From Nautilus pompilius (lineage: Eukaryota; Mollusca; Cephalopoda; Nautilida; Nautilidae): a stretch of DNA of 64,000 bases. How positions within the stretch are numbered: position 1 is the stretch's first letter; each line of letters opens with the position of its first letter. The notes under the pieces were generated by a model that was given only the letters and a program-made list of their open reading frames with translations, did not search any database and had not been told where the DNA came from. This document shows positions 1 through 64,000 of the stretch, in pieces. A program made the position numbers and the translations under genes. The stretch spans positions 62,001 through 126,000 of the forward strand of contig JACATO010001021.1 in assembly GCA_018389105.1 (NCBI GenBank), read 5' to 3'.

Positions 1-179
1 TCTATTTAAAAAAACAAACAACCCGATAAGCAAAAACGAAGAACTAAGATAAAGCTTAGTAATGTGGACAAGTACAAGCGATCTCTTGGACTACTGAGAA
101 CCCAAACAAACCAAAACAAGAAAATCAACAGTTCTAATCCAAGCGCCCAACCCTTCCCCGTTAGTGGGCTGGTGTTTAC

Positions 180-370
180 CTTCGTAACTTCTCCCCTGCA
201 CAGGCTTTCATATGTGAAATACTCCTCGGAATTTCTGTAGGGATCGAGCTTTCTGATGTTCTTGATTGGGAGTTCTCCATCATCGCCTCTTTTTTCCGAG
301 TTGCTCATCTCGTCATTGATAATCCTTTCATAATACTGTTTGTTGTTTCTGGCTCGCTCGTGAGTTGGAT
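180..370 (-). CDS. P4HA: Gene 1 exon 6: region between TPR and catalytic domain
   Basis: Encodes DPTHERARNNKQYYERIIND, then a variable acidic stretch and YFTYESLCRGEVTK. The cysteine in CRGE is the first of a conserved P4HA disulfide pair. Acceptor ATGAAG, donor CGAAG|GTAAAC. The 191 nt equal gene 3 exon 6. The next exon is beyond the left window edge. Confidence 0.92.
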
Positions 371-3300
371 CTTCATGAGAAGAAAAACGAAATCGAAAAT
401 AATTACCCAGCTTCCTCGAGGGATTCACAAAAGAACAGGACGAAATCCTACCACAGAAATACTTTTAACCCCGGTCCTGCCGGCACTCACTATATTGTAT
501 GTAAACATAACGCACTACCACTGAGGTCCAAGATTGTTAGTATCACATAATAAAAATAAATTATACAGATATTTTTGGAAGAAATCTAAATTTATAACAA
601 GATGAATCACAGCTCTAGTAAAGTTGAGGAAAACAAGGAATTTCATACTTATCGTTAATAGCTCTTAAAAAAAAAATTTATCAGGTGAAAGCACAGACAT
701 AGCTCACAGTCAGAAGGGAAAGGAAGATAGAGGAAAACAAAGAACTACCTACCCACCACTTGCAATATTAAAGAAGAGACTTTCAGCAGTCATGCAACTA
801 TGTTAGTTCCAGATCATCCTTTTGTTTTTTGTGTGGTGATTGCGTAAGTGGTGCGTGTGAAAGTTCGTGTATGCGTGTTTATCTCCGAGAAGGGATCCAA
901 CCACTTATCATCTGTGCAATGCAAAAATAAAACGCTAATAATAATGTAAAGAAATCCAATAGCCAATTATTGAAAAGCATTCAAATTTATAGTACCGCAA
1001 CAATTCGACATTAAATTTCCAAGTAGTATTTACAATTTTTAAATATTTTTCTTTACAGCAATCTAATGCTTTGCATCTAGGATTTGCCTCAGTTCCCATC
1101 CCCATCAAGGTTTTAATGCCCCATTTAAATTCTCCATATGAGTAAAAACTTACCTAAGTTAAGAAGCTCATTTGTCAAAAACAAAGCATGTCTGGTATTT
1201 CCTTGCTGGAAGGAAGGAAAAACAAAAAGATGATGAAACAAATACACATTTTTTGTCAAGAAACTGTACTTCTGTTTCAAATAAAAGTAAGCTGAATACA
1301 AAGCACAATAAAAACATTTAAACTTGGCAAGATCTTCCTGAGTGAAGCAACGATACATTCAAGTGTTGAATTTAAAAAAAAAAAAAAAGCATTTTAATTC
1401 AGAGTCAAATCTGTGTTGTTTTAAAGCTTTACTGTTGATATTTTTCTAGTGTCAAACACAATCAGATAATCTACTTTTAAAATGAAGTTCAGAAAGAAAA
1501 AATTCCACAAATAAGTGCATGCACTCTGTATACTGATAGAAGTTTAATTATTCCATAAATAAAAGAGACAAGCTCTTCCTGCAAGAACATGGTGATAATA
1601 AAATAGCAGCAGTGCAAGGTAGTGAAAACTCATACCTATAATTTAAAATACACAAGCTAGCTTTGAAATTTGTTATCCATCTCTTCCTTGATATCTTAAT
1701 GAATTTACATCCCTTGGGACATATCCATGACAGCTGTCAGGAAAGAGAGAGCACAAATAGGTACCTTCTTGTGAAATAAGGGCAGACATAGGTAAATAAA
1801 CTATAAATTCATGAAGAATTATGTGAAGCAATCATAAATGGTATCAGAACTAGCAAACGTTCTACAATCATCGTACTCCAGAACAATAGCTAGAGTACAT
1901 TGCCATGTGTCTTGGAAATATGACAGCCTACCTGTGAAGACTGTCCAACATTTTATTTGATATTGGACAGGAAATTTTCATCAGGAAGTCAAATGATAAA
2001 TAGTGAAAGCAAATGTTAACAAGATTGTTTGCATCTTACATAAAAACTAGGTGGATTGGAGAGGATGTATCATGTTTTCCTCGATAAATTAGAAACACAT
2101 AATTTGCATCAGTTACTTGTCAAATTTAAGGTAGCATTTTTTTTTTAGTAAAAAAACAAACAAAAACTTCTCAATGGTTAGAGAACAGTCACGTCTAAGG
2201 ATGCTGCTCTTCTCCCCCTTACCATTGACATCGCAAAGGCCAAGTAGTCAAGAACGCTTGCTCTATCCACTGTGCTTTCTTCTTGGGATTCCCGATCCAG
2301 AGCTTCCTGCATCCACATGACAGTATGATAGTAGTCCTTCTCAATGTAGGCATACCGTCCCAGTTCAAAACACTCATCAGCTACAAGGCACAACATCATC
2401 TTGTCACCGTGTACTGTTTAATGGCACTGTCGTGATGAGGCAACTAGTGCATGCAGCTATCTTTAGTGTTCTTCTTTCAAAGCATTCTGTTAGCTAGCAG
2501 GCGAAAGAAAATATAAAAATGCACAGAAAGGAGAAGCACAGAACCTTTTTAAAAGCTTGTGAAGGGTTTTCTATGAATCATGCAAGGTCCATTTTTTGCT
2601 TAGTCTATTGTTTTTTTTGTGGTAATTAATAAAGACCACCAAAAAGGCAAAGCGATTATAACGGACACGCAATTAATTCTCAGGTAATATATATATATAT
2701 TAAAGAACTAATAAAAAAACTATGCCATGTTGCTGTTCTGCCATCTTTATTTTAACACAGCTTACTGATCAAAACGTATCCATTTCTTGAAAAATTCAGC
2801 GCCATGCCATAATAGCCTGGAAACCACCTGTTATTGTGTGTGTGTGTCGGTTTGTTGTTGGGGGGAAAAAACAAAAGAGTGAAATTCTTTGTTAGATGAA
2901 CCATATTTCAAAGAGCTTTTACCATTGAATTAACAAGGCGGCTGTATCACTGTCTAGTCCAAGAAGTTCCCCCTATTCACGTGTGTGCGCTAAGTCTTTA
3001 AAATGACAAATGTGGCAGAATTGAGATGTCCTTTGAGAAACACCAATTACATCTTTCTATCATGTCAAATTGCAGGCTGTTTATACTTGATTGTGTGTTG
3101 AAGACAAGTCTTCATTAGGTCTCTTCCAAACTTAATTGCAGTCTCCCAGACATGAACTGAAAACCAGACTCGCTGAAGAAGGGTGCATGCTGCCAATACT
3201 CAAGGGTCTTGCCACATGTCTTCTTGAGACTTTTGAAGCATTTAAATCCCACTGGACAGAAGAGGTGCTACCTTCTGTAGCCAAGTTGGAGATGATGATA

Positions 3301-6300
3301 CTGAATCATTTTTTGGGTAATTTCTGTTGTTTGGGGCAAGGCAGCAAGAGAATTTTGATAGTGAGTGAGGATTTGGAGTATTGGGGTAAGTGATTGTCAT
3401 GGTGTCACTGCTGACATCCTTCTGGCTTGTTTTGTTGCAGCAACGACACTCACCTCATTGCAAAATGGTCAGATCTCTGGCTGGCTGCCAAAAATTCTGG
3501 CCAAACTCTGAATGGACTATAATACCACATTGGCTAAACTGGGAAACATCAAAGAATCAGTCTGTTTTCAGTATGGCCATAATAGAGTGGTTGTCTCCCC
3601 CACCTAGATAGATTAATTAAATTAATTAGTAACAATCTAAATTTTAAGTTAAGCATAAATACAAAAGTATGAGTGGGTGACCAAAACGTAGACAGCTATC
3701 AGGTGTTGTCAAATCTCAGAATAAAATCTAACATAAAAAACAAAATTTTCATGCCCCAGTCTTAAAAAAAAAATCACCTTGTGTATAAAAAGACTTTCAA
3801 AGTTTCAAAATTATGCAAGTAAGGTCAACAATGCTACTAAGGCAGTCACCAGCCATCTGGATATTGCCAAACTGGTAACATCAATGACAGGTTAAGCAGT
3901 GGTCTTCCCAGATGTACAAATGCCCAAGATAAATGGACTGGAGAAACTCTGCAGAACAGTTTGAATTTCCCAGATGGCAGGTCACACAAACTGCACCATC
4001 CATTGAAAGCATTATGTTGACTTGAATAATGTGCAGCATGCAAAGAGGGATTATGGTTGGAAGGACCCCAGTTGAGATTGAGAGAAACAGGAAAGGTTTC
4101 CAGATCCTTCATCCATTGAGCATCCATGGTAACAGCCTTGGTTCCCAAAATCCCCCCTATAGTCCAATCAAGGTTAGAAGTACACAGGGTCACCAGATCA
4201 CATACAGTAATGTCTCTCCCTCCATTTTTATTAAAAAAAACAAACAAAAAAAAAAAACCAGTTCAATCTGATGCATTGGAAATATGAGTTATTAACAGCA
4301 AACAAAAAACGAATAATAATAAATTTCACGTGAATAGTACACAAAGAACAGGGACTTTTCTTTCCTTCTTTGTAAAACTGTTGAAGCTCTAAGTGTGCTA
4401 CAGAAAGATCAGTCAGGCCTGATTTGATCAGTTTCTTCCCATCTATTTCTAATCACGACAATTACGTACCTTGTAGGTGGAGAATGACAGATAATCCAAT
4501 AACAATCCCTTAGAAATAGTTTTATTCTTTTCAGTTTCCCACTTAACCAAAGATTGTTGCATCCACAGAATTGTATGGTAGAAGTCATCAGAATTGTAAG
4601 CTAGCCTACCAAGTTCATAGCAGTCTGCCGCTGCAATACAGGCAAAGGAGGAATAAGCTGTTAGTAAATGATCGTTAATACTTGTAGTATAGCAGTCCAA
4701 AATAATTTAGTTTATTTGAGTGAAGATAAATCAAAGAAAACTCTAAAACGTATAATAAATAAAGAGAACAAGCAAACAACAAATGGTATTAGTTTTGTAT
4801 GGAATTTTATTAAAATCAAGATGCTTTTCCACAGAGCAAGAGGCACCTTTACCCTACTGGTTTATGACTTCAAACACCCAATCAACAAAAATATTAAATT
4901 TATTTCGTGGAGAAACATGATGATGATTACTGCAGTACTAAACACCAAACTAGACATTTATGAGGTTTATCCCTTTAATATATGAAACAAACATTTGTAA
5001 TGTCACCGGTAGTTTCAAATAGGTGGGAGCAAAAGTAAAAAATAGAAAATATAGACATAAAAACTAACATAGTTAAAAACCAATTTTTTTTCCTCTCCTT
5101 TTCAACCTGTCGGTGTTTAGTCTTACCACCCACAGTCCTTGGCAGCAGCTGTTAGATGTTCCAGCAGAGAGAAGGACCAACATTTATTGGAAACTGACAT
5201 CCATCCTTCATAATGGGTTTTAGAAGCTTTCTGTGGTTTATTCTTTGCTTCAAACTTTCCCACATCCATTCAGCTGTGATTCTTTTTGATGGTTAAAATG
5301 ACTAATTTCTGAGATCATACATACATATATATATATCTGTAACCTACTGATTATCACTCCTAAACATGGGCACTGTACATTTACTTCGGCCTCATCTAGC
5401 CCTCCCTCCAATCTGTACATTTCCCTCCATGTTCTCCTTACTGATAAATGAATAACTTCTTCCAGGCCACACTTTCAAGCAATCCACTGGTACACTCTAT
5501 CTCATTCCTACTATTCGGGAACTACTGATGACTTCTCCACCCCCGACCACCTGCTATTTTTTTTTTTTGCAAACCGTACAAAGTTTGTTTTCTGTCTTCT
5601 TTGTCCTCTTGCCCGTCTCTATTTGATTGCCACTTAAATCAAATCTATGATGGCTGTGAACTCCACAATGATATTGTGGACTGCTGACTTTGGTAACCCT
5701 GACATTTACAGTCGGCCCCTGCATAATCGCGGCCCCGGTTATTCGCGGAATTTTCCTTAGAACCTAACTAATAATTGTTCGTGGAAACCCCCGCATATTC
5801 GCGGAATCGCAAATATCTTCCGCGATTTTTTAATGGCTTTTTGTGGCAATATATATTTTTTCACGCTTTCTAATGCTAAATTATTAATAGCAATATAATT
5901 TACTAATTTTGTAATATAAATACTAACGTAAATTCAGCAAAATATCAATATAAAATAAACGCTATTGGCTGGAGGTTTGAAAGTAGCCAATCCGAGAGCG
6001 TTATCCATTTCTCCTCGCTGCTGATTGGCTGCTGCCCACGAGGCACTGTCTCAGGCAGATGCACCCAGCATCATCCCAGTTTACCGTGTGTAGCTATCTC
6101 GAGTGTTTCTCTGAGTGTTGTATTTTTTATTAAATTATTATTATATATTTACTTATATTTTACGTTATATTTTGATGTTTATAGGCATTTTTATGGACCA
6201 TGTCCAATATTCGTGGTTTTTCACTCTTCGCGGGTGCTCAAGGGACGTAACCCCTGCGAATACCGGGGGACAACTGTAATAACTTTTCTTCTCAAAAAAC

Positions 6301-9300
6301 AAACTCCAGCATACCCTCATCACTCAGCTTCTCTCTCTCTTACATCTCAGCATTTTCCCTTACCACACTGAAGTCACTTCTTTCGTAGCTCTCTCGCAGA
6401 ATAGCAATTTACATGCATTTAAAATAAATCAAAACGTGCACGCTGTACATATGCACGCTTTTGTTTTTTTAAAAAAATAAGTAAAAAAAAATCATATTTA
6501 AACAAAAATCTAGCTGAATATTTATTCCTCAGGAATTTCCATACTGCAAGAAACAATATGTAATTAGCATGCGAAAGTGCAGATACTGGCAATCCTTATT
6601 TTCCTACTGTATTTGCTATACATGAGAACATCAGCTGACCTGTTGTAATATATCTGCCTTTCACCATCCCATAATTTCACATTTTCTAATTAAGTGTTAT
6701 TTTAAGTTTGTGCAGACCTTGTTTGTACACTATTTTCAAATGTTTCTATCACCACTTCCATTCAGTATTTTAGTCATTACTATAAGGAAGATTAAAAGAT
6801 AATCATTGCCAGCTGTAACGTAGATTATTCAAAGACCTTGTCTGTGTCAGACCCTTACAACACAAATGGAAGAAACAAATGTGAAATTTAAGAAATCAAT
6901 TTGGCAATCTTTTTACATAAGATGTTTCTGCTAATATTCTAGGTGTCTGACAAGCAAATGTGCTTAACATTTCATCTCCCAATATTCTAATTAATATTTA
7001 AGAACACTGAAGTTTTTGATGTAGTAGCTTAGACCGAATACAGATTCTTTGCAGCTGCCTGATACTGCCAAATTTCAGAAATTAGAACTAAATGTCCACT
7101 TGTTTCTAGTCATTGTTGAATTAATAAATAAAAGAAAAAGAAGTTAATAATTTAAATATTAGAAGATAGTTACTGAATACATAAGTTTCAAACCACAACT
7201 CATTTTACAATGTTTGTGGTATTCCTATGTAAAGAAAAAAAAATTTTACTGTACAATTTGGGGAGTAGATGGGAATTTATTAACATTATTTTATTGTAGT
7301 TGTGTGTAGGAATTATATATACCAGTATATTACTTAAATAATTCATATCTATAGTATCAACCATCTTGTATCGCTAAACATGCAAGAAAGAAACCAAAAA
7401 CAGATGGGAATAAGGAGAGCTATATAAATAACACAAAACAGATGTCTGCTAACTTTTAAATGTCTTTGATGATTAGCTGGTAACAAACAGTACTAAAATC
7501 AAATCAAAACATGACTATTGTAGTTTAAGAGTATATACCATGAACAATAAATAGTGATAATTAAGGTTATAATTTGAACATGTGATACATCTATGAATGT
7601 TTTTGTTAAGGCTGTTCAGGGTCAGAAATGCATTAGCATATATGCAAATAACAGAGAAAGTTATGGTGCCCATTGTATTTAATATAATTATTCTTTTTGT
7701 TTCTTTAAATTAAATAAATTTATCGAGAACACTGGCATTATTCAGCAATGCAGTAAACAAAGTAACTCAGGTAAATGAAAGGTGTGGATGATGGTAGCAA
7801 AGGTACACTACAGTGAGAAGTGACTGTTATACTGACTGGTCATGAAGTTCATATCTGTGACCTTAGAATGAACACCCATGCTACTTTAATATGCCATACT
7901 ATTTGGTTTTCATTTGCATAACTGTAAAAGCAGCAGTAAAAGTAAATGGATATTGGCCATTATAAAAGGTAAAAAGCTACCTCATCCAAATATTAAATTA
8001 TTTATGCATTGCGCTGTTTTAGATTGAAAAACATTTTCCAATCTAGAAGGACAACAGGAAATACAGTTATAAAAACTATCTTAGTTTTATTAATTAGAAA
8101 AAACAAAGTATCCTAAATAATTTTAAACCAAATTCTTGGTTTCATCTTCAACTTACTATGCAGTTAGCATTAGCAATGTTTCTGGGTTTTAAAAAAATGT
8201 AAATACACATGGCACAGCAGCTCGGTTTTAACAGGATGCTTGAAATAATTTTAATTAAAGAGAAATTTTTCTTTTCTTGAAGAAATCTGTCAGTGAGTGA
8301 GTGAGTGCAGCCAAAGCTTTAGAATCAATCCTCTGCCTGATTTTTGATTTCCAAAAGCAATTGATGGGTTAACAGCATGATTGCTTTACAGACAATTAGT
8401 GAGAGAACCACTGGTTGGGCCCAGTAGTTGTGCATGATTTTGAAACATTAAAATGCTTTTATTAGGCAAATTTTGTATGGCAAGAACAGTGTTTCCAAGC
8501 AACAGTGAAGGTGCATCAAGCTGAAGTTATCAGCTACAGCTAACTAACATGCCTCGTGCAAGAACAAAAAAAACAAACAAAAAGTATAAGACAAAGTAAA
8601 CAACAACAACAACAACAACGAGAAGTTTCTTAAGGTCTGGGAAAATAAAAGTGCATTTCTGGAAACATAAATCTTAATGGAAAGTGTTGCTTTAAAATTT
8701 GGTTTACTGGTTTGGAAATCATTTCTACACATTAACTGCAGGTGCTTCTGACAGATAAAACTGGATTGTAACGATATAAAGTTTGGACGGAGTTTGACTG
8801 GAGATATTTAAATTACTGCATGAACCACACATATTTGATAAATCTATTTAAGTAAACAAACAAAAAAGAAAGCAAACCCATCTCTCCCAAATGGACAAAA
8901 TTATTTTTTCAAAAAACACGTACAAGGCATTTGATTAAAAATTTAAAGAAAACAAACAACCTACCTGACTCAATTTTTTTAAAACTAAGCCTGAGCATCA
9001 ACCCAGGTACAGTTTCAAAAAGGTAACTACTTAACTTTGTTTTGACTAGATGATACACAGGTGGCCTCACCTGAAGATGGACCGTGCAGAGTAAATACTC
9101 GTATGTTTAAAGACAGACATTTCTACAATGTAAGTATCACCACAGCTAATAGCACCAGTTTCAGCCCATCTTTTAATTAATTAATTAATTAATTATTATT
9201 ATAATTTTTTGCATATTGTTTACCATAAAGACCACGTCAATATTAAAAATATATAGAAAGCTGAAACACTAAACAAGTTTCAAAACTTTAAACACGAAGA

Positions 9301-9897
9301 TTTTTGCTGAAGATAACCCTAATCTGATGCAAAATTTGATCTTTCTTTCTGAGACTATCTTTACCACTGATCCATCATCCATACCTGTCTGCACTTTGAT
9401 CAAATAAACAAAAAAAAATAATATTCTTTTTCCATTTCATTTCTTTGTATTTTTAGTCTACAACCTTTTTTCTTTTGATTAAACAACAACAACAAAACAA
9501 TATGGCAGTCATAAGACCACATAATTTTATAAAATATTCTATTAAAAAAATTACTAATGCCCATCATAAGATCCAGGGGAAAGAAAAATTGTTATTTATG
9601 ATAATAAATTAATTTTGATTTAAAATTCACAGCGATGTTGGTATGACTTGCAGCATCTTAGATTTAAAGCGGTTAAAACTTGAGATTAGATTCTTGTTTA
9701 AGTTCAGCACACCTACCTGAAAGTTCTGTTGACCTAACACCTGCGATATTTCCACGAGCAATTTCTGCCGTTTCTAACTTGTAAGTGTCCTGTAGGCGGA
9801 GGAGGGCAGCTGCTGCCCCATTGAGATCCTCAATGCCAGGTAGGTCTTGTCTATAAATGTGAATTCTGGAAATAATATCTGAAAAAAAAAAAAAATG

Positions 9898-9929
<32 letters not shown>

Positions 9930-12900
9930 AATACTTCCATAGTGAAGTAGTTGCATTTAATCTAAATTTTAAATGCTAGAAAAAATAATGAAATATAATA
10001 TAAAAACACCAAGTTGTTTCTTATCTTCAATGGTCACGGTATCCAGAATGTAAAATCAATAAAGTAAAATGTCGATTTAACAGAACCCCAATTCAACAGA
10101 CTTTGTAAGCAATGGATGCTGTCTGCTTCTCCAAACAAGAGTCCATGTTGAGCCGTGTCAAAAACATTTTTTTTTTTGCTTAGGCGCCTTTTGCACACGC
10201 GTATGTAAACGTGTGGATTTAATGGACACCCCCCTATTAGTCTTCTAAATTGAGGTTTTACTGTATTGGAGACATTTTGATGTCTTGCTGAAAGTCTTAA
10301 AAGCACCAAAATGAATCATTTTCGAGATGGGTCTTTGGTTTACTTCTCCCAACAATCCGCTGGAACAGCTATCCCTGGAATTTATGTAATGAGATGTACG
10401 AGTTTTTCTTGGGTGTGCAAGAATGCGCTGGAACAAGATTTCCATCAGAGGACTGCCAGCAAACTGCATGACAACCAGAGCACTTCAGCTTTCACAGGAA
10501 ATCAGATGTTACGACAAAATCCTTTATCCCTGTGAAGGTGCAAACAGGGCCAACCAGCTGATAGTGCCCATCCATACTCGTACGAGCATGGTGGCTGCTT
10601 AGTAAACTTTGCCTACTTATGTATCATTGCACGAAGAATTGCTGACAGGATCCCTAGATCAAAATTGCATGGCACACACTCGGGATACATTCTAGAAATG
10701 CAGTTTTGGATCATGCAATACATTATAAAGCCTTGTAAGATCCAGTCCTGTTTTGGCATAGCTTTGTACGTCTTGACATTGTAAAGACCGCCTCATCAAC
10801 AGCACACAGCCAAGGATCATGGCAGCCACGATCTAACGATATGGGTTATTCAAGAGTTTTCTAATGAAAAGTTGATCAGAACAACTATTTTACTCTGCAA
10901 AACACCCACAATTTGTCCATCTTTCAATGAATCTACATACATTTGAGCACCATCAGTAAAATCAAATGTAATATGATATCGGCACTAAAAATGCTCAAAT
11001 AAAACCCGACTAAATGCCATTACAACAGACTATTTTCAGCTGGGCTTCATTTAACATCCCCAGCATTAGTCACAAATACAAAATTCTTTTGACAACATTC
11101 AATTAACATCTGTAAAGTTAATTAAGTTTACTAAACAAATACATATTTAAATAAAAGACAATTTTCTGGAGAGTTTCAAGCCATAAACCAAGATCAAATA
11201 GTCTTGCACTTACCATCAACGCTACTGTTCTTTAACAAGTGAGAGACTTTGTCCCAATCCAACGTAAATCTTTTAACCAACAGAAATGCGTTTACTGGAT
11301 TCCCAAGGTAAAAGTTTGGATTACTGAGGGCATTACTGCTGTGTTTTTCATAGTCATCAGCAATACTGAAAGTAATTTTAAAAATGCAAGTTAGATAACA
11401 GTTTTCAAGTGTAAGAAAGTAAACTCAAGCGATTGCTGCAAAGTATGAAAAAAAAAAGCACTTGCAACATGAGTTATCTTCCCTTTTCTATATTTCAATA
11501 ATTTCTATAACAAAGCAATGATAATCATTACACAATATTGTGTGTATTTGACCCCTCCCCATCCCACCTTAAACCGAGAAATGATATATCAGGAAGTCTG
11601 GCATGCATACCAATGTTGCCATGTGGGTAAATCAAATCTAATTACTGTATATATTGGCAAATATGACCACTTATGAAGCATAAAATTTTTACCAAAAATT
11701 AGAGGTAGTCTTAAATGTCAAGTATAAAATCTGAACCTTAAATTCTACAGTGTAGATTGTCACCATGGGTGACAGAGAGCACTGGAAACATCCACCACAA
11801 ATATTTTATACTGAAACTAGTGTTTGGCATGCTGGATTAACAGAAAGATTATATTAAAATAGTAAAAATGCAGTTTAATGAAACTTGTCTAACATAAAAT
11901 AATACAAACAGCTAACAGCCAGGAACTCCAACAGCTGATGCACAGTAAACAAACTGCCACCAGCCAGAAGCGTGTTCCGTTTTCCAGAGGGTTTTGCCAG
12001 CCAAGGGCTTTCTATGTATACCTGTTATGGTAGTTTAGCAGTATGTAAAGTTATTTTAACATAGCGTGCCTTCTGCTTACAGCTATAATCCTCTGTAATT
12101 TGCTCGCTGACGTCAGCCAAGCCTTACAGTGACCAGTTACTTTTAAATATTTTAAAGACTTAAATTAGTCATTTTTAATTATTTAACCCCACCATGGCTC
12201 CATCTGCTAAGGGGAGGAAATGTGAAGCTTGCTTCAAACTGAAATTGGTAGCATTTTCCAAGTCACACGACAACTATGTTGTTGCACACTGGCTGATTCT
12301 CAAAAAGCATGTAGCAGACCTGGTCCATGAGCAGCATCAAAATGGCTATGTTGTAACAAGAAATAAAATACACATTTTTGAACTTAAGTGAGCTAAATCA
12401 AACCAACATCATGGTGTAGTCATTTTATGGAAAGGAATGATCTGGTAGAGGCAGAAAACAAAAAGTGTGCAGAAATTACAGCAGATCTTGATTGTAAAAT
12501 TAGTAATTTCCATCACTACATAATATAACAACGTAAGGAACACGACTGTACATTAAGCAACATTGGGAACATGGAGGAAACTCAAATGGAGATTGATATG
12601 GTTGGTAATCGAATTGTAGATACAAAGGGCACAAAACAGTGTTAGTAAAAACTACAGGACATGAAAAGATGAGACTAACAGTGGTACTCTCATGTGTGGT
12701 GGATGGAACCAAAACCAACAATCCAATGATCATTTTCAAGAGGAAAACCATGCCAAAAATCAAGTTCCTTACTGGAGTTTTTGTTCACGCCTACGAAAAT
12801 GGGTGGATGGACAAAGAAGAAATAAATTTATGGCTTGACCATGATGGTGTAGGCAAATGGGTGGCTTTCGAAAACAACATAGCCTCTTGGTATGGGATAT

Positions 12901-15735
12901 GTTTGAGTCCCATCTAACCGAGGACACAAGGAAACGCATGGTCAGAAACAACACTGACTTGGCAGTTATAACATCACTGGTACAACCACCGGGTGTTTGT
13001 CTCAACAAGCCGTTCAAGGACTGTGTTCGTGACAGTGGAATTAGTGGAGGGAATAAGTGTGCTCCTCAACTGGACGCACAACGTGATTTTCGCATTAAGG
13101 CGGGAATTTCACTAAGCCTGAAAGTTAAATGTAAAACTTGCTTAGGTTTTGTTTATTTAACGAGTCAGGTTTGTCATTTTACTCCCTACCACTGACAAAG
13201 TCACAACGCATCAGTAACACATCTGTCTGTCTCAGTGCATGTCACCATTGATCATTAAAACAAACATTAACTTATTAAACAAACGCACAAAAAGTCCCAT
13301 GAAAGATACAAATGACTGCAAATACTTCTCCTATTATTATTATTACTATTATTAATTTCTAACATTTCAGTACCATAGTCACCTGACAAAATACCTTTAT
13401 AAAGCGCATAGAACCTCAATTTTTGCCCTTGTACCTCTTGACTCGGAAGCCATAGATGGGGGGGGGGGGTCCACTCGATCCGAACAGTTACTTGATAACA
13501 AGTTTTATCTCCCTGAACTGTAGGGGACAGGGAAGCAGGTACACAGACTAACGCAAAAAAAAAAAAAATCTATCAACAAAAAAACAGCTAATACAGTGGT
13601 CAGGTATCAATCGTTTACTTCGAATTAGAAATAACATTGTGCAGCTTCTATCTGATGGAAATTAATGAATTAGATGAGAATTACAGAACTCGGGTGGCAA
13701 GTAAAAGGTAGCTTTTATTTGCACGTGAATCCCCTATTAAATGGTTTTCTCACCTTTTTTTGTTTGTTCGTTTGTTTGGTTGGGAGGTGGGGAAGAGGAG
13801 CAATTATAGATAGAGAAATATCCTGAATTATTTGGTTGGTGCGGGGGCTGAAATTCTTTCGTTTTAATCAGATTTCTCTTCTCCAGGGTCATCCCGAGAA
13901 AGTAGCGGAGCGGAAGTGCCCCAGAATTTCATGGATACCTGATGCCGCCCATGGCTTTCCGGAACTTCCCACGACTTCTCTCCCCCCCTCCCCTCCCGTG
14001 AAAGTTTGAGAATTCAATCTTATCGTATACAAATAATCGAGAGACGATTACAAACAGGTGACCTTCATCGGTAATTGGAATCCGACCCAACCAGTGCCCC
14101 GAATGTATTTCTGTATTTTCACTACTGTACAAACAACAACAACAACAAAAACCCCGAAGGAAATACACCCTACTGGCATGAAGCAGCGCGACAGCGGAAT
14201 CTCTCGTTGTTTGTTGATTCCTTTATTCTAGAATATATATAATTCCTCAGTGCTCTTTATCTCTCTCTCTCTCTCAGTCGTGGTTTTTCAAACCGTCTAC
14301 TTTCGAATGATGTAAAATGAAAACCAGTCAAATCCAGTAACACAACAATTTAAATTCTTGAAGTATTTCCCTGAAAATCTCGGAACCATGCAGAGGTAAA
14401 TTACACACACGGGTCTTTTAAAATCCCAATGGAGTCTATAAAAACGGCGATTTGTCTATCTCTTAAATAAATTAAACAGCAAATATATAAAGAATCTAAA
14501 CGACCAACAACAGAAAAAAACACAAAGAGAGAAGCGGGGAAATTTAATGGAATTTCCTTTGGAGTGATGGCGGGCAGGAAGGTAATTTGAAAGAATGTTG
14601 ATGCGGCTGGAAGAGGTAGTTTTCTCAGCCACTGCCACCTTTGATGACATCATCTGAAGATGAAATTACACAAAGAAAGAAAGGAGATAAGTAGAATGGA
14701 AGGAAAAGCCCTTTAAAATTCCTGATTAAGAGCAGGAGCAAATTTATTGAGTTAATTATTCTTATACGTGGGATTTTACCAAAAATGGTAAGTAAATAAG
14801 AGACAGAGAGATGGAGAGAGAGATGGAGTAAAACACAATTTGCTTCAGTCTGAAAGAATAAAAAGCTACGAGACGGTGCAGGAATGTATCTTAAACATAA
14901 ACATGGCTGTAAATTGGCCTTTTAAACTGTTTGTAAAATTGCTGTAAAAGGTAATCAACTGCAATAAAAATAAAATATAAAAAGAAATGAAGGATGCTGC
15001 TACAGCGCTTATCCACTGACTTTTAAACTGTCTGTATTCACTAATCTATCAAGTGATCCACCACCTACTAACTTAGTTTCTTTGTTTCACCAATCATTGA
15101 GCCAAGACCTTCAGGGTCTACGTTTGCTTTATGGAGGCTAGGGTTTATAAGCTCAAGATGCTCTCCAGTGGCGTAGCCTTCAAACGAGACCTTAAGTTAT
15201 CGGGTTTAAAAAGAGCCCGCCCCGAGGAGGTCTCACTCGGAAAGTTACTGCAGTCGTCGGTAACTAAAGAGAAACTTCCAGAAACTTTTCATCCACGGAC
15301 GGCAGTTGTTTAAAAAGAAAAAAAAGTGAGGAGGAGGCCGAGGGGGGGGGGGCGATAAATGGAAAGAAAGTCTAAAGTGCTTGCGTCAGTAATTTGCTAT
15401 TGCCCTCGTTGTTGCTCTTCTATAAACAGCGGCCCGGGTGGTGGCGAGACGCTCACCAGGCAGAATGATTTAGAACGTAGTACCATATTGTCGGCAGGAG
15501 GGAGTAAACAAACACGCGTTTCTCTCCCCCCCCACCAACGCACACACAACCCTCCTTACCTTTTCAGTAAGGCTAGCCTCTCCTCCTCCAGCCTGACGTT
15601 CTCTTTCAGCTCCCGAGCGATGTCCCTCTCGGCGTACAGTGCCCGCTCCAGGTCCACCATCGCGGTGAAAAGTTCCGAGCGGGCCAGGTTTGCCACGCAG
15701 GCACAGACCAAGTAACAGATCCACATTTCGGGCAT
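180..15735 (-). CDS. P4HA: Gene 1: collagen prolyl 4-hydroxylase subunit alpha (5' half, runs off left edge)
   Basis: Partial gene of seven coding exons, joined 15735-15560, 11365-11214, 9878-9717, then 4630-4470 or 2380-2223, then 1205-1154 and 370-180. Known family role: the ER-lumenal catalytic alpha subunit of the alpha2beta2 tetramer with PDI; it hydroxylates X-Pro-Gly prolines in collagens using Fe2+, 2-oxoglutarate, O2 and ascorbate. Seen here: a signal peptide, the N-terminal dimerisation domain (GNPVNAFLLVKRF), the linker with LLRLQDTYKL, the TPR peptide-binding domain and the CRGE segment. The catalytic exons must lie left of position 1. All junctions are GT-AG and phases agree with genes 2 and 3. 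It differs from them in having two alternative TPR exons and a CpG-rich promoter. The ATG at 15735 is the first after an in-frame TGA; the ATG at 15726 has the better -3 purine. The 5'UTR is not resolved. Confidence 0.93.
371..2222. other. Gene 1 introns around exon 5
   Basis: Introns either side of exon 5. AT-rich; I see no repeats or coding matches in them beyond short poly(A) runs. Confidence 0.55.
1154..1205 (-). CDS. P4HA: Gene 1 exon 5: second half of TPR helix pair
   Basis: A 52-nt exon encoding QGNTRHALFLTNELLNL plus one base. It matches human QGDLDKALLLTKKLLEL. The acceptor is TTCCAG after a pyrimidine tract and the donor is TTAG|GTAAGT. Lengths and phases are identical in genes 2 and 3. 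Confidence 0.92.
2223..2380 (-). CDS. P4HA: Gene 1 exon 4B: TPR peptide-substrate-binding domain, version B
   Basis: Acceptor TTGTAG, donor AATG|GTAAGG, 158 nt (two bases plus 52 codons). It encodes ADECFELGRYAYIEKDYYHT, VMWMQEALDRESQEESTVDR and ASVLDYLAFAMSM. It covers the same segment as exon 4A, about 2.1 kb downstream. It keeps the vertebrate-like DYYH and STxDxxSVLDYL pattern, but has Ser where exon 4A and human P4HA1 have Tyr (AMSM against STYK and AVYQ). The phases match exon 4A exactly. Confidence 0.92.
2381..4469. other. Intron between exons 4A and 4B of gene 1
   Basis: About 2.1 kb. Contains a short (GT)n at 2838-2850 and unassigned open frames at 3136-3611 (plus) and 3846-4247 (minus, 133 codons). 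Neither shows a motif I recognise. The 3.1-4.26 kb block ends in an A-rich run, so it may be an old retroposed sequence; that is a guess. Confidence 0.5.
4470..4630 (-). CDS. P4HA: Gene 1 exon 4A: TPR peptide-substrate-binding domain, version A
   Basis: Acceptor TTGCAG, donor CAAG|GTACGT, 161 nt (two bases plus 53 codons). It encodes ADCYELGRLAYNSDDFYHTI, LWMQQSLVKWETEKNKTISK and LLLDYLSFSTYK. This is the TPR motif pair that forms the tyrosine-lined groove for proline-rich peptides in P4HA. It is most like the single TPR exon of genes 2 and 3 (shared WE-EK and SFST). It lies upstream of exon 4B in transcription order and has the same entry and exit phase. Confidence 0.93.
5709..6276 (+). mobile_element. 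Non-autonomous pogo/Tigger-like MITE
   Basis: It begins CAGTCGGCCCCTGCATAATC and ends CGGGGGACAACTG, with inverted termini of the CAGT(C/T)G type and TA on both sides (5707-5708, 6277-6278). TA targets and CAGT termini are typical of pogo/Tigger. The interior has phrases such as TATTCGCGG and is more CpG-rich than the surroundings. No open frame. Lies in gene 1 intron 3. Confidence 0.72.
6285..9716. other. Right part of gene 1 intron 3
   Basis: AT-rich, with (AAC)n at 8599-8618, a GTGAGT run near 8292 and (TTAA)n at 9175-9195. No gene seen. Confidence 0.55.
9717..9878 (-). CDS. P4HA: Gene 1 exon 3: linker to the TPR domain
   Basis: Encodes a variable start (DIISRIHIYRQDLPGIEDLN), then the conserved GAAAALLRLQDTYKLETAEI and GNIAGVRSTELS. 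I chose the downstream donor (CTTTCAG|GTAGGT). It keeps the linker colinear with vertebrate P4HA, leaves the single G needed by either TPR exon, and gives ...ELS-A-ADCYELG. An upstream GCAG|GTGTTA donor is also in phase but would delete the linker. Confidence 0.9.
9904..9929. repeat. (AC)n microsatellite
   Basis: A dinucleotide run about 25 bp upstream (in gene 1 direction) of the exon 3 acceptor, next to a poly(A) run. On the minus strand it reads (GT)n followed by the T-rich acceptor tract. Confidence 0.95.
10058..10266 (+). mobile_element. Small TIR element, pogo-like
   Basis: The right end read on the minus strand is TACAGTAAAACCTCAATTTA. The left end, AAGTAAAATGTCGATTTAAC, is a degraded match in inverted orientation. 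The CAGTAAAACCTCGATTTA-type terminus is known from pogo-group MITEs. About 210 bp. The boundaries are approximate. Confidence 0.45.
10270..11213. other. Gene 1 intron 2, right part
   Basis: A less AT-rich block at 10300-10800 without open frames of recognisable family. It may be an eroded mobile element. Nothing else seen. Confidence 0.4.
11214..11365 (-). CDS. P4HA: Gene 1 exon 2: P4HA N-domain
   Basis: The acceptor TTTCAG|T completes the AGT serine codon. It encodes IADDYEKHSSNALSNPNFYL and the family hallmark GNPVNAFLLVKRFTLDW, corresponding to GHPVNAFKLMKRL in vertebrate P4HA1. It ends GATG|GTAAGT, carrying one base. The 152 nt equal gene 3 exon 2; the gene 2 version is one codon shorter. 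Confidence 0.93.
12194..13150 (+). pseudogene. Decayed pogo/Tigger-type DDE transposase
   Basis: In gene 1 intron 1, opposite strand. Pieces in several frames match the DDE_1 (Tigger/CENP-B-like) transposase. There is an N-terminal psq-like HTH start with CFKLKLVAFSKSH. Then come KTTGHEKMRLTVVLSCVVDG, NPMIIFKRKTMPK and NGWMDKEEINLWL. Further on are LLVWDMFESHLTEDTRKRM, NNTDLAVITSLVQPPGVCLN and KPFKDCVRDSG. Frame changes and stops (after 12391, and near 12840-12900) separate the blocks, and the region between the HTH and catalytic part is shortened. Not functional. The full element boundaries were not found. Confidence 0.78.
13200..15559. other. Gene 1 intron 1, promoter-proximal part
   Basis: Contains G-runs (13458-13468, 15342-15352), (TTA)n near 13333 and (CT)n at 14262-14275. 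No coding match. Confidence 0.5.
15560..15735 (-). CDS. P4HA: Gene 1 exon 1: signal peptide and start of N-domain
   Basis: Codes for a hydrophobic signal peptide (WICYLVCACVANLARS) followed by ELFTAMVDLERALYAERD and LKENVRLEEERLALLK. This matches the helical start of the P4HA N-terminal dimerisation domain. It is 58 codons plus two bases (AG) carried into exon 2; the donor is AAAAG|GTAAGG. An in-frame TGA lies upstream with no earlier ATG. Confidence 0.92.
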
Positions 15736-16412
15736 CAGCCAGCCCCCCGCGAGGTCGTAGAAGCAGATATTATCGCTGACGGTCGGGCCGAATAAGCATC
15801 AACGAGCTGGCAAGCGCGCGGCGGTGGCGGGGAAAGGGTGGATCGGATCGATGGAATCGAAAGCCGGCCGTTAACGTGTACACGGAAGTAGAGACGAGGG
15901 GGGTGGGGGAGGAGCTGTGCGTGACGGAAGTGTCGTAAAGGCTACCCACAAGTTTCCTTCCAGATCAGGTTACACCATCGCGCCACCAGCTAGCTCCCTC
16001 TTCATGGAGTATACCACTTTTTTCTATCCTCCCCTCCCTTCTTTTTTCTCGCCGACGAAACCATTTTTAAAAACCCGGAAATAGTTGGGGGAGTTGGTTG
16101 TGAGGACGCGACGACTCCGGGCGTGCGGGACTCGTCCCCCCGGTCCCCACGGTTCGTCCCTGTCGAGAGAATATTTTCCTTTATCCCCTCTCCCACCCAC
16201 TCTCTCTGGAATCCTCTACACGTGAAGGTCCTCCCCCCCCCGCTTCTTTTTTGGGCTGAGAACCCCCTCATCTCAATTTTTTTTAACCCCTAACCTCGGG
16301 GTTTCTCAAAAATTGAAATTATGAAAAGAAAACGAAAAGAGGAATAAAGTGAAAAGTAAATTTAAATCTTATAAAACCGTTAATAGATAATCCCAGTTTG
16401 TTGTACTTATGC

Positions 16413-16413
<1 letters not shown>

Positions 16414-16489
<76 letters not shown>

Positions 16490-16490
16490 T
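16414..16490. repeat. (TAA)n microsatellite, about 25 units
   Basis: An uninterrupted trinucleotide run about 680 bp upstream of the gene 1 start codon, inside the CpG-rich promoter region. Confidence 0.98.
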
Positions 16491-17398
16491 TCGGTTTTAT
16501 TACTCGGTAATGTTGACGCTAAGTTCGTGACGTACCAATTCCGGTTGCTGGCGGTGCGCTTATATCCCGAAGATTGACAATAGGCGCATGTGTTTGTTTC
16601 CAAATACGGGAAGCCGCCCTTCGGAGGATGGAGCGAGCACCGACCGCAACCGATGTCTTTCGTGGACGTGATCGAAAGCGCGCACTTGCTTTTCAGGTCG
16701 CCGACTACATAGCGTGACCTCTAGCTCGTGCATATATTAACGGTTGGCTGCGAGAAGAGAGAGAGAGAGACGAGAACAAAACTTTTCATCTGCGTTTCAC
16801 GGACCGGGTGACATTAAGGCCGCCGTACAGGTGCTATCTTAGAAAGTGGGGACGGTCAAAGAAACAGTTACTTCTGATGTCGTGTAGCCCCTGATTTCAA
16901 AGAGGATGCAGCGTTGTTTCTTGTCTGAAGTTAAACGGAAACAGTAGATATATAATTTTGTCTTAGCCCTGTCCTCCTGTCTTGTTTTGCCTTAAACATT
17001 TAATGTGTGTGTGTGTGTGGGGGGGGGGAGCACCCTAATTACCTGTGCTATTGAGCGTGAAAGAAAGGCCTGTTTTGGAGAATCTTTAGATGTAGTTAAC
17101 TATGGATGTCATATCACATGCATCAGAACATCTTCATCTAATCTCTTTTCTCTAATAAAATCATTTTCTTTTAAAATTAAAAAAAAGTTTTGGAGAAGTT
17201 CCATTAACACAGAGTATGGGGTCATCATCTTCCATAGCTCTGCACTGTAAGAATGTCTTCTTAATTATTGGCGGATAGGAATTGTTTAGATGCCACAGAC
17301 TCTCACTCTACGCATAATAGGTACAAACCTTTGTGTTATTTTTTTTTTAAAAAAAGAAAAAAATCAAATATAGCAATTATTCTTTCCAACAAATGTCA

Positions 17399-17580
17399 GC
17401 TAAGGTTCACTTTTTGTCTGGCAGTGTGAAACAATAAACACAAAGTGCAGTCTGTCATTAGACTCATTTCTTACAGGTCCCTCCACCCACACACAATTGA
17501 TTTGAAAATGAAATGGGTTTCTCAACAGTGGAGTTAATTGCATTGATTCTCAAATAACCAAGTTGCGTGACAAGGAGAGA
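17399..17580 (+). repeat. Direct duplication, copy 1 (intergenic)
   Basis: Shares blocks with 20811-21062 in the same order: TCAGCTAA, GTGTGAAACA-TAAA, TCATTAGACTC and ATTACAG-like segments. It ends with a roughly 80-bp block (CAATTGATTTGA, AATGGGTTTCTC, AGTTAATT, GATTCTCA, ACCAAGTTGC). Divergence is moderate, with a small insertion or deletion between the blocks. Confidence 0.65.
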
Positions 17581-20189
17581 TGAATTTTTCTAGTTTTAAA
17601 GACGTTTGTTAGGTGTAAGGCTTTGCCAGCTGGAAGTGAGCTTATTGGGTTATTGTTCATGCAGGTCTCTTACCTATAAACTGAAAAGGTAAGTGGTGAT
17701 TAAATTGAGGTACAAGCCCAATTCTCTGATTCATCACCAAGGTTAAGATGTGTGACTTTTGCTTAATGAACCCTTTATACTTAAACTAATTTAATATAAC
17801 TTTGTGTGTAATATTATAGCATGTGTACAATTTAATTTCATCTGTACATTTACAATTTAATCACAAACTTTACCTGTCACAAAAAACTGATGCTCTGATT
17901 TATGATTAAAAGCCACCCAATCAGTGATTAGTTATAGTATTATAGTAAAAATGCATATCCATTTTCTTGACTATACAGTGTAATGCAAATTTTGACATGA
18001 CCACCATAATTTTAAAAATTCGTGTAGATATTTGTGATTTTTCCATGTTTAAGGGCACATTTTGAGGTTGGACTGGGATTGTTGAATGTCATATTCATGT
18101 TGACTCATCTGCAAAGTATGCTAGATGACAGGTTTATGATGGATAAGCTGTCAGTCTAGATTAAAATAGACCATGTATTGTCTTGGTAGCCTTGTGCTGG
18201 CAGTTGTGATGATGATCTTCGTGGGTAGACAGAAACATGAAATGAAAGAGAGAAAGTTAAATTTTCTTTAGATTTTTAAGAGTTGTCATATTTTATTGGA
18301 ATGCAAATTTAATTGGTTTGTATTAGCATTTATTTCTGATGTTATATTTCTTTAGTGAACAGCTGCAGTTTCTCAAGCCCCCAGGTGTTAATTGATTTTT
18401 GAATTTCTTTTACCTGGTAACTGTTTGAAGCAGACTGCTGTTAGTGTTGCCAATGAATGTGTGAAGGTTGGTCTGAAAATGAGAAAGAACTGCATCATTA
18501 TAAAACCCCTCCTACTTGAGCTAACTGCTGCAGCTGCTGATAAGTGTCGTATGTGGAAGAGAGTTGTATTCACTTCTGAATCTACATCATATTCACAGTA
18601 AATCTTTGACCCTATGTAGAACTGACCATTTTAGATACAAATGATGACAAAATTTTGATGAGCAGACATCACAGTTACTGACAAAAACAAGCTCTACATT
18701 GTCAGGTAGTTCATTAGCATTGTAATAGTAACAATGGGGGTTCTTCTGAGTATCTTAATGTTCGGTGGAATGCACAAACAAAAAAAGTATGTTTCTGAGT
18801 ATTTAAATAGTGCTCAAAGGGGGAATAACTCAATCTTTTATAAATGGAATCATTTGTCTTCATGCCAATTTGTTCAAAACCAAAGTACAATTAAGTATTT
18901 TTTATTATTATCTGCACGGTTACTGTAAAAAATCATGGTCTATTTGTTACCAAAAGGCATTTATAAATAGCATATTCGTTAATTTAACATATTTTCTGGC
19001 AGTATTTTTTTTAAAAAATGAAGATACATTGTACTTGATGTTTCAATTTGTAAATGTCATCGAACATTGTGGGAACATAATTCTTGTTTATTGTGAACAT
19101 TAACTGATTTGATCACAATTTGGTCTATCGCTGCCTTCATTTTCCTACCAAAAAACCAACATGACAAAGAGTGGACAAAGGTAAAGGATAATAAGTTTCT
19201 TTGCAATATTTTTCTTCTTGTTTTTGACACATTACAAAACAATTTAAAATTTACTTCTACTGTTATCTTGAAAAAAAAAAATTTATTTATAAAAAAAAAA
19301 AGAACAGAAATCTTGTTTTGCCAACCTAAAATCTAAATTCCTAATCACTGAATTTGGTGACAGAGTATAAAAAAAAGTAGTGAAATGACAGTATTTATAA
19401 GTCAACTATATCATAGTTTTCAATGATTTTTATTTCAGTTATAGTAAATCTTCTAGTTATAGAACCTTATTGGTTGCATTCTTTGTTCAAAAAGTCAGTG
19501 ACTTTTACTTTTTTTATGAGTAAATATTACCTGTATGTGAGTGAAGTTCAACAGATGTTGCTTTGTATTATACAATAAGTCGATAGCATCATAAATTTGT
19601 TTCAGTTATTACCGGTTTAAATAAAACAATTCTAGCACATCTCTATTGAGTTCAGTATATTTATAGAGTTAATGACCTATGAGATAACTTGTGACACATG
19701 CATAATTATATAATTAGCTTTGTCATTGGTTTTACAGTATCTTACCTTTTAGCAATATTTGTTTATGTGGAAGAATGATCCCATCAAAAAAAAGATTTTA
19801 TTAAGTATATCATGCTTCATCTCCATTGCACTATTATTGACGTATTATCCAGTTTCATGAAGTCTAGTCTTCAATCAGGTGGGTGACTGGTAAAATCTGC
19901 TGATCTGTATTGTGTTTTTTGTGCCAGAACTTTCTAAAGTTCACTTCTCTTCATCTTTCCATGATTCAATATGACCATATTCAATAAAGTAGATCACAAA
20001 ATTGACAGGTTGCATTTGCTTCATTCACTTTGCATCAGTAAGGATAATTTAACAGTAAGAAGTTGGTTAGCATATTTAAAGCAATACAATTTATAGCAGT
20101 AATAATATTAATAATAATTTAATAATGTTGTTCGCTACTAAACTCCCCAGATTTGAACACACCATGTTATTATTCTCTGATTGATCTGC

Positions 20190-20227
<38 letters not shown>

Positions 20228-20229
20228 AA
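20190..20229. repeat. (GT)n(GA)n compound microsatellite
   Basis: A GTGTGT run followed by a GAGAGA run in the intergenic region. Confidence 0.95.
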
Positions 20230-20810
20230 GAGACTAATTCCAGATTTATAATAAGTGGAATTTTTTCCATATATACATATAGTTATCATATGTACAGTTG
20301 TAGCTGGTCTGTATAGAGTTATTCTGATACAAAATCTTTACAACAGCTTGAACCACATGGATGTAAGTTAATGTATCAACTTTTATCAACCACAGAAGTT
20401 AAAAAAAGAGTTGTTTAGTGTCATCATCCCTAACAACTTTGGATACTCATTTTTGATGCAATTAGCTAAACAAAGAAAGATGATGCTTCTTTCTGATATA
20501 AAGTAAACATGAGTATTGAGCTCTCAGATCTAGAAGCTTTGCTTAGTAGCATCACAAAACTAACTGCTGCTTCTATAGTCGGCAGGTTCAGGTTAATTGA
20601 TTTCAGACGTGATGACAGAAAGCTGTGCAGGTAACTTAATTTAATGTACTTTCTGACTAATGTAAGATTATTTGCTAACTAAGATTTAGAACAGAGAATA
20701 CCACCTCAAAACCAATCACTGAGATTGGAATCTGTCTTGCATGTTGTTACCAAGCAGGGGGAAACAAAAGCATTGATAGGATTCAGATTATAAAAATGAA
20801 ATGCAAAGGA

Positions 20811-21062
20811 ATCAGCTAAACTCCATTTATTTCCAAAAGCTCCTGCTATAGTGTGAAACAGTAAATAAGTTTGACAGTTTGGTTATTTTATGAAATCTCA
20901 TTAGACTCTTTTATTACAGATTTGTTGAAGTTTATCTTTCCATGTAATCTAAGTGCTGTAACATAGCCGCTCACATACAATTGATTTGAGAGCAAAATGG
21001 GTTTCTCGACAGCAAAGTTAATTACACTGATTCTCAGGTAACCAAGTTGCATGACCAGGACA
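20811..21062 (+). repeat. Direct duplication, copy 2 (intergenic)
   Basis: Counterpart of 17399-17580. The final block (20971-21062) is the best conserved. No coding potential. It could be copies of one mobile element or a local duplication of regulatory DNA. Confidence 0.65.
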
Positions 21063-22054
21063 GACTAGTAAACCCAAACACACCTTTTGATGACATGTTT
21101 TAGTGGTATTAATTTTGTGTACATTTTTGCATTTGAAACCTGTCAGAATTTGCACTGTCTGTCTTTTTTAATACCAGGTAAAAATTTGCAAATATTGTGG
21201 CAGACTATTTTTAAAAACTCTTGTACAATGATTATGATGAATGGGACTTGTCACTTGAGTTTTCACTGTTATTAGTATACTGTTTATTATTGAATTAGTT
21301 GTGACTGCTGGCATGAATTATCTGATAAGGTACCACTAACTATTTATATTTGCACAGTATATAAGTATGGTGTTAGTATGCAGGCCACGGATCATACACG
21401 AGTTTCCGACAACATAGTCCTCCAGAAAACTTTTGAAAAAGAGTTTTTAAAGCATTGATTTACCAAATTTGTACTGATTATATTTAAATATATTATTTTT
21501 TAAAGAAATGAAACAAACTTTATTTTTAGATTTGTACTTAATCACCAGATCGATGAAGTTTTAGGAAACAACCTTCATTTAACCATACAATGAGGATTTT
21601 TCTGTTCCATCTGGTTCTTATGTTAAAGTAAACTTAAAAAAAATAATAAGATGCAAACAACAGTCATCAAAGGCCTAATTTTAAAAAGGTAAGCAATTTT
21701 TTCTTTAGATGATAATGAATCAAGTTGTTCAAAAATTTTTTCTTGTTTAAATTATGCCTTTGCTCTTTCTTATTTGGAGGATAATCTACCCAAGCACTAT
21801 GCATGCCTCCAATCTTATATATAAAGTTTTTTTTATGAGTATCCTTTAATTGTTGTTTCTCTGCTGCTCTATGACAAACAGGAATTTCAGAAAGCATCTT
21901 TGCATCTGTGATGAATTAACTTTTATTTTTGTAGTCTAGAGAGCAAGTCACCATTTTGGTTTTGTTTTTGATATCTGATTTCTGTCACCATGACATGACA
22001 CAAAAACTGGTCACCTTTATCTGTACCTTTCTGCTGTAAATGACACTATTGTGA

Positions 22055-22060
22055 TTTATT
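22055..22060 (-). promoter_or_regulatory. Candidate poly(A) signal of gene 2
   Basis: AATAAA on the minus strand, about 466 nt after the gene 2 TAA. An ATTAAA lies nearer, at 22437-22442. The choice is not decidable from sequence. Confidence 0.28.
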
Positions 22061-22525
22061 TTTAAGGAAGATCTTAAATAATAGATCAATACTTGATTTC
22101 TTTTAATCTTTCTGATTGGTTCAGATAAATGTGCTAAGCTTACTGTTAATGTAAAATTGCTTGAAGTTTAGAGATACGATTCAAATTTTTAATAGAAGAA
22201 GGTTTAGAGTTATCTCCCCTTCTTTTTCTAACATTACAGCCACCTAATAAAAATAGAAATTATTTAAGAAAAACAAAAAAAAAACAACAAAAAACCAGAG
22301 ATAAATGTAAAGATGTTATAAAAGTTAAACTTCCCTCCTTTTGTTCTGTCCCACCAATTTTTTTCTTCTTGTTATGTGTGTTTGTCTGTACGTGTGCATT
22401 TATGCACAATATTACAGAAAAATTGACTTAAGAAAATTTAATTTCAATTAATGATGACAGATAGCAGTGAAAACATAGACTTGACAATATTCCAATAAAA
22501 TTCGAGCACACAATTTCCATGAAAT

Positions 22526-22693
22526 TTAATCTGATTTATTGAGAGAACATGGCCGATGGAACTCCTGTCCATATTCACAAATCCATTTGTTTATTACCCA
22601 CTTTGTTCCTAACAAAACTGGGCAGGCTTCATGCAGAGTTCTCTTGTCCCCCTTTCCGTTCTTGTGTAAGTTATACCAGAATATTGCTGATCC
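22526..22693 (-). CDS. P4HA: Gene 2 exon 13: C-terminus with second His and Lys ligands, TAA stop
   Basis: Encodes GSAIFWYNLHKNGKGDKRTL, HEACPVLLGTKWVINKWICE and YGQEFHRPCSLNKSD, then TAA. The His of LHEACP is the second protein imidazole ligand. The downstream Lys pair includes the 2-oxoglutarate-binding Lys. The two cysteines of the C-terminal disulfide are present. HERGQEF is altered to CEYGQEF. Confidence 0.94.
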   Translation of the reverse strand, partial: GSAIFWYNLHKNGKGDKRTLHEACPVLLGTKWVINKWICEYGQEFHRPCSLNKSD

Positions 22694-22749
22694 CTGTAAT
22701 TATAAAAGGGGGCTTTCCAACTTTTGTATACAGTTTTTTATAAACATAT

Positions 22750-22801
<52 letters not shown>

Positions 22802-25800
22802 TTCTTGTATATATAATTCTTCCTTATCTTCCAAAATATATCTGTCACTCTTTACCTTCTTTGGAAAAATATTTATCCCTATTGATGGAAAAGCAGTTGA
22901 ACCACCAGCCTTGACATCATTCAGCTGAAATATTAAAAAAATACAAAAAGATTTTTTAGGTTTTATTGGATGTTCTACCAGATTGTACACCACCTTGGTA
23001 GCCTAAGAATGTAGCAGCATTAGAAAGTGACCTCGCCAAAAGTAATAATTATTGCTCTTTAATTCCACGAAGAAACTTCCTTTATCTCAATAGCAGACAT
23101 ATATATATATATATATAGTAAGTAAAGTTAAAACCTTTTAACGAGAAAGGCTCTATTTCATCAGGACTGACTGAATATTCGTAACTAAATCCACTTCACA
23201 GCTTCACAGAGATTCAGCCAGCTCTAAATCTATGCATTTACGAATAGCACCATGGATGAACTAAAATAAGAAAAAGAAAACAAAAACAAACAATTTTAAT
23301 AATACTCGTGGGTTTTAAAATTCTTTTACAAGTTATTCGATTTACTTCTCCCACCTTAAGTGGAAACTACCTAATGCATAGTTTAAAAAAAACCCATTAC
23401 AGATGCTGGAATATCATACCAAAGTCATAGATCCATTTATGTTTTGCCTCTTTCTGTAATCCAATTCTATTTTGAGAAACTTCTTCTACTACTCAAATTG
23501 ATATATAATTACATACACAAAGGACAGGAAATTAAAAGTTAATGCAAGGTTTCTAAAGTATTTGTTTACTAGAAGCAGGCATGCCCACTATTATCAACTA
23601 CTTTGCTGATGTTGCTTCTCTCTTGTATTAGCTGCTTATAGCTATGCTCAGTAGTAGCAGAAGGTTGTCATAGAAACTAACAGGAAAGATAGAGATCTCA
23701 TTTATGCATAAATAGTTAATGTCAAAGCTTTCAGCTTTCTTCACCCCCTTTTTTTTTTTAGAAAAATGGCACAACTTACGTAAAACATGAATGTAGCAAT
23801 CCTGTCTCCATTTTGCAGGGGTGCCTCATCGTCTCCCTGAGGATATCAACATGTTAATATATTCTAGTTTACAGTTTCAAAAAAACATTCTTGTGAAAAA
23901 TTAGATGGGGAGGTAGGGGAGAAAAAAGGAAATAAATGAAAGAATCTGCCATCAAAACTCCTCTTTTTTTTTCACTAACCAGCCCCTTTTAAAAAAAATG
24001 ATAGGTTGTTTTTAACGATGTCAAACATAAAGCAATTTTCACTATATATTGAGTTTTGTCTTTAACAGAAATTTTCAGGTGTTTTTAAATATTATGCTTA
24101 GGCCTGGAAATTAAAAGAAATCAATAAGGCTGTCTGTCTGCTATGTTATCCTTATCATCACCATCAGGTTTCCTCCACCAGTGGTCGTCTGGCCAGTCAA
24201 CGACACAGACTCTAAGTAAATCTCTAAGCCATTATGGTGATGTGTTCTGGGTGGGTGATCTCTACGAAACCACAGATTGCTATCTTGGAAGACTTTAAGA
24301 ACAGAGCTGGCTGCCAGAAGGGGAAGGGTTACAGTAATTTAGAACAAGACTTGAATGGAGGACGAAGGCTACAAAAGTTTTGGTTGTTTTTTACTTTATA
24401 AGCCAAGAAACACAAATTCCTCTGTGGCAGAAATAAAAGAGAGAGACGAAAATAACAAGACCAGACTTTTAGAATCTTCCTCGGTACGCATGCTTGGTTC
24501 AGAGCAGGAGCAAGAAAGAGAGACGCTGTAGATGTATTCACCTGCAATGGAACACTGTCTTGAAAATAGTCAAAATGTGCTGCAAAGTGGCCTGCGATGC
24601 CGTAGTTGGCCACCTGGAAAAAAAGAAAATTCTTGTTATCTAAAAATAAAATAGACGCATAGTTTCATACGGTTGTACACCTTACATCATAATAACAAAA
24701 ATCAGGGTTATTGAGTTTTGTTAGCAATGCAAATAGTATTGTCTGTGTATGTAGAAATATTTTAAATTTTGTTAACATCCCCTAATAAAATATTTTATGA
24801 AGTGTTTTCGGAAGCAAGAGAAGTTTCTAACTTTTGAAATTTTAAAATTTATTTGGGAATGAATGTGTGACAGCAATCAGTGAACATCTGTTGTGTTTTC
24901 CAATTTACGTACAATTCATGCAAACCTTATTTGTAGACTACATAGAAAGTTGTATTCTCACTGCATTTCAATAAAAATTACTAGAAGCTTTAATTTTACT
25001 GATGCTTACACATTCTCTTTGTTCAGATGCTTCACTATTCAATTAGTACATCTAACATGATGCTGTTTAAGTCAGCTGAGAGTCAAGTTGGAAAAAAATA
25101 CTGTTTTTTTAATGATAAATTCATATTTTTTTTTTTATAAAGAGCTGATGTCAAAATTTCATATCAACTTGATCATCCATCATATCTAATTTTGAAATTA
25201 AAAAAAGAAGATTTAAGGAAAAAGAAGAAAAAAAAAATAATGCATCGTTTTGCTTGTTAGAAAATGGCTAAACATTACTTGAATTGTTTTACCTGTAGCT
25301 AAAAGCATCCTTTTTGCAATGTCTGCAAGTCATGTACGCTTACCTGTAGCATCTCTGCATATGTCAGGTCCAACTGTGTAATACTTTTTATTCTGGAATC
25401 TAATTTTTCACTCAGTGGGTGGCCATCGAATAACCAGGCTCTGAAAAATAACAGTACAGTTTGTAGTGAGTAAATGTGCAGTATTTCTGATATTTCTGAT
25501 ATCTTGCAATTTTATTTTTTTTAAATATTAGATATTGCAGATGTAACATATATTATATTATACTGTATGCAAAATGGTAAGATTTGTTAAAATATCTTGT
25601 TTATGTGTGCCCATTTGTGGGTTCACAAGTTCACGAAGAATGTAGGGTAAGGAGAACTAAATTGTATATACTATTTATTCAGTTATTTATTTGTCTCCCC
25701 TTGAACTGAGCTACTAACAAATGTACAAGTTCTGTGGGAAAATTTTCTGTTTTTTTTTGTTAGAACCCAAATATTTTTCATAAGACTTGATGAACCTTAG

Positions 25801-28800
25801 AATGAAGTAAGTAAGATTTAGGAAAGTCCAGTTTTTATTGCCTTACTGGAATATTTCTGTAGGTTTTTTAAAATTAATATTGTGCTGATGGAATGTAAAT
25901 AATTCAGAAAATGATTATTCAAATTAACAGTAAAAATAAATCAGATCTTGCTACCTTGGTAACCAGAAAACTGCTGAACGGAATTCATTGGCAACAGTGA
26001 CGTACATCTGATACATATTTTCAAGTGTTTGTGCATTTGTTTGTTACTCTTTCATAGCCAAACTGTAGCACATAAAGGTCCCAAATTTTGGGTGCAGGTT
26101 CTCCAGAATCTGGACAAGGGTTTAAGCTAGGCCATTTGGAGGACATCAAAGGCTCCTTTTCAAAAGCCTAATAGATTATGCTTAGTTGACTGCATTCATT
26201 CAAAATAGGTGACCTAGAAGCCTGATATTATAAGGATGGTACCTCAGGATTAAAGGAAGAATTCAAGGGTAACAGAGCCTGGCCTCAAAAGCAAACAAAG
26301 GCTCACTTATGGAGGTTCATTGTTACTACAACAACTTCACCTATTAATTCAACTCAGAAGTTACCCAAGATTTCAGTATTTTCACAGTGGGCCTTGAGGG
26401 CCATTTGAAAGCCATCAACAGCAGGTTTTGATATCACACAAAAAGTATAACTTTGAAAACTAAGAACAAAAGTTAATTTAGTAGTTTGCTGCAGGTGTGT
26501 TATCATCTTATAAGCCAGCCCCTTATTGGTCAGGTACCTATTCAGATTCCTAAAAAAGGTCAGCTGAAACATAACAATTTAGTGAATGATTCTTTGCCAT
26601 CATTTTCTATCAATGCTGCTTTGATTTGTCTGGCATTTCCAAGGTGCAAGAATCATTTTTTAAAGTTAGTATTATGCTGCAACCTCTGTAACCATGCAGA
26701 ATGACACTTTTCTATAACTTGATCATGAATAACTCCTCTTTAAGGATTCTGCTTGTAAGACAAAGTGCTTTAACCATCTAATGAAGGAATTTATGCTTCT
26801 CCTATCACCTTCAAAAGTTTGAAAACATTTCAAACGCCACATTTTGCTCAGGTTATTCTGCATTTTATTCACAGTTGTGCAAACCCCACTCTGTTTCAGA
26901 CAGAATTTTAAACATCATCAAACTCTTATTCTTGTGAGGTAGAACTTGTACAGAAACACCCACCCACACCCCATCTATGTCGTCACTAACATATGGAAGA
27001 AATATACAGTTTCAAGCTCTTCCACAAGTTCTCTCTTTTCTAACCAGACTTGTTGTATCGCCATCAGATTGGTTTACGGCTGGTACATCAGTTTTCATCA
27101 CCATGTTGGAAAAAAGACAACAAGAAGAGTCTTACTGCCAAAGTAATATTAACTTCATAAATGAAATAGAAGCACAAAAACATAAATTACATGCAAAATT
27201 GAGCCTTGATCAAGGGAACGCAACCCAACATAAAAATGTACATGTGAAATACAACTGACAGATTTTATATTAAATAATGGTAAAAAAAAACAATACAAAA
27301 TATCTTCAAAATTTGATTTCAAAAAATCTGAATTTTTAAAATATATATACTTTTTTAATTTAAAGAACAAAATAAAAATTAAGCTTGGTTTATGAAACTC
27401 ACACTTGGCTGGTTCTGTAGTCGCCGTATAGAAGATATTTTTGGTAATTTTTCACTTGTGCTCTTTCCAACTGAGCAAAGAAAATAAAAAAAGAAGAAAG
27501 AATATATTCAAACTGCTTTCAGTAGAGGAACTGCTGTGAGCTTCCTTAACTAGCATTTGGGGCAAGTCTGTAACAGTTTTGAGATCCAAGAAAATGTAAA
27601 TTTACAGATAATGCATACATTTCCATTATGAACTTCAGCCAAAATACTTTTACCTAGAAACACATGAAGACAATTTTTCTGAAAGGATTTAATATAAAAG
27701 CAAAAATACAGTATTGCAACTCTACTTTTCTTCAATGACTCTTAGGAGACACACAAGGGGGAGTTACTCTTATATGACTCTGTTGTTTACTTAAAATGTA
27801 GAAAAACTGCAAATTCTGACTCCATGTATAACTGGGGAGAGGGTTGTGGTTGGCCAAAATTGTATATTTTAGACCTTACTTTGGGTGTTGCAAACTCTTT
27901 TGCAATTTTGATTTCTCTGTCAGAAATCACATCATGATACATAACAATCCAAGGTTTCAGGTGAATTTCCTCCTCTTTAACTGGGGCCAGTTTCAGAAAC
28001 GGATTTCCATGGCTAATGTAGCGACATTTCAATTTGTGAGTGTTCCTTGGTTTCTGAAATAAACAAAAAATAGATTTCATCAGAAAATAAATGGACACAT
28101 TTTTCCATTGCTGCAGTGTTGGGAAAGGAGTCCTCATTTGTTATGAATGCCATGAATCAAGATGTTTGCATGGGATGCAAAAGTTGCAGTGGTTTTATTT
28201 TAAAACTGTATGTAATAGGTTGTCATTAAAATATTTAGAAATCTTTTCCATTTAAAATATCATTCAGTCTCATTTTTTGTAAATGTTAGTTGCTACTCAA
28301 TTATTTAAAAAATTATTTCCTAAGTATCATTTGGTGCAAAACAGTCACTAAATGCTTAACTCTTCCAGGGCTACAGCATCAGTAATTTCTAATTAAATAT
28401 TTTAATGAAGCTATCAGTTATAGCCTCATCTATAATGTATCACATGATGTTGATTATAGCCGCATCTATAACATAATCACATGCAATCAATTACAGACTT
28501 ATCTATAACATATCACATGATGTCGATTACAGCCCCATCTATAACATATCGATGTCGATTATAGCCTCATCTATAACGTATAAGATGATGTCGATTATAA
28601 CCTCATCTATAACATATAAGATGATGTTGATTATAGCCTTATCTATAACAATCATATGACATCAATTACAGACTTATCTATAACGCATCACGTGATGTCG
28701 ATTATAGCCTTATCTATAACATAATGACATGACATCAATTACATATTTATCTATAACGTATCATGTGATGTCTATTATCACCTCATCTATACATTTAATT

Positions 28801-31800
28801 AGGAATTACTGGCATTGTAACAACTAGCAGCAGGGGTCTTACCTGCATCATATAATTTACTTTGTATTGTCACTTTAAATACATAATATATGGAAATGTT
28901 TTCTTTTTATACATTTTAGTAAAATTGAAAAAAAAAAACAATAAAGTGTACACAGATCTTATTATGTGTTAATAAATAATCCAGACCTTTGCTGAAAATT
29001 ATGACGAGTTTTAATAAAGAATATTTTCCAGAACAATATAATTATGATAATATTACTATTTCTCATCAAATATATTATATTTGACTGATAGTTTAATATC
29101 TTTTCTTGTAAGTTTAATTGAAAGGAAGAATTAAAGTACAGTATTATTCAAATTTAAAGCACCATTTATTAAGATGAGCCAACTCTCTTAATAAAAATAT
29201 GATATGAGACTGAAGATATGTCTACAAAAAAAGGGTAGAAAATACACTTAAAAAGCGAGAAATCATACTTGAACCTGATGTAAACATGTGCGGAAAATAT
29301 GACTCTTTTTTTCATTATAAATTATTGTACTGGAAGATTATTAAAATTTTTAAAATAATGTACTGTAATGACAGGGGAGGCTAGAAATAGTTGTTGCAGC
29401 ACCCATAATTTCTAATTGTATGTACAGATAAACTATAATTAACATCATATGCTTACCCTTTGATCTAAGGTCAAAGTAAATGACATTGATTATAGCTTGT
29501 CTATACAGTATATTTAATTAGGAATTATGGGTGCTGCAACAACTATTTCTAGTCTCCTTTGTATTTCATATTTGGATCACTTACATGCATGCTTATTCCT
29601 TGACATATCCTTTCATTAACATTTATTCTTAGTGATGTAATAATATTAGCTTCTCTCTTGTTTTTAAAGGGAACTTCTTTACTGTAACTATAGTTACTTA
29701 ATTTCATTTCTTTATGGATGATTTTCTCAAAGTATGCTTTGTTTTTCTTAACTCGTTGGTGATTTGGATCTGTGGAAGAAAAGATGCCAGTAATTTTGTG
29801 AAGCAAATATCAACAAATGAATCTATGGTATTTATATAATTTTATATAACATAACACAGTAGTCCAATGATTGATTAGTATACTTGACTGCTAAGGACCT
29901 GAGTTTGTTTCCTAGTCAGGAATGGATGACTTGGTTTCTTCTTGTTCTTCTCCAGCTAGCATCATAGGTTTTCTCCAGTCTCTGGTTTTCTCCCACATCA
30001 AAGAAAAATTATCTTTAGATTTTTATAAATCTTTAAGTAATTTCAAATAAAAAGTTTTTCAAAAGAGAAATCTATGAATGTTCATCATATCCAATTCTGG
30101 GACCATGGAACCAGTGCCCGATATGTAATTTAAAAGAATGAAGTCTCCTGATGTGTAGACTTTGAATTTGCTGAAATTCTAAACATTTAAAACACTAAAA
30201 AAAAAATTCACTAACAATAATTTATTTCTATTATGTAAGATAATGTGTATACATTAATTATACATGCAAAAAGTATACATTGAACTCCAAAATACAATAA
30301 CAAAGGAAAAATTAAAAGACAGAAATTAATGCTCTGTGTGTAACCTTCTCTTTTTTTGACGATGCTAAGTTCTACCTGGCATGGAGAACTTGTAAACTGG
30401 TTTTAAATGAAACTTTGAGAACAAACAAATATATATATATTCTGATATTATACACGCATCACCACCATATTTTATTCTTTCCCTACTGCAAATAGCCATC
30501 CATTTGTCACTACTTTTGGAACTCTTTGTGAATAGTATTTGTACAAGGAGATACAAAACTAAACAGTAGCAACTTTCTTTTTCCATTTTTTTGTACGGGG
30601 CTTTTGCCATATCAATCTGTCTATCCCCATAAAATGAATGCAACTGACTGAAATTTATGTATTTTAGATGTGGTTATTTATGTTTAATGTCTAAGTGGGC
30701 GGATAACCAATGCACACTGTCATTGTAGTGAAAACGGACATCTCCTGTGATATTTCTCCGTTTATCCAAGGTCACGTGTAGGCCATTCAGATTGGCCAGA
30801 GTCTTGCCAAAGACCTCAACATTTATCCTGGATCTGAGACCACTATCATCACAAAGTCTGCTGAGGCAAATGCTACTGAATGCTACTGCTATGGCAAAGT
30901 GATGTAGAAAGCAGAACAACCTGGCATCACTCTCTGCCCTTTGTATTGGCTAGGTCAAGTAGGGAGGCTGGAGTGTTATGATATGGACTGCTCTCTTGGC
31001 TTGAAAGATAGAATTGGTGTTTGTCAAAGGATGTCTCAATTCTGCTGGCTATGTTGCTATTTTAAAGACATTTTATATTATTGTAACAACACCACATTGA
31101 GATTTGATGCCCACATTATTCAGGAGACATTCTGAAAGAGGGATCAAGACACATTCTTTTCTTGGTGCTCCAGTGCTTTGATATTAATCTGATTGGGAAC
31201 TTGTGGAAACAGTAGATCATCAGCTAAGAGTAACTCATCCATATTTTGCCAATATGATAAAATTTAAGAAATTTTTGACACAGACATAAGGGAAAACTAA
31301 AACTGACTATGATAACAAAATTATTTAGCTCATTGCCAAAATACAGTAGAAGGTTTTCATGCTGTAAAAGCTCCAAGTGATAATGTAAAGAATTTCACTC
31401 AGTTGCTTGTCATTATTTTCCATTTTCTGCAAAAAACCAACACATTGTAATCAGGGCTGGATTTAGACCTTGAGGGGGCCCGGGACATTTCAGGTTTGGG
31501 GGCCCCCTCAACATAGAAATTAAATTACGTGACAAATAAAAAAATGAATGGCAAACTGCATTTCTTTGAAAAAAATATAGGTTAGGTTCCGTAGAAGACA
31601 TCTGATTTTATTTTCCCCAATTTTATTGACTGTAAGAATAACTTTGACTACAATTTTCAGTTTGTAATATAGGCCATAGTGATATAAATTAATGGTGATC
31701 AAATAAGGTATGAAGTGTTGTGGTGCCTCTATTTCTTTAAATTATGCACATCACTGCAAAGTTTTTCTTTTTTGTAATATTGCTGTATACGATATTATTG

Positions 31801-34800
31801 TATTCATATTAAATAACAGCTGAGCCAAAGAATAATAAAGTTCAGTTTTCCATGTTTCTATTCACGATCAGCAACAAAAGTTTAAAATGAATCACACTCA
31901 ATAAAAATGCATAACAATATATGAGAGCAAGTCAAAAACAGGTTCCTGGCAAATACGCTTTTGAAGTCATTAGACTTGGATAAGTAAATTTCTTGCATAA
32001 ACTTTCCAGCCTGCAGCAAATCATACATTACATAGGTAATTGGAACTGGCAAGTCATACATCACATTTATGCATCACACTACAATATCTACAAAAAGTCT
32101 TTCTTTCTACACTTAGCATCTGCAAAATCTTTAACTAACTCATCAAACTGTATCATTTTGAGGACACTGCTCTCAACATCCAGTAGGCACAAAGCACTTA
32201 GTCTTTCATGGGTCATCGTGGTTCTCAGATAATTCTTTATCAGTGCCAATTTGCTGAACGACCTTTCTTCCAAACAACTAGTGACCATCATGCTCAAATA
32301 TATTCTAAGGGCTACAGTAACACCTGGAAAGGTATCAGCAAGCCCTTCATCATATAGTAAAACCACCTGTTGAGATGGAGTGAGACATAAACTGAGCTTG
32401 GCAAAGGCTGCAAACTGGGCAATTTCCTCAACAAACACTACTGAAATTTTGAGGGAAAGCACTGCTAAGTTTCTTAGCCTCAGTTTTTATCTTTGCATCA
32501 GGTAGACTGCATAAGTTGACTGTTACTTTGAACCCATCATACACTTCTTGGTATGCTACCCTGCATTGTTGTAAGGCAACAGACAAATGATCTAAAATTA
32601 CATTGAAAGTTTCACATCTGAATTTTTCTCTGGGAGAAAAAACAACTTCCTCTGAGAATGATGTTGGGTTTGCATCATATCACTTGTTTCTCTTTCTTGG
32701 CCTGCCTGTAGTTGATCTGTAGTCTGTTTTGCCGCAGAAGTTCCTGGCATCCAGTTCCAGCTCTTCATACCTATCTCAAAGTGATTTCAGAAACTTTTCC
32801 AGAGAATCAGTTAGATCCACCACCTCTTTCAGGTCAACATCAACACCTTGGAAAGCTTTACTTGTACTGTTGAACCATACAAGAATTATGTTCCAGATCT
32901 TTTTTAACAAATTACTTTTATTAGTATTTTCAAATGCTGACATGACAAAAGTAGTACAGTAATGAAACACAATTTAGAATGATTTCCACAATATTCCAGC
33001 TGCAGATATGTGAAGTGGTCAATCCTAAGAAAACCAAGTTTTAAAAAACTCACCTTTTTTAAATAAAAAAAGTAATAGTTTGAATTAATCATATGAATAA
33101 AACACCATACATTTAACAAATGTTTTTTAAAAGATATTCTTGCTATAAATTCAAACTACTCAGGACGTTCAAATTAAACACTAGGAAAAGATATAGCAAT
33201 GCTATTTTAACCAGGTTTCAGTTTAATATCCTTCATATAATTATGCGATAATGAGTGTTAAGATTTTCAAGAGCTCTAACTTAGACAGACTCCTAAAACA
33301 GCCTAGATCCAAATATGACCTCTTTTGACATTTTAATCTCCTGAATATTGCTTCCTGCCCAAAGTAAAGCACGAGATAGAGTTAAAAGTTTGCCAAAGAG
33401 CTCCATTTCCCCCCCTTGTCACTTCTAAACTGCAACAGTAAAAAGCCATGGTTTTATTTATTAATTATCATTTTATAACCGAAATTGATAAAATAATATT
33501 TAAAAAAATGAAAAAAAGAGAGACATCACAGTTAGTGCTCTTTTTTATCCTTCCAAAGACTTCATTAGATTTGCCCATCTGTGTGTTGATGCAGAAAAGA
33601 AGGTGTATAATCTCTGTATGAAGCCAAAATAACTAACAGCTTCAACACAGCAGCAGCCTGTCCTAGAAGATTCAATGAATGAGCAGCACAGGGAATAAAA
33701 ACTGCTGCTGAGTTCTTATTTTTAAGTCTGGTCTGCATTCCTGTGTAGCGACCGGACATATTGCTGGCATTGTCATAGGACTGTCCTCTGCAGTCTTCAA
33801 AATTAATACCTACTTTTTCTAGAAATTCTAACAGAGATGCAGCCAGCACTTCAGCCTTGTGAGAGCCAGTCTGCATGAAAGTTAAAAATCTTTCTACCAG
33901 CTTCCCAGAAACGACATTTCGCACAATGACTGTTAGCTGGTCAACATGAGCCAGGTCTGGTGTTGAATCAACTGAAACTGAGAAGTACTTGGCAGTTTTA
34001 AGTTCTGTCACCATGCAGAACAATTTCCTCATAGATTGTTGGTGATAAATATGACTGCTTACCACTTCCAGGATTGCCAGATTCTTTAAGGTGTCCCATC
34101 AGAAATGGATAAAATTGTGCAATAAGTTTCATAATTCCTTAAAAGTTCCCATTATGCTTCGATCCTATGATCTCTTCACTACCCCTAAATGCCAGGCCTC
34201 TCTCAGCTAAAAAGATTGTCACTGCCACAACACAGCGCAATACTTCAGTCCAGTATTTCTTGTTTTCGTGCATTTGTTTTTCAAACTGCCTGTCAATATG
34301 AGAAGAGTCCTTACATCGAAGATTAAGCTTTAGCACAGAATCTCTGTGACCTTGGGTTTTTTCATGAATTTTCATTTTTTCTGCTTATTTCCAATCATTA
34401 AAGCCATCCTTGCTGGAAAACCTGTCACATCCGCTGGACATCAGAGTACAATAAAAGCAATAAACAGCACCCTTTGATTGGCTGTACAGGAGCCACTTTC
34501 TCAATTGTCATGAATAGAATAAAACATGGAATTCTTGAAATGACGACAATGCCTGTCCAGTTTGCCTTGACCTGATTGATAATAGCATCCAGATTCTGGG
34601 TAGGAGTTGGGGTCATTTTTGTTTTGACATATGATGGCTGTTGACCAAAAGGACATATGCTTTTCTCTGACAGGAAACCACATGGCTGGGTCTGAATCAC
34701 ATGGTGGAGCTTCACTGTCCATGTCTACAGAAGTATCTGTAGAATGTGGATGTGGTGATTCATCACCTTCACTATCTTGAGTTGATATGTTATTTTCATT

Positions 34801-37800
34801 TTCTGCAGATGTACTTGAGAAACATCATCTGGTACTGGTTCTTCATTATTAGCTTTTATGTATTCCACTATTGAATGAGAGAAAAATTCTGTAAGGTGTT
34901 TTGTCTTTTCCAAGACCACAGCATTTCTTTCACTTGATTCTTTGGAAATCTTTCTCTTCTGAGCTCCTGACTGCTGAATTTTCCATGGCATACTGGGTCT
35001 TCTGAAAAAACAAAACAAATGCAGCCTGTCATCTCAGACTCATCTGCTAACACTCACAGACATGGTATCTAATCGAAATAAGAAAAAAACGTGACATCTA
35101 ACCCCAATGAAGAAACAAATATTCAGATTTCTTGATGTTAAAGAAAGAAATAATAATGACATAATGTTAATAATATGTATCCTTCTCTGGCCATCTTTTC
35201 TTAGAGGCAGGCAGAGTGTGTAATATGAAAAATGTCTTTTAAAGTGACTGGCAAAATTAACAATAAAACTAACCCTAATTGACAAAAGATCTTATTATAG
35301 TGTGCAGGCTGCAGCACTCCCAGGTGCAGACAGTGGCAGAAGTAAGAAGGAGTGTAAAAAAAGAGGGGGGGGGCACTCGGGTGGGGGGGGGCACAGGTAA
35401 ATATGGGGGGGGCACCATAATATTTTACACACACACGTCAACAGACTAAACCAGAGAGTAGCTGCCTACCCACAGTACACCATCACTCTGTTCAGTCTTG
35501 CACACTTATTTAACACTCTTCCATTCTTATCATTCACGAACCCAAATTTTGGCATAGTGTCACCAGCATAATTACATTCCTGTCCTCCACATACCCAGAA
35601 TCCCACTTAACCAGTACCCACACATGTGCACGGCATCAACTGATCTTTATAGCCTAGCCATGACGGATGCTAAATTAGGAGTTTCCTAATTTATCGACCT
35701 CTTCGAGCATTAATAATTTAATATACGTTATACCAGATTACCAATACCATATATTTATGATACATCCATATACAAGCTACAGTATAAGAAAGATAATTTG
35801 CAAAGATTACACTTACCTGTAGTCTGCAGTGTTACTGAGTCAGAGGTCTGGTTCCTGGACTGTCTGGCAACCGTACATGTAGCAGACATGATGATCTCAC
35901 TCATCCCAGATCACGTAGGCAAAATACAAATGTTCAGACTACAGTTTTGATTTTGGATCACAATAAAACAATAACCATGCTTCGTGTATGTTAATCTTAT
36001 ATTACAATAATTACATAGATGTTAATTAAATGTCTGTTACCTTACCTACATTTTTTGCATCATCATCATGGTATTATAGATCCATTTATGATTATAATTT
36101 TTAGATTAACACTGTTTGCTAATTTTTCTCAGTATGTTACTGTTACCAATTTATGAAGTTATTCAAAGGAAGGGTAATTGCCCCCTTTGCCCCCTTATAA
36201 ATCCGGTCCTAATTGTAATAACTGTAGATGGACAATGTTTATTATAATGAAATGTTTACGGTCATTTTCATGCTGAACTATGAAGCCCAGACAAATTAGG
36301 TTAGAGAGACTGGGTATGTGTGATGCATAATGACTTACTTCTATTTCTTAATGTCTATTCCTTCTCCAATTTTAATTAATTAACTAACTTTACTGATAGA
36401 TATATCACCTGAAATTAAAATGCACCTTTTCTATTGTTTATTGTCTTATTTCCATACTGGATCATGCATCTTTAACAAAATGTCTCTTCTTTTTAAACTT
36501 TGATTCCTTTTCCAATCTTTGATGTTCTAATTATTGTATTTTTTCTGCTCATGTCTATCTTTCTTTGTTGTTTTTTTGTCATAGAATGGCTTCCTAGCAA
36601 CTATTATCATATTAAAAGCCTGCATCTTCAAAACCTGCAGTTCACTTAGAAGTTTTTATCTGCTTTTTATTCTGTATCTCAGTTTCAGCAATCTCGGATG
36701 ATTTTCCTCAGGTTTCGATTAGTCTTTCTTCTATCATCTGACTTACAGTAAAATATGCCTCATTCTAAATATTTCTTCATGACCTTTGAAATTGTATCTT
36801 TGGAAAATTGGAATTCTTTTGCAGCATTTATATTTAAAGGTTTCATTCCTTAAAGTAACTGATCGTTTACTCCTTCCTCTCTGAATAATTTTTGTTGGGA
36901 GCCACATTGGTGTATTTCCAGAAAGATTATTACAATTAATGTACATTGGTTATTGATGAATCGGACTGATTATTGTTTAAATAATTATTTTAGTGCTTGG
37001 AAACAATGTAACAAAAACAACATATGCAGTTTACCTTTAATAGTTTAAATGTCACCACAATTTTGCACTCTGATCAAAGGAACTTTGCATAGCAAAAGAA
37101 TGGAATGTGAAATATAGGCAATGTGGCTCAGTGCTGAGTGTGTTGGCTTCAGGACCTAAGAGTCCTGGGTTCAATTCCTACTGCTGGCACATTGTTGTGA
37201 CCCTTGAGCAAAGTACTTTACTGGCATTGCTCCAGTTGCTGCTGGGGAGTGACCTGTGCAGGCACTCAGACAAAGGAACCAAAGGTGGGGGATGCTCTAT
37301 AGCCATGACAGAGGCAAGTCTCCTATGACAAGGAAAAGTCAGAAGAATAAACCACTGCTGAAGACGGATGCACTGGGCCAGTGAACGCGTAACAACGGCA
37401 CAACACATCCCACTCATGAAATGAGCGATAGAAGAAGAATGTGAAATATGAATCACTTTGTTTTCTAATCCTTCCAATATTATTATTGATTTGACATTTA
37501 TTTACTAGATTTTCTGTGTGTAAGCATCATGCAGACATGATCTTTTCTGTTGTGTGTTGGTGAATGTTCTGATCTGTGCTTTATACTTTTTATGGTTAAT
37601 TATGCCTTTAAATTGAAAAATTAATAGATTTGGTCAGGTGTAATTGGGTTACTGCAAACCTCATGTCAGAAAATAAAAAAAAACAACTAAGACAACTGAA
37701 AGTCAGGGTTAAACTGTGAATTTCTATGTAAACAGCAGTCAGTTGTCCTTTGCTGTTTGTTGAATGACTAAGAGTATACACACAGTGATGATAGCTTAAA

Positions 37801-39493
37801 GTTGATGAAGATTTTATGGGTGTACGCATAATTCTTTTCAGTATTAAAATAAAATTTAACAAAAGCAAATGAATATTTAGAACTTTATCCCAGTTCATTC
37901 TGTATTAAGAAAGCCAACTTGTGGACAAACAAAAAGAAAAACTGCAGAAATAGAACAATCCTGTCTCTATATCAAAATTGGAGAAAAAAACAACAAGAAA
38001 CAAAATATGCAAATTTCAGGAAAGGGGTGGATGAAAGTTCCTTGTCCATGTATAACAGGTTTCAGATATTTGACAGATATAACGTTTTCTAAATTTGAAG
38101 TCTGAAATCAGAACAAGATGTGGCCAGCATCTTGAAGTCACCCAGAATGAATCTGTAATTTAAAAAAGGGAGATAATCAGGAAAAAAGGTTGAATTTTCC
38201 CTGACAGTGAGATGTGGCAGGAAACTCCTGTGGATGCACTTGACTGCTTTTTTCCACATGGCCAGCCTCACAGGAATGATGTTATACCAATTGAATACTT
38301 AAACTGGGGAAAATAAACCAATTCCATTGCAAGTTGAAACTTTAAATTAAGAAAAAAAAAACTTTGGTGAAGCACACTGTTTTTTTTTTTAAAAACTGGT
38401 ACGACCGACGTCTTAAAACAGTGATCATTTTGGGAGTACTTTAAATAAGTTTTGATCAGTAATATGCTTCAAAGTGAAATATGTATACATATATGTATAA
38501 ATATAAAACAGACATTAGCCAAAATTCACAGTTTATGTTTTACTGACTCAGGAATGTCAGGAGCGGCTAGTATACCATGATACAGTCTGTTTTCCACGAA
38601 TGACTTTTCAAGGATACCATTCATTTTTTTTTCTACTTTGGCACGATGTCAAATTCAGCAATCAGATCACACGCAGTTTTGCTTACTATCTACTAAGTTT
38701 GTCTTGACTGCGCCACCCTAGCGCGTGTGTTCCACTGAAAGTCAAGTTTTATAATGAAGCATTCTGACTAATAGGTATGTTGATGAGATATTTGAATTGT
38801 TACCTTTTGGTTGCCATTACCAATGGATTTTAGGTTAAATTAAATGGGAGGAATGACTTCTCCATTTCTGCAGCATTTCCTTTGTATGTTTTGGTCTGAG
38901 CTGATTTTCTTACATTGACAGTGAACTGGAGGTGTACTTCAAAAAACTGAGATAATTCTGACAAACAGACAGTAGCCAAGGGATTGGGTGATGGTGGGAA
39001 GGGGGAGAACAAAAACAACCAAAAACAGTATGAAACATTTTAAAATCCTCCTCCTTGAAAGTTTCTCAGTTGGATATTTTCTAGTGACACTGATGAAGTG
39101 TTGGTCCGCTCAACGAGTTCAATACGATCTCTGCTGGCATTTTACTTTTGTTCATCCATTCTCAATTTTGAATTGACTGCTCAAAAAATGTAAACAAGAG
39201 AAGTTGGTTGTTACCATGCATTTGGGTAAGTCAAAACAGTCCCCTACATGGGACCGAACCCACATATTCTGTGAGCGCGAACTGCTACCATGGGGTTTGC
39301 CTGACACACTTCCTGAAGCCGGGGATAAGAAATCAGTGAAGTGTTGGGAAGACTTTTGTTGTTTTGTTTTCATATCTGCTTAAATTCTTCTTCTTTTTGT
39401 TGTCTTTCTGCAACCGAATATCAAAAAGTAAAACTTACTTAGAGCAAGAAGATCTTCTGACAGCATCAAAGCATGCTTGACATTTCCTTTCTG

Positions 39494-39530
<37 letters not shown>

Positions 39531-42500
39531 TGGCAGTAGCACAAAAGAAATACCAGAATGAAAACTTTTGGCAGTATACAGACTACACCAGTGGAATTAG
39601 GTAAAGTCACGGCAGTAATTTTTTAGAAAAGAATAAATGATGAGTATAAAAACCAAGGAAACACCAAATTTATAATGCAGGTGTGTTTGTTGTTGACTTA
39701 TATACATGGAATGGAATCAACAGTCTTTCGATCACAGCCAGTCATCGATCATAACCAATCATAAAGCTTTGGATAACCATTCATCAATTTTTAAATAAGA
39801 ATCAGTCATCAGGTTTTGAATCGTAAAGCATTCCTGGCAGTATCCATACATTCATTCTATTTCATTAATTAATTCATTGGTCACCATTGCATACCTTAAA
39901 AGTGGAGAAAGACAAGTAATCCAATATCAGTTCCTTAGAAACCATTTTGATCTTTTCGTTTTCCCACCTGACCAAAGATTCCTGGAGCCACATAACTGCA
40001 TGGTAGAAGTCTGCTGAATTGTAAGCTATTTTACCAATTTCAAAGCAGTCTTCAGCTACAGCACAGAAAAAAAAAAAATTATTAAAAAAAATATTTAAAA
40101 AAAAACAAAAAAGCGAAAAAAAAACAAGGAGAATATTATCGTCATCATTGTTGTTCTGTCTGAAACAGTTTCAGAAGCTCGCTTCATGCCTCCAAGCCTC
40201 CTTAGCTATGATCACCTGTAAGTTCTGCTGCTCTAGAACCTGCAATATTTCCACTGGCAATTTCTGACGTCTGTAGCTGATACGTGTCCTGAAGACGGAG
40301 AAGGGAAACCGCTGCTCCATTAAAATCCACTGACGACGGAAGATGTTTCATGTGGAGGAGCATGTTGGAAACAACCGTTGCTGAGACACAAAAAAAAGTG
40401 GGGAAAAAGAAAGTAGAAGAGATTAAATAGCCAAGGAAATAGGGAAATGTTGATAACTTTAAGTCAGGCATTTATGCAGAAGAAAATAAAAATGCAGAAT
40501 CTGTTATAATTTTAAATAAAATGGCAGTGGTCAATGGAATTCTTCACCATAAGAATTTAATCAGCAAATGAAGCACGTTGGAAATACGGCAAACCTTAAC
40601 ACTTGAATGGAAATTGCAACGCTTAAAAAAATATTGGTTTTTTTTGTGGTTTTAATGAGAAGAATGTGTCACACAGTAATCTGTACTTGTTTAAATTTTG
40701 ATTCCCTTTTTAGATTTAAAAAATGACATAGGAGAATAATATAAATTAACTAACCGAGAGTTACTCTGCAGCTGGCTTACACTACCTGAGTAACTGCACC
40801 AAGACTGTTGCCATGGTTATTCTGCTGCTTATTAGTATTATTTTTTTTCATTTCTGAGAATCCATTCACCTTATTATGCTAGTGGTAAAGGGTTAATCCC
40901 AACCAGAAAATCACTGAAATAGTTTTACTTTAAGCAAAAATTGAATTATGCTTTTTCACACATCTGCTACTTACCATCTGCACTGCTTTTCAATATGGCA
41001 TAAGTTCTGTTCCAGCCTACAGTAAACTTTTTAATCAAGAGAAATGCGTTTACTGGGTTTTCGGTATAAAAACTAAGATTGCTGAAAGCGGTGCTGCTAT
41101 GGTTTTCATAGTCGTCAGCTATGCTATAAGTAAAATAAATAGACAGGAAACAGTAGAAGCGAAAAGCACACAATTTATACTAGAACAATGGCTGCTGGGA
41201 TGAGTCATAGAACAGGAAAAACAGCCCTATCACCTAAGGCCACTTGATGTACTTACAGACAGAACAGTTCATCATAACAGGCTGGAAATTATTGTTTGTG
41301 GACAAAAAAAGAGAAAAAGTGCAGGTAATTCATGATGTCTGTCTTCAAGGTGCTTACATCCATGAGAAGACGATGGAAAATGTCAGAAACTGAGGCCTGT
41401 TAGCCATTGAATTATAAACTCCCTGGAAATGCCCAAGGAATTAGTGATTATTGGAGCATTTGACATAGTAATGACCTAGAACAGTGGTTACAGAAAACTC
41501 ATCCAGCCTAACAATCTGAATACCTCTGGTCAGTTCTGATACCTGAAAAAAATTATGAAACATAAGCCAGAATTAGCACTAAGCATTCACATAAATACAG
41601 ACATAATGATGAATACTTTTCAAGTAACAGAGACCAGTTTTGCAATTATTTGTTCTCAGAAATTTCATAATCCAGGAACATATAATGTTTAGGTGATCTA
41701 TTAAAGCTATTTCTAGGATGATAGTGGAAGTCTTTAATTGATTGCTCTTGAAGTCAGAGAGGTGAGTACTTTGATTAGATGTGGTGAGTGTGTTGTTCTC
41801 ATAATACAAGATTAGGTGAAACAGTGTACGCTGATGAACAAATCTTGTAAATTAAAGAAAGATTAAATGATAGGGGGGGAGACCACCAGGGTTAGTTGTT
41901 ACAGAGATAAATTGTTACATCACCAATATTTCCTAATTAAATGTATAGACCAGGCTATCATCAATGTCATATGCTTTATTCCTTTGATCTAAGATTAAAG
42001 CAGATAATGTTGAGTATGGCCTCATTTATATGTCATGCGACATCAGTTATAGCCTGGTCTATACATTTAATTGGGAGTTACTGGTGATGTAACAAGTATG
42101 TAAGCAACTAAGCCTATTATTAGTCATCAAGTAAAATCTGTAAAGCTTTAACATTTTGTACTCTTGACATCAAAATTCACATTGAGAACTTCAATTTATT
42201 ATAAAGAGAGGGAAAAAACCAACTAATTTTTAGCTTCTTTAATTTCAAATTTGTTGAGAACACAAGGGGCCAGCAGCAGTTTTTGGTATTGTTATGCTCT
42301 TTAGACAAATTCTTCTTTCTATCACCAAAATGCCATCAGCAAAAAATTAAAACCTGTACATGGGCATTTGTTTTATTGAAATTTTTTTCTATAGAATAGT
42401 AATTTTTTTTTCATTGTTTAAAGAAATAAATGAATTGTGTTTTTTGTTGTTTTTTTAAAGTTTCATTCTGAATGTTGCAAGAGTTTGTACAACTATTGTA

Positions 42501-42825
42501 CAGGATTTAAAAAAAAAAACAAAAACAAAGTTTTTAAAATTATCTACATAGTTGTAGCATCTCGCCCAGGTAGAAGAGAAGAAATTTTTAGTTGTTCCCA
42601 GATGCAAAAACACAAGGAAAAAAAATGTAAAACTCTTATAGTTTACCTTTTCAAGATGGCCAATCTTTCCTCTTCCTTTCTTATGTTCGTTTTCAGTTCT
42701 CTTGCTATATTCTTTTCGGTATACAATATGTGCTTTAAATGTGCAATTGCAGAATAATATTCCGAGCAAACTACTCGTATAAGGAGGATGATGGTAACAC
42801 AAACTAAACAGAAGTAAACTTTCAT
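22526..42825 (-). CDS. P4HA: Gene 2: collagen prolyl 4-hydroxylase subunit alpha (complete)
   Basis: Thirteen coding exons sum to 1596 nt, or 531 residues plus stop, against 534 for human P4HA1. Exons (high to low): 42825-42647, 41123-40975, 40380-40216, 40055-39895, 39490-39439, 29769-29585, 28053-27880, 27470-27403, 25440-25344, 24613-24542, 23836-23780, 22924-22856, 22693-22526. Domains: signal peptide ending near VVCS, N-domain, linker, TPR domain, and the 2-oxoglutarate/Fe(II) dioxygenase domain. Ligands seen: HFD in exon 10, LHEACP and GTKWVINKW in exon 13. There is no KDEL, as expected since PDI supplies ER retention. It is more diverged than gene 3 in exons 6, 8 and 10, yet has no stop or frameshift. 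Intron 5 is 9.7 kb, enlarged by mobile elements. It lies about 1.0 kb downstream of gene 3. Confidence 0.94.
22752..22802. repeat. (CT)n microsatellite in gene 2 intron 12
   Basis: About 50 bp of CT with one break, filling a third of a 162-bp intron. On the transcribed strand it is a purine (GA)n tract. Confidence 0.96.
22856..22924 (-). CDS. P4HA: Gene 2 exon 12: catalytic core
   Basis: A 69-nt exon encoding LNDVKAGGSTAFPSIGINIF and PKK, equivalent to human MSDVSAGGATVFPEVGASVWPKK. Acceptor TTTCAG, donor GAAG|GTAAAG. The following 162-bp intron is largely a (GA)n tract on this strand. Confidence 0.92.
23780..23836 (-). CDS. P4HA: Gene 2 exon 11: catalytic core strand
   Basis: A 57-nt exon encoding GDDEAPLQNGDRIATFMFY. 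It matches human GNRIATWLFYMSDV. The acceptor CCTCAG and donor TTAC|GTAAGT are in frame. Confidence 0.9.
24542..24613 (-). CDS. P4HA: Gene 2 exon 10: iron-binding HxD motif
   Basis: Encodes VANYGIAGHFAAHFDYFQDS and VPLQ (72 nt). The HFD triad (His and Asp ligands of Fe(II)) is intact. The usual YEP before it is replaced by FAA, next to the active site. Acceptor TTCCAG, donor GCAG|GTGAAT. Confidence 0.92.
24614..27402. other. Gene 2 introns 8 and 9
   Basis: Apart from exon 9, AT-rich sequence with a less AT-rich block at 26050-26700 that has no recognisable coding content. Confidence 0.5.
25344..25440 (-). CDS. P4HA: Gene 2 exon 9: catalytic domain
   Basis: A 97-nt exon encoding AWLFDGHPLSEKLDSRIKSI and TQLDLTYAEMLQ. 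It corresponds to human AWLSGYENPVVSRINMRIQDLTGLDVSTAEELQ. Acceptor TTTCAG, donor ACAG|GTAAGC. Confidence 0.92.
27403..27470 (-). CDS. P4HA: Gene 2 exon 8: small catalytic-domain exon, highly diverged
   Basis: A 68-nt exon encoding LERAQVKNYQKYLLYGDYRT and SQ plus two bases. Length and phase equal gene 3 exon 8, and YR-S is retained before AWL, but the middle is unlike gene 3 (PLASGEMVDT). Donor CAAGT|GTGAGT keeps the frame. This is the position of the mutually exclusive 9/10 exon pair in vertebrate P4HA1; only one version is seen here. Confidence 0.85.
27880..28053 (-). CDS. P4HA: Gene 2 exon 7: start of catalytic domain
   Basis: Encodes KPRNTHKLKCRYISHGNPFL, KLAPVKEEEIHLKPWIVMYH and DVISDREIKIAKEFATPK (58 codons). 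It contains the second cysteine of the CRGE-side disulfide and the conserved PFLKLAPVKEEE region, almost identical to gene 3. Acceptor TTTCAG, donor CAAA|GTAAGG. Confidence 0.94.
28362..28840. mobile_element. MITE of the same family carrying an internal minisatellite
   Basis: The left end, CAGTAATTTCTAATTAAAT, is inverted at the right end as ATTTAATTAGGAATTACTG. The right end then continues into GTAACAACTAGCAGCAGGGG, similar to the 29376 and 41873 copies. The interior is a tandem array built from the family's internal TATAGCCTCATCTATAAC phrase. Lies in gene 2 intron 6. Confidence 0.68.
28419..28797. repeat. About 36-bp minisatellite, roughly 10 to 11 units
   Basis: Units read TATAGCCTCATCTATAACAT followed by a variable TCACATGATGTCGAT, 32 to 37 bp each. 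Units are direct, contiguous and imperfect. Some carry ACATCAATTACAGACT instead, giving a hint of two alternating unit types. Confidence 0.88.
29376..29557. mobile_element. MITE with about 42-bp terminal inverted repeats
   Basis: It starts GGAGGCTAGAAATAGTTGTT and ends with the inverted counterpart (minus-strand GGAGACTAGAAATAGTTGTT). The two ends match over about 42 bp with two differences. The interior contains GATTATAGCTTGTCTATAC. About 182 bp, inserted 27 bp downstream of the gene 2 exon 6 donor. Confidence 0.8.
29585..29769 (-). CDS. P4HA: Gene 2 exon 6: inter-domain exon, diverged
   Basis: Encodes DPNHQRVKKNKAYFEKIIHK and, after a variable stretch, NERICQGISMH. The usual YESLCRGE is replaced, but the disulfide cysteine is kept. 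It is 185 nt, two codons shorter than the paralogues. Donor GCAT|GTAAGT. A MITE starts 27 bp into the following intron. Confidence 0.88.
29855..30002 (+). mobile_element. Degenerate tRNA-type SINE
   Basis: A tRNA-like head with a weak B box (GAGTTTGTTTCC), followed by GGTTTTCTCCAGTCTCTGG and TTTTCTCCCACA. The latter resembles the conserved CTCCGGTTTCCTCCCAC core of some invertebrate SINEs. No duplication found. Confidence 0.42.
30950..31250 (+). pseudogene. Probable Tc1/mariner transposase remnant
   Basis: Plus-strand reading gives NNTTLRFDAHIIQETF, then, after frame changes, DINLIGNLWKQ. These resemble the Tc1 motifs QDNARPHTA and DLNPIENLW with their usual spacing. Several stops. Lies just left of the hAT element in gene 2 intron 5. 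The assignment is tentative. Confidence 0.4.
31452..36211 (-). mobile_element. hAT-superfamily DNA transposon with 8-bp target-site duplication
   Basis: About 4.76 kb in gene 2 intron 5. The left terminus is CAGGGCTGGATTTAGACC. The right terminus read inward on the minus strand is TAGGACCGGATTTATAAG, an imperfect inverted repeat with shared GGATTTA and a G-rich GGGGGC block. The flanking ATTGTAAT is repeated exactly at 31444-31451 and 36212-36219, the 8-bp duplication expected of hAT. The transposase remnant runs on the minus strand. Confidence 0.85.
32088..35053 (-). pseudogene. hAT (ZMYM/DUF4371-like) transposase, broken
   Basis: From 5' to 3' on the minus strand: a TTF-type start (VFSEDPVCHGKFSS, 34900-35050); DGFNDWK followed directly by a stop (near 34390-34420); HEKTQGHRDS (near 34370); the hallmark QSYDNASNMSGRYTGMQ and PCAAHSLNL (33650-33790); and a C-terminal hAT dimerisation-like piece with CLEERSFSKL and LSALCLLDVES (32090-32290). 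The blocks fall in different frames with stops, so the gene is inactive. By family knowledge this is the hAT group that gave rise to vertebrate ZMYM-type domesticated genes. Confidence 0.8.
37116..37436 (+). mobile_element. tRNA-derived SINE with 13-bp target-site duplication
   Basis: The head is tRNA-like: an A-box-like TGGCTCAGTGCTGAGTG and a B-box-like GGGTTCAATTCC. The body contains CCCTTGAGCAAAGTACTTTA, a conserved central motif seen in several animal SINE families. The tail is GATAGAAGAA. Flanks carry an exact GAATGTGAAATAT at 37103-37115 and 37437-37449. A perfect duplication suggests a fairly recent insertion into gene 2 intron 5. Confidence 0.82.
37450..39204. other. Gene 2 intron 5, 5' part
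   Basis: AT-rich intronic sequence. Short open frames only; nothing recognised. Confidence 0.5.
39205..39335 (-). mobile_element. tRNA-derived SINE fragment
   Basis: On the minus strand, a tRNA-like segment: GGTAGCAGTTCGCGCTCACA, then the B box TGGGTTCGGTCCC, then AGGGGACTGTTTTG. Lies about 100 bp from gene 2 exon 5. Boundaries approximate. Confidence 0.45.
39439..39490 (-). CDS. P4HA: Gene 2 exon 5: TPR end
   Basis: A 52-nt exon encoding KGNVKHALMLSEDLLAL plus one base. Acceptor TTTCAG directly follows a (CT)n run read on the minus strand; donor CTAA|GTAAGT. Confidence 0.92.
39497..39524. repeat. (GA)n microsatellite at a gene 2 acceptor
   Basis: On the minus strand it is (CT)n and directly forms the polypyrimidine tract of exon 5. 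Confidence 0.95.
39895..40055 (-). CDS. P4HA: Gene 2 exon 4: TPR peptide-binding domain (A-type)
   Basis: Encodes AEDCFEIGKIAYNSADFYHA, VMWLQESLVRWENEKIKMVS and LILDYLSFSTFK. It is 161 nt, with phases as in gene 1 exons 4A and 4B. It clearly groups with version A (DFYH, WENEK, SFST). The last Tyr of version A is Phe here. Flanking introns are only about 160 and 400 bp, leaving no room for a B-type exon. Confidence 0.93.
40216..40380 (-). CDS. P4HA: Gene 2 exon 3: linker to the TPR domain
   Basis: Encodes a variable start (TVVSNMLLHMKHLPSSVDFN), GAAVSLLRLQDTYQLQTSEI and GNIAGSRAAELT. Donor ACAG|GTGATC. The joined product reads ELT-AEDCFE, as in vertebrate FLTAEDCFELG. It is 165 nt. Confidence 0.9.
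40975..41123 (-). CDS. P4HA: Gene 2 exon 2: P4HA N-domain
   Basis: Encodes IADDYENHSSTAFSNLSFY and ENPVNAFLLIKKFTVGWNRT. Acceptor CTTATAG, donor GATG|GTAAGT. It is 149 nt, one codon shorter than its paralogues. Phases are unchanged. Confidence 0.93.
41873..42110. mobile_element. Third copy of the same MITE family
   Basis: Begins GGGGGGAGACCACCAGGGTT and TAGTTGTTACAG, and contains CACCAATATTTCCTAATTAA with ATGTATAGACCAGGCTAT. The latter part is repeated inverted as ATAGCCTGGTCTATACATTT, AATTGGGAGTTACTGGTG. Lies within gene 2 intron 1. Confidence 0.75.
42647..42825 (-). CDS. P4HA: Gene 2 exon 1: start codon and signal peptide
   Basis: The ATG has A at -3. It encodes MKVYFCLVCVTIILLIRVVC, a strong hydrophobic signal sequence, then SEYYSAIAHLKHILYTEKN and RKEEERLAILK. 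It ends AAAAG|GTAAAC with two bases carried over. No CpG-rich tract surrounds it, unlike gene 1. Confidence 0.9.
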
Positions 42826-43869
42826 CCTTTGTTTTGTTTGTAAAGGTAACGATTCCGTTATGCGTGTAACAGGTTGGTACCTGAAGGAAATCAGTATGCA
42901 TGCAGTGGTGATGCATGTTTATTTTTATACAGATGACAAACTATTTAAAGCCTGTAAGCTATTTTGCATGTGCAGACCCCTTACTCAGTGGATTTTTACA
43001 AATAAATTTGCTTTTTCCACTATGATAAATATACATTGGAGAGGAAGATTATAAATCATTTTAAAATTTGCATAGACGAAGTAAAATTATTGAAATTGCT
43101 TGCCATAAATTTGAATTGTTTGATTTTTTTCTAAATGCGCAAAATTACTTATTTTACATCATCCATATTTAAGTTTCAAAGTGAAAATGATCAGGTTATT
43201 TAGTCCATCCAGAAGTATATCCTCTATTACTGAAGCATCATGAAGGGAAATCTAGCATAAAGGCATTGTTTTCAAATTGCATTGTTTTTTCAGAGACATT
43301 TAGTTAATAATATGCATGATTGTGTGTATGTATACACTGTGTACCCAACATACTGGTAGATGTAGATAACCAACATCTTAGATTTATAGTTTAATGAATG
43401 TACACATTGTTACATACACTACCTCTGAATCTAATCCTGTTTTTAAGCTAATCCCAACAGGTGCAAGCAAAATGTGGAAAACAAACAAAAGAGACCAGCA
43501 CGAGAGTACAAGCAACACAATCAAAGCTTAGAAGTAAATTCACTCAGCCGTGAAAGATGCTTTGTTAATGCAGCATTTTACTTTTGGTCACCAGAGGTGT
43601 ATACTCTAGGAATTCACCAGAAGAAAATAGTAATTACTTACAAAAAGAAAAGAAAGAGAGAAGAGTAAAGATGGTCTATAACTAAGGCATCAACCAATGA
43701 AGACATTTGCACTGTGTACATCAAATCTTTGGCTGTTTTTCTGTTCATGCATAGAAGAAAACTGATGCCACCATTTGACATTCTGCTTTATCTATTTTTA
43801 ATTCCAATTCTGCTGACAAAATGAGCTTTATTTGGAAATATTCTAGAACAGTCATGGCCTGTGACAAAT
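42826..43869. other. Short intergenic region between gene 3 and gene 2
   Basis: About 1.04 kb holds the gene 3 3'UTR and the gene 2 promoter and 5'UTR. It is AT-rich, with no CpG-rich tract and no clear TATA element I can assign. Confidence 0.6.
43827..43832 (-). promoter_or_regulatory. Candidate poly(A) signal of gene 3
   Basis: AATAAA on the minus strand, about 38 nt after the gene 3 TGA. It would give a very short 3'UTR. Other signals further on are possible. Confidence 0.35.
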
Positions 43870-44037
43870 TCACTCTGATTTATTGAGAGAACATGGCCAA
43901 CGGAACTCCTGTCCACGTTCATGAATCCATTTGTTCATTACCCACTTTGTTCCCAACAGAACTGGGCAGGCTCCATGCAAAGTTTTCCAGTCTCTTTTCC
44001 CATTTTTGTGGAAGTTGTACCAGAATACTGCTGATCC
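43870..44037 (-). CDS. P4HA: Gene 3 exon 13: C-terminus with His and Lys ligands, TGA stop
   Basis: Encodes GSAVFWYNFHKNGKRDWKTL, HGACPVLLGTKWVMNKWIHE and RGQEFRWPCSLNKSE, then TGA. It holds the second iron His, the 2-oxoglutarate Lys and the C-terminal disulfide cysteines. It is 168 nt, as in gene 2. Confidence 0.94.
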   Translation of the reverse strand, partial: GSAVFWYNFHKNGKRDWKTLHGACPVLLGTKWVMNKWIHERGQEFRWPCSLNKSE

Positions 44038-47000
44038 CTGAAATTAAGTTTTTTATTTTTTTAAAAAAAAAAAAAAAGGTTTTAATGCTGGAAGCTGATC
44101 TTTTTTTGTTTGTAATTATACTGAAAAATCTAAACAAAAGAAAAAAAACAACAAAAACAAAAAAATGGCTCCAACTGCACTGCCTTCTTTTCAATGCTCT
44201 GGACTCGTCCCAGTCTTTATCTGTAATTATTTTTGTAGCATTTCCAAAAATTTTTAACTTAAAAGCGATTTAAAAATTAAAAAAATGATAAATGATGTGT
44301 CATCACAGGGGATTTGATGCTAAGCTATAATGAAGATTCTAACTGTTCTTGGCTGAAGACAGCACTGAGGCTTTTTGTATGTCTTCATTGTCTACCATGG
44401 TATATAGTGAGCTATGCAACTCATGGACACACAGAGAGACAGTGGAACTCCAACCAAGATATATGATGAAAAGAGAAAAAAATACCTATTATGCAAATTT
44501 ACCAAGGTTACTTAAAAAATATATATATATATATATACAAGTCAGAATTGTACATTTGGTCAGAACTAACTTATATGCAGACAAATAGAATGGCATGTGC
44601 CAATTAAAACTTATAGGAATTTCTAAATATGTCTGGAGGGTTTGAAATAAATAACAGTTAAATCTATGAACAAAAGGCCGTCTGGCTCTTATAGCCATAA
44701 AATGTCTGTGGCTCAAAAAGAGAAGTTCACTTTTAACCCATTCACTTAAACTTTTCTTATATTTTTATGAAACACTGGGATTCTTTCCAAGAAAATGTTT
44801 TGGTGCCAGTTGGCTTTCGTTCAGAACTGAATGCCAGGTGATTCTTCATTTGGTATTCACATCTTTTTTAATTTTGAAGAGATTTCTCCAAATTCCGACA
44901 AACAGTAGGAATAGGAAAATAAGCAAACAACCAGCAAAGGAAATCTCTTATCCTTTTCTTATTTTAAAAAGTCTTTCTTAACGGGTGTTATTCAACTTTC
45001 CATAAACTAACACTTTGCCTTGTTTTCTATACAAAGAAAAAGAAAAATGTCTTACCTTCTTTGGAAGAATGCTCTTTTTTATGTCTATAAATACAGTTGC
45101 TCCACCTGCTTCTACATCACTCATCTAAAAAATTTGAAAATTTCCACAAACATTTTTTTAGATGCTTCGAGGTGCGCATATTCCAACTACTATGGCATTT
45201 TATGTTTGAAATAGGAACAAAATTGACCAAAGTGGTTTTTCTTAGTTTACAACTTGATTTAAGAAAATTAATTGTTTAAAATATACAAATATAGGGGAAA
45301 TTATTTATAAAAATAGTTTATATATATATAGCTAATATATTATTTGAATATGACACTAAAGTTTGACAATATTTAAAAGAAAATTTCTACCTTAAAAACT
45401 TTTAGTGTCTAAATCTCATCCAGTTATGCAAATGGAAGTACCGCCATCAAGAATATGGGCTATTTATTACTTAGACGTTATACTTATACAATAGTGCAGC
45501 AAGCAGAGCAACTTCATGTAAAAATGTTTTAAAAAAATTACATTATCTACTACAATTCTTCAAAAAAATTGTTTGAATGTTCATTATTGAGCTTGTGACA
45601 ATTGCTCTTCACTTTTACTTTTGTTTGATTTTAAATTCAGCCAAAAAAAAGAGAGAGAGAACAGTAATATTTCTAGGTATTTTGATCCTCTCTAACTAAA
45701 TGCCAAAATTTTATGTGTCGTGCTTTCATCATTATTGGCAAAATTTTGGATCCAAAGAACAGGGAATATATAGATCTGTTATTTTTTAAATAATACTAGA
45801 TATTTGACATTTGTTTTTATTGTGTCAGTATAAAAAACATATCTAATAAAATTAAGAGTAAGAATAGGAAATATAAATATAAATGTATTTATTACAAATT
45901 CAAACATATATCAAAACAATTTATGATAAATTTCACTGCCAATGAATAATTACTGATTATCATATTCACATAAAAATAATTAAATATTTCCATAGTGATA
46001 CTCTAATAAAGGTCGCCATCTTGTGTTTTGAGCTCTTTTGAAAAGGAAAAAGTAAAAAAAAAATCAGTGATCTCAGAAGCCATACAGATGCTACACAACA
46101 CATCATTTTGCACAAATATGATGTACATGAATCTTCTTGTGTTTTTGACAGGATAGTTATATCATCACCCACCCATAGAAAAGTACTGAGTTGTAGTTAC
46201 TGAAATTCTTTTAAAATTAATTGTATAAATTATAAGGAAAGAGTGTTTTGATACTAACTATCATGGTGACTGTTTTGGAAATCTTTGAAGTATGGTTGCT
46301 TGCATATGGTGCAGTATCAGTGTAAAACTATACCCCAAAATTAAAAAAAAAAAACCCATCATATATTGGTAGTACAGCTAACCTTTAACCTTACCTGTAA
46401 TGGATGTTACATTTGCTATTTCTAAAAAACATATTGTTTAGAATTAACTTAACTACACCTCAACCTGTGGTTTAAAGTGTAAAAAAATGTACCTATTGAT
46501 GCATGTTTGCTGTATTTAAAAGTAAATATTATCTTATTACTGAAAAGTATTCTTATTCTTGAAACATCTGCCATTCTTAAAATCTTTTATATAAAAATAT
46601 GCCTCATTTTATTCTGTAGTACATAATTATAGAAGGAAAAAAAAAGTATGGCAACTAAAGAATTAGCCTTAGATCTGCATATGAAGATCGGGCAATCATA
46701 AGTTTTAAAGCTTTGCAATATGGGAAAGTTTTCCGAATTATCAGCAGATAGAAAGGGCAGTCTCCTAAATAGTAGTTATGGCAGATTTGATCATAAGAAT
46801 TTTTCCTTGTTTTTTTTTTATTAATTGTGGCATTGTTTCATGTTTGTTTACTATAAACACTATTATTTCACAGAATAAACTGATGTTTAGAAATTGTTCA
46901 GAATCTTCCCATTGTCTTACTTTGTCTATCTTTGCAAATAACAAAGCATAGTGTGGGAAATAAAACCATTTTGTTGAACTACTTATTAAAAATTGCTCAT

Positions 47001-49445
47001 AAAATGTATCGTTGTATTGCGAATATTATCTGGTAACTTAGCAAGCTGGGGAAAACATGGCAAACTTGTGGCTGTTGCAAGAATATCTGCATACAGAAGC
47101 AGCAACAATTATTTTAATATTTTTAAAAGTCTTTGGCAGTTTTTACACAAATTCAGGTATCATTTTTCTGACCAAATGCTGTATGTAGCTCACTGAGGAT
47201 GACAAAGTTTCTTGCTTCTCTATTATACTTTCCATATTCTCTGCAAAGCTGATATACAGAGAGTAATATTGAAAATAATAGCAAGTCCAACTAAACTGTT
47301 CCATTGGTGAACTTTAGCCACATTTAATCTTCACATTACTTTTGGTTGCTCAAATACAATACGATGTAAAGAAAATGTAGCTGCTGATAAAATAAGATGA
47401 TAATTTAAAAGAAATTAATTTTAAAAATACAGAACTTACTGACCATAGATACATTTATAGTTATATGCAAGGGAGCAGAAAGTCATTCAACTTATGTAGG
47501 GATCAGCTATTCAAAACCATTCTCAAAGGAATAAACACTATCACAACTTTACCACTTCATTGGAGAAAACTTTCCAAGGTTCTCTAACAAAATATAGAGA
47601 GATGACAAATTATTAATTTAAAGTTTTTAAAAAAATTAATTAGGATTTTCTTGTAAACACAATTTATGTATAGGGTGGAAATTCTGCTTAACACTGGTTG
47701 ATAACATGCAAATGCTGTGAGTAACTTGAAAAATCCCTGCTTATCTTGTGTTCGAGTAACAGATGAGTGATTCTTATTTTGAGTTACACAGTGACAGTTA
47801 CAGTATCACAAGTAAGAAATAACTAACTTACGTAGAACATAAATGTGGCAATCCTGTTTCCTTGGTCGCCAAATATGGTTTTGTCAGTGCTCTAAAACAA
47901 TAGCATTTTTGAAAGGGAAATTACTATGCATTGTAAATCAAAAAAAATTTAAAAAAACCTTTACTACAATCAAGCACACACTGACTACTGTAACTATCAC
48001 CTAGTAGTCTTGTAAATTCTTATTCATCTACTCCTTTCTTGCATGCTTGACTAGGTGGAAAATTTAAAAAGAGAAAATACAATGACGAAACTTGAGTATT
48101 GAATTTTTTATATGAAATTAGGATTTCAAAATTATTTATCTAGTGATAATTTATTATTTCCTTTGCATTAAAACATATATGAATGTAGGTATCACTTCTT
48201 TCTTGAACCAGTACAACAAAACCAGGTCATCTTTCTCATAGAAAATATTTCTGATACAAACAGAACCACTGAGTAAAAAGCTGGAGGATATTGTGTACGG
48301 AGAGAGAGAGAGAGAGATGACATCATTACACAAAGAAATATGAGGTCAGTACAGAGAGAGAGATACGACATCATTACATATAGAGAGATATGATATTATT
48401 ACACAGAGAGATATGAGGTCAGTACAGAGAGTGAGAGAGAGAAAGCAAGGCTTTTTTTTCAGGGGATTTCTGACTGAAGGGATTGGAAAATTTGAATAAT
48501 GATGATGTGAAAAAGTGGAGTTCAGTTCTGCTGGTTCTCATAGATGCACTGAAGGTATGAGTCTGACTAATGGTTGAGCATATTGTTTCACTTTACCTCA
48601 GTTGGACACAAACAGTGTAAAAAAATTCTAATAAGGTTTGACTTTTAGAAGTGGTGCATGTTGGGAAGATTAGTGAGTCTAAACAAAATTTCTTTCATAT
48701 CTTTCTGTAATATCCTGACAAAGCTTTAATTATGAAATTAAATGAAACAAAGTGGTTATCAGACTTGTTAATGTGGCTGCTTTAGTTACTGCAAAACAGT
48801 ATTCCTGGAACTAGTCAGTTTACAGGAAACAAAAACTGTGGGCTGACAAGAAGCAAGTTGTTTACATCACATACAGGTGTATCTATTGACATAGCTATTA
48901 CACATTCATTATGCCAGTTGGTATGTGATGGTTAATCAAGGATGCTAAAAGTTACACGCAAAGAGCTGATGTACAACCAGCTGTCGGAGGCAAGGCAACT
49001 ATCAGTATGTCTCTGCCAAGCTGTTACTAGCACTGGCCGACACATAATCAATGTTTACTCTTTGTCATGCACTATATGGGGCCAAATAATACTGAGTTGA
49101 CTAGCATTGTTCAAATGAAACTCGGCTGAAAATAAAGTCATAGTAATTGCATTTGCCTGGGTTACATTTGAATGTACCCGGTAAGAAAAATGTCTACTCA
49201 TTATATATATATATTTTTTTTCTCTCCTCTTCCTCCTCAGTCTCCTGGGTTTGGTTTTTCTAATTTACCTCTTTGGGCAGTTATATCCTTGCAATGTGTA
49301 ATTCTGTATTACTGTTCACAATCCCACCTTGCAGTGTCCCATCAGACTATTGAGTAATTTTAACCTGTGCTGTGATTTTCATCTCTAATGGAAAGTTATC
49401 TGACTGTTTGTCAAGCATGAAAGATTCTGCTGATAAAAAGAGTAG

Positions 49446-49489
<44 letters not shown>

Positions 49490-52400
49490 CAAGGTAAAGA
49501 AAAAATAGCAAATCCTTCTTAGAAAAGTATTTTTTAAAACAAAAAACTTTGTTTTCTTTGAGTTGATATAAATTTATTTCCTAAATTGTTTTTCTTTTTT
49601 AAATTTACAAACAGTTTAACATTTATTGCTGCAATTCTTCATTTAATTCTCCACTTTCATTTATACCGCAATAGGGTGCACTTGATATCCATCAATTTGT
49701 TATCTTACTGTTATTCTGACAAACATTTTTTCCAGTAATATTTCACATAAAAATAGTACAGCTTGCCTGGACTTCTGTCCCATTCACAATAGATTCTATC
49801 CACTACAGAGCCACTATACTGCACAGTAATCCCACACATCGACTCAATCTCAACAACTATCACAAACTGCCAATTTACTTTCTGTCAAGTATCCTAAATC
49901 CTTGGAATTCTGTAACAAGCAACTTTGGTTTTTCTTCACTTTTATTAACTCTGAAAGTTCTGTCTGGTTTTAATTTGCTCAGTTGGCCTCACCAGCTTTA
50001 ATTTTAACCACCATAAATCATTCTACAAAATGGCAGACTGTGTGTCTCTACCCACAATTCTCTATTTATTTGAGATTTATCTGAGTTCATCACCAACTTT
50101 GAGCTGTTATAAGTTCTTTTGGTGATTTACCAGGTGGTACTTCTTGGTTCTTCAGATGTCCAAAGACCTTATCTTTACCAAATTCCTAATGGAAACATAG
50201 GTTTATACTGTCTAGTGCAACACTTATTAGCAATCCAAGGCAACCAGTTTAGGAGAAACAGATCTATGATAAATGTCTGCTAACAGCAAACAGACAATTT
50301 GCTTGTAACCAACATTTGCCAGATATTTATGAGAAGCTATTTCAGGGTGCCAAATGTCTCCATGCCTAGCAGTGGGCATGAAACCTTCAAAATATGCGCC
50401 ATCACCACTGTTGTGATTGGTCTACTGTAATTGTTTTACACAAGAATGGACAAAAAGTGCTGCTTTTATGAGTCAAGTGATAGCTTAGTGATAAGTGCTT
50501 GTACAAGTCTAGAGACAAAGGAGTCAGATTGACTATATTACAGCCACTGAACCAGACAATTAATATTAATGTAATCTTTTAGCATGCCAGTGCTTTGTAC
50601 ATGTCATGTTCTACATGGATGATGACACAGTGGATTTGCCATCATACTGATTAGATATAGCCCTGGTATTAAAAATGCATAAGATGAATTTCAGTCAGCA
50701 GAGCAGTTCTAGAAAAGCAAATCCTTTCCACAATGCATGCACTTCTACTACCTACTACACAGTTTCTTCATCTAATGGAGGCTGATTGAATTGCCAAAGC
50801 AGAAGCTTATTTACTCACCACAGTATCATCCCCAGAAAAATCAAAATGTGGTTCATAATATCCTCCTATACCATAGTTGGCTACCTGAAAGAAAATAGCT
50901 TATACTATATATATAATGGATTCAAAATATTCAAGTTTGGAAGAGATTTGAATAACAATTTAAAATGTCTTTAGTTTCTTGTCTTAAGAAGAAAACCAGT
51001 TCTTAAGGTATTATTACTGCCCAGAGAGATACAGCATGTTGATGTATGGAAATGGAGAGCAAGATGAAGATCAATGCATTCCGTTTGCAAAACCTTTATA
51101 TTTTACTTGCTAAATTTGTACATTCTTAAAAAGATCTAGCATTGTTTAAGCGTTATTGCCAAATGAATGATATATTCTTAGTTTGCTATTTGTTTAATTT
51201 TCGAAAAACATAAACTCTCATTTACAATATTTCCAGGGGCATGAACTCAAATCTTAAAGTTTAAAAAGAAAAAACAAAACTCTCCAGGATTTAACAGGTA
51301 TCTGAGTCTACAATACTATTGAAGTTCTACATGGATTCTTGTTAAGACAGTATTAGTTATGCTGACTAAGAGAACAAAGAAAGTTAAACTTTAAAAAAAT
51401 TTTTTTAAATGCTAAACTTGCAAAATTTAAAAGTTAGATTTAATTATCCACTTTGAAAAATCAGCGAGGACACTCTTGAGTAGAATCACAAGGATGCATG
51501 AATGGCAAAAAAAGAAAATACCAAAACACTAAATCATAGGAATTTTATATTTTCAAATGGGAGGTAAATTGGAAATAAAGTTCTACTGCATCTTTTCAGA
51601 ATATCAGTCTTGTCCCAACAGATAAGTTCATTGTTTGTCTACAGCTCTCTGTCTTTCAGAGAGACTGATCTGAAATAAGAATGTTCATCAATTGCATATA
51701 CCACGAGACATTTTCTTTTTCATTTCCATAATTAAAAGAAAAAAATTTAAATGAGTAAATGTGACCTTGTTTAGCAGCGAATTTAATTTTTCCAAAGAAA
51801 AGAGATAGTTTGGATGGTTTATTAGTTAGTTTGTTATTACTAATAAGGTGATGGAAACTAGTGTTTGAACATAAATGTTAAAGCGCTTGATCACCGGCAT
51901 TTATTTACTGCCATCTTTGATATTGTATATGAGCTTGGAGAATTATGGGTAGAGACACAGTCTGCCATTTTGTAGAATGAATGGCTTACAAAAAGGTAAA
52001 AATCCATGTGATATTTAGAGAATTATCAAAACAATTACCACATTGGTGGTGAAGATTAAATTTGTGCAACATTGGATGATGTATTTTGAATGGCATGAGT
52101 AGAATGATATTTTTGTCAGTATGCCAGATTGTATCAATATTGGTGGAACAGAAGATGACTCAGTCATCACTTTACTACCAAAGACCTTTGATGTTGGAGG
52201 ACTTCCAAGCTCTGACCCCGAGATTGATCCTAACATCTAGTCAGCCAGCTGGAAGCATGCTTTCAATCTTCATTTCCTCTCTTTTGTGGGGTAACAGACA
52301 ATGAACAGAAAGCGATGCTCTTACTTCACACTGGTGGACTTGAGTTACAGGAATTATACTACATGTTGGTATCCAAGAAGGCAGTAAAGACTTTCCAAGA

Positions 52401-55400
52401 ATGCATGACTATGTTGGGTAATTATTTTGTGCCTCAGACAAGCATGGCTTTTGAGAGGTATTTGTTTCAGCACTTGGAACAGCAACCAGTTGAGACAGCT
52501 GATGTTGATGAGGAAATTCAAGATCATCTCAATGACAAGTGCCATCCATGATCCACACATGTGCTGGAAACATTTTGAGAAACTGTCCATGTTACCTTGA
52601 AGGATTTACAGGACATTCCTTGCGCACAGGAATCTATTGATCTGCAGATCAAATTCATGGAGAAATCTGTTCAAATGAATGTAATTACCTTCAAGAAAAT
52701 TTTCAGAAGAGCAGAGGTACTTGTATACCTCATGATTTTCAAATGGGCAGAAATAATGAAGACAGATCTGATATGGAAAGAGCCAAAGGTGTTTCAGGTG
52801 TAATGAGCATTTGATAAAAGCTACCCAACACATGGTAATGTGTGTAAGCTGTGTGGTAAAATGTGATAAAAGCCAGTCTGCTGGAAAACTAAAATGCACA
52901 GAAAAACCCATCCTTAGTGCAAACAGGAGACATCTGCATGAAGGAAGTGCCTACTAGATAAATAATAGTTTACAGGATAACCACAAGAAGTATTTATTCC
53001 TTCACAGTGAGAAGTGCTTACAGTGGGGATGTAAGTGAAGTTAATTTCATAGCTGAAGGTATGGAACTTCACTCACTGTTAATTGATTTGGATGGATATT
53101 GTAACCTTGTGAATAGCATCACATGGAATATCATGAAACAAAAAGGTATTCAGTGTGAGTCACATAAATCTGACAAAAATTTTTGAAATTATGCATGTTA
53201 AAAATTGGACATCCAAATCTACCAAATTCTTATTCTGTTATAGCTGAAGGGAATGTCAGATGTTCACAGAGATTTCACAGACTTTTTTTCCAAAAGGGGA
53301 AAACAAAAGAATTTGAAGCTCAAGTTAAAGGTGGACATGGACAACCATTGAGGAGGCTACCATAGGGGAAGAGTGGATAGAATATTGGATGAGCTTCTGG
53401 CTGAAGACATTATAGAAGTAGTAATCAATAGTGCCATGGAATGGAAATCTCCATGTGTTGTAATTTCCAAAAGCAAGTAGTTTTTGATCTTGGTCCAAAT
53501 GTAAAATGCCATATTGTTCCTGTAAAAAAAATGAAGTGTTACTTGGTCAAATTGCAATGTGTGGAATAAAGATTGTGATTGTCATCTCACACAGATAAAG
53601 TGTTTCATTTATCATATAAGGGGGACCAGGGAATTAAGATGATAAACCACCTGAGAACAAAACTCTTGCAGCCAAAAGTAGTTCCTGGAGATCAAGTTTT
53701 TCTGAAAAACTCCAAGATGTCTAGAAAACCAGTAACCAACTTCAAAAGTGAGCCATACGCTGTTCAAACCAAGGAAGGCTAGGAATTGTCTTTGAGATCT
53801 AGTGATAGTGTTGAGTACTAGAGAAACAAATCATTTTTTAAAACTTTATCACACTCCTTAGGAATCACAGTTAAAAGAGAAATCTAAGGACAAAGACTTT
53901 TTTGATACAGACACTTTGCAGGTGAAAACCTCATCAAAATCTTCAGAAGTAAATGATGTAATTATTAGAGTGAGACTTCTGTGGGCAATGTGAGATACCT
54001 GGATAAGTATAAAAAATGTATGGAAGTTTGAACTTGACAAAATAGTGGAAACATTGTTTGACAAGTAAACTAATGACTGAATGACTGCTTGTAGTTTAGG
54101 ACCATTGATATTAAATTTATTATCACTGCATGTAAAGTTAAAACTGCAAAATTGTAAAGTATATTTTGTTTCTGAGAAAGAAGGAGAATGTATTATTTAG
54201 GTGCTTGCCTGTGAGCATTTAGTCGTCGTCATCTTTGGTTGTGTACACAAGCATAAAGAATTGTGGGTAAGAAGAGAACCCATGTAGCGGGGAATCTGTG
54301 TTATTTGAGGAATTATAAAACAATCACCATGGGAACTGCCTGAATGAACCTTCTGTTTTATGTAAATAACATCAACAATAAATATCCATTCTTATCTTGA
54401 TTTCTCAATTAAAAATTTTTCCAAGAAAAGAGAAAAAAAAATCTTTACAAGAAATTAGCAAATATCTAAAACAAAGGTAAAGAAGATTCTGAAGCTGCAC
54501 AAGAGTTTACCATACCTGTAAGTATTCTGCAGTGGCCATGTCTAATCCTGTAATGGTTTCTATCCTGGAATCTATCTTTGCAATGGCTGTGTTGTGAGTC
54601 TGTAACCAAGCGCTAGAAAATCAAGTTGAAGGTATGTACCTTTATACATTACTGCCATTTTCTCAAGACTCAAGTATTATCAGAAGTAAAATGGCTGAGA
54701 AGTAAGGAACAATCTTCCTTATGTCTTTGGAATGCATTCAATTCACTGTTAGCTAGCCACACTTTATGACATAATAAACAGAGATGCTTGGATATTCCTC
54801 AGTTACATATTTTCTAAGCAAAAGCATCATGGGAACTTTGAAAACCATAAAGAAGCAACAATTAACTCTGTTTGCTCAAAGTTTTAACTCAATAAAGCAG
54901 TTTCCAGGAGACATTGTATCTGTCAGTACAGTGCTGTTATTGAAATACTAAAATGCCAATTGTTTCTGTTCAGATGCAAACGAGAACATTGTGATTGTAT
55001 CTGTTTCATGTTTGGGTTTCCATTTGTTGCTTTTGGTTTTACAAATTCCATGATTTGTAAACTTTTGGCATTGAAATTTTTCTATTGCGCATTACTAAAT
55101 GTTTTACACATTTATTTCTATCTTTTAAAATTATTTTGATTGTCTAATATATATTTTTTAAATATATAGGTTTTGCTACTCCCAGTCAATAATTTTTTTT
55201 TTAAATTCTGAAATAATTATACATTATCATTTTCTCAAATTGGAAAACACACATGAAATGCAGTTGATGAACCTTACCTTTTGCTGATTCTGTAATCTGT
55301 GTCTACCATTTCCCCTGATGCTAATGGAAATGTAGCCCGTTTTAACTAAAAATCAAAGAATAAGAAAGTAAGAAACCCTCATCATCATCATCACCTTTGA

Positions 55401-58400
55401 CTTAAAAGAATGTGACAGAAATTCTGGCAGCATGTGCAGATTTGAAGAAAATCTATGGAATGCTGATTTTTGAACAACAAACATGACAGAAGAATTGGAC
55501 CATTTTCGGTATTTAAAGCATGGAATCAGAATTGCACATTCCAAAACTGACTTACCTGGTGAGTTGATAGCTTTTTAACCAGTGCAATCTCTCTATCAGA
55601 TATCACATTGTGATACATGACAATCCAAGGCTTCAGGTGAATTTCCTCCTCTTTAACTGGAGCCAACTTCAGAAATGGGTTTCCGTGGTCGGCATAATGG
55701 CATTTTAATTTGTGGGCATCTTTTAAGTTCTGAAATAGATTAGAACAGATATTTCAGTTAATAAAATTACTAACTAAACACAAGAAAACTGTTGTATGGG
55801 ATGCTTACATATTAGATATGGATTAAAAAATTAGCTAAAACTATACACCATAACAAATTACTGTTGTTTGCACTGTATATATTTATTTATTTATTTTACA
55901 TATAATGAAACATTCATTAGCACTTCACTCTTCAGGATATTGCTAATCATAAATTAATATTTTTAAAGTGCCAGAATTCTCTTTATCTGGAATTTGTTTG
56001 AGACCAGGGTATGGGTTTCTGTGCAAATAACAATGGAATTTAAAGTACTTTTCTCTCTATGGATAAATTCGTATTACCTCTTTCCAGGTTTTGCTCTATT
56101 TAAGTTAGTAGTTTTGTAGCCTACTTAACTTCTTTCTGAAATATTCCACGTTTATTAGATAATAATAAACCCTTTTAAATATTATCTTGTATTTGAGTGA
56201 GTAATTAGATTCAATTTAAAAATACCCAACTTGTAACATATGATTTAAAAATTAAAAAAAAAATATAAAGACAGAATTTTAAAAAAATATCTAAAAAAAA
56301 TTTAAATGGATGCTAGGCTACTGGTGATGACAGGAGAGCAGCAGGTACAAACGACATCTTTGACTTTACCTCCTCAGCAACCAATACCCGAGTCGTTCAG
56401 AGCCACCACAGCACTTGAATTGTTACACAGGAAAGGCTTTATCAGGATGCTTCATCTTTAGATGTGGGAGAAAACTTGATGCCTGAAGGAAATTCATGTA
56501 TTTACTCACCTGGCAAAAAGGAGCAAGAAAAAAACCATGCCAAGGGAGGTACACCAAACTAAGTTGGTCCTTGCTTGGAACTGAACTAGGGTCCCTCCAA
56601 GTCCAAGCAGTCCAAGAGTTCAATCAAGTTCAACCACTAAAACATCAGCTGACTGGAAAATGGAAATTCTACTCTTTAAACAGAAAGAAGTGGCATATTT
56701 GGTTTTACTGCCATATGTTTAATTGTTCTAATAATTTCTAGTATTACAACACTTACTGTCAGGTTTTCTCCACGGCATAAACTTTCGTACATTAAGAATA
56801 CTTTCTCAGGGACATAACTCATAACTTTTCTGGGGTTTCTGAAAGGACTCTCTCTGTAGACACTTTGCCCCTCTGAATTTTCCATTTCTTCAGCCATGGC
56901 TCGTTCGAAGTACATTTTGTTGTTTCTTGCTCCAGGGTGCTTTGGATCTATGACAGAAAAAAAAAAAAAGAAAAGAGCTAGAGAGAGAGAGAGATGCTTT
57001 GTTCTATTTATCATGATACATCCCTGAGAAAATAACTTGAGCAAACTATTTCACTAAAAGTATTGCAACACACCACTCAAGAAATGGGCCAGATATTGTT
57101 TTAGACTGTTGTTCAGTCAACAACAAACAGAATGAGAACAAACCTAAAGAAATCCAGCTGTTTGCAAATTAAACTTTTTTAAAAATAAAAAAAAAAGAAT
57201 ATAAAATTATTGGCTAGGACATATTTCTTTGATGTTTCACAAGAGTGATTAATTTCTAATTTAAGATTTTTCTTTTTTTTAGTGTTAAAATTTTTATTTT
57301 GAAACAAACCCTGTAGTTTTTGAAGAGTTGTTATAAATAGAACTGTATTTCAATGCAGATCACTTTCTGATTTCTTTCCACATCTAATCATTGGAGATTT
57401 CTGGTGTGTATTTTCTGTGGTATGTGTTTGGCTAACTGCTACTCTCTGCTCTTATCCATCTGAAACCAGGGAGTTTTCTCTGGTAAATGCCATATGCACA
57501 AGCAGTGACATGCTGTTTTGGAGAAGAACTAAATAAGTTAAACTGATAGGAAAAATAACAGTGAATCATAGCTTTCAGTGTTTACGGCATGCTTGTACAT
57601 TTTAAAAGCGCTTGGGTAAAGAATTAAGCATAAGGTTTTGACAATTATTCATGCAGTAACTTTGAAACACTAACTAAAACCCTGGCAAGCCATTGTGGGT
57701 TTAGAATATCCCTTTTCTGGGCATAATTTCCAGTATTTTTTGCTTGGATTAATGGTATTCTCATTTCTTTCCATGTGTTCCTTTATTTTGTTTATTAATG
57801 TGGTTTATGGAAGCCAGAATGGCATATCAGCCAGAAGGTCGTGCAAAACGTGATCCTGTACTTGATAATGGAAATGGAAAAATGATAAAAAAATATGCAA
57901 GGAACTGAAATATTAACTGTTTATGTAAAACAATGCAGTCATTGTAACAAGCAAGCCAACCATTCCAATCAGAGAGGCCACTACACAGAATTGACAATCA
58001 GTTAGTTTGTTAAGAATCCAGTATTTCCTGTTATATTTTTGTTGTTGTTAAATTAATGCACTTGACAGTCTCACCTTACATTTAATAGCCTAATTTATTA
58101 TTTTTTTGATAGGTGAATGTTGGAAGTTCGAAAGCATCAGGAAATCCGTTTATTTTCCACTGAATTCTGTTTGTAATAAACACTTGTTTTTTTTGTTGTT
58201 GTTGTTAAATCTAAAAACAGAAGTTTTAAAAAAAGTTAGCAAATCTTCTTACAGCAGACAAACTTTCTTTTTGTTGTTTAAAATATTTCTTCTTTTATTT
58301 TGATCATTTATCTAGCTGCATTTAAAGTAAAAATATTTTTATAAGCCGCTTACATAGTATTCAAACAAAAGGTTCTGTGGTCTTACATGGATGCAAGAAT

Positions 58401-58495
58401 AATCATCTTATAGACACCAAGCCATTTTTGAAAAATATTGGTTTTAAAATTACGAATTAAACTCCCATAAACAGAATCATCGTGATAAGGCAAAT

Positions 58496-58532
<37 letters not shown>

Positions 58533-61500
58533 ACCTCTTCTAACACTAGACTGAATGTACTTAAGCAAGCGTAGAAACTGAAACTTGTCACTGAATGGTA
58601 CTGCTGTCCATTTCCCTGTGATGGTGGCAACATTGGGGTCAAGCTTGCTTATCCACTCAGGTCAAGACATGCACAGGCTTACAAGGTTAGATACCACCAT
58701 CACCACTATCAAGTCAGTGATTCCTGATGGACTGGTTAGACATCCAGCATAGTCAAAGCCTAGAGAGTCTGTACTTTTGAGGGAGTAGTGATTGGTTAAT
58801 CTTGTAATTACTATAGCTATGCATAATAATCTTGGCCCCTAATGTCACAGACACTGATGGAATTATTACAGACCAGCACTACCTGGATGAAATCATTAGA
58901 CTTTTTGTTCATCTTCATTGTTGTTTAATGCAAGGACTTAAGAGATGAGAATAGTTATACATACACCACTTTCAGTAAGAAAATATTCCATGTCTTTCAT
59001 AACTGCTTGTTCCCACAACTTAAAGCTTAATAGAACATATTGGCGATAAGCTTTCTAGTTGCATTGGATAGCCATTGTGTGGTGTTGTGATCATCCTAGA
59101 GCTGCATTAAATGTTAACAGAAGAGTAGAATACATTACAAAAAAAATATATCAAACATCTGGTGAATAGTAAAATGTACAATGCTTTAGTTTAAAACAGA
59201 GGTGGCCATACATATTTATAAGAGTTTGGACTTTTGTAAGTCCAGAGTTGGCCATACATTTTTAATTTTGGAATTGTTTTATCCCCAGTAAATTTGCATA
59301 ATTTATATCACAATATTCCAATAGTGTTTTTACCAGTGTATTAAAAAGCAGTAGGCATCCACATTTAATCACTAATTAGCTTAGTTGCTACAATGTAGGA
59401 AACCATCTGTCTGCTCATTTTAAACAAAAAAAAACATGATAATTGTTACTTATCTTCCGATTGTTAGGAAAATAAAAATGTTGTGTACAATCAAGTTGGG
59501 AAATTGGCTGCCACCAGATTTTCGCAACACCAGGCTCTACATCTGGATTATCTACAGTATCTGATGTTTGAATTGTGTGGAGTTAAAGTTGTTGGTCAGC
59601 AACTGGGTGTTGATGAATGAAACTTACTTAAAGCCAGAAGTTTGTGTGTCAGCATCAAAGCGTGTCCAATGTTTCCTTGCTGGAAGATAGAAACAAACAA
59701 AATTAATAAAATGGCATTTTTTGGTTCAGTGTTCTTTATGAAATATAAACTTGAATTTTTTTTTTTGGTAATAATAGAAATCTTAGAATCTTCTGTATAA
59801 TGGAAAATAATTTGGGCAAAAATATTAATTGGTGTCTTTAAGAATGGCACCAATATGGAGCCAGTTTATAAAAAAACAAAGGAAATCTTTAGAAATGAGT
59901 TAGTATGATGAGAACTCTGATACAGGTTAAGAGATTTCTATGTAAGAAATAAGAGAATCTTACATGAGTTGGGGCACACACAGTCTGCCAGTAACTTATA
60001 TTGCATTTTCCTATATTTCTACTCTTTGGCAGGGTGCAGTCGGACCCTTTATTTTTTGCCCGATTCACCATGCAGTAGATGGCATGGTGAATAGGGCAAA
60101 AATACTGCCATCATTACATTATCACTATCAATTTTCCAGGAAAAGGGAGGCTGTTGCAACCTTTTGTTTCCCTCCCACCTATAGATAGCCATGATAATCA
60201 CTGATAACTAGACCTTCCACATCAGTAACTGTACCAAAGGGTATATATATTTTTTAAAAGAGTGCTTAACATAAATAAGATTTAATTCCAAAAACTAGAA
60301 GAAAATATACCAGTAACTTGTCAAGTTGAGGTGATTGCAGAATACAGAAACCAAAAGCAAGTAAGAGCACAAAAAAACATTATTCCTATTGGAGATTTTC
60401 TTGGTAAGAATTCAAAGTTATAATCAGCTGGTACTAACTTAAGGTTAACTTACCCCATAAAGGAAATCAATTTTTTTGTGTGATAATTTAATTACTGTTA
60501 TTTCGAGGGAATATCAGGCAACTTCAAACTTTTTTAAAGCAAATATAAAGGTAAGAGAGCTCTCCTATCAAGAAGACCACAAAAAGTTTTGCTTGCATCA
60601 TAGTTGTGCACAGTGCCACACGATGTTTAGCTGTCTGTTCACTCTAGTTTCAAAAGTACTTAAAACATGAGATAAGTGGTCTTGATATATGAACATTTGA
60701 TTGTTTTACACAGAATTGATAATTTGGGATTGGGACTTTTACCACCAAATTTGATCATATGTGTCTGAACTGTGTGGATTTCTGTAATTCCTTTAAAAAA
60801 AAATTGCCAAGAAAGTGCAGTGCACAAAAGAAATGTCACCACCAGGTTGGCTTTACCTGTTCTACAGGAGGGGGTATATTTACATACAATTAAAGAATTG
60901 AAACTGGAATGGTTTCAAAACATCCAATAATCACATTGTGAATGTGCAGCTGTAGATTTCAGAATTTTCTGCATATATGGCCAAAGAGGACTAAAAAAAT
61001 TTGTTTAAAATGTCCATGTTGGTTTTATATTGCCCATATATATAACAATTTACAACTTGATCTAGTTTAATTTTCACTGCTTACCTATTTTGATTTTAGT
61101 GAGTAAAATTGCATACTTTGAATGTAGAGATAACCAGATAATCCAATACTACTTCTTTGGAAACTGTTTTGGTCTTTTCATTTTCCCACCTGGTCAAAGA
61201 TTCCTGCATCCACAGAACTGCATGGTAGAAGTCGGCTAAAGTGTAAGCTACTTTACCTGCATCAAAGCAGTCTTCAGCTGTAATGTAGAAAAGTGAGAAC
61301 AGCAGTTACAGCAAAATAAGCATCATTTTATTTATTTATATGAGTCAGGTCTTCATTAGAAATACAGTAGCACAGAAAACTGACATACAAAGTTTCATTT
61401 ATACACAGTAGCAAATAATATAACATCCTAAGTATGTACACTAAATTGCATTAAGGCAACCTAGTTTTGGGTTATTTTCATTACCTTATCTTACTGTTGT

Positions 61501-63058
61501 TTAAAGGCACTTGGCTGATAAAATGACATAGATTTACAAACTGGGTTTATGAGTGAACGTAAAATTTAAAAAGATTAAGAAACTCAAAATCAACAGCAAA
61601 TAAGTTTCTTCATTATTTGTCTAAGCAAAAATGGTATATAGTAAAAACAGATATTAAGCAACATAAAAAAAAATAAGGGGAGACATATCAGTGATCTAAA
61701 AGATGTACCACGTACCTAGGTATTAATCAGTGCATTTTGCAGTATCCTAGTAATGTCATGATAGCATTAAGGGGAGACAGACCACTGGGGCTAGTTGTTG
61801 CAGGGGTACATTGTTACAGCTTCTATCATCTATTAAAAATATACCTGTCATTTTTTTAAATATGTGACCAACTACACTCATACAGCAAGCAAAAGCCCTG
61901 TTGGTCCCATCTTTCAAACTAGTAAGACAAATTATTTTATTCTTTTTATTTGCTAGAATTATAGATGCAAAATGTTATGCTTTGGTCTAAAATCTCTTCA
62001 GTTAAATCTCTCTTCACATTTACTGACGATAAGCCTAAGTATTGTCTTAATCCAGTGCAGTTGTCTAAGGATGCTACAGAGAGACTTCTGCTAATTTTGT
62101 CTGTTTTTTAAACTCATATTAATTTCAGATTCACCAAAAGACTGTAGCTTTCACTAATGCTTCCGAAAGGCCATTGGAAAGTTATGCTTATATCCCAGAA
62201 AATTGGCGTTACTATAGAAACTGACATTTTTACTCTCTTTGTGCTGAACGCTGATCTACATAATCCAGTGATTTATACAATGCTTAAAAAGAGTTCTCTG
62301 CTTACTGCATACCCAATTATTATTACTTACTGTACCTGTCATGTTTCCATGACCAATTTCAGATGTTTTCAGCTTGTATGTGTCCTGAAGACGATACAGT
62401 GCTTTTGCAGCTCCTATGAAATCCTCAAAATCTGGCATTTCCTTTGTATAGACTTTTAATTTCATAACCATATCTAAAAACAAATAAGTAAAATGAAACA
62501 AGAAAGGGAAAAACTACTGGAGAATGGTTATGTGCGCTCTTTTAAACTATCAGTGCAGTAGGGATAGTACACTGGCTTGCATGTCAAGGAGGTTCAGACT
62601 TCACATTGTAGGGCAACAGCTACAGACAGACAGATACCCCGCACAGAGAGGTCACAAGGAGAAACTAGTGATAACGGAGAAGAACGATAACACCAGTGGC
62701 AACTTTATTAAAAAACAAACACAAAACATACAAAACAAAAAAAAAACCCAATGCAATATTTGTCTGACTCCCTTATCTTAACTTTAATATCGTCCACAAT
62801 TAACAAGCAGATCATATTTATTGAATGTGAATGTCCATATAATTAAGAAAGAAAATAACCAGTTTAAGTCTGCTGAACTGAAACACAAATATGAAAGCAG
62901 ACTTACCTTCCATCATATTTATTTTAAGCAGGTGGAAAGTCTTATTCCAGCCAAAGGTAAATTTTTTAATCAAGAGAAATGCATTTACTGGATTCCCAAG
63001 GTAGACACCTGGATTTCTGAGAGTAATTTTGCTGTGTCTTTCATAATTGTTTGCAACA
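43870..63058 (-). CDS. P4HA: Gene 3: collagen prolyl 4-hydroxylase subunit alpha (lacks only exon 1)
   Basis: Twelve coding exons, 464 residues from exon 2 to the stop. Exons (high to low): 63058-62907, 62473-62336, 61277-61117, 59679-59628, 56947-56757, 55729-55556, 55345-55278, 54612-54516, 50884-50819, 47891-47832, 45124-45056, 44037-43870. The signal-peptide exon is beyond position 64000. Domain order is as in gene 2. Catalytic residues seen: YEPHFDF in exon 10, TLHGACPV and GTKWVMNKW in exon 13. The C-terminal HERGQEF is the family form, so this copy looks the more canonical of the two complete catalytic domains. Anomaly: exon 3 uses an upstream donor, removing about eight linker residues. 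A decayed Ty3-like element lies in the intron between exons 9 and 10. The product should pair with PDI in the ER, by family knowledge. Confidence 0.94.
45056..45124 (-). CDS. P4HA: Gene 3 exon 12: catalytic core
   Basis: A 69-nt exon encoding MSDVEAGGATVFIDIKKSIL and PKK. MSDVxAGGATVF is nearly identical to vertebrate P4HA. Acceptor TTTTAG, donor GAAG|GTAAGA. Confidence 0.93.
45125..47831. other. Gene 3 intron 11
   Basis: AT-rich intron of about 2.7 kb; no repeats or coding matches seen. Confidence 0.5.
47832..47891 (-). CDS. P4HA: Gene 3 exon 11: catalytic core strand
   Basis: A 60-nt exon encoding STDKTIFGDQGNRIATFMFY. Acceptor TTTTAG, donor CTAC|GTAAGT. Confidence 0.92.
48297..48446. repeat. 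GA-rich minisatellite
   Basis: Repeats of GAGATATGAGGTCAGTACAG and GACATCATTACA separated by GAGAGA runs, roughly 55 to 60 bp per period, between two and three periods. In gene 3 intron 10. Confidence 0.75.
49449..49486. repeat. (GA)n microsatellite
   Basis: A GAGAGA run in gene 3 intron 10. Confidence 0.95.
50010..50062 (-). repeat. LTR-like fragment in inverse orientation
   Basis: On the minus strand it reads AGAATTGTGGGTAGAGACAC and CAGTCTGCCATTTTGTAGAA, almost matching 51939-51985 apart from a 2-base insertion. It is an inverted copy about 1.9 kb away, on the other side of gene 3 exon 10. Confidence 0.68.
50819..50884 (-). CDS. P4HA: Gene 3 exon 10: iron-binding HxD motif
   Basis: A 66-nt exon encoding VANYGIGGYYEPHFDFSGDD and TV, with the HFD iron ligands. 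Acceptor TTTCAG, donor TGTG|GTGAGT. Its length is a multiple of three, so skipping would stay in frame while removing the metal site. It is flanked by an intronic inverted repeat. Confidence 0.93.
51880..54350 (+). mobile_element. Internally deleted Ty3/gypsy-like LTR retroelement with diverged LTRs
   Basis: In gene 3 intron 9, antisense to the gene. Diverged direct repeats bracket it: 51885-52050 (GCATTTATTTACTGCCATCT, AGAATTATGGGTAGA) and 54205-54350 (GCATTTAGTCGTCGTCATCT, AGAATTGTGGGTAAG). Between them are plus-strand coding remnants. The Ty3-like assignment rests on their order: gag, protease-like, RT start, integrase tail. Most of RT, RNase H and integrase is missing. Confidence 0.62.
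52086..53782 (+). pseudogene. Gag-Pol remnants of the Ty3-like element
   Basis: A gag-like block lies at 52315-52551 (LLLHTGGLELQELYYML, FERYLF). A possible zinc-knuckle residue CKLCGK is near 52840, and a protease-like stretch near 53080-53160. An RT-entry-like block is at 53370-53470 (RILDELL, then VINSAMEWKSPCVVISKS after frame changes). An integrase C-terminal-like block is at 53620-53780 (VPGDQVFLKN). Multiple stops and deletions; inactive. Confidence 0.58.
54516..54612 (-). CDS. P4HA: Gene 3 exon 9: catalytic domain
   Basis: A 97-nt exon encoding AWLQTHNTAIAKIDSRIETI and TGLDMATAEYLQ. Acceptor TTCTAG, donor ACAG|GTATGG. Confidence 0.92.
55278..55345 (-). CDS. P4HA: Gene 3 exon 8: small catalytic-domain exon
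   Basis: A 68-nt exon encoding LKRATFPLASGEMVDTDYRI and SK plus two bases. It is close to human LRRATVHDPETGKLTTAQYRVSK. Acceptor TTTTAG, donor AAAG|GTAAGG. Confidence 0.92.
55556..55729 (-). CDS. P4HA: Gene 3 exon 7: start of catalytic domain
   Basis: Encodes NLKDAHKLKCHYADHGNPFL, KLAPVKEEEIHLKPWIVMYH and NVISDREIALVKKLSTHQ (58 codons). Acceptor TTTCAG, donor CCAG|GTAAGT. Confidence 0.94.
56535..56645 (-). mobile_element. Possible tRNA-derived SINE head
   Basis: The minus strand reads GTTTTAGTGGTTGAACTTG, with a B-box-like AGTTCAGTTCC further on. No tail or duplication recognised. About 110 bp downstream of gene 3 exon 6. Confidence 0.33.
56757..56947 (-). CDS. P4HA: Gene 3 exon 6: inter-domain exon
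   Basis: Encodes (N)PKHPGARNNKMYFERAMAEE, RESPFRNPRK, FLMYESLCRGENLT. CRGE is intact, with the disulfide cysteine. It is 191 nt. Acceptor CATAG, donor GACA|GTAAGT. Confidence 0.92.
56948..59627. other. Gene 3 intron 5
   Basis: About 2.7 kb; a (GA)n near 56980-56993 and the (CA)n at 58499. Otherwise nothing recognised. The homologous introns are 0.78 kb in gene 1 and 9.7 kb in gene 2. Confidence 0.5.
58499..58527. repeat. (CA)n microsatellite
   Basis: A dinucleotide run in gene 3 intron 5. Confidence 0.95.
59628..59679 (-). CDS. P4HA: Gene 3 exon 5: TPR end
   Basis: A 52-nt exon encoding QGNIGHALMLTHKLLAL plus one base. Acceptor TTCCAG, donor TTAA|GTAAGT. Confidence 0.92.
60054..60101. repeat. 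Near-perfect 20-bp hairpin
   Basis: TTTTGCCCGATTCACCATGC and its inverse GGCATGGTGAATAGGGCAAA are separated by a short loop (AGTAGAT). In gene 3 intron 4. Possible fold-back element remnant. Confidence 0.7.
61117..61277 (-). CDS. P4HA: Gene 3 exon 4: TPR peptide-binding domain (A-type)
   Basis: Encodes AEDCFDAGKVAYTLADFYHA, VLWMQESLTRWENEKTKTVS and EVVLDYLVISTFK (161 nt). It groups with gene 1 version A and gene 2 exon 4. Acceptor TTACAG, donor CAAA|GTATGC. I saw no B-type copy in either flanking intron. Confidence 0.92.
61770..61825. mobile_element. Terminal fragment of the same MITE family
   Basis: GGGGAGACAGACCACTGGGG and CTAGTTGTTGCAGGGGTACA closely resemble the start of the copy at 41873. 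The opposite terminus was not found. In gene 3 intron 3. Confidence 0.45.
62336..62473 (-). CDS. P4HA: Gene 3 exon 3: linker, shortened
   Basis: Encodes DMVMKLKVYTKEMPDFEDFI, GAAKALYRLQDTYKLKTSEI and GHGNMT plus one base. The in-frame donor is ACAG|GTACAG. A stronger-looking GTAAGT lies 5 nt further on but is out of frame. The paralogues continue for eight or more residues here, so the linker before the TPR domain is shorter. Confidence 0.85.
62550..62660 (+). mobile_element. Possible tRNA-derived SINE head
   Basis: GCAGTAGGGATAGTACACTG followed by a B-box-like GAGGTTCAGACTTC, about 80 bp upstream of gene 3 exon 3. No duplication found. Confidence 0.3.
62907..63058 (-). CDS. P4HA: Gene 3 exon 2: P4HA N-domain
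   Basis: Encodes VANNYERHSKITLRNPGVYL and GNPVNAFLLIKKFTFGWNKT. Acceptor TTCCAG|T, donor GAAG|GTAAGT. It is 152 nt with phases as in gene 1 exon 2. Confidence 0.92.
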
Positions 63059-64000
63059 CTGGAAAAAAAAGCAACAAACAAAACAAATTCCTATAGATTG
63101 AATTCCTATTTAAAAATTAGTGTATGGTTAAAGTTAAGCAGAGTACAGGGTGAGCAAGTGATTGATTTTTTTAAATATCCAGAACCAGGTAGTGTGAATG
63201 TGTGCATATTGGAAGTCAGCTTTGGAAAAAAGACATGGTTTTTGCAGATTTGTGTAGTAAAGAACCAAAAGATGATGATGCAGTTAATGTCAGGCAGCAA
63301 AGTTTGTGAAGAACTAGAGCATCATCAGAATATATCAGCTGGCATCATGTAATAAGGAAATGCCAACTTCTAGCAGACCAGGGCCAGTCAACTTAGAAAT
63401 ATCAACAGAGACATCAGCTGCAACAAATCACTAAGATTGCTGGCACAGTAATCTGCTGGAAGATAGGCATCACAATGGAATAAATCCATTAAATACAATA
63501 AACCAGGTATCATCTCATTGAAACAGAGAATGTGGAATGCTTAGCACCCCGTCAACTTTGGACACATGAGACTGATTAATAAAAGAATGGAATCAAGAAA
63601 CTGTCTCTGTAGCTCCAGACATGTGTTTTGAGGAACGCATAAACAAAGTAGTGACATCTGCCCTTCATCCCCACTGCTTGAAGCAGAAAGCGAAAGTAGC
63701 CAAAAAGTAGTACCTGTTAAGAAAATAGTACTACTTATATCAATAATATTTGTATTCCTTTTTTGCCTCAATAACTCTGGAACAGAGAATAGAATTTGGA
63801 CACAAATTTGCAATATTAAGATTTTGAGTGTTTTACACATTTCTCCAAAATATTAAATTTGTGACATTACCAAAAACAAAAATTTTAAATAAATGAACAG
63901 TCCTTTCTCTAAATATTTCAATAAAATGCAGTATAATTTTTTTTTTAAAATTTCTCATGGAAATAACTTGTTTAGTTTTGAAATACATTCCAGGAAACCA
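63059..64000. other. Gene 3 intron 1, partial
   Basis: Intronic sequence running off the right edge; nothing recognised. Confidence 0.5.

Follow-up and report, generated by a model that had tools for sequence, protein, structure and literature searches.

The question raised by this locus is whether a single gene could yield two enzymes that differ in their hold on collagen, by way of a swappable exon forming most of the substrate-binding groove. Gene 1, one of four tandem paralogues in an array in Nautilus pompilius, lies on the minus strand of the window (the whole stretch of 64,000 nt analysed, positions 62,001 to 126,000 of contig JACATO010001021.1) and extends past its left edge, the rest of the gene being read from the contig. 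Exons 1-3 match Pfam P4Ha_N, while a domain search with the 4B isoform recovered P4Ha_N, TPR_P4H and 2OG-FeII_Oxy_3, all present and in the right order. In the catalytic part, residues 7-231 of the 233 used as query align with human P4HA2 (7zsc, E 3.9e-94), and EPHFDF and RHAACPVLVGRKW of gene 1 align with the human protein in this comparison. The HxD...H and Lys found in the gene 1 product are presumably the iron ligands and the 2-oxoglutarate ligand, respectively. Judged by its sequence, gene 1 is a full-length animal collagen prolyl 4-hydroxylase alpha gene, whose product is predicted to have the activity of the family, X-Pro-Gly collagen hydroxylation with PDI as beta subunit. The exons of gene 1 in the window are as follows:

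15560..15735, minus strand: exon 1, coding part from the ATG, an open frame with a GT donor, ending in phase 2
11214..11365, minus strand: exon 2, 152 nt
9717..9878, minus strand: exon 3, 162 nt, ending in phase 1, the upstream partner common to 4A and 4B
4470..4630, minus strand: exon 4A, 161 nt, putative alternative exon of the PSB domain (helices H7-H9), with Tyr at position 199
2223..2380, minus strand: exon 4B, 158 nt, putative alternative exon of the PSB domain (helices H7-H9), with Ser at position 199
1154..1205, minus strand: exon 5, 52 nt (QGNTRHALFLTNELLNL), starting in phase 0 and containing the TGA of the double-inclusion and double-skipping frames
180..370, minus strand: exon 6, 191 nt, giving R223, N227, Y230, Y231 and R233 (human numbering)

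Exon 4A is bordered on the minus strand by tattgcag/CGGC...CAAG/gtacgt and exon 4B by ccttgtag/CTGA...AATG/gtaagg. The coordinates and phases assigned to both in the initial annotation, including the phase 1 end of exon 3 and the phase 0 start of exon 5, proved exact, and its proposal of two real paralogous exons is borne out by strong TPR_P4H scores, matching phases and a full open gene with either exon. When combined with exons 5-6, 4A and 4B score 119.5 and 116.2 bits, respectively, against Pfam TPR_P4H (cut-off 27 bits), and the exon matches in a genome scan reach 74.4 and 71.0 bits. The 3-4A-5 and 3-4B-5 messages read through without interruption to the normal terminus of the gene, encoding 531 and 530 amino acids, respectively, with one terminal stop each. 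Three trivial origins of the pair were rejected. Chance open frames are ruled out by the strong Pfam and PDB matches. The idea that the pair remains from a nested or broken copy of the gene was dismissed on a tblastn search of the gene 1 introns, which gave no second exon 3, 5 or 6 (E 0.02; a weak test for the 17-residue exon 5). An allelic or assembly artefact is opposed by the single match of window positions 1000-2600 to the genome, namely to themselves, in a DNA search that covered the surroundings of 4B rather than those of 4A, and by the identity of 4A and 4B at only 23/53 aligned residues.

The two exons are adjacent, homologous and matched in phase, the pattern by which mutually exclusive tandem-duplicated exons are recognised. 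At the main splice sites either exon alone leaves the message open while both or neither do not, with alternative sites as possible exceptions. As had been claimed, inclusion of both breaks the frame, the 3-4A-4B-5 message meeting its first TGA within exon 5 (first base at window position 1177, contig 63177), as does skipping of both, the 3-5 join reaching a TGA in exon 5 at window position 1170 (contig 63170). Given the phases at the main sites, a duplicate exon can act only as an alternative. The exons, their phases, the open isoforms, the constraint on 4B and the pattern among the paralogues are the observed basis from which we infer that gene 1 probably uses the tandem-duplicated 4A and 4B in a mutually exclusive manner, by which the grip on the substrate would be tuned. 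Either exon would build H7-H8-H9 of the PSB domain, with the exon-5/6 part of that domain, the dimerization domain and the catalytic domain common to both isoforms. Phase would aid exclusivity: if both exons were included, or both skipped, at the main sites, the frameshift would lead to the TGA in exon 5. As this TGA lies upstream of eight further exon junctions, degradation of such messages is to be expected. The same property would suit a pair whose main role is to switch the gene off, messages with both exons or with neither feeding nonsense-mediated decay and so setting the enzyme level. This is improbable, however, as a poison exon needs no working protein domain, yet 4B looks conserved as protein.

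The description of the pair as "locked" by phase holds for the main sites, where double inclusion and skipping both meet a TGA, but is too strong for the locus as a whole, as alternative sites could restore the 4A-4B frame. Either another GT, 4 nt beyond the 4A donor (6/9 match), or one of the AGs located at -19 and +8 relative to the 4B acceptor would, going by the exon lengths, bring the 4A-4B message into frame. Joint inclusion through these shifted sites, which would lengthen the PSB domain by additional helices, is nevertheless very unlikely, considering that the main 4A donor is the better one (8/9 match) and that the main borders of both exons fit the alignments with human and paralogous sequences. 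To our knowledge, no C-P4H has a PSB domain enlarged in this way.

If exclusive choice of 4A or 4B is taken as the preferred reading, its cause is unlikely to lie in the intron between them, since the 2,089-nt gap argues against plain steric exclusion by a too-short intron, which was discarded as an explanation. With the gap too long for such exclusion, a regulator would most likely repress 4B, with its poor acceptor, in some cells. The AG-free stretch of this acceptor (19 nt) is the shortest among the thirteen acceptors of gene 1 and its pyrimidine content (10/20) is the second-lowest, so that 4B may be little used. A TGCATG at 2450..2455 on the minus strand, 75 nt upstream of 4B, with a second at 2579-2584, is a weakly supported candidate RBFOX site. 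A stretch shared between the introns downstream of 4A and downstream of 4B was reached by 0/200 shuffles; on inspection this candidate intronic element was a T-rich low-complexity match and was rejected.

The poor acceptor also bears on the alternative in which a single exon is in use, most likely 4A, with 4B a dormant duplicate that is open by chance or newly silenced. The paralogues, in which the exon 4 limits were set by the codons of tblastn matches for genes 2 and 3, point the same way:

39895..40056, minus strand: gene 2 exon 4, single, 4A-type
61117..61278, minus strand: gene 3 exon 4, single, 4A-type

Gene 4 likewise has a single exon 4 of the 4A type, and tblastn detected no 4B in genes 2, 3 and 4; absence of one exon from relatives had been named as grounds against the pair, though these genes are paralogues and not orthologues. 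Against dormancy, 4B has an open frame and keeps the vertebrate-conserved columns as well as 4A does (22/35 columns identical in human A1 and A2 are kept by 4B and 21/35 by 4A), and an old unconstrained duplicate seldom looks so in simulation. In neutral-decay runs started from 4A (2,000 runs, no indels, with an analyst-chosen rate of 0.55 changes per site) 0.25% remained open and as 4A-like as 4B, while at 0.3 changes per site 7.7% did so, so that at such a low rate the case against decay is weak. Exon 4B thus looks to be under constraint and a dormant 4B is rather unlikely, although the objection from simulation spares recent silencing.

By sequence comparison 4B is slightly nearer to human P4HA1/2 than 4A is, with identity to human P4HA1 at 29/53 and 26/54 sites, respectively, and 4A and 4B seem to have diverged before the genes of the array were duplicated. 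A recent duplication inside gene 1, with 4A and 4B as sister exons, is disfavoured (AU p 0.13), short of rejection. No convincing relic of 4B was found in the introns of genes 2-4 in 36 intron-by-query tests. The sole standout, in intron 4-5 of gene 4, contains stops and was reached by 1/200 shuffles for the whole exon and 6/200 for its first half, with the DNA alignment reached by 6/100 shuffles and a lenient alignment by 46/200. The same DNA test applied to 4A and intron 3-4 of gene 3 gave an alignment reached by 1/100 shuffles. Single pattern scans for relatives yielded 70 matches in genome contigs and 37 in viral contigs, none of them confirmed. It may tentatively be proposed, with considerable doubt, that the duplication of exon 4 predates the four-gene array and perhaps even the separation from the vertebrate lineage, so that the PSB groove has had two states since ancient times; gene 1 would have retained both through splicing, 4A would have become fixed in the tandem copies, and vertebrates would keep a 4B-like exon. 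If true, exon choice on the one hand and gene duplication on the other would have led to the same variety in the hold on collagen substrates.

The initial annotation described a substrate-binding-domain exon with altered aromatic groove positions. The exon does fall within the peptide-binding groove, but comprises H7-H9 rather than the whole domain; the STYK/AMSM difference includes position 199, while the DFYH/DYYH difference falls outside the pocket residues that the available text of PMC12433258 names. Five of the ten named pocket residues of human P4HA1 fall within exon 4, of which one (199) differs between 4A and 4B, so that, on the alignment, the groove change is narrower than had been stated. 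Position 199, in the P5 pocket, is Tyr in 4A and P4HA1, Phe in P4HA2 and Ser in 4B. Changes at Tyr193, Tyr196, Tyr230 and Tyr233 have reported effects, Tyr199 not being among those given in the accessible part of PMC12433258. From the human structures and the exon alignment, the 4A enzyme would retain the aromatic of the P5 proline pocket (Tyr199), and the 4B enzyme, with Ser199, would be expected to hold polyproline-type sequences less tightly or to have another sequence preference. AlphaFold models of both exons comprise three helices, with the 4B model being the less certain, as indicated by pLDDT (94.0 for 4A; 80.1 for 4B) and rmsd to human PSB (1.0-1.2 A; 3.5-3.6 A). The best Foldseek matches in the PDB were human P4HA PSB domains (the best 21 of 50 for 4A and best 7 of 50 for 4B), with no match at E 0.001 or better for either exon model. 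A gene that switched H7-H9 only and left catalysis alone would serve as a natural experiment, its two isoforms having the catalytic domain in common and differing in a single named pocket residue and the surface around it.

The P4HA1 exclusive-choice point (9a/9b) is, we assume, the 71-nt catalytic-domain exon, of which an ungapped minus-strand scan of contig positions 12001-176000 found one copy and no second in gene 1; gene 1 is thus not of the vertebrate 9a/9b type. No PSB-domain exon pair was reported among the literature matches listed, which mostly exclude subscription papers, and the possibly incomplete text of PMC9741552 holds no mention of a P4HA case. Tandem duplicated exon substitution, as described in the part of that source available, involves neighbouring homologous exons and proteins identical except for one region, as would be the case for 4A and 4B. 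Homologous alternative exons in collagen prolyl 4-hydroxylase alpha genes are likewise known from vertebrates, according to the accessible text of the respective sources, in the mutually exclusive exons 9a/9b of P4HA1 (PMC11868403) and, both genes having alternative exons, in exon 12b and its alternative in P4HA2 (PMC12525012). These vertebrate variants alter small parts of the catalytic domain (PMC9676403, as far as available), a contrast correctly drawn in the initial annotation, whereas the gene 1 pair sits in the PSB domain. The PSB-I and PSB-II domains of human P4HA1 and P4HA2 share their TPR fold and pocket framework with gene 1 and differ in peptide affinity, but are encoded by separate genes, with the pocket difference stressed at 233 in the available text (PMC12433258); here splicing of a single gene, gene 1, would produce the variation, with the difference at 199. 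What appears to be new here, on the sequence, is a putative alternative exon pair in the PSB rather than the catalytic domain, within a four-gene array in which only gene 1 has 4B. This would add a second site in the enzyme family at which evolution appears to have built an exon switch.

Two versions of exon 4, 4A and 4B, lie between exons 3 and 5 of gene 1, a collagen prolyl 4-hydroxylase alpha gene on the minus strand which extends past the left edge of the window and was rebuilt using the flanking contig sequence. Twelve common coding exons accompany the pair, and the isoforms of 531 (4A) and 530 amino acids (4B) each carry one terminal stop. The 4B isoform contains the three collagen prolyl 4-hydroxylase alpha subunit domains, and the catalytic part of gene 1 matches the human P4HA2 structure 7zsc. 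Positions are those of the window unless prefixed C976 (contig JACATO010001021.1, on which the window occupies C976:62001-126000).

15560-15735, minus strand: gene 1 exon 1, containing the start ATG
4470-4630, minus strand: gene 1 exon 4A
2223-2380, minus strand: gene 1 exon 4B
C976:36980, minus strand: stop TAA in gene 1 exon 13, end of the coding sequence

Dividing the lengths of 4A (161 nt) and 4B (158 nt) by three gives a remainder of two in each case, and each exon borrows one base of exon 3 and finishes at a codon boundary. The initial annotation had observed two phase-matched exons and traced their frames correctly: joining 4A to 4B at the main splice sites leads to a first TGA in exon 5 at 1177, while skipping both leads to a TGA at 1170. 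The mutual exclusivity it ascribed to phase holds at these main sites but is not absolute, as a GT 4 nt beyond the 4A donor and AGs at -19 and +8 of the 4B acceptor give exon lengths which restore the 4A-4B frame.

Using tblastn of the exons against C976:12001-176000, four tandem prolyl 4-hydroxylase alpha genes could be distinguished, all with catalytic-domain exons, and with a single exon 4 apiece, of the 4A type, in genes 2, 3 and 4.

C976 ~150.3-133.6 kb, minus strand: gene 4; exon 4 at C976:145437-145598
C976 ~128.3-105.9 kb, minus strand: gene 3, mostly within the window; exon 4 at 61117-61278
C976 ~104.8-84.5 kb, minus strand: gene 2, wholly within the window; exon 4 at 39895-40056
C976 ~77.7-37.0 kb, minus strand: gene 1; 4A is its exon of this type

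The last exon of gene 1 is nearest to human P4HA1 (80% identity, against 64-66% for the paralogues), while its N-terminal exons are not distinct from those of the paralogues in this respect. Scanning the genome (727.6 Mb; 2,558 contigs) for TPR_P4H gave eight matches. In the tandem array these are 4A, 4B, the single exon 4 copies of genes 2, 3 and 4, and a match at gene 3 exon 5 that falls below the cut-off; the other two are a copy on contig C2279 and one on contig C1318, which holds divergent relatives. The C2279 copy is 99.84% identical to the gene 4 region over 12.1 kb and is thus probably its other, unmerged haplotype. The sole genome match of a 1,601-nt stretch with 4B and exon 5 is itself.

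Other elements were also observed in the window. Across the whole genome at least 117 COX1-like pieces were found, spread over many contigs, with 96 of the 180 candidates scored; being short and fragmentary, they point to numerous copies of mitochondrial DNA in the nucleus.

32091-34098, minus strand: hAT-type transposase fragments (Dimer_Tnp_hAT, DUF4371), in gene 2, within its long intron 5-6
28418-28791: minisatellite in gene 2 (36-nt unit, ~10 copies)
12609-12917, plus strand: DDE_1 transposase fragment in gene 1 intron 1-2, on the strand opposite the gene

The reading frame of 4B is open, and of 35 columns identical in human P4HA1 and P4HA2 it keeps 22, compared to 21 in 4A and 17, 20 and 20 in genes 2, 3 and 4. 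In simple neutral simulations starting from 4A (2,000 runs; no indels; rates of our choosing), exons that were both open and as 4A-like as 4B made up 7.7% of runs at 0.3 changes per site and 0.25% at 0.55, with none at 0.8 or 1.1. Changes between 4A and 4B are fewer at codon position 2 (16/52) than at position 3 (30/52; Fisher p 0.01). Weighing against an active 4B, its acceptor has 10 pyrimidines in 20 nt, with only exon 12 (9) lower among the 13 acceptors of gene 1, and its AG-free stretch (19 nt) is the shortest of the 13. Such a poor acceptor fits a regulated exon, or a little-used one. Two TGCATG elements occur upstream of 4B, at 75 and 204 nt (seven in 10 kb), with none within 300 nt of 4A; we take these to be the RBFOX-linked motif, and their count to be weak evidence. 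The 4A-4B intron measures 2,089 nt, which argues against steric exclusion. On balance, 4A and 4B are likely both used as alternatives. The reading in the initial annotation, of one gene making two enzymes with differing substrate preference, is partly supported. The analysis demonstrates the coding exons, their phases, the open isoforms and signs of constraint; 4A or 4B would be spliced in one at a time, wrongly spliced messages would be degraded, and the two enzymes may differ in binding.

Over exon 4, 4A shares 35/54, 31/54 and 38/54 residues with genes 2, 3 and 4, but 23/53 with 4B, which itself shares 24/53, 24/53 and 23/53 with these genes. Identity to human P4HA1 is 29/53 for 4B and 26/54 for 4A, and to P4HA2 25/51 and 23/52, respectively. 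In the exon-4 tree (seven rows, the divergent C1318 row omitted), 4A clusters with the exons of genes 2-4, whereas 4B joins those of human (support 92/95), while constraining 4A with 4B is not rejected (AU p 0.13). A flanking-exon tree joins genes 2 and 3 (93/93), with the others unresolved and a long human P4HA1 branch. Where the amino acid is the same, codons differ in 15/20 cases between 4A and 4B, against 8/32, 7/27 and 8/34 between 4A and genes 2, 3 and 4 (pooled 4A-type 23/93; Fisher p 4e-5), and 89/209, 101/224 and 99/216 between gene 1 and these genes across nine of the twelve shared exons (1, 2, 3, 5, 6, 7, 9, 10 and 13; p 0.018 against 99/216). Comparing 4A to genes 2-4 gave NG86 dS values of 0.66-0.72; for 4A against 4B, dS was saturated, without a value. 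The codon differences, dS and exon-4 tree together suggest that the 4A/4B split probably predates the gene duplications, in which case 4B would have been lost in the gene copies; a search of the introns of genes 2-4 found no convincing 4B relic.

Paralogues are more alike at same-amino-acid codons in the 4A-type exons than in the nine other exons in 6/6 gene pairs (p <0.05 in two of the six), for which gene conversion or RNA-level constraint could be the cause.

The pair encodes part of the peptide-substrate-binding (PSB) domain, the human P4HA1 form of which (PSB-I) is described as having a groove built mainly from helices H7, H9 and H11, with Tyr230 and Tyr233 in the P1 proline pocket and Tyr196, Tyr199, Asn227, Tyr230 and Phe231 in the P5 pocket (PMC12433258). 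AlphaFold models run exon by exon, with four window exons as input alignment, place helices at residues 3-12, 16-32 and 40-52 of 4A (pLDDT 94.0) and 2-12, 16-33 and 39-50 of 4B (pLDDT 80.1), and the top structural matches of both are human P4HA PSB chains, at E above 0.001. By position, the three predicted helices are H7, H8 and H9, so that exon choice would swap two of the three groove helices and leave H11 unchanged. With human P4HA1 numbering assigned from our alignments, the pocket residues are Y158, D192, Y193, F196 and Y199 in 4A, and 4B differs at 199 only (Y158, D192, Y193, F196, S199); this position is F, F and Y in genes 2, 3 and 4, and F in human P4HA2. The Tyr196 position is thus Phe in both isoforms, while exon 6 provides R223, N227, Y230, Y231 and R233, and Tyr233 of P4HA1 is therefore absent from both. 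The aromatic difference highlighted in the initial annotation (DFYH against DYYH) falls outside the named pocket residues.

Gene 1 has one copy of a 71-nt catalytic-domain exon, which we take to be the equivalent of the P4HA1 choice point. No report of a PSB-domain exon pair was found among the papers listed in searches of the open-access literature, with most subscription papers falling outside this coverage, and public animal genome annotations may include isoforms of this kind. Splice variants of vertebrate P4HA1 and P4HA2 alter small catalytic-domain segments (PMC9676403), with exon 9a or 9b chosen in P4HA1 (PMC11868403). The exclusive-exon device is already known in kind: alike in enzyme family and kind of device but placed in the PSB domain, the gene 1 pair looks like the same device at a different site.
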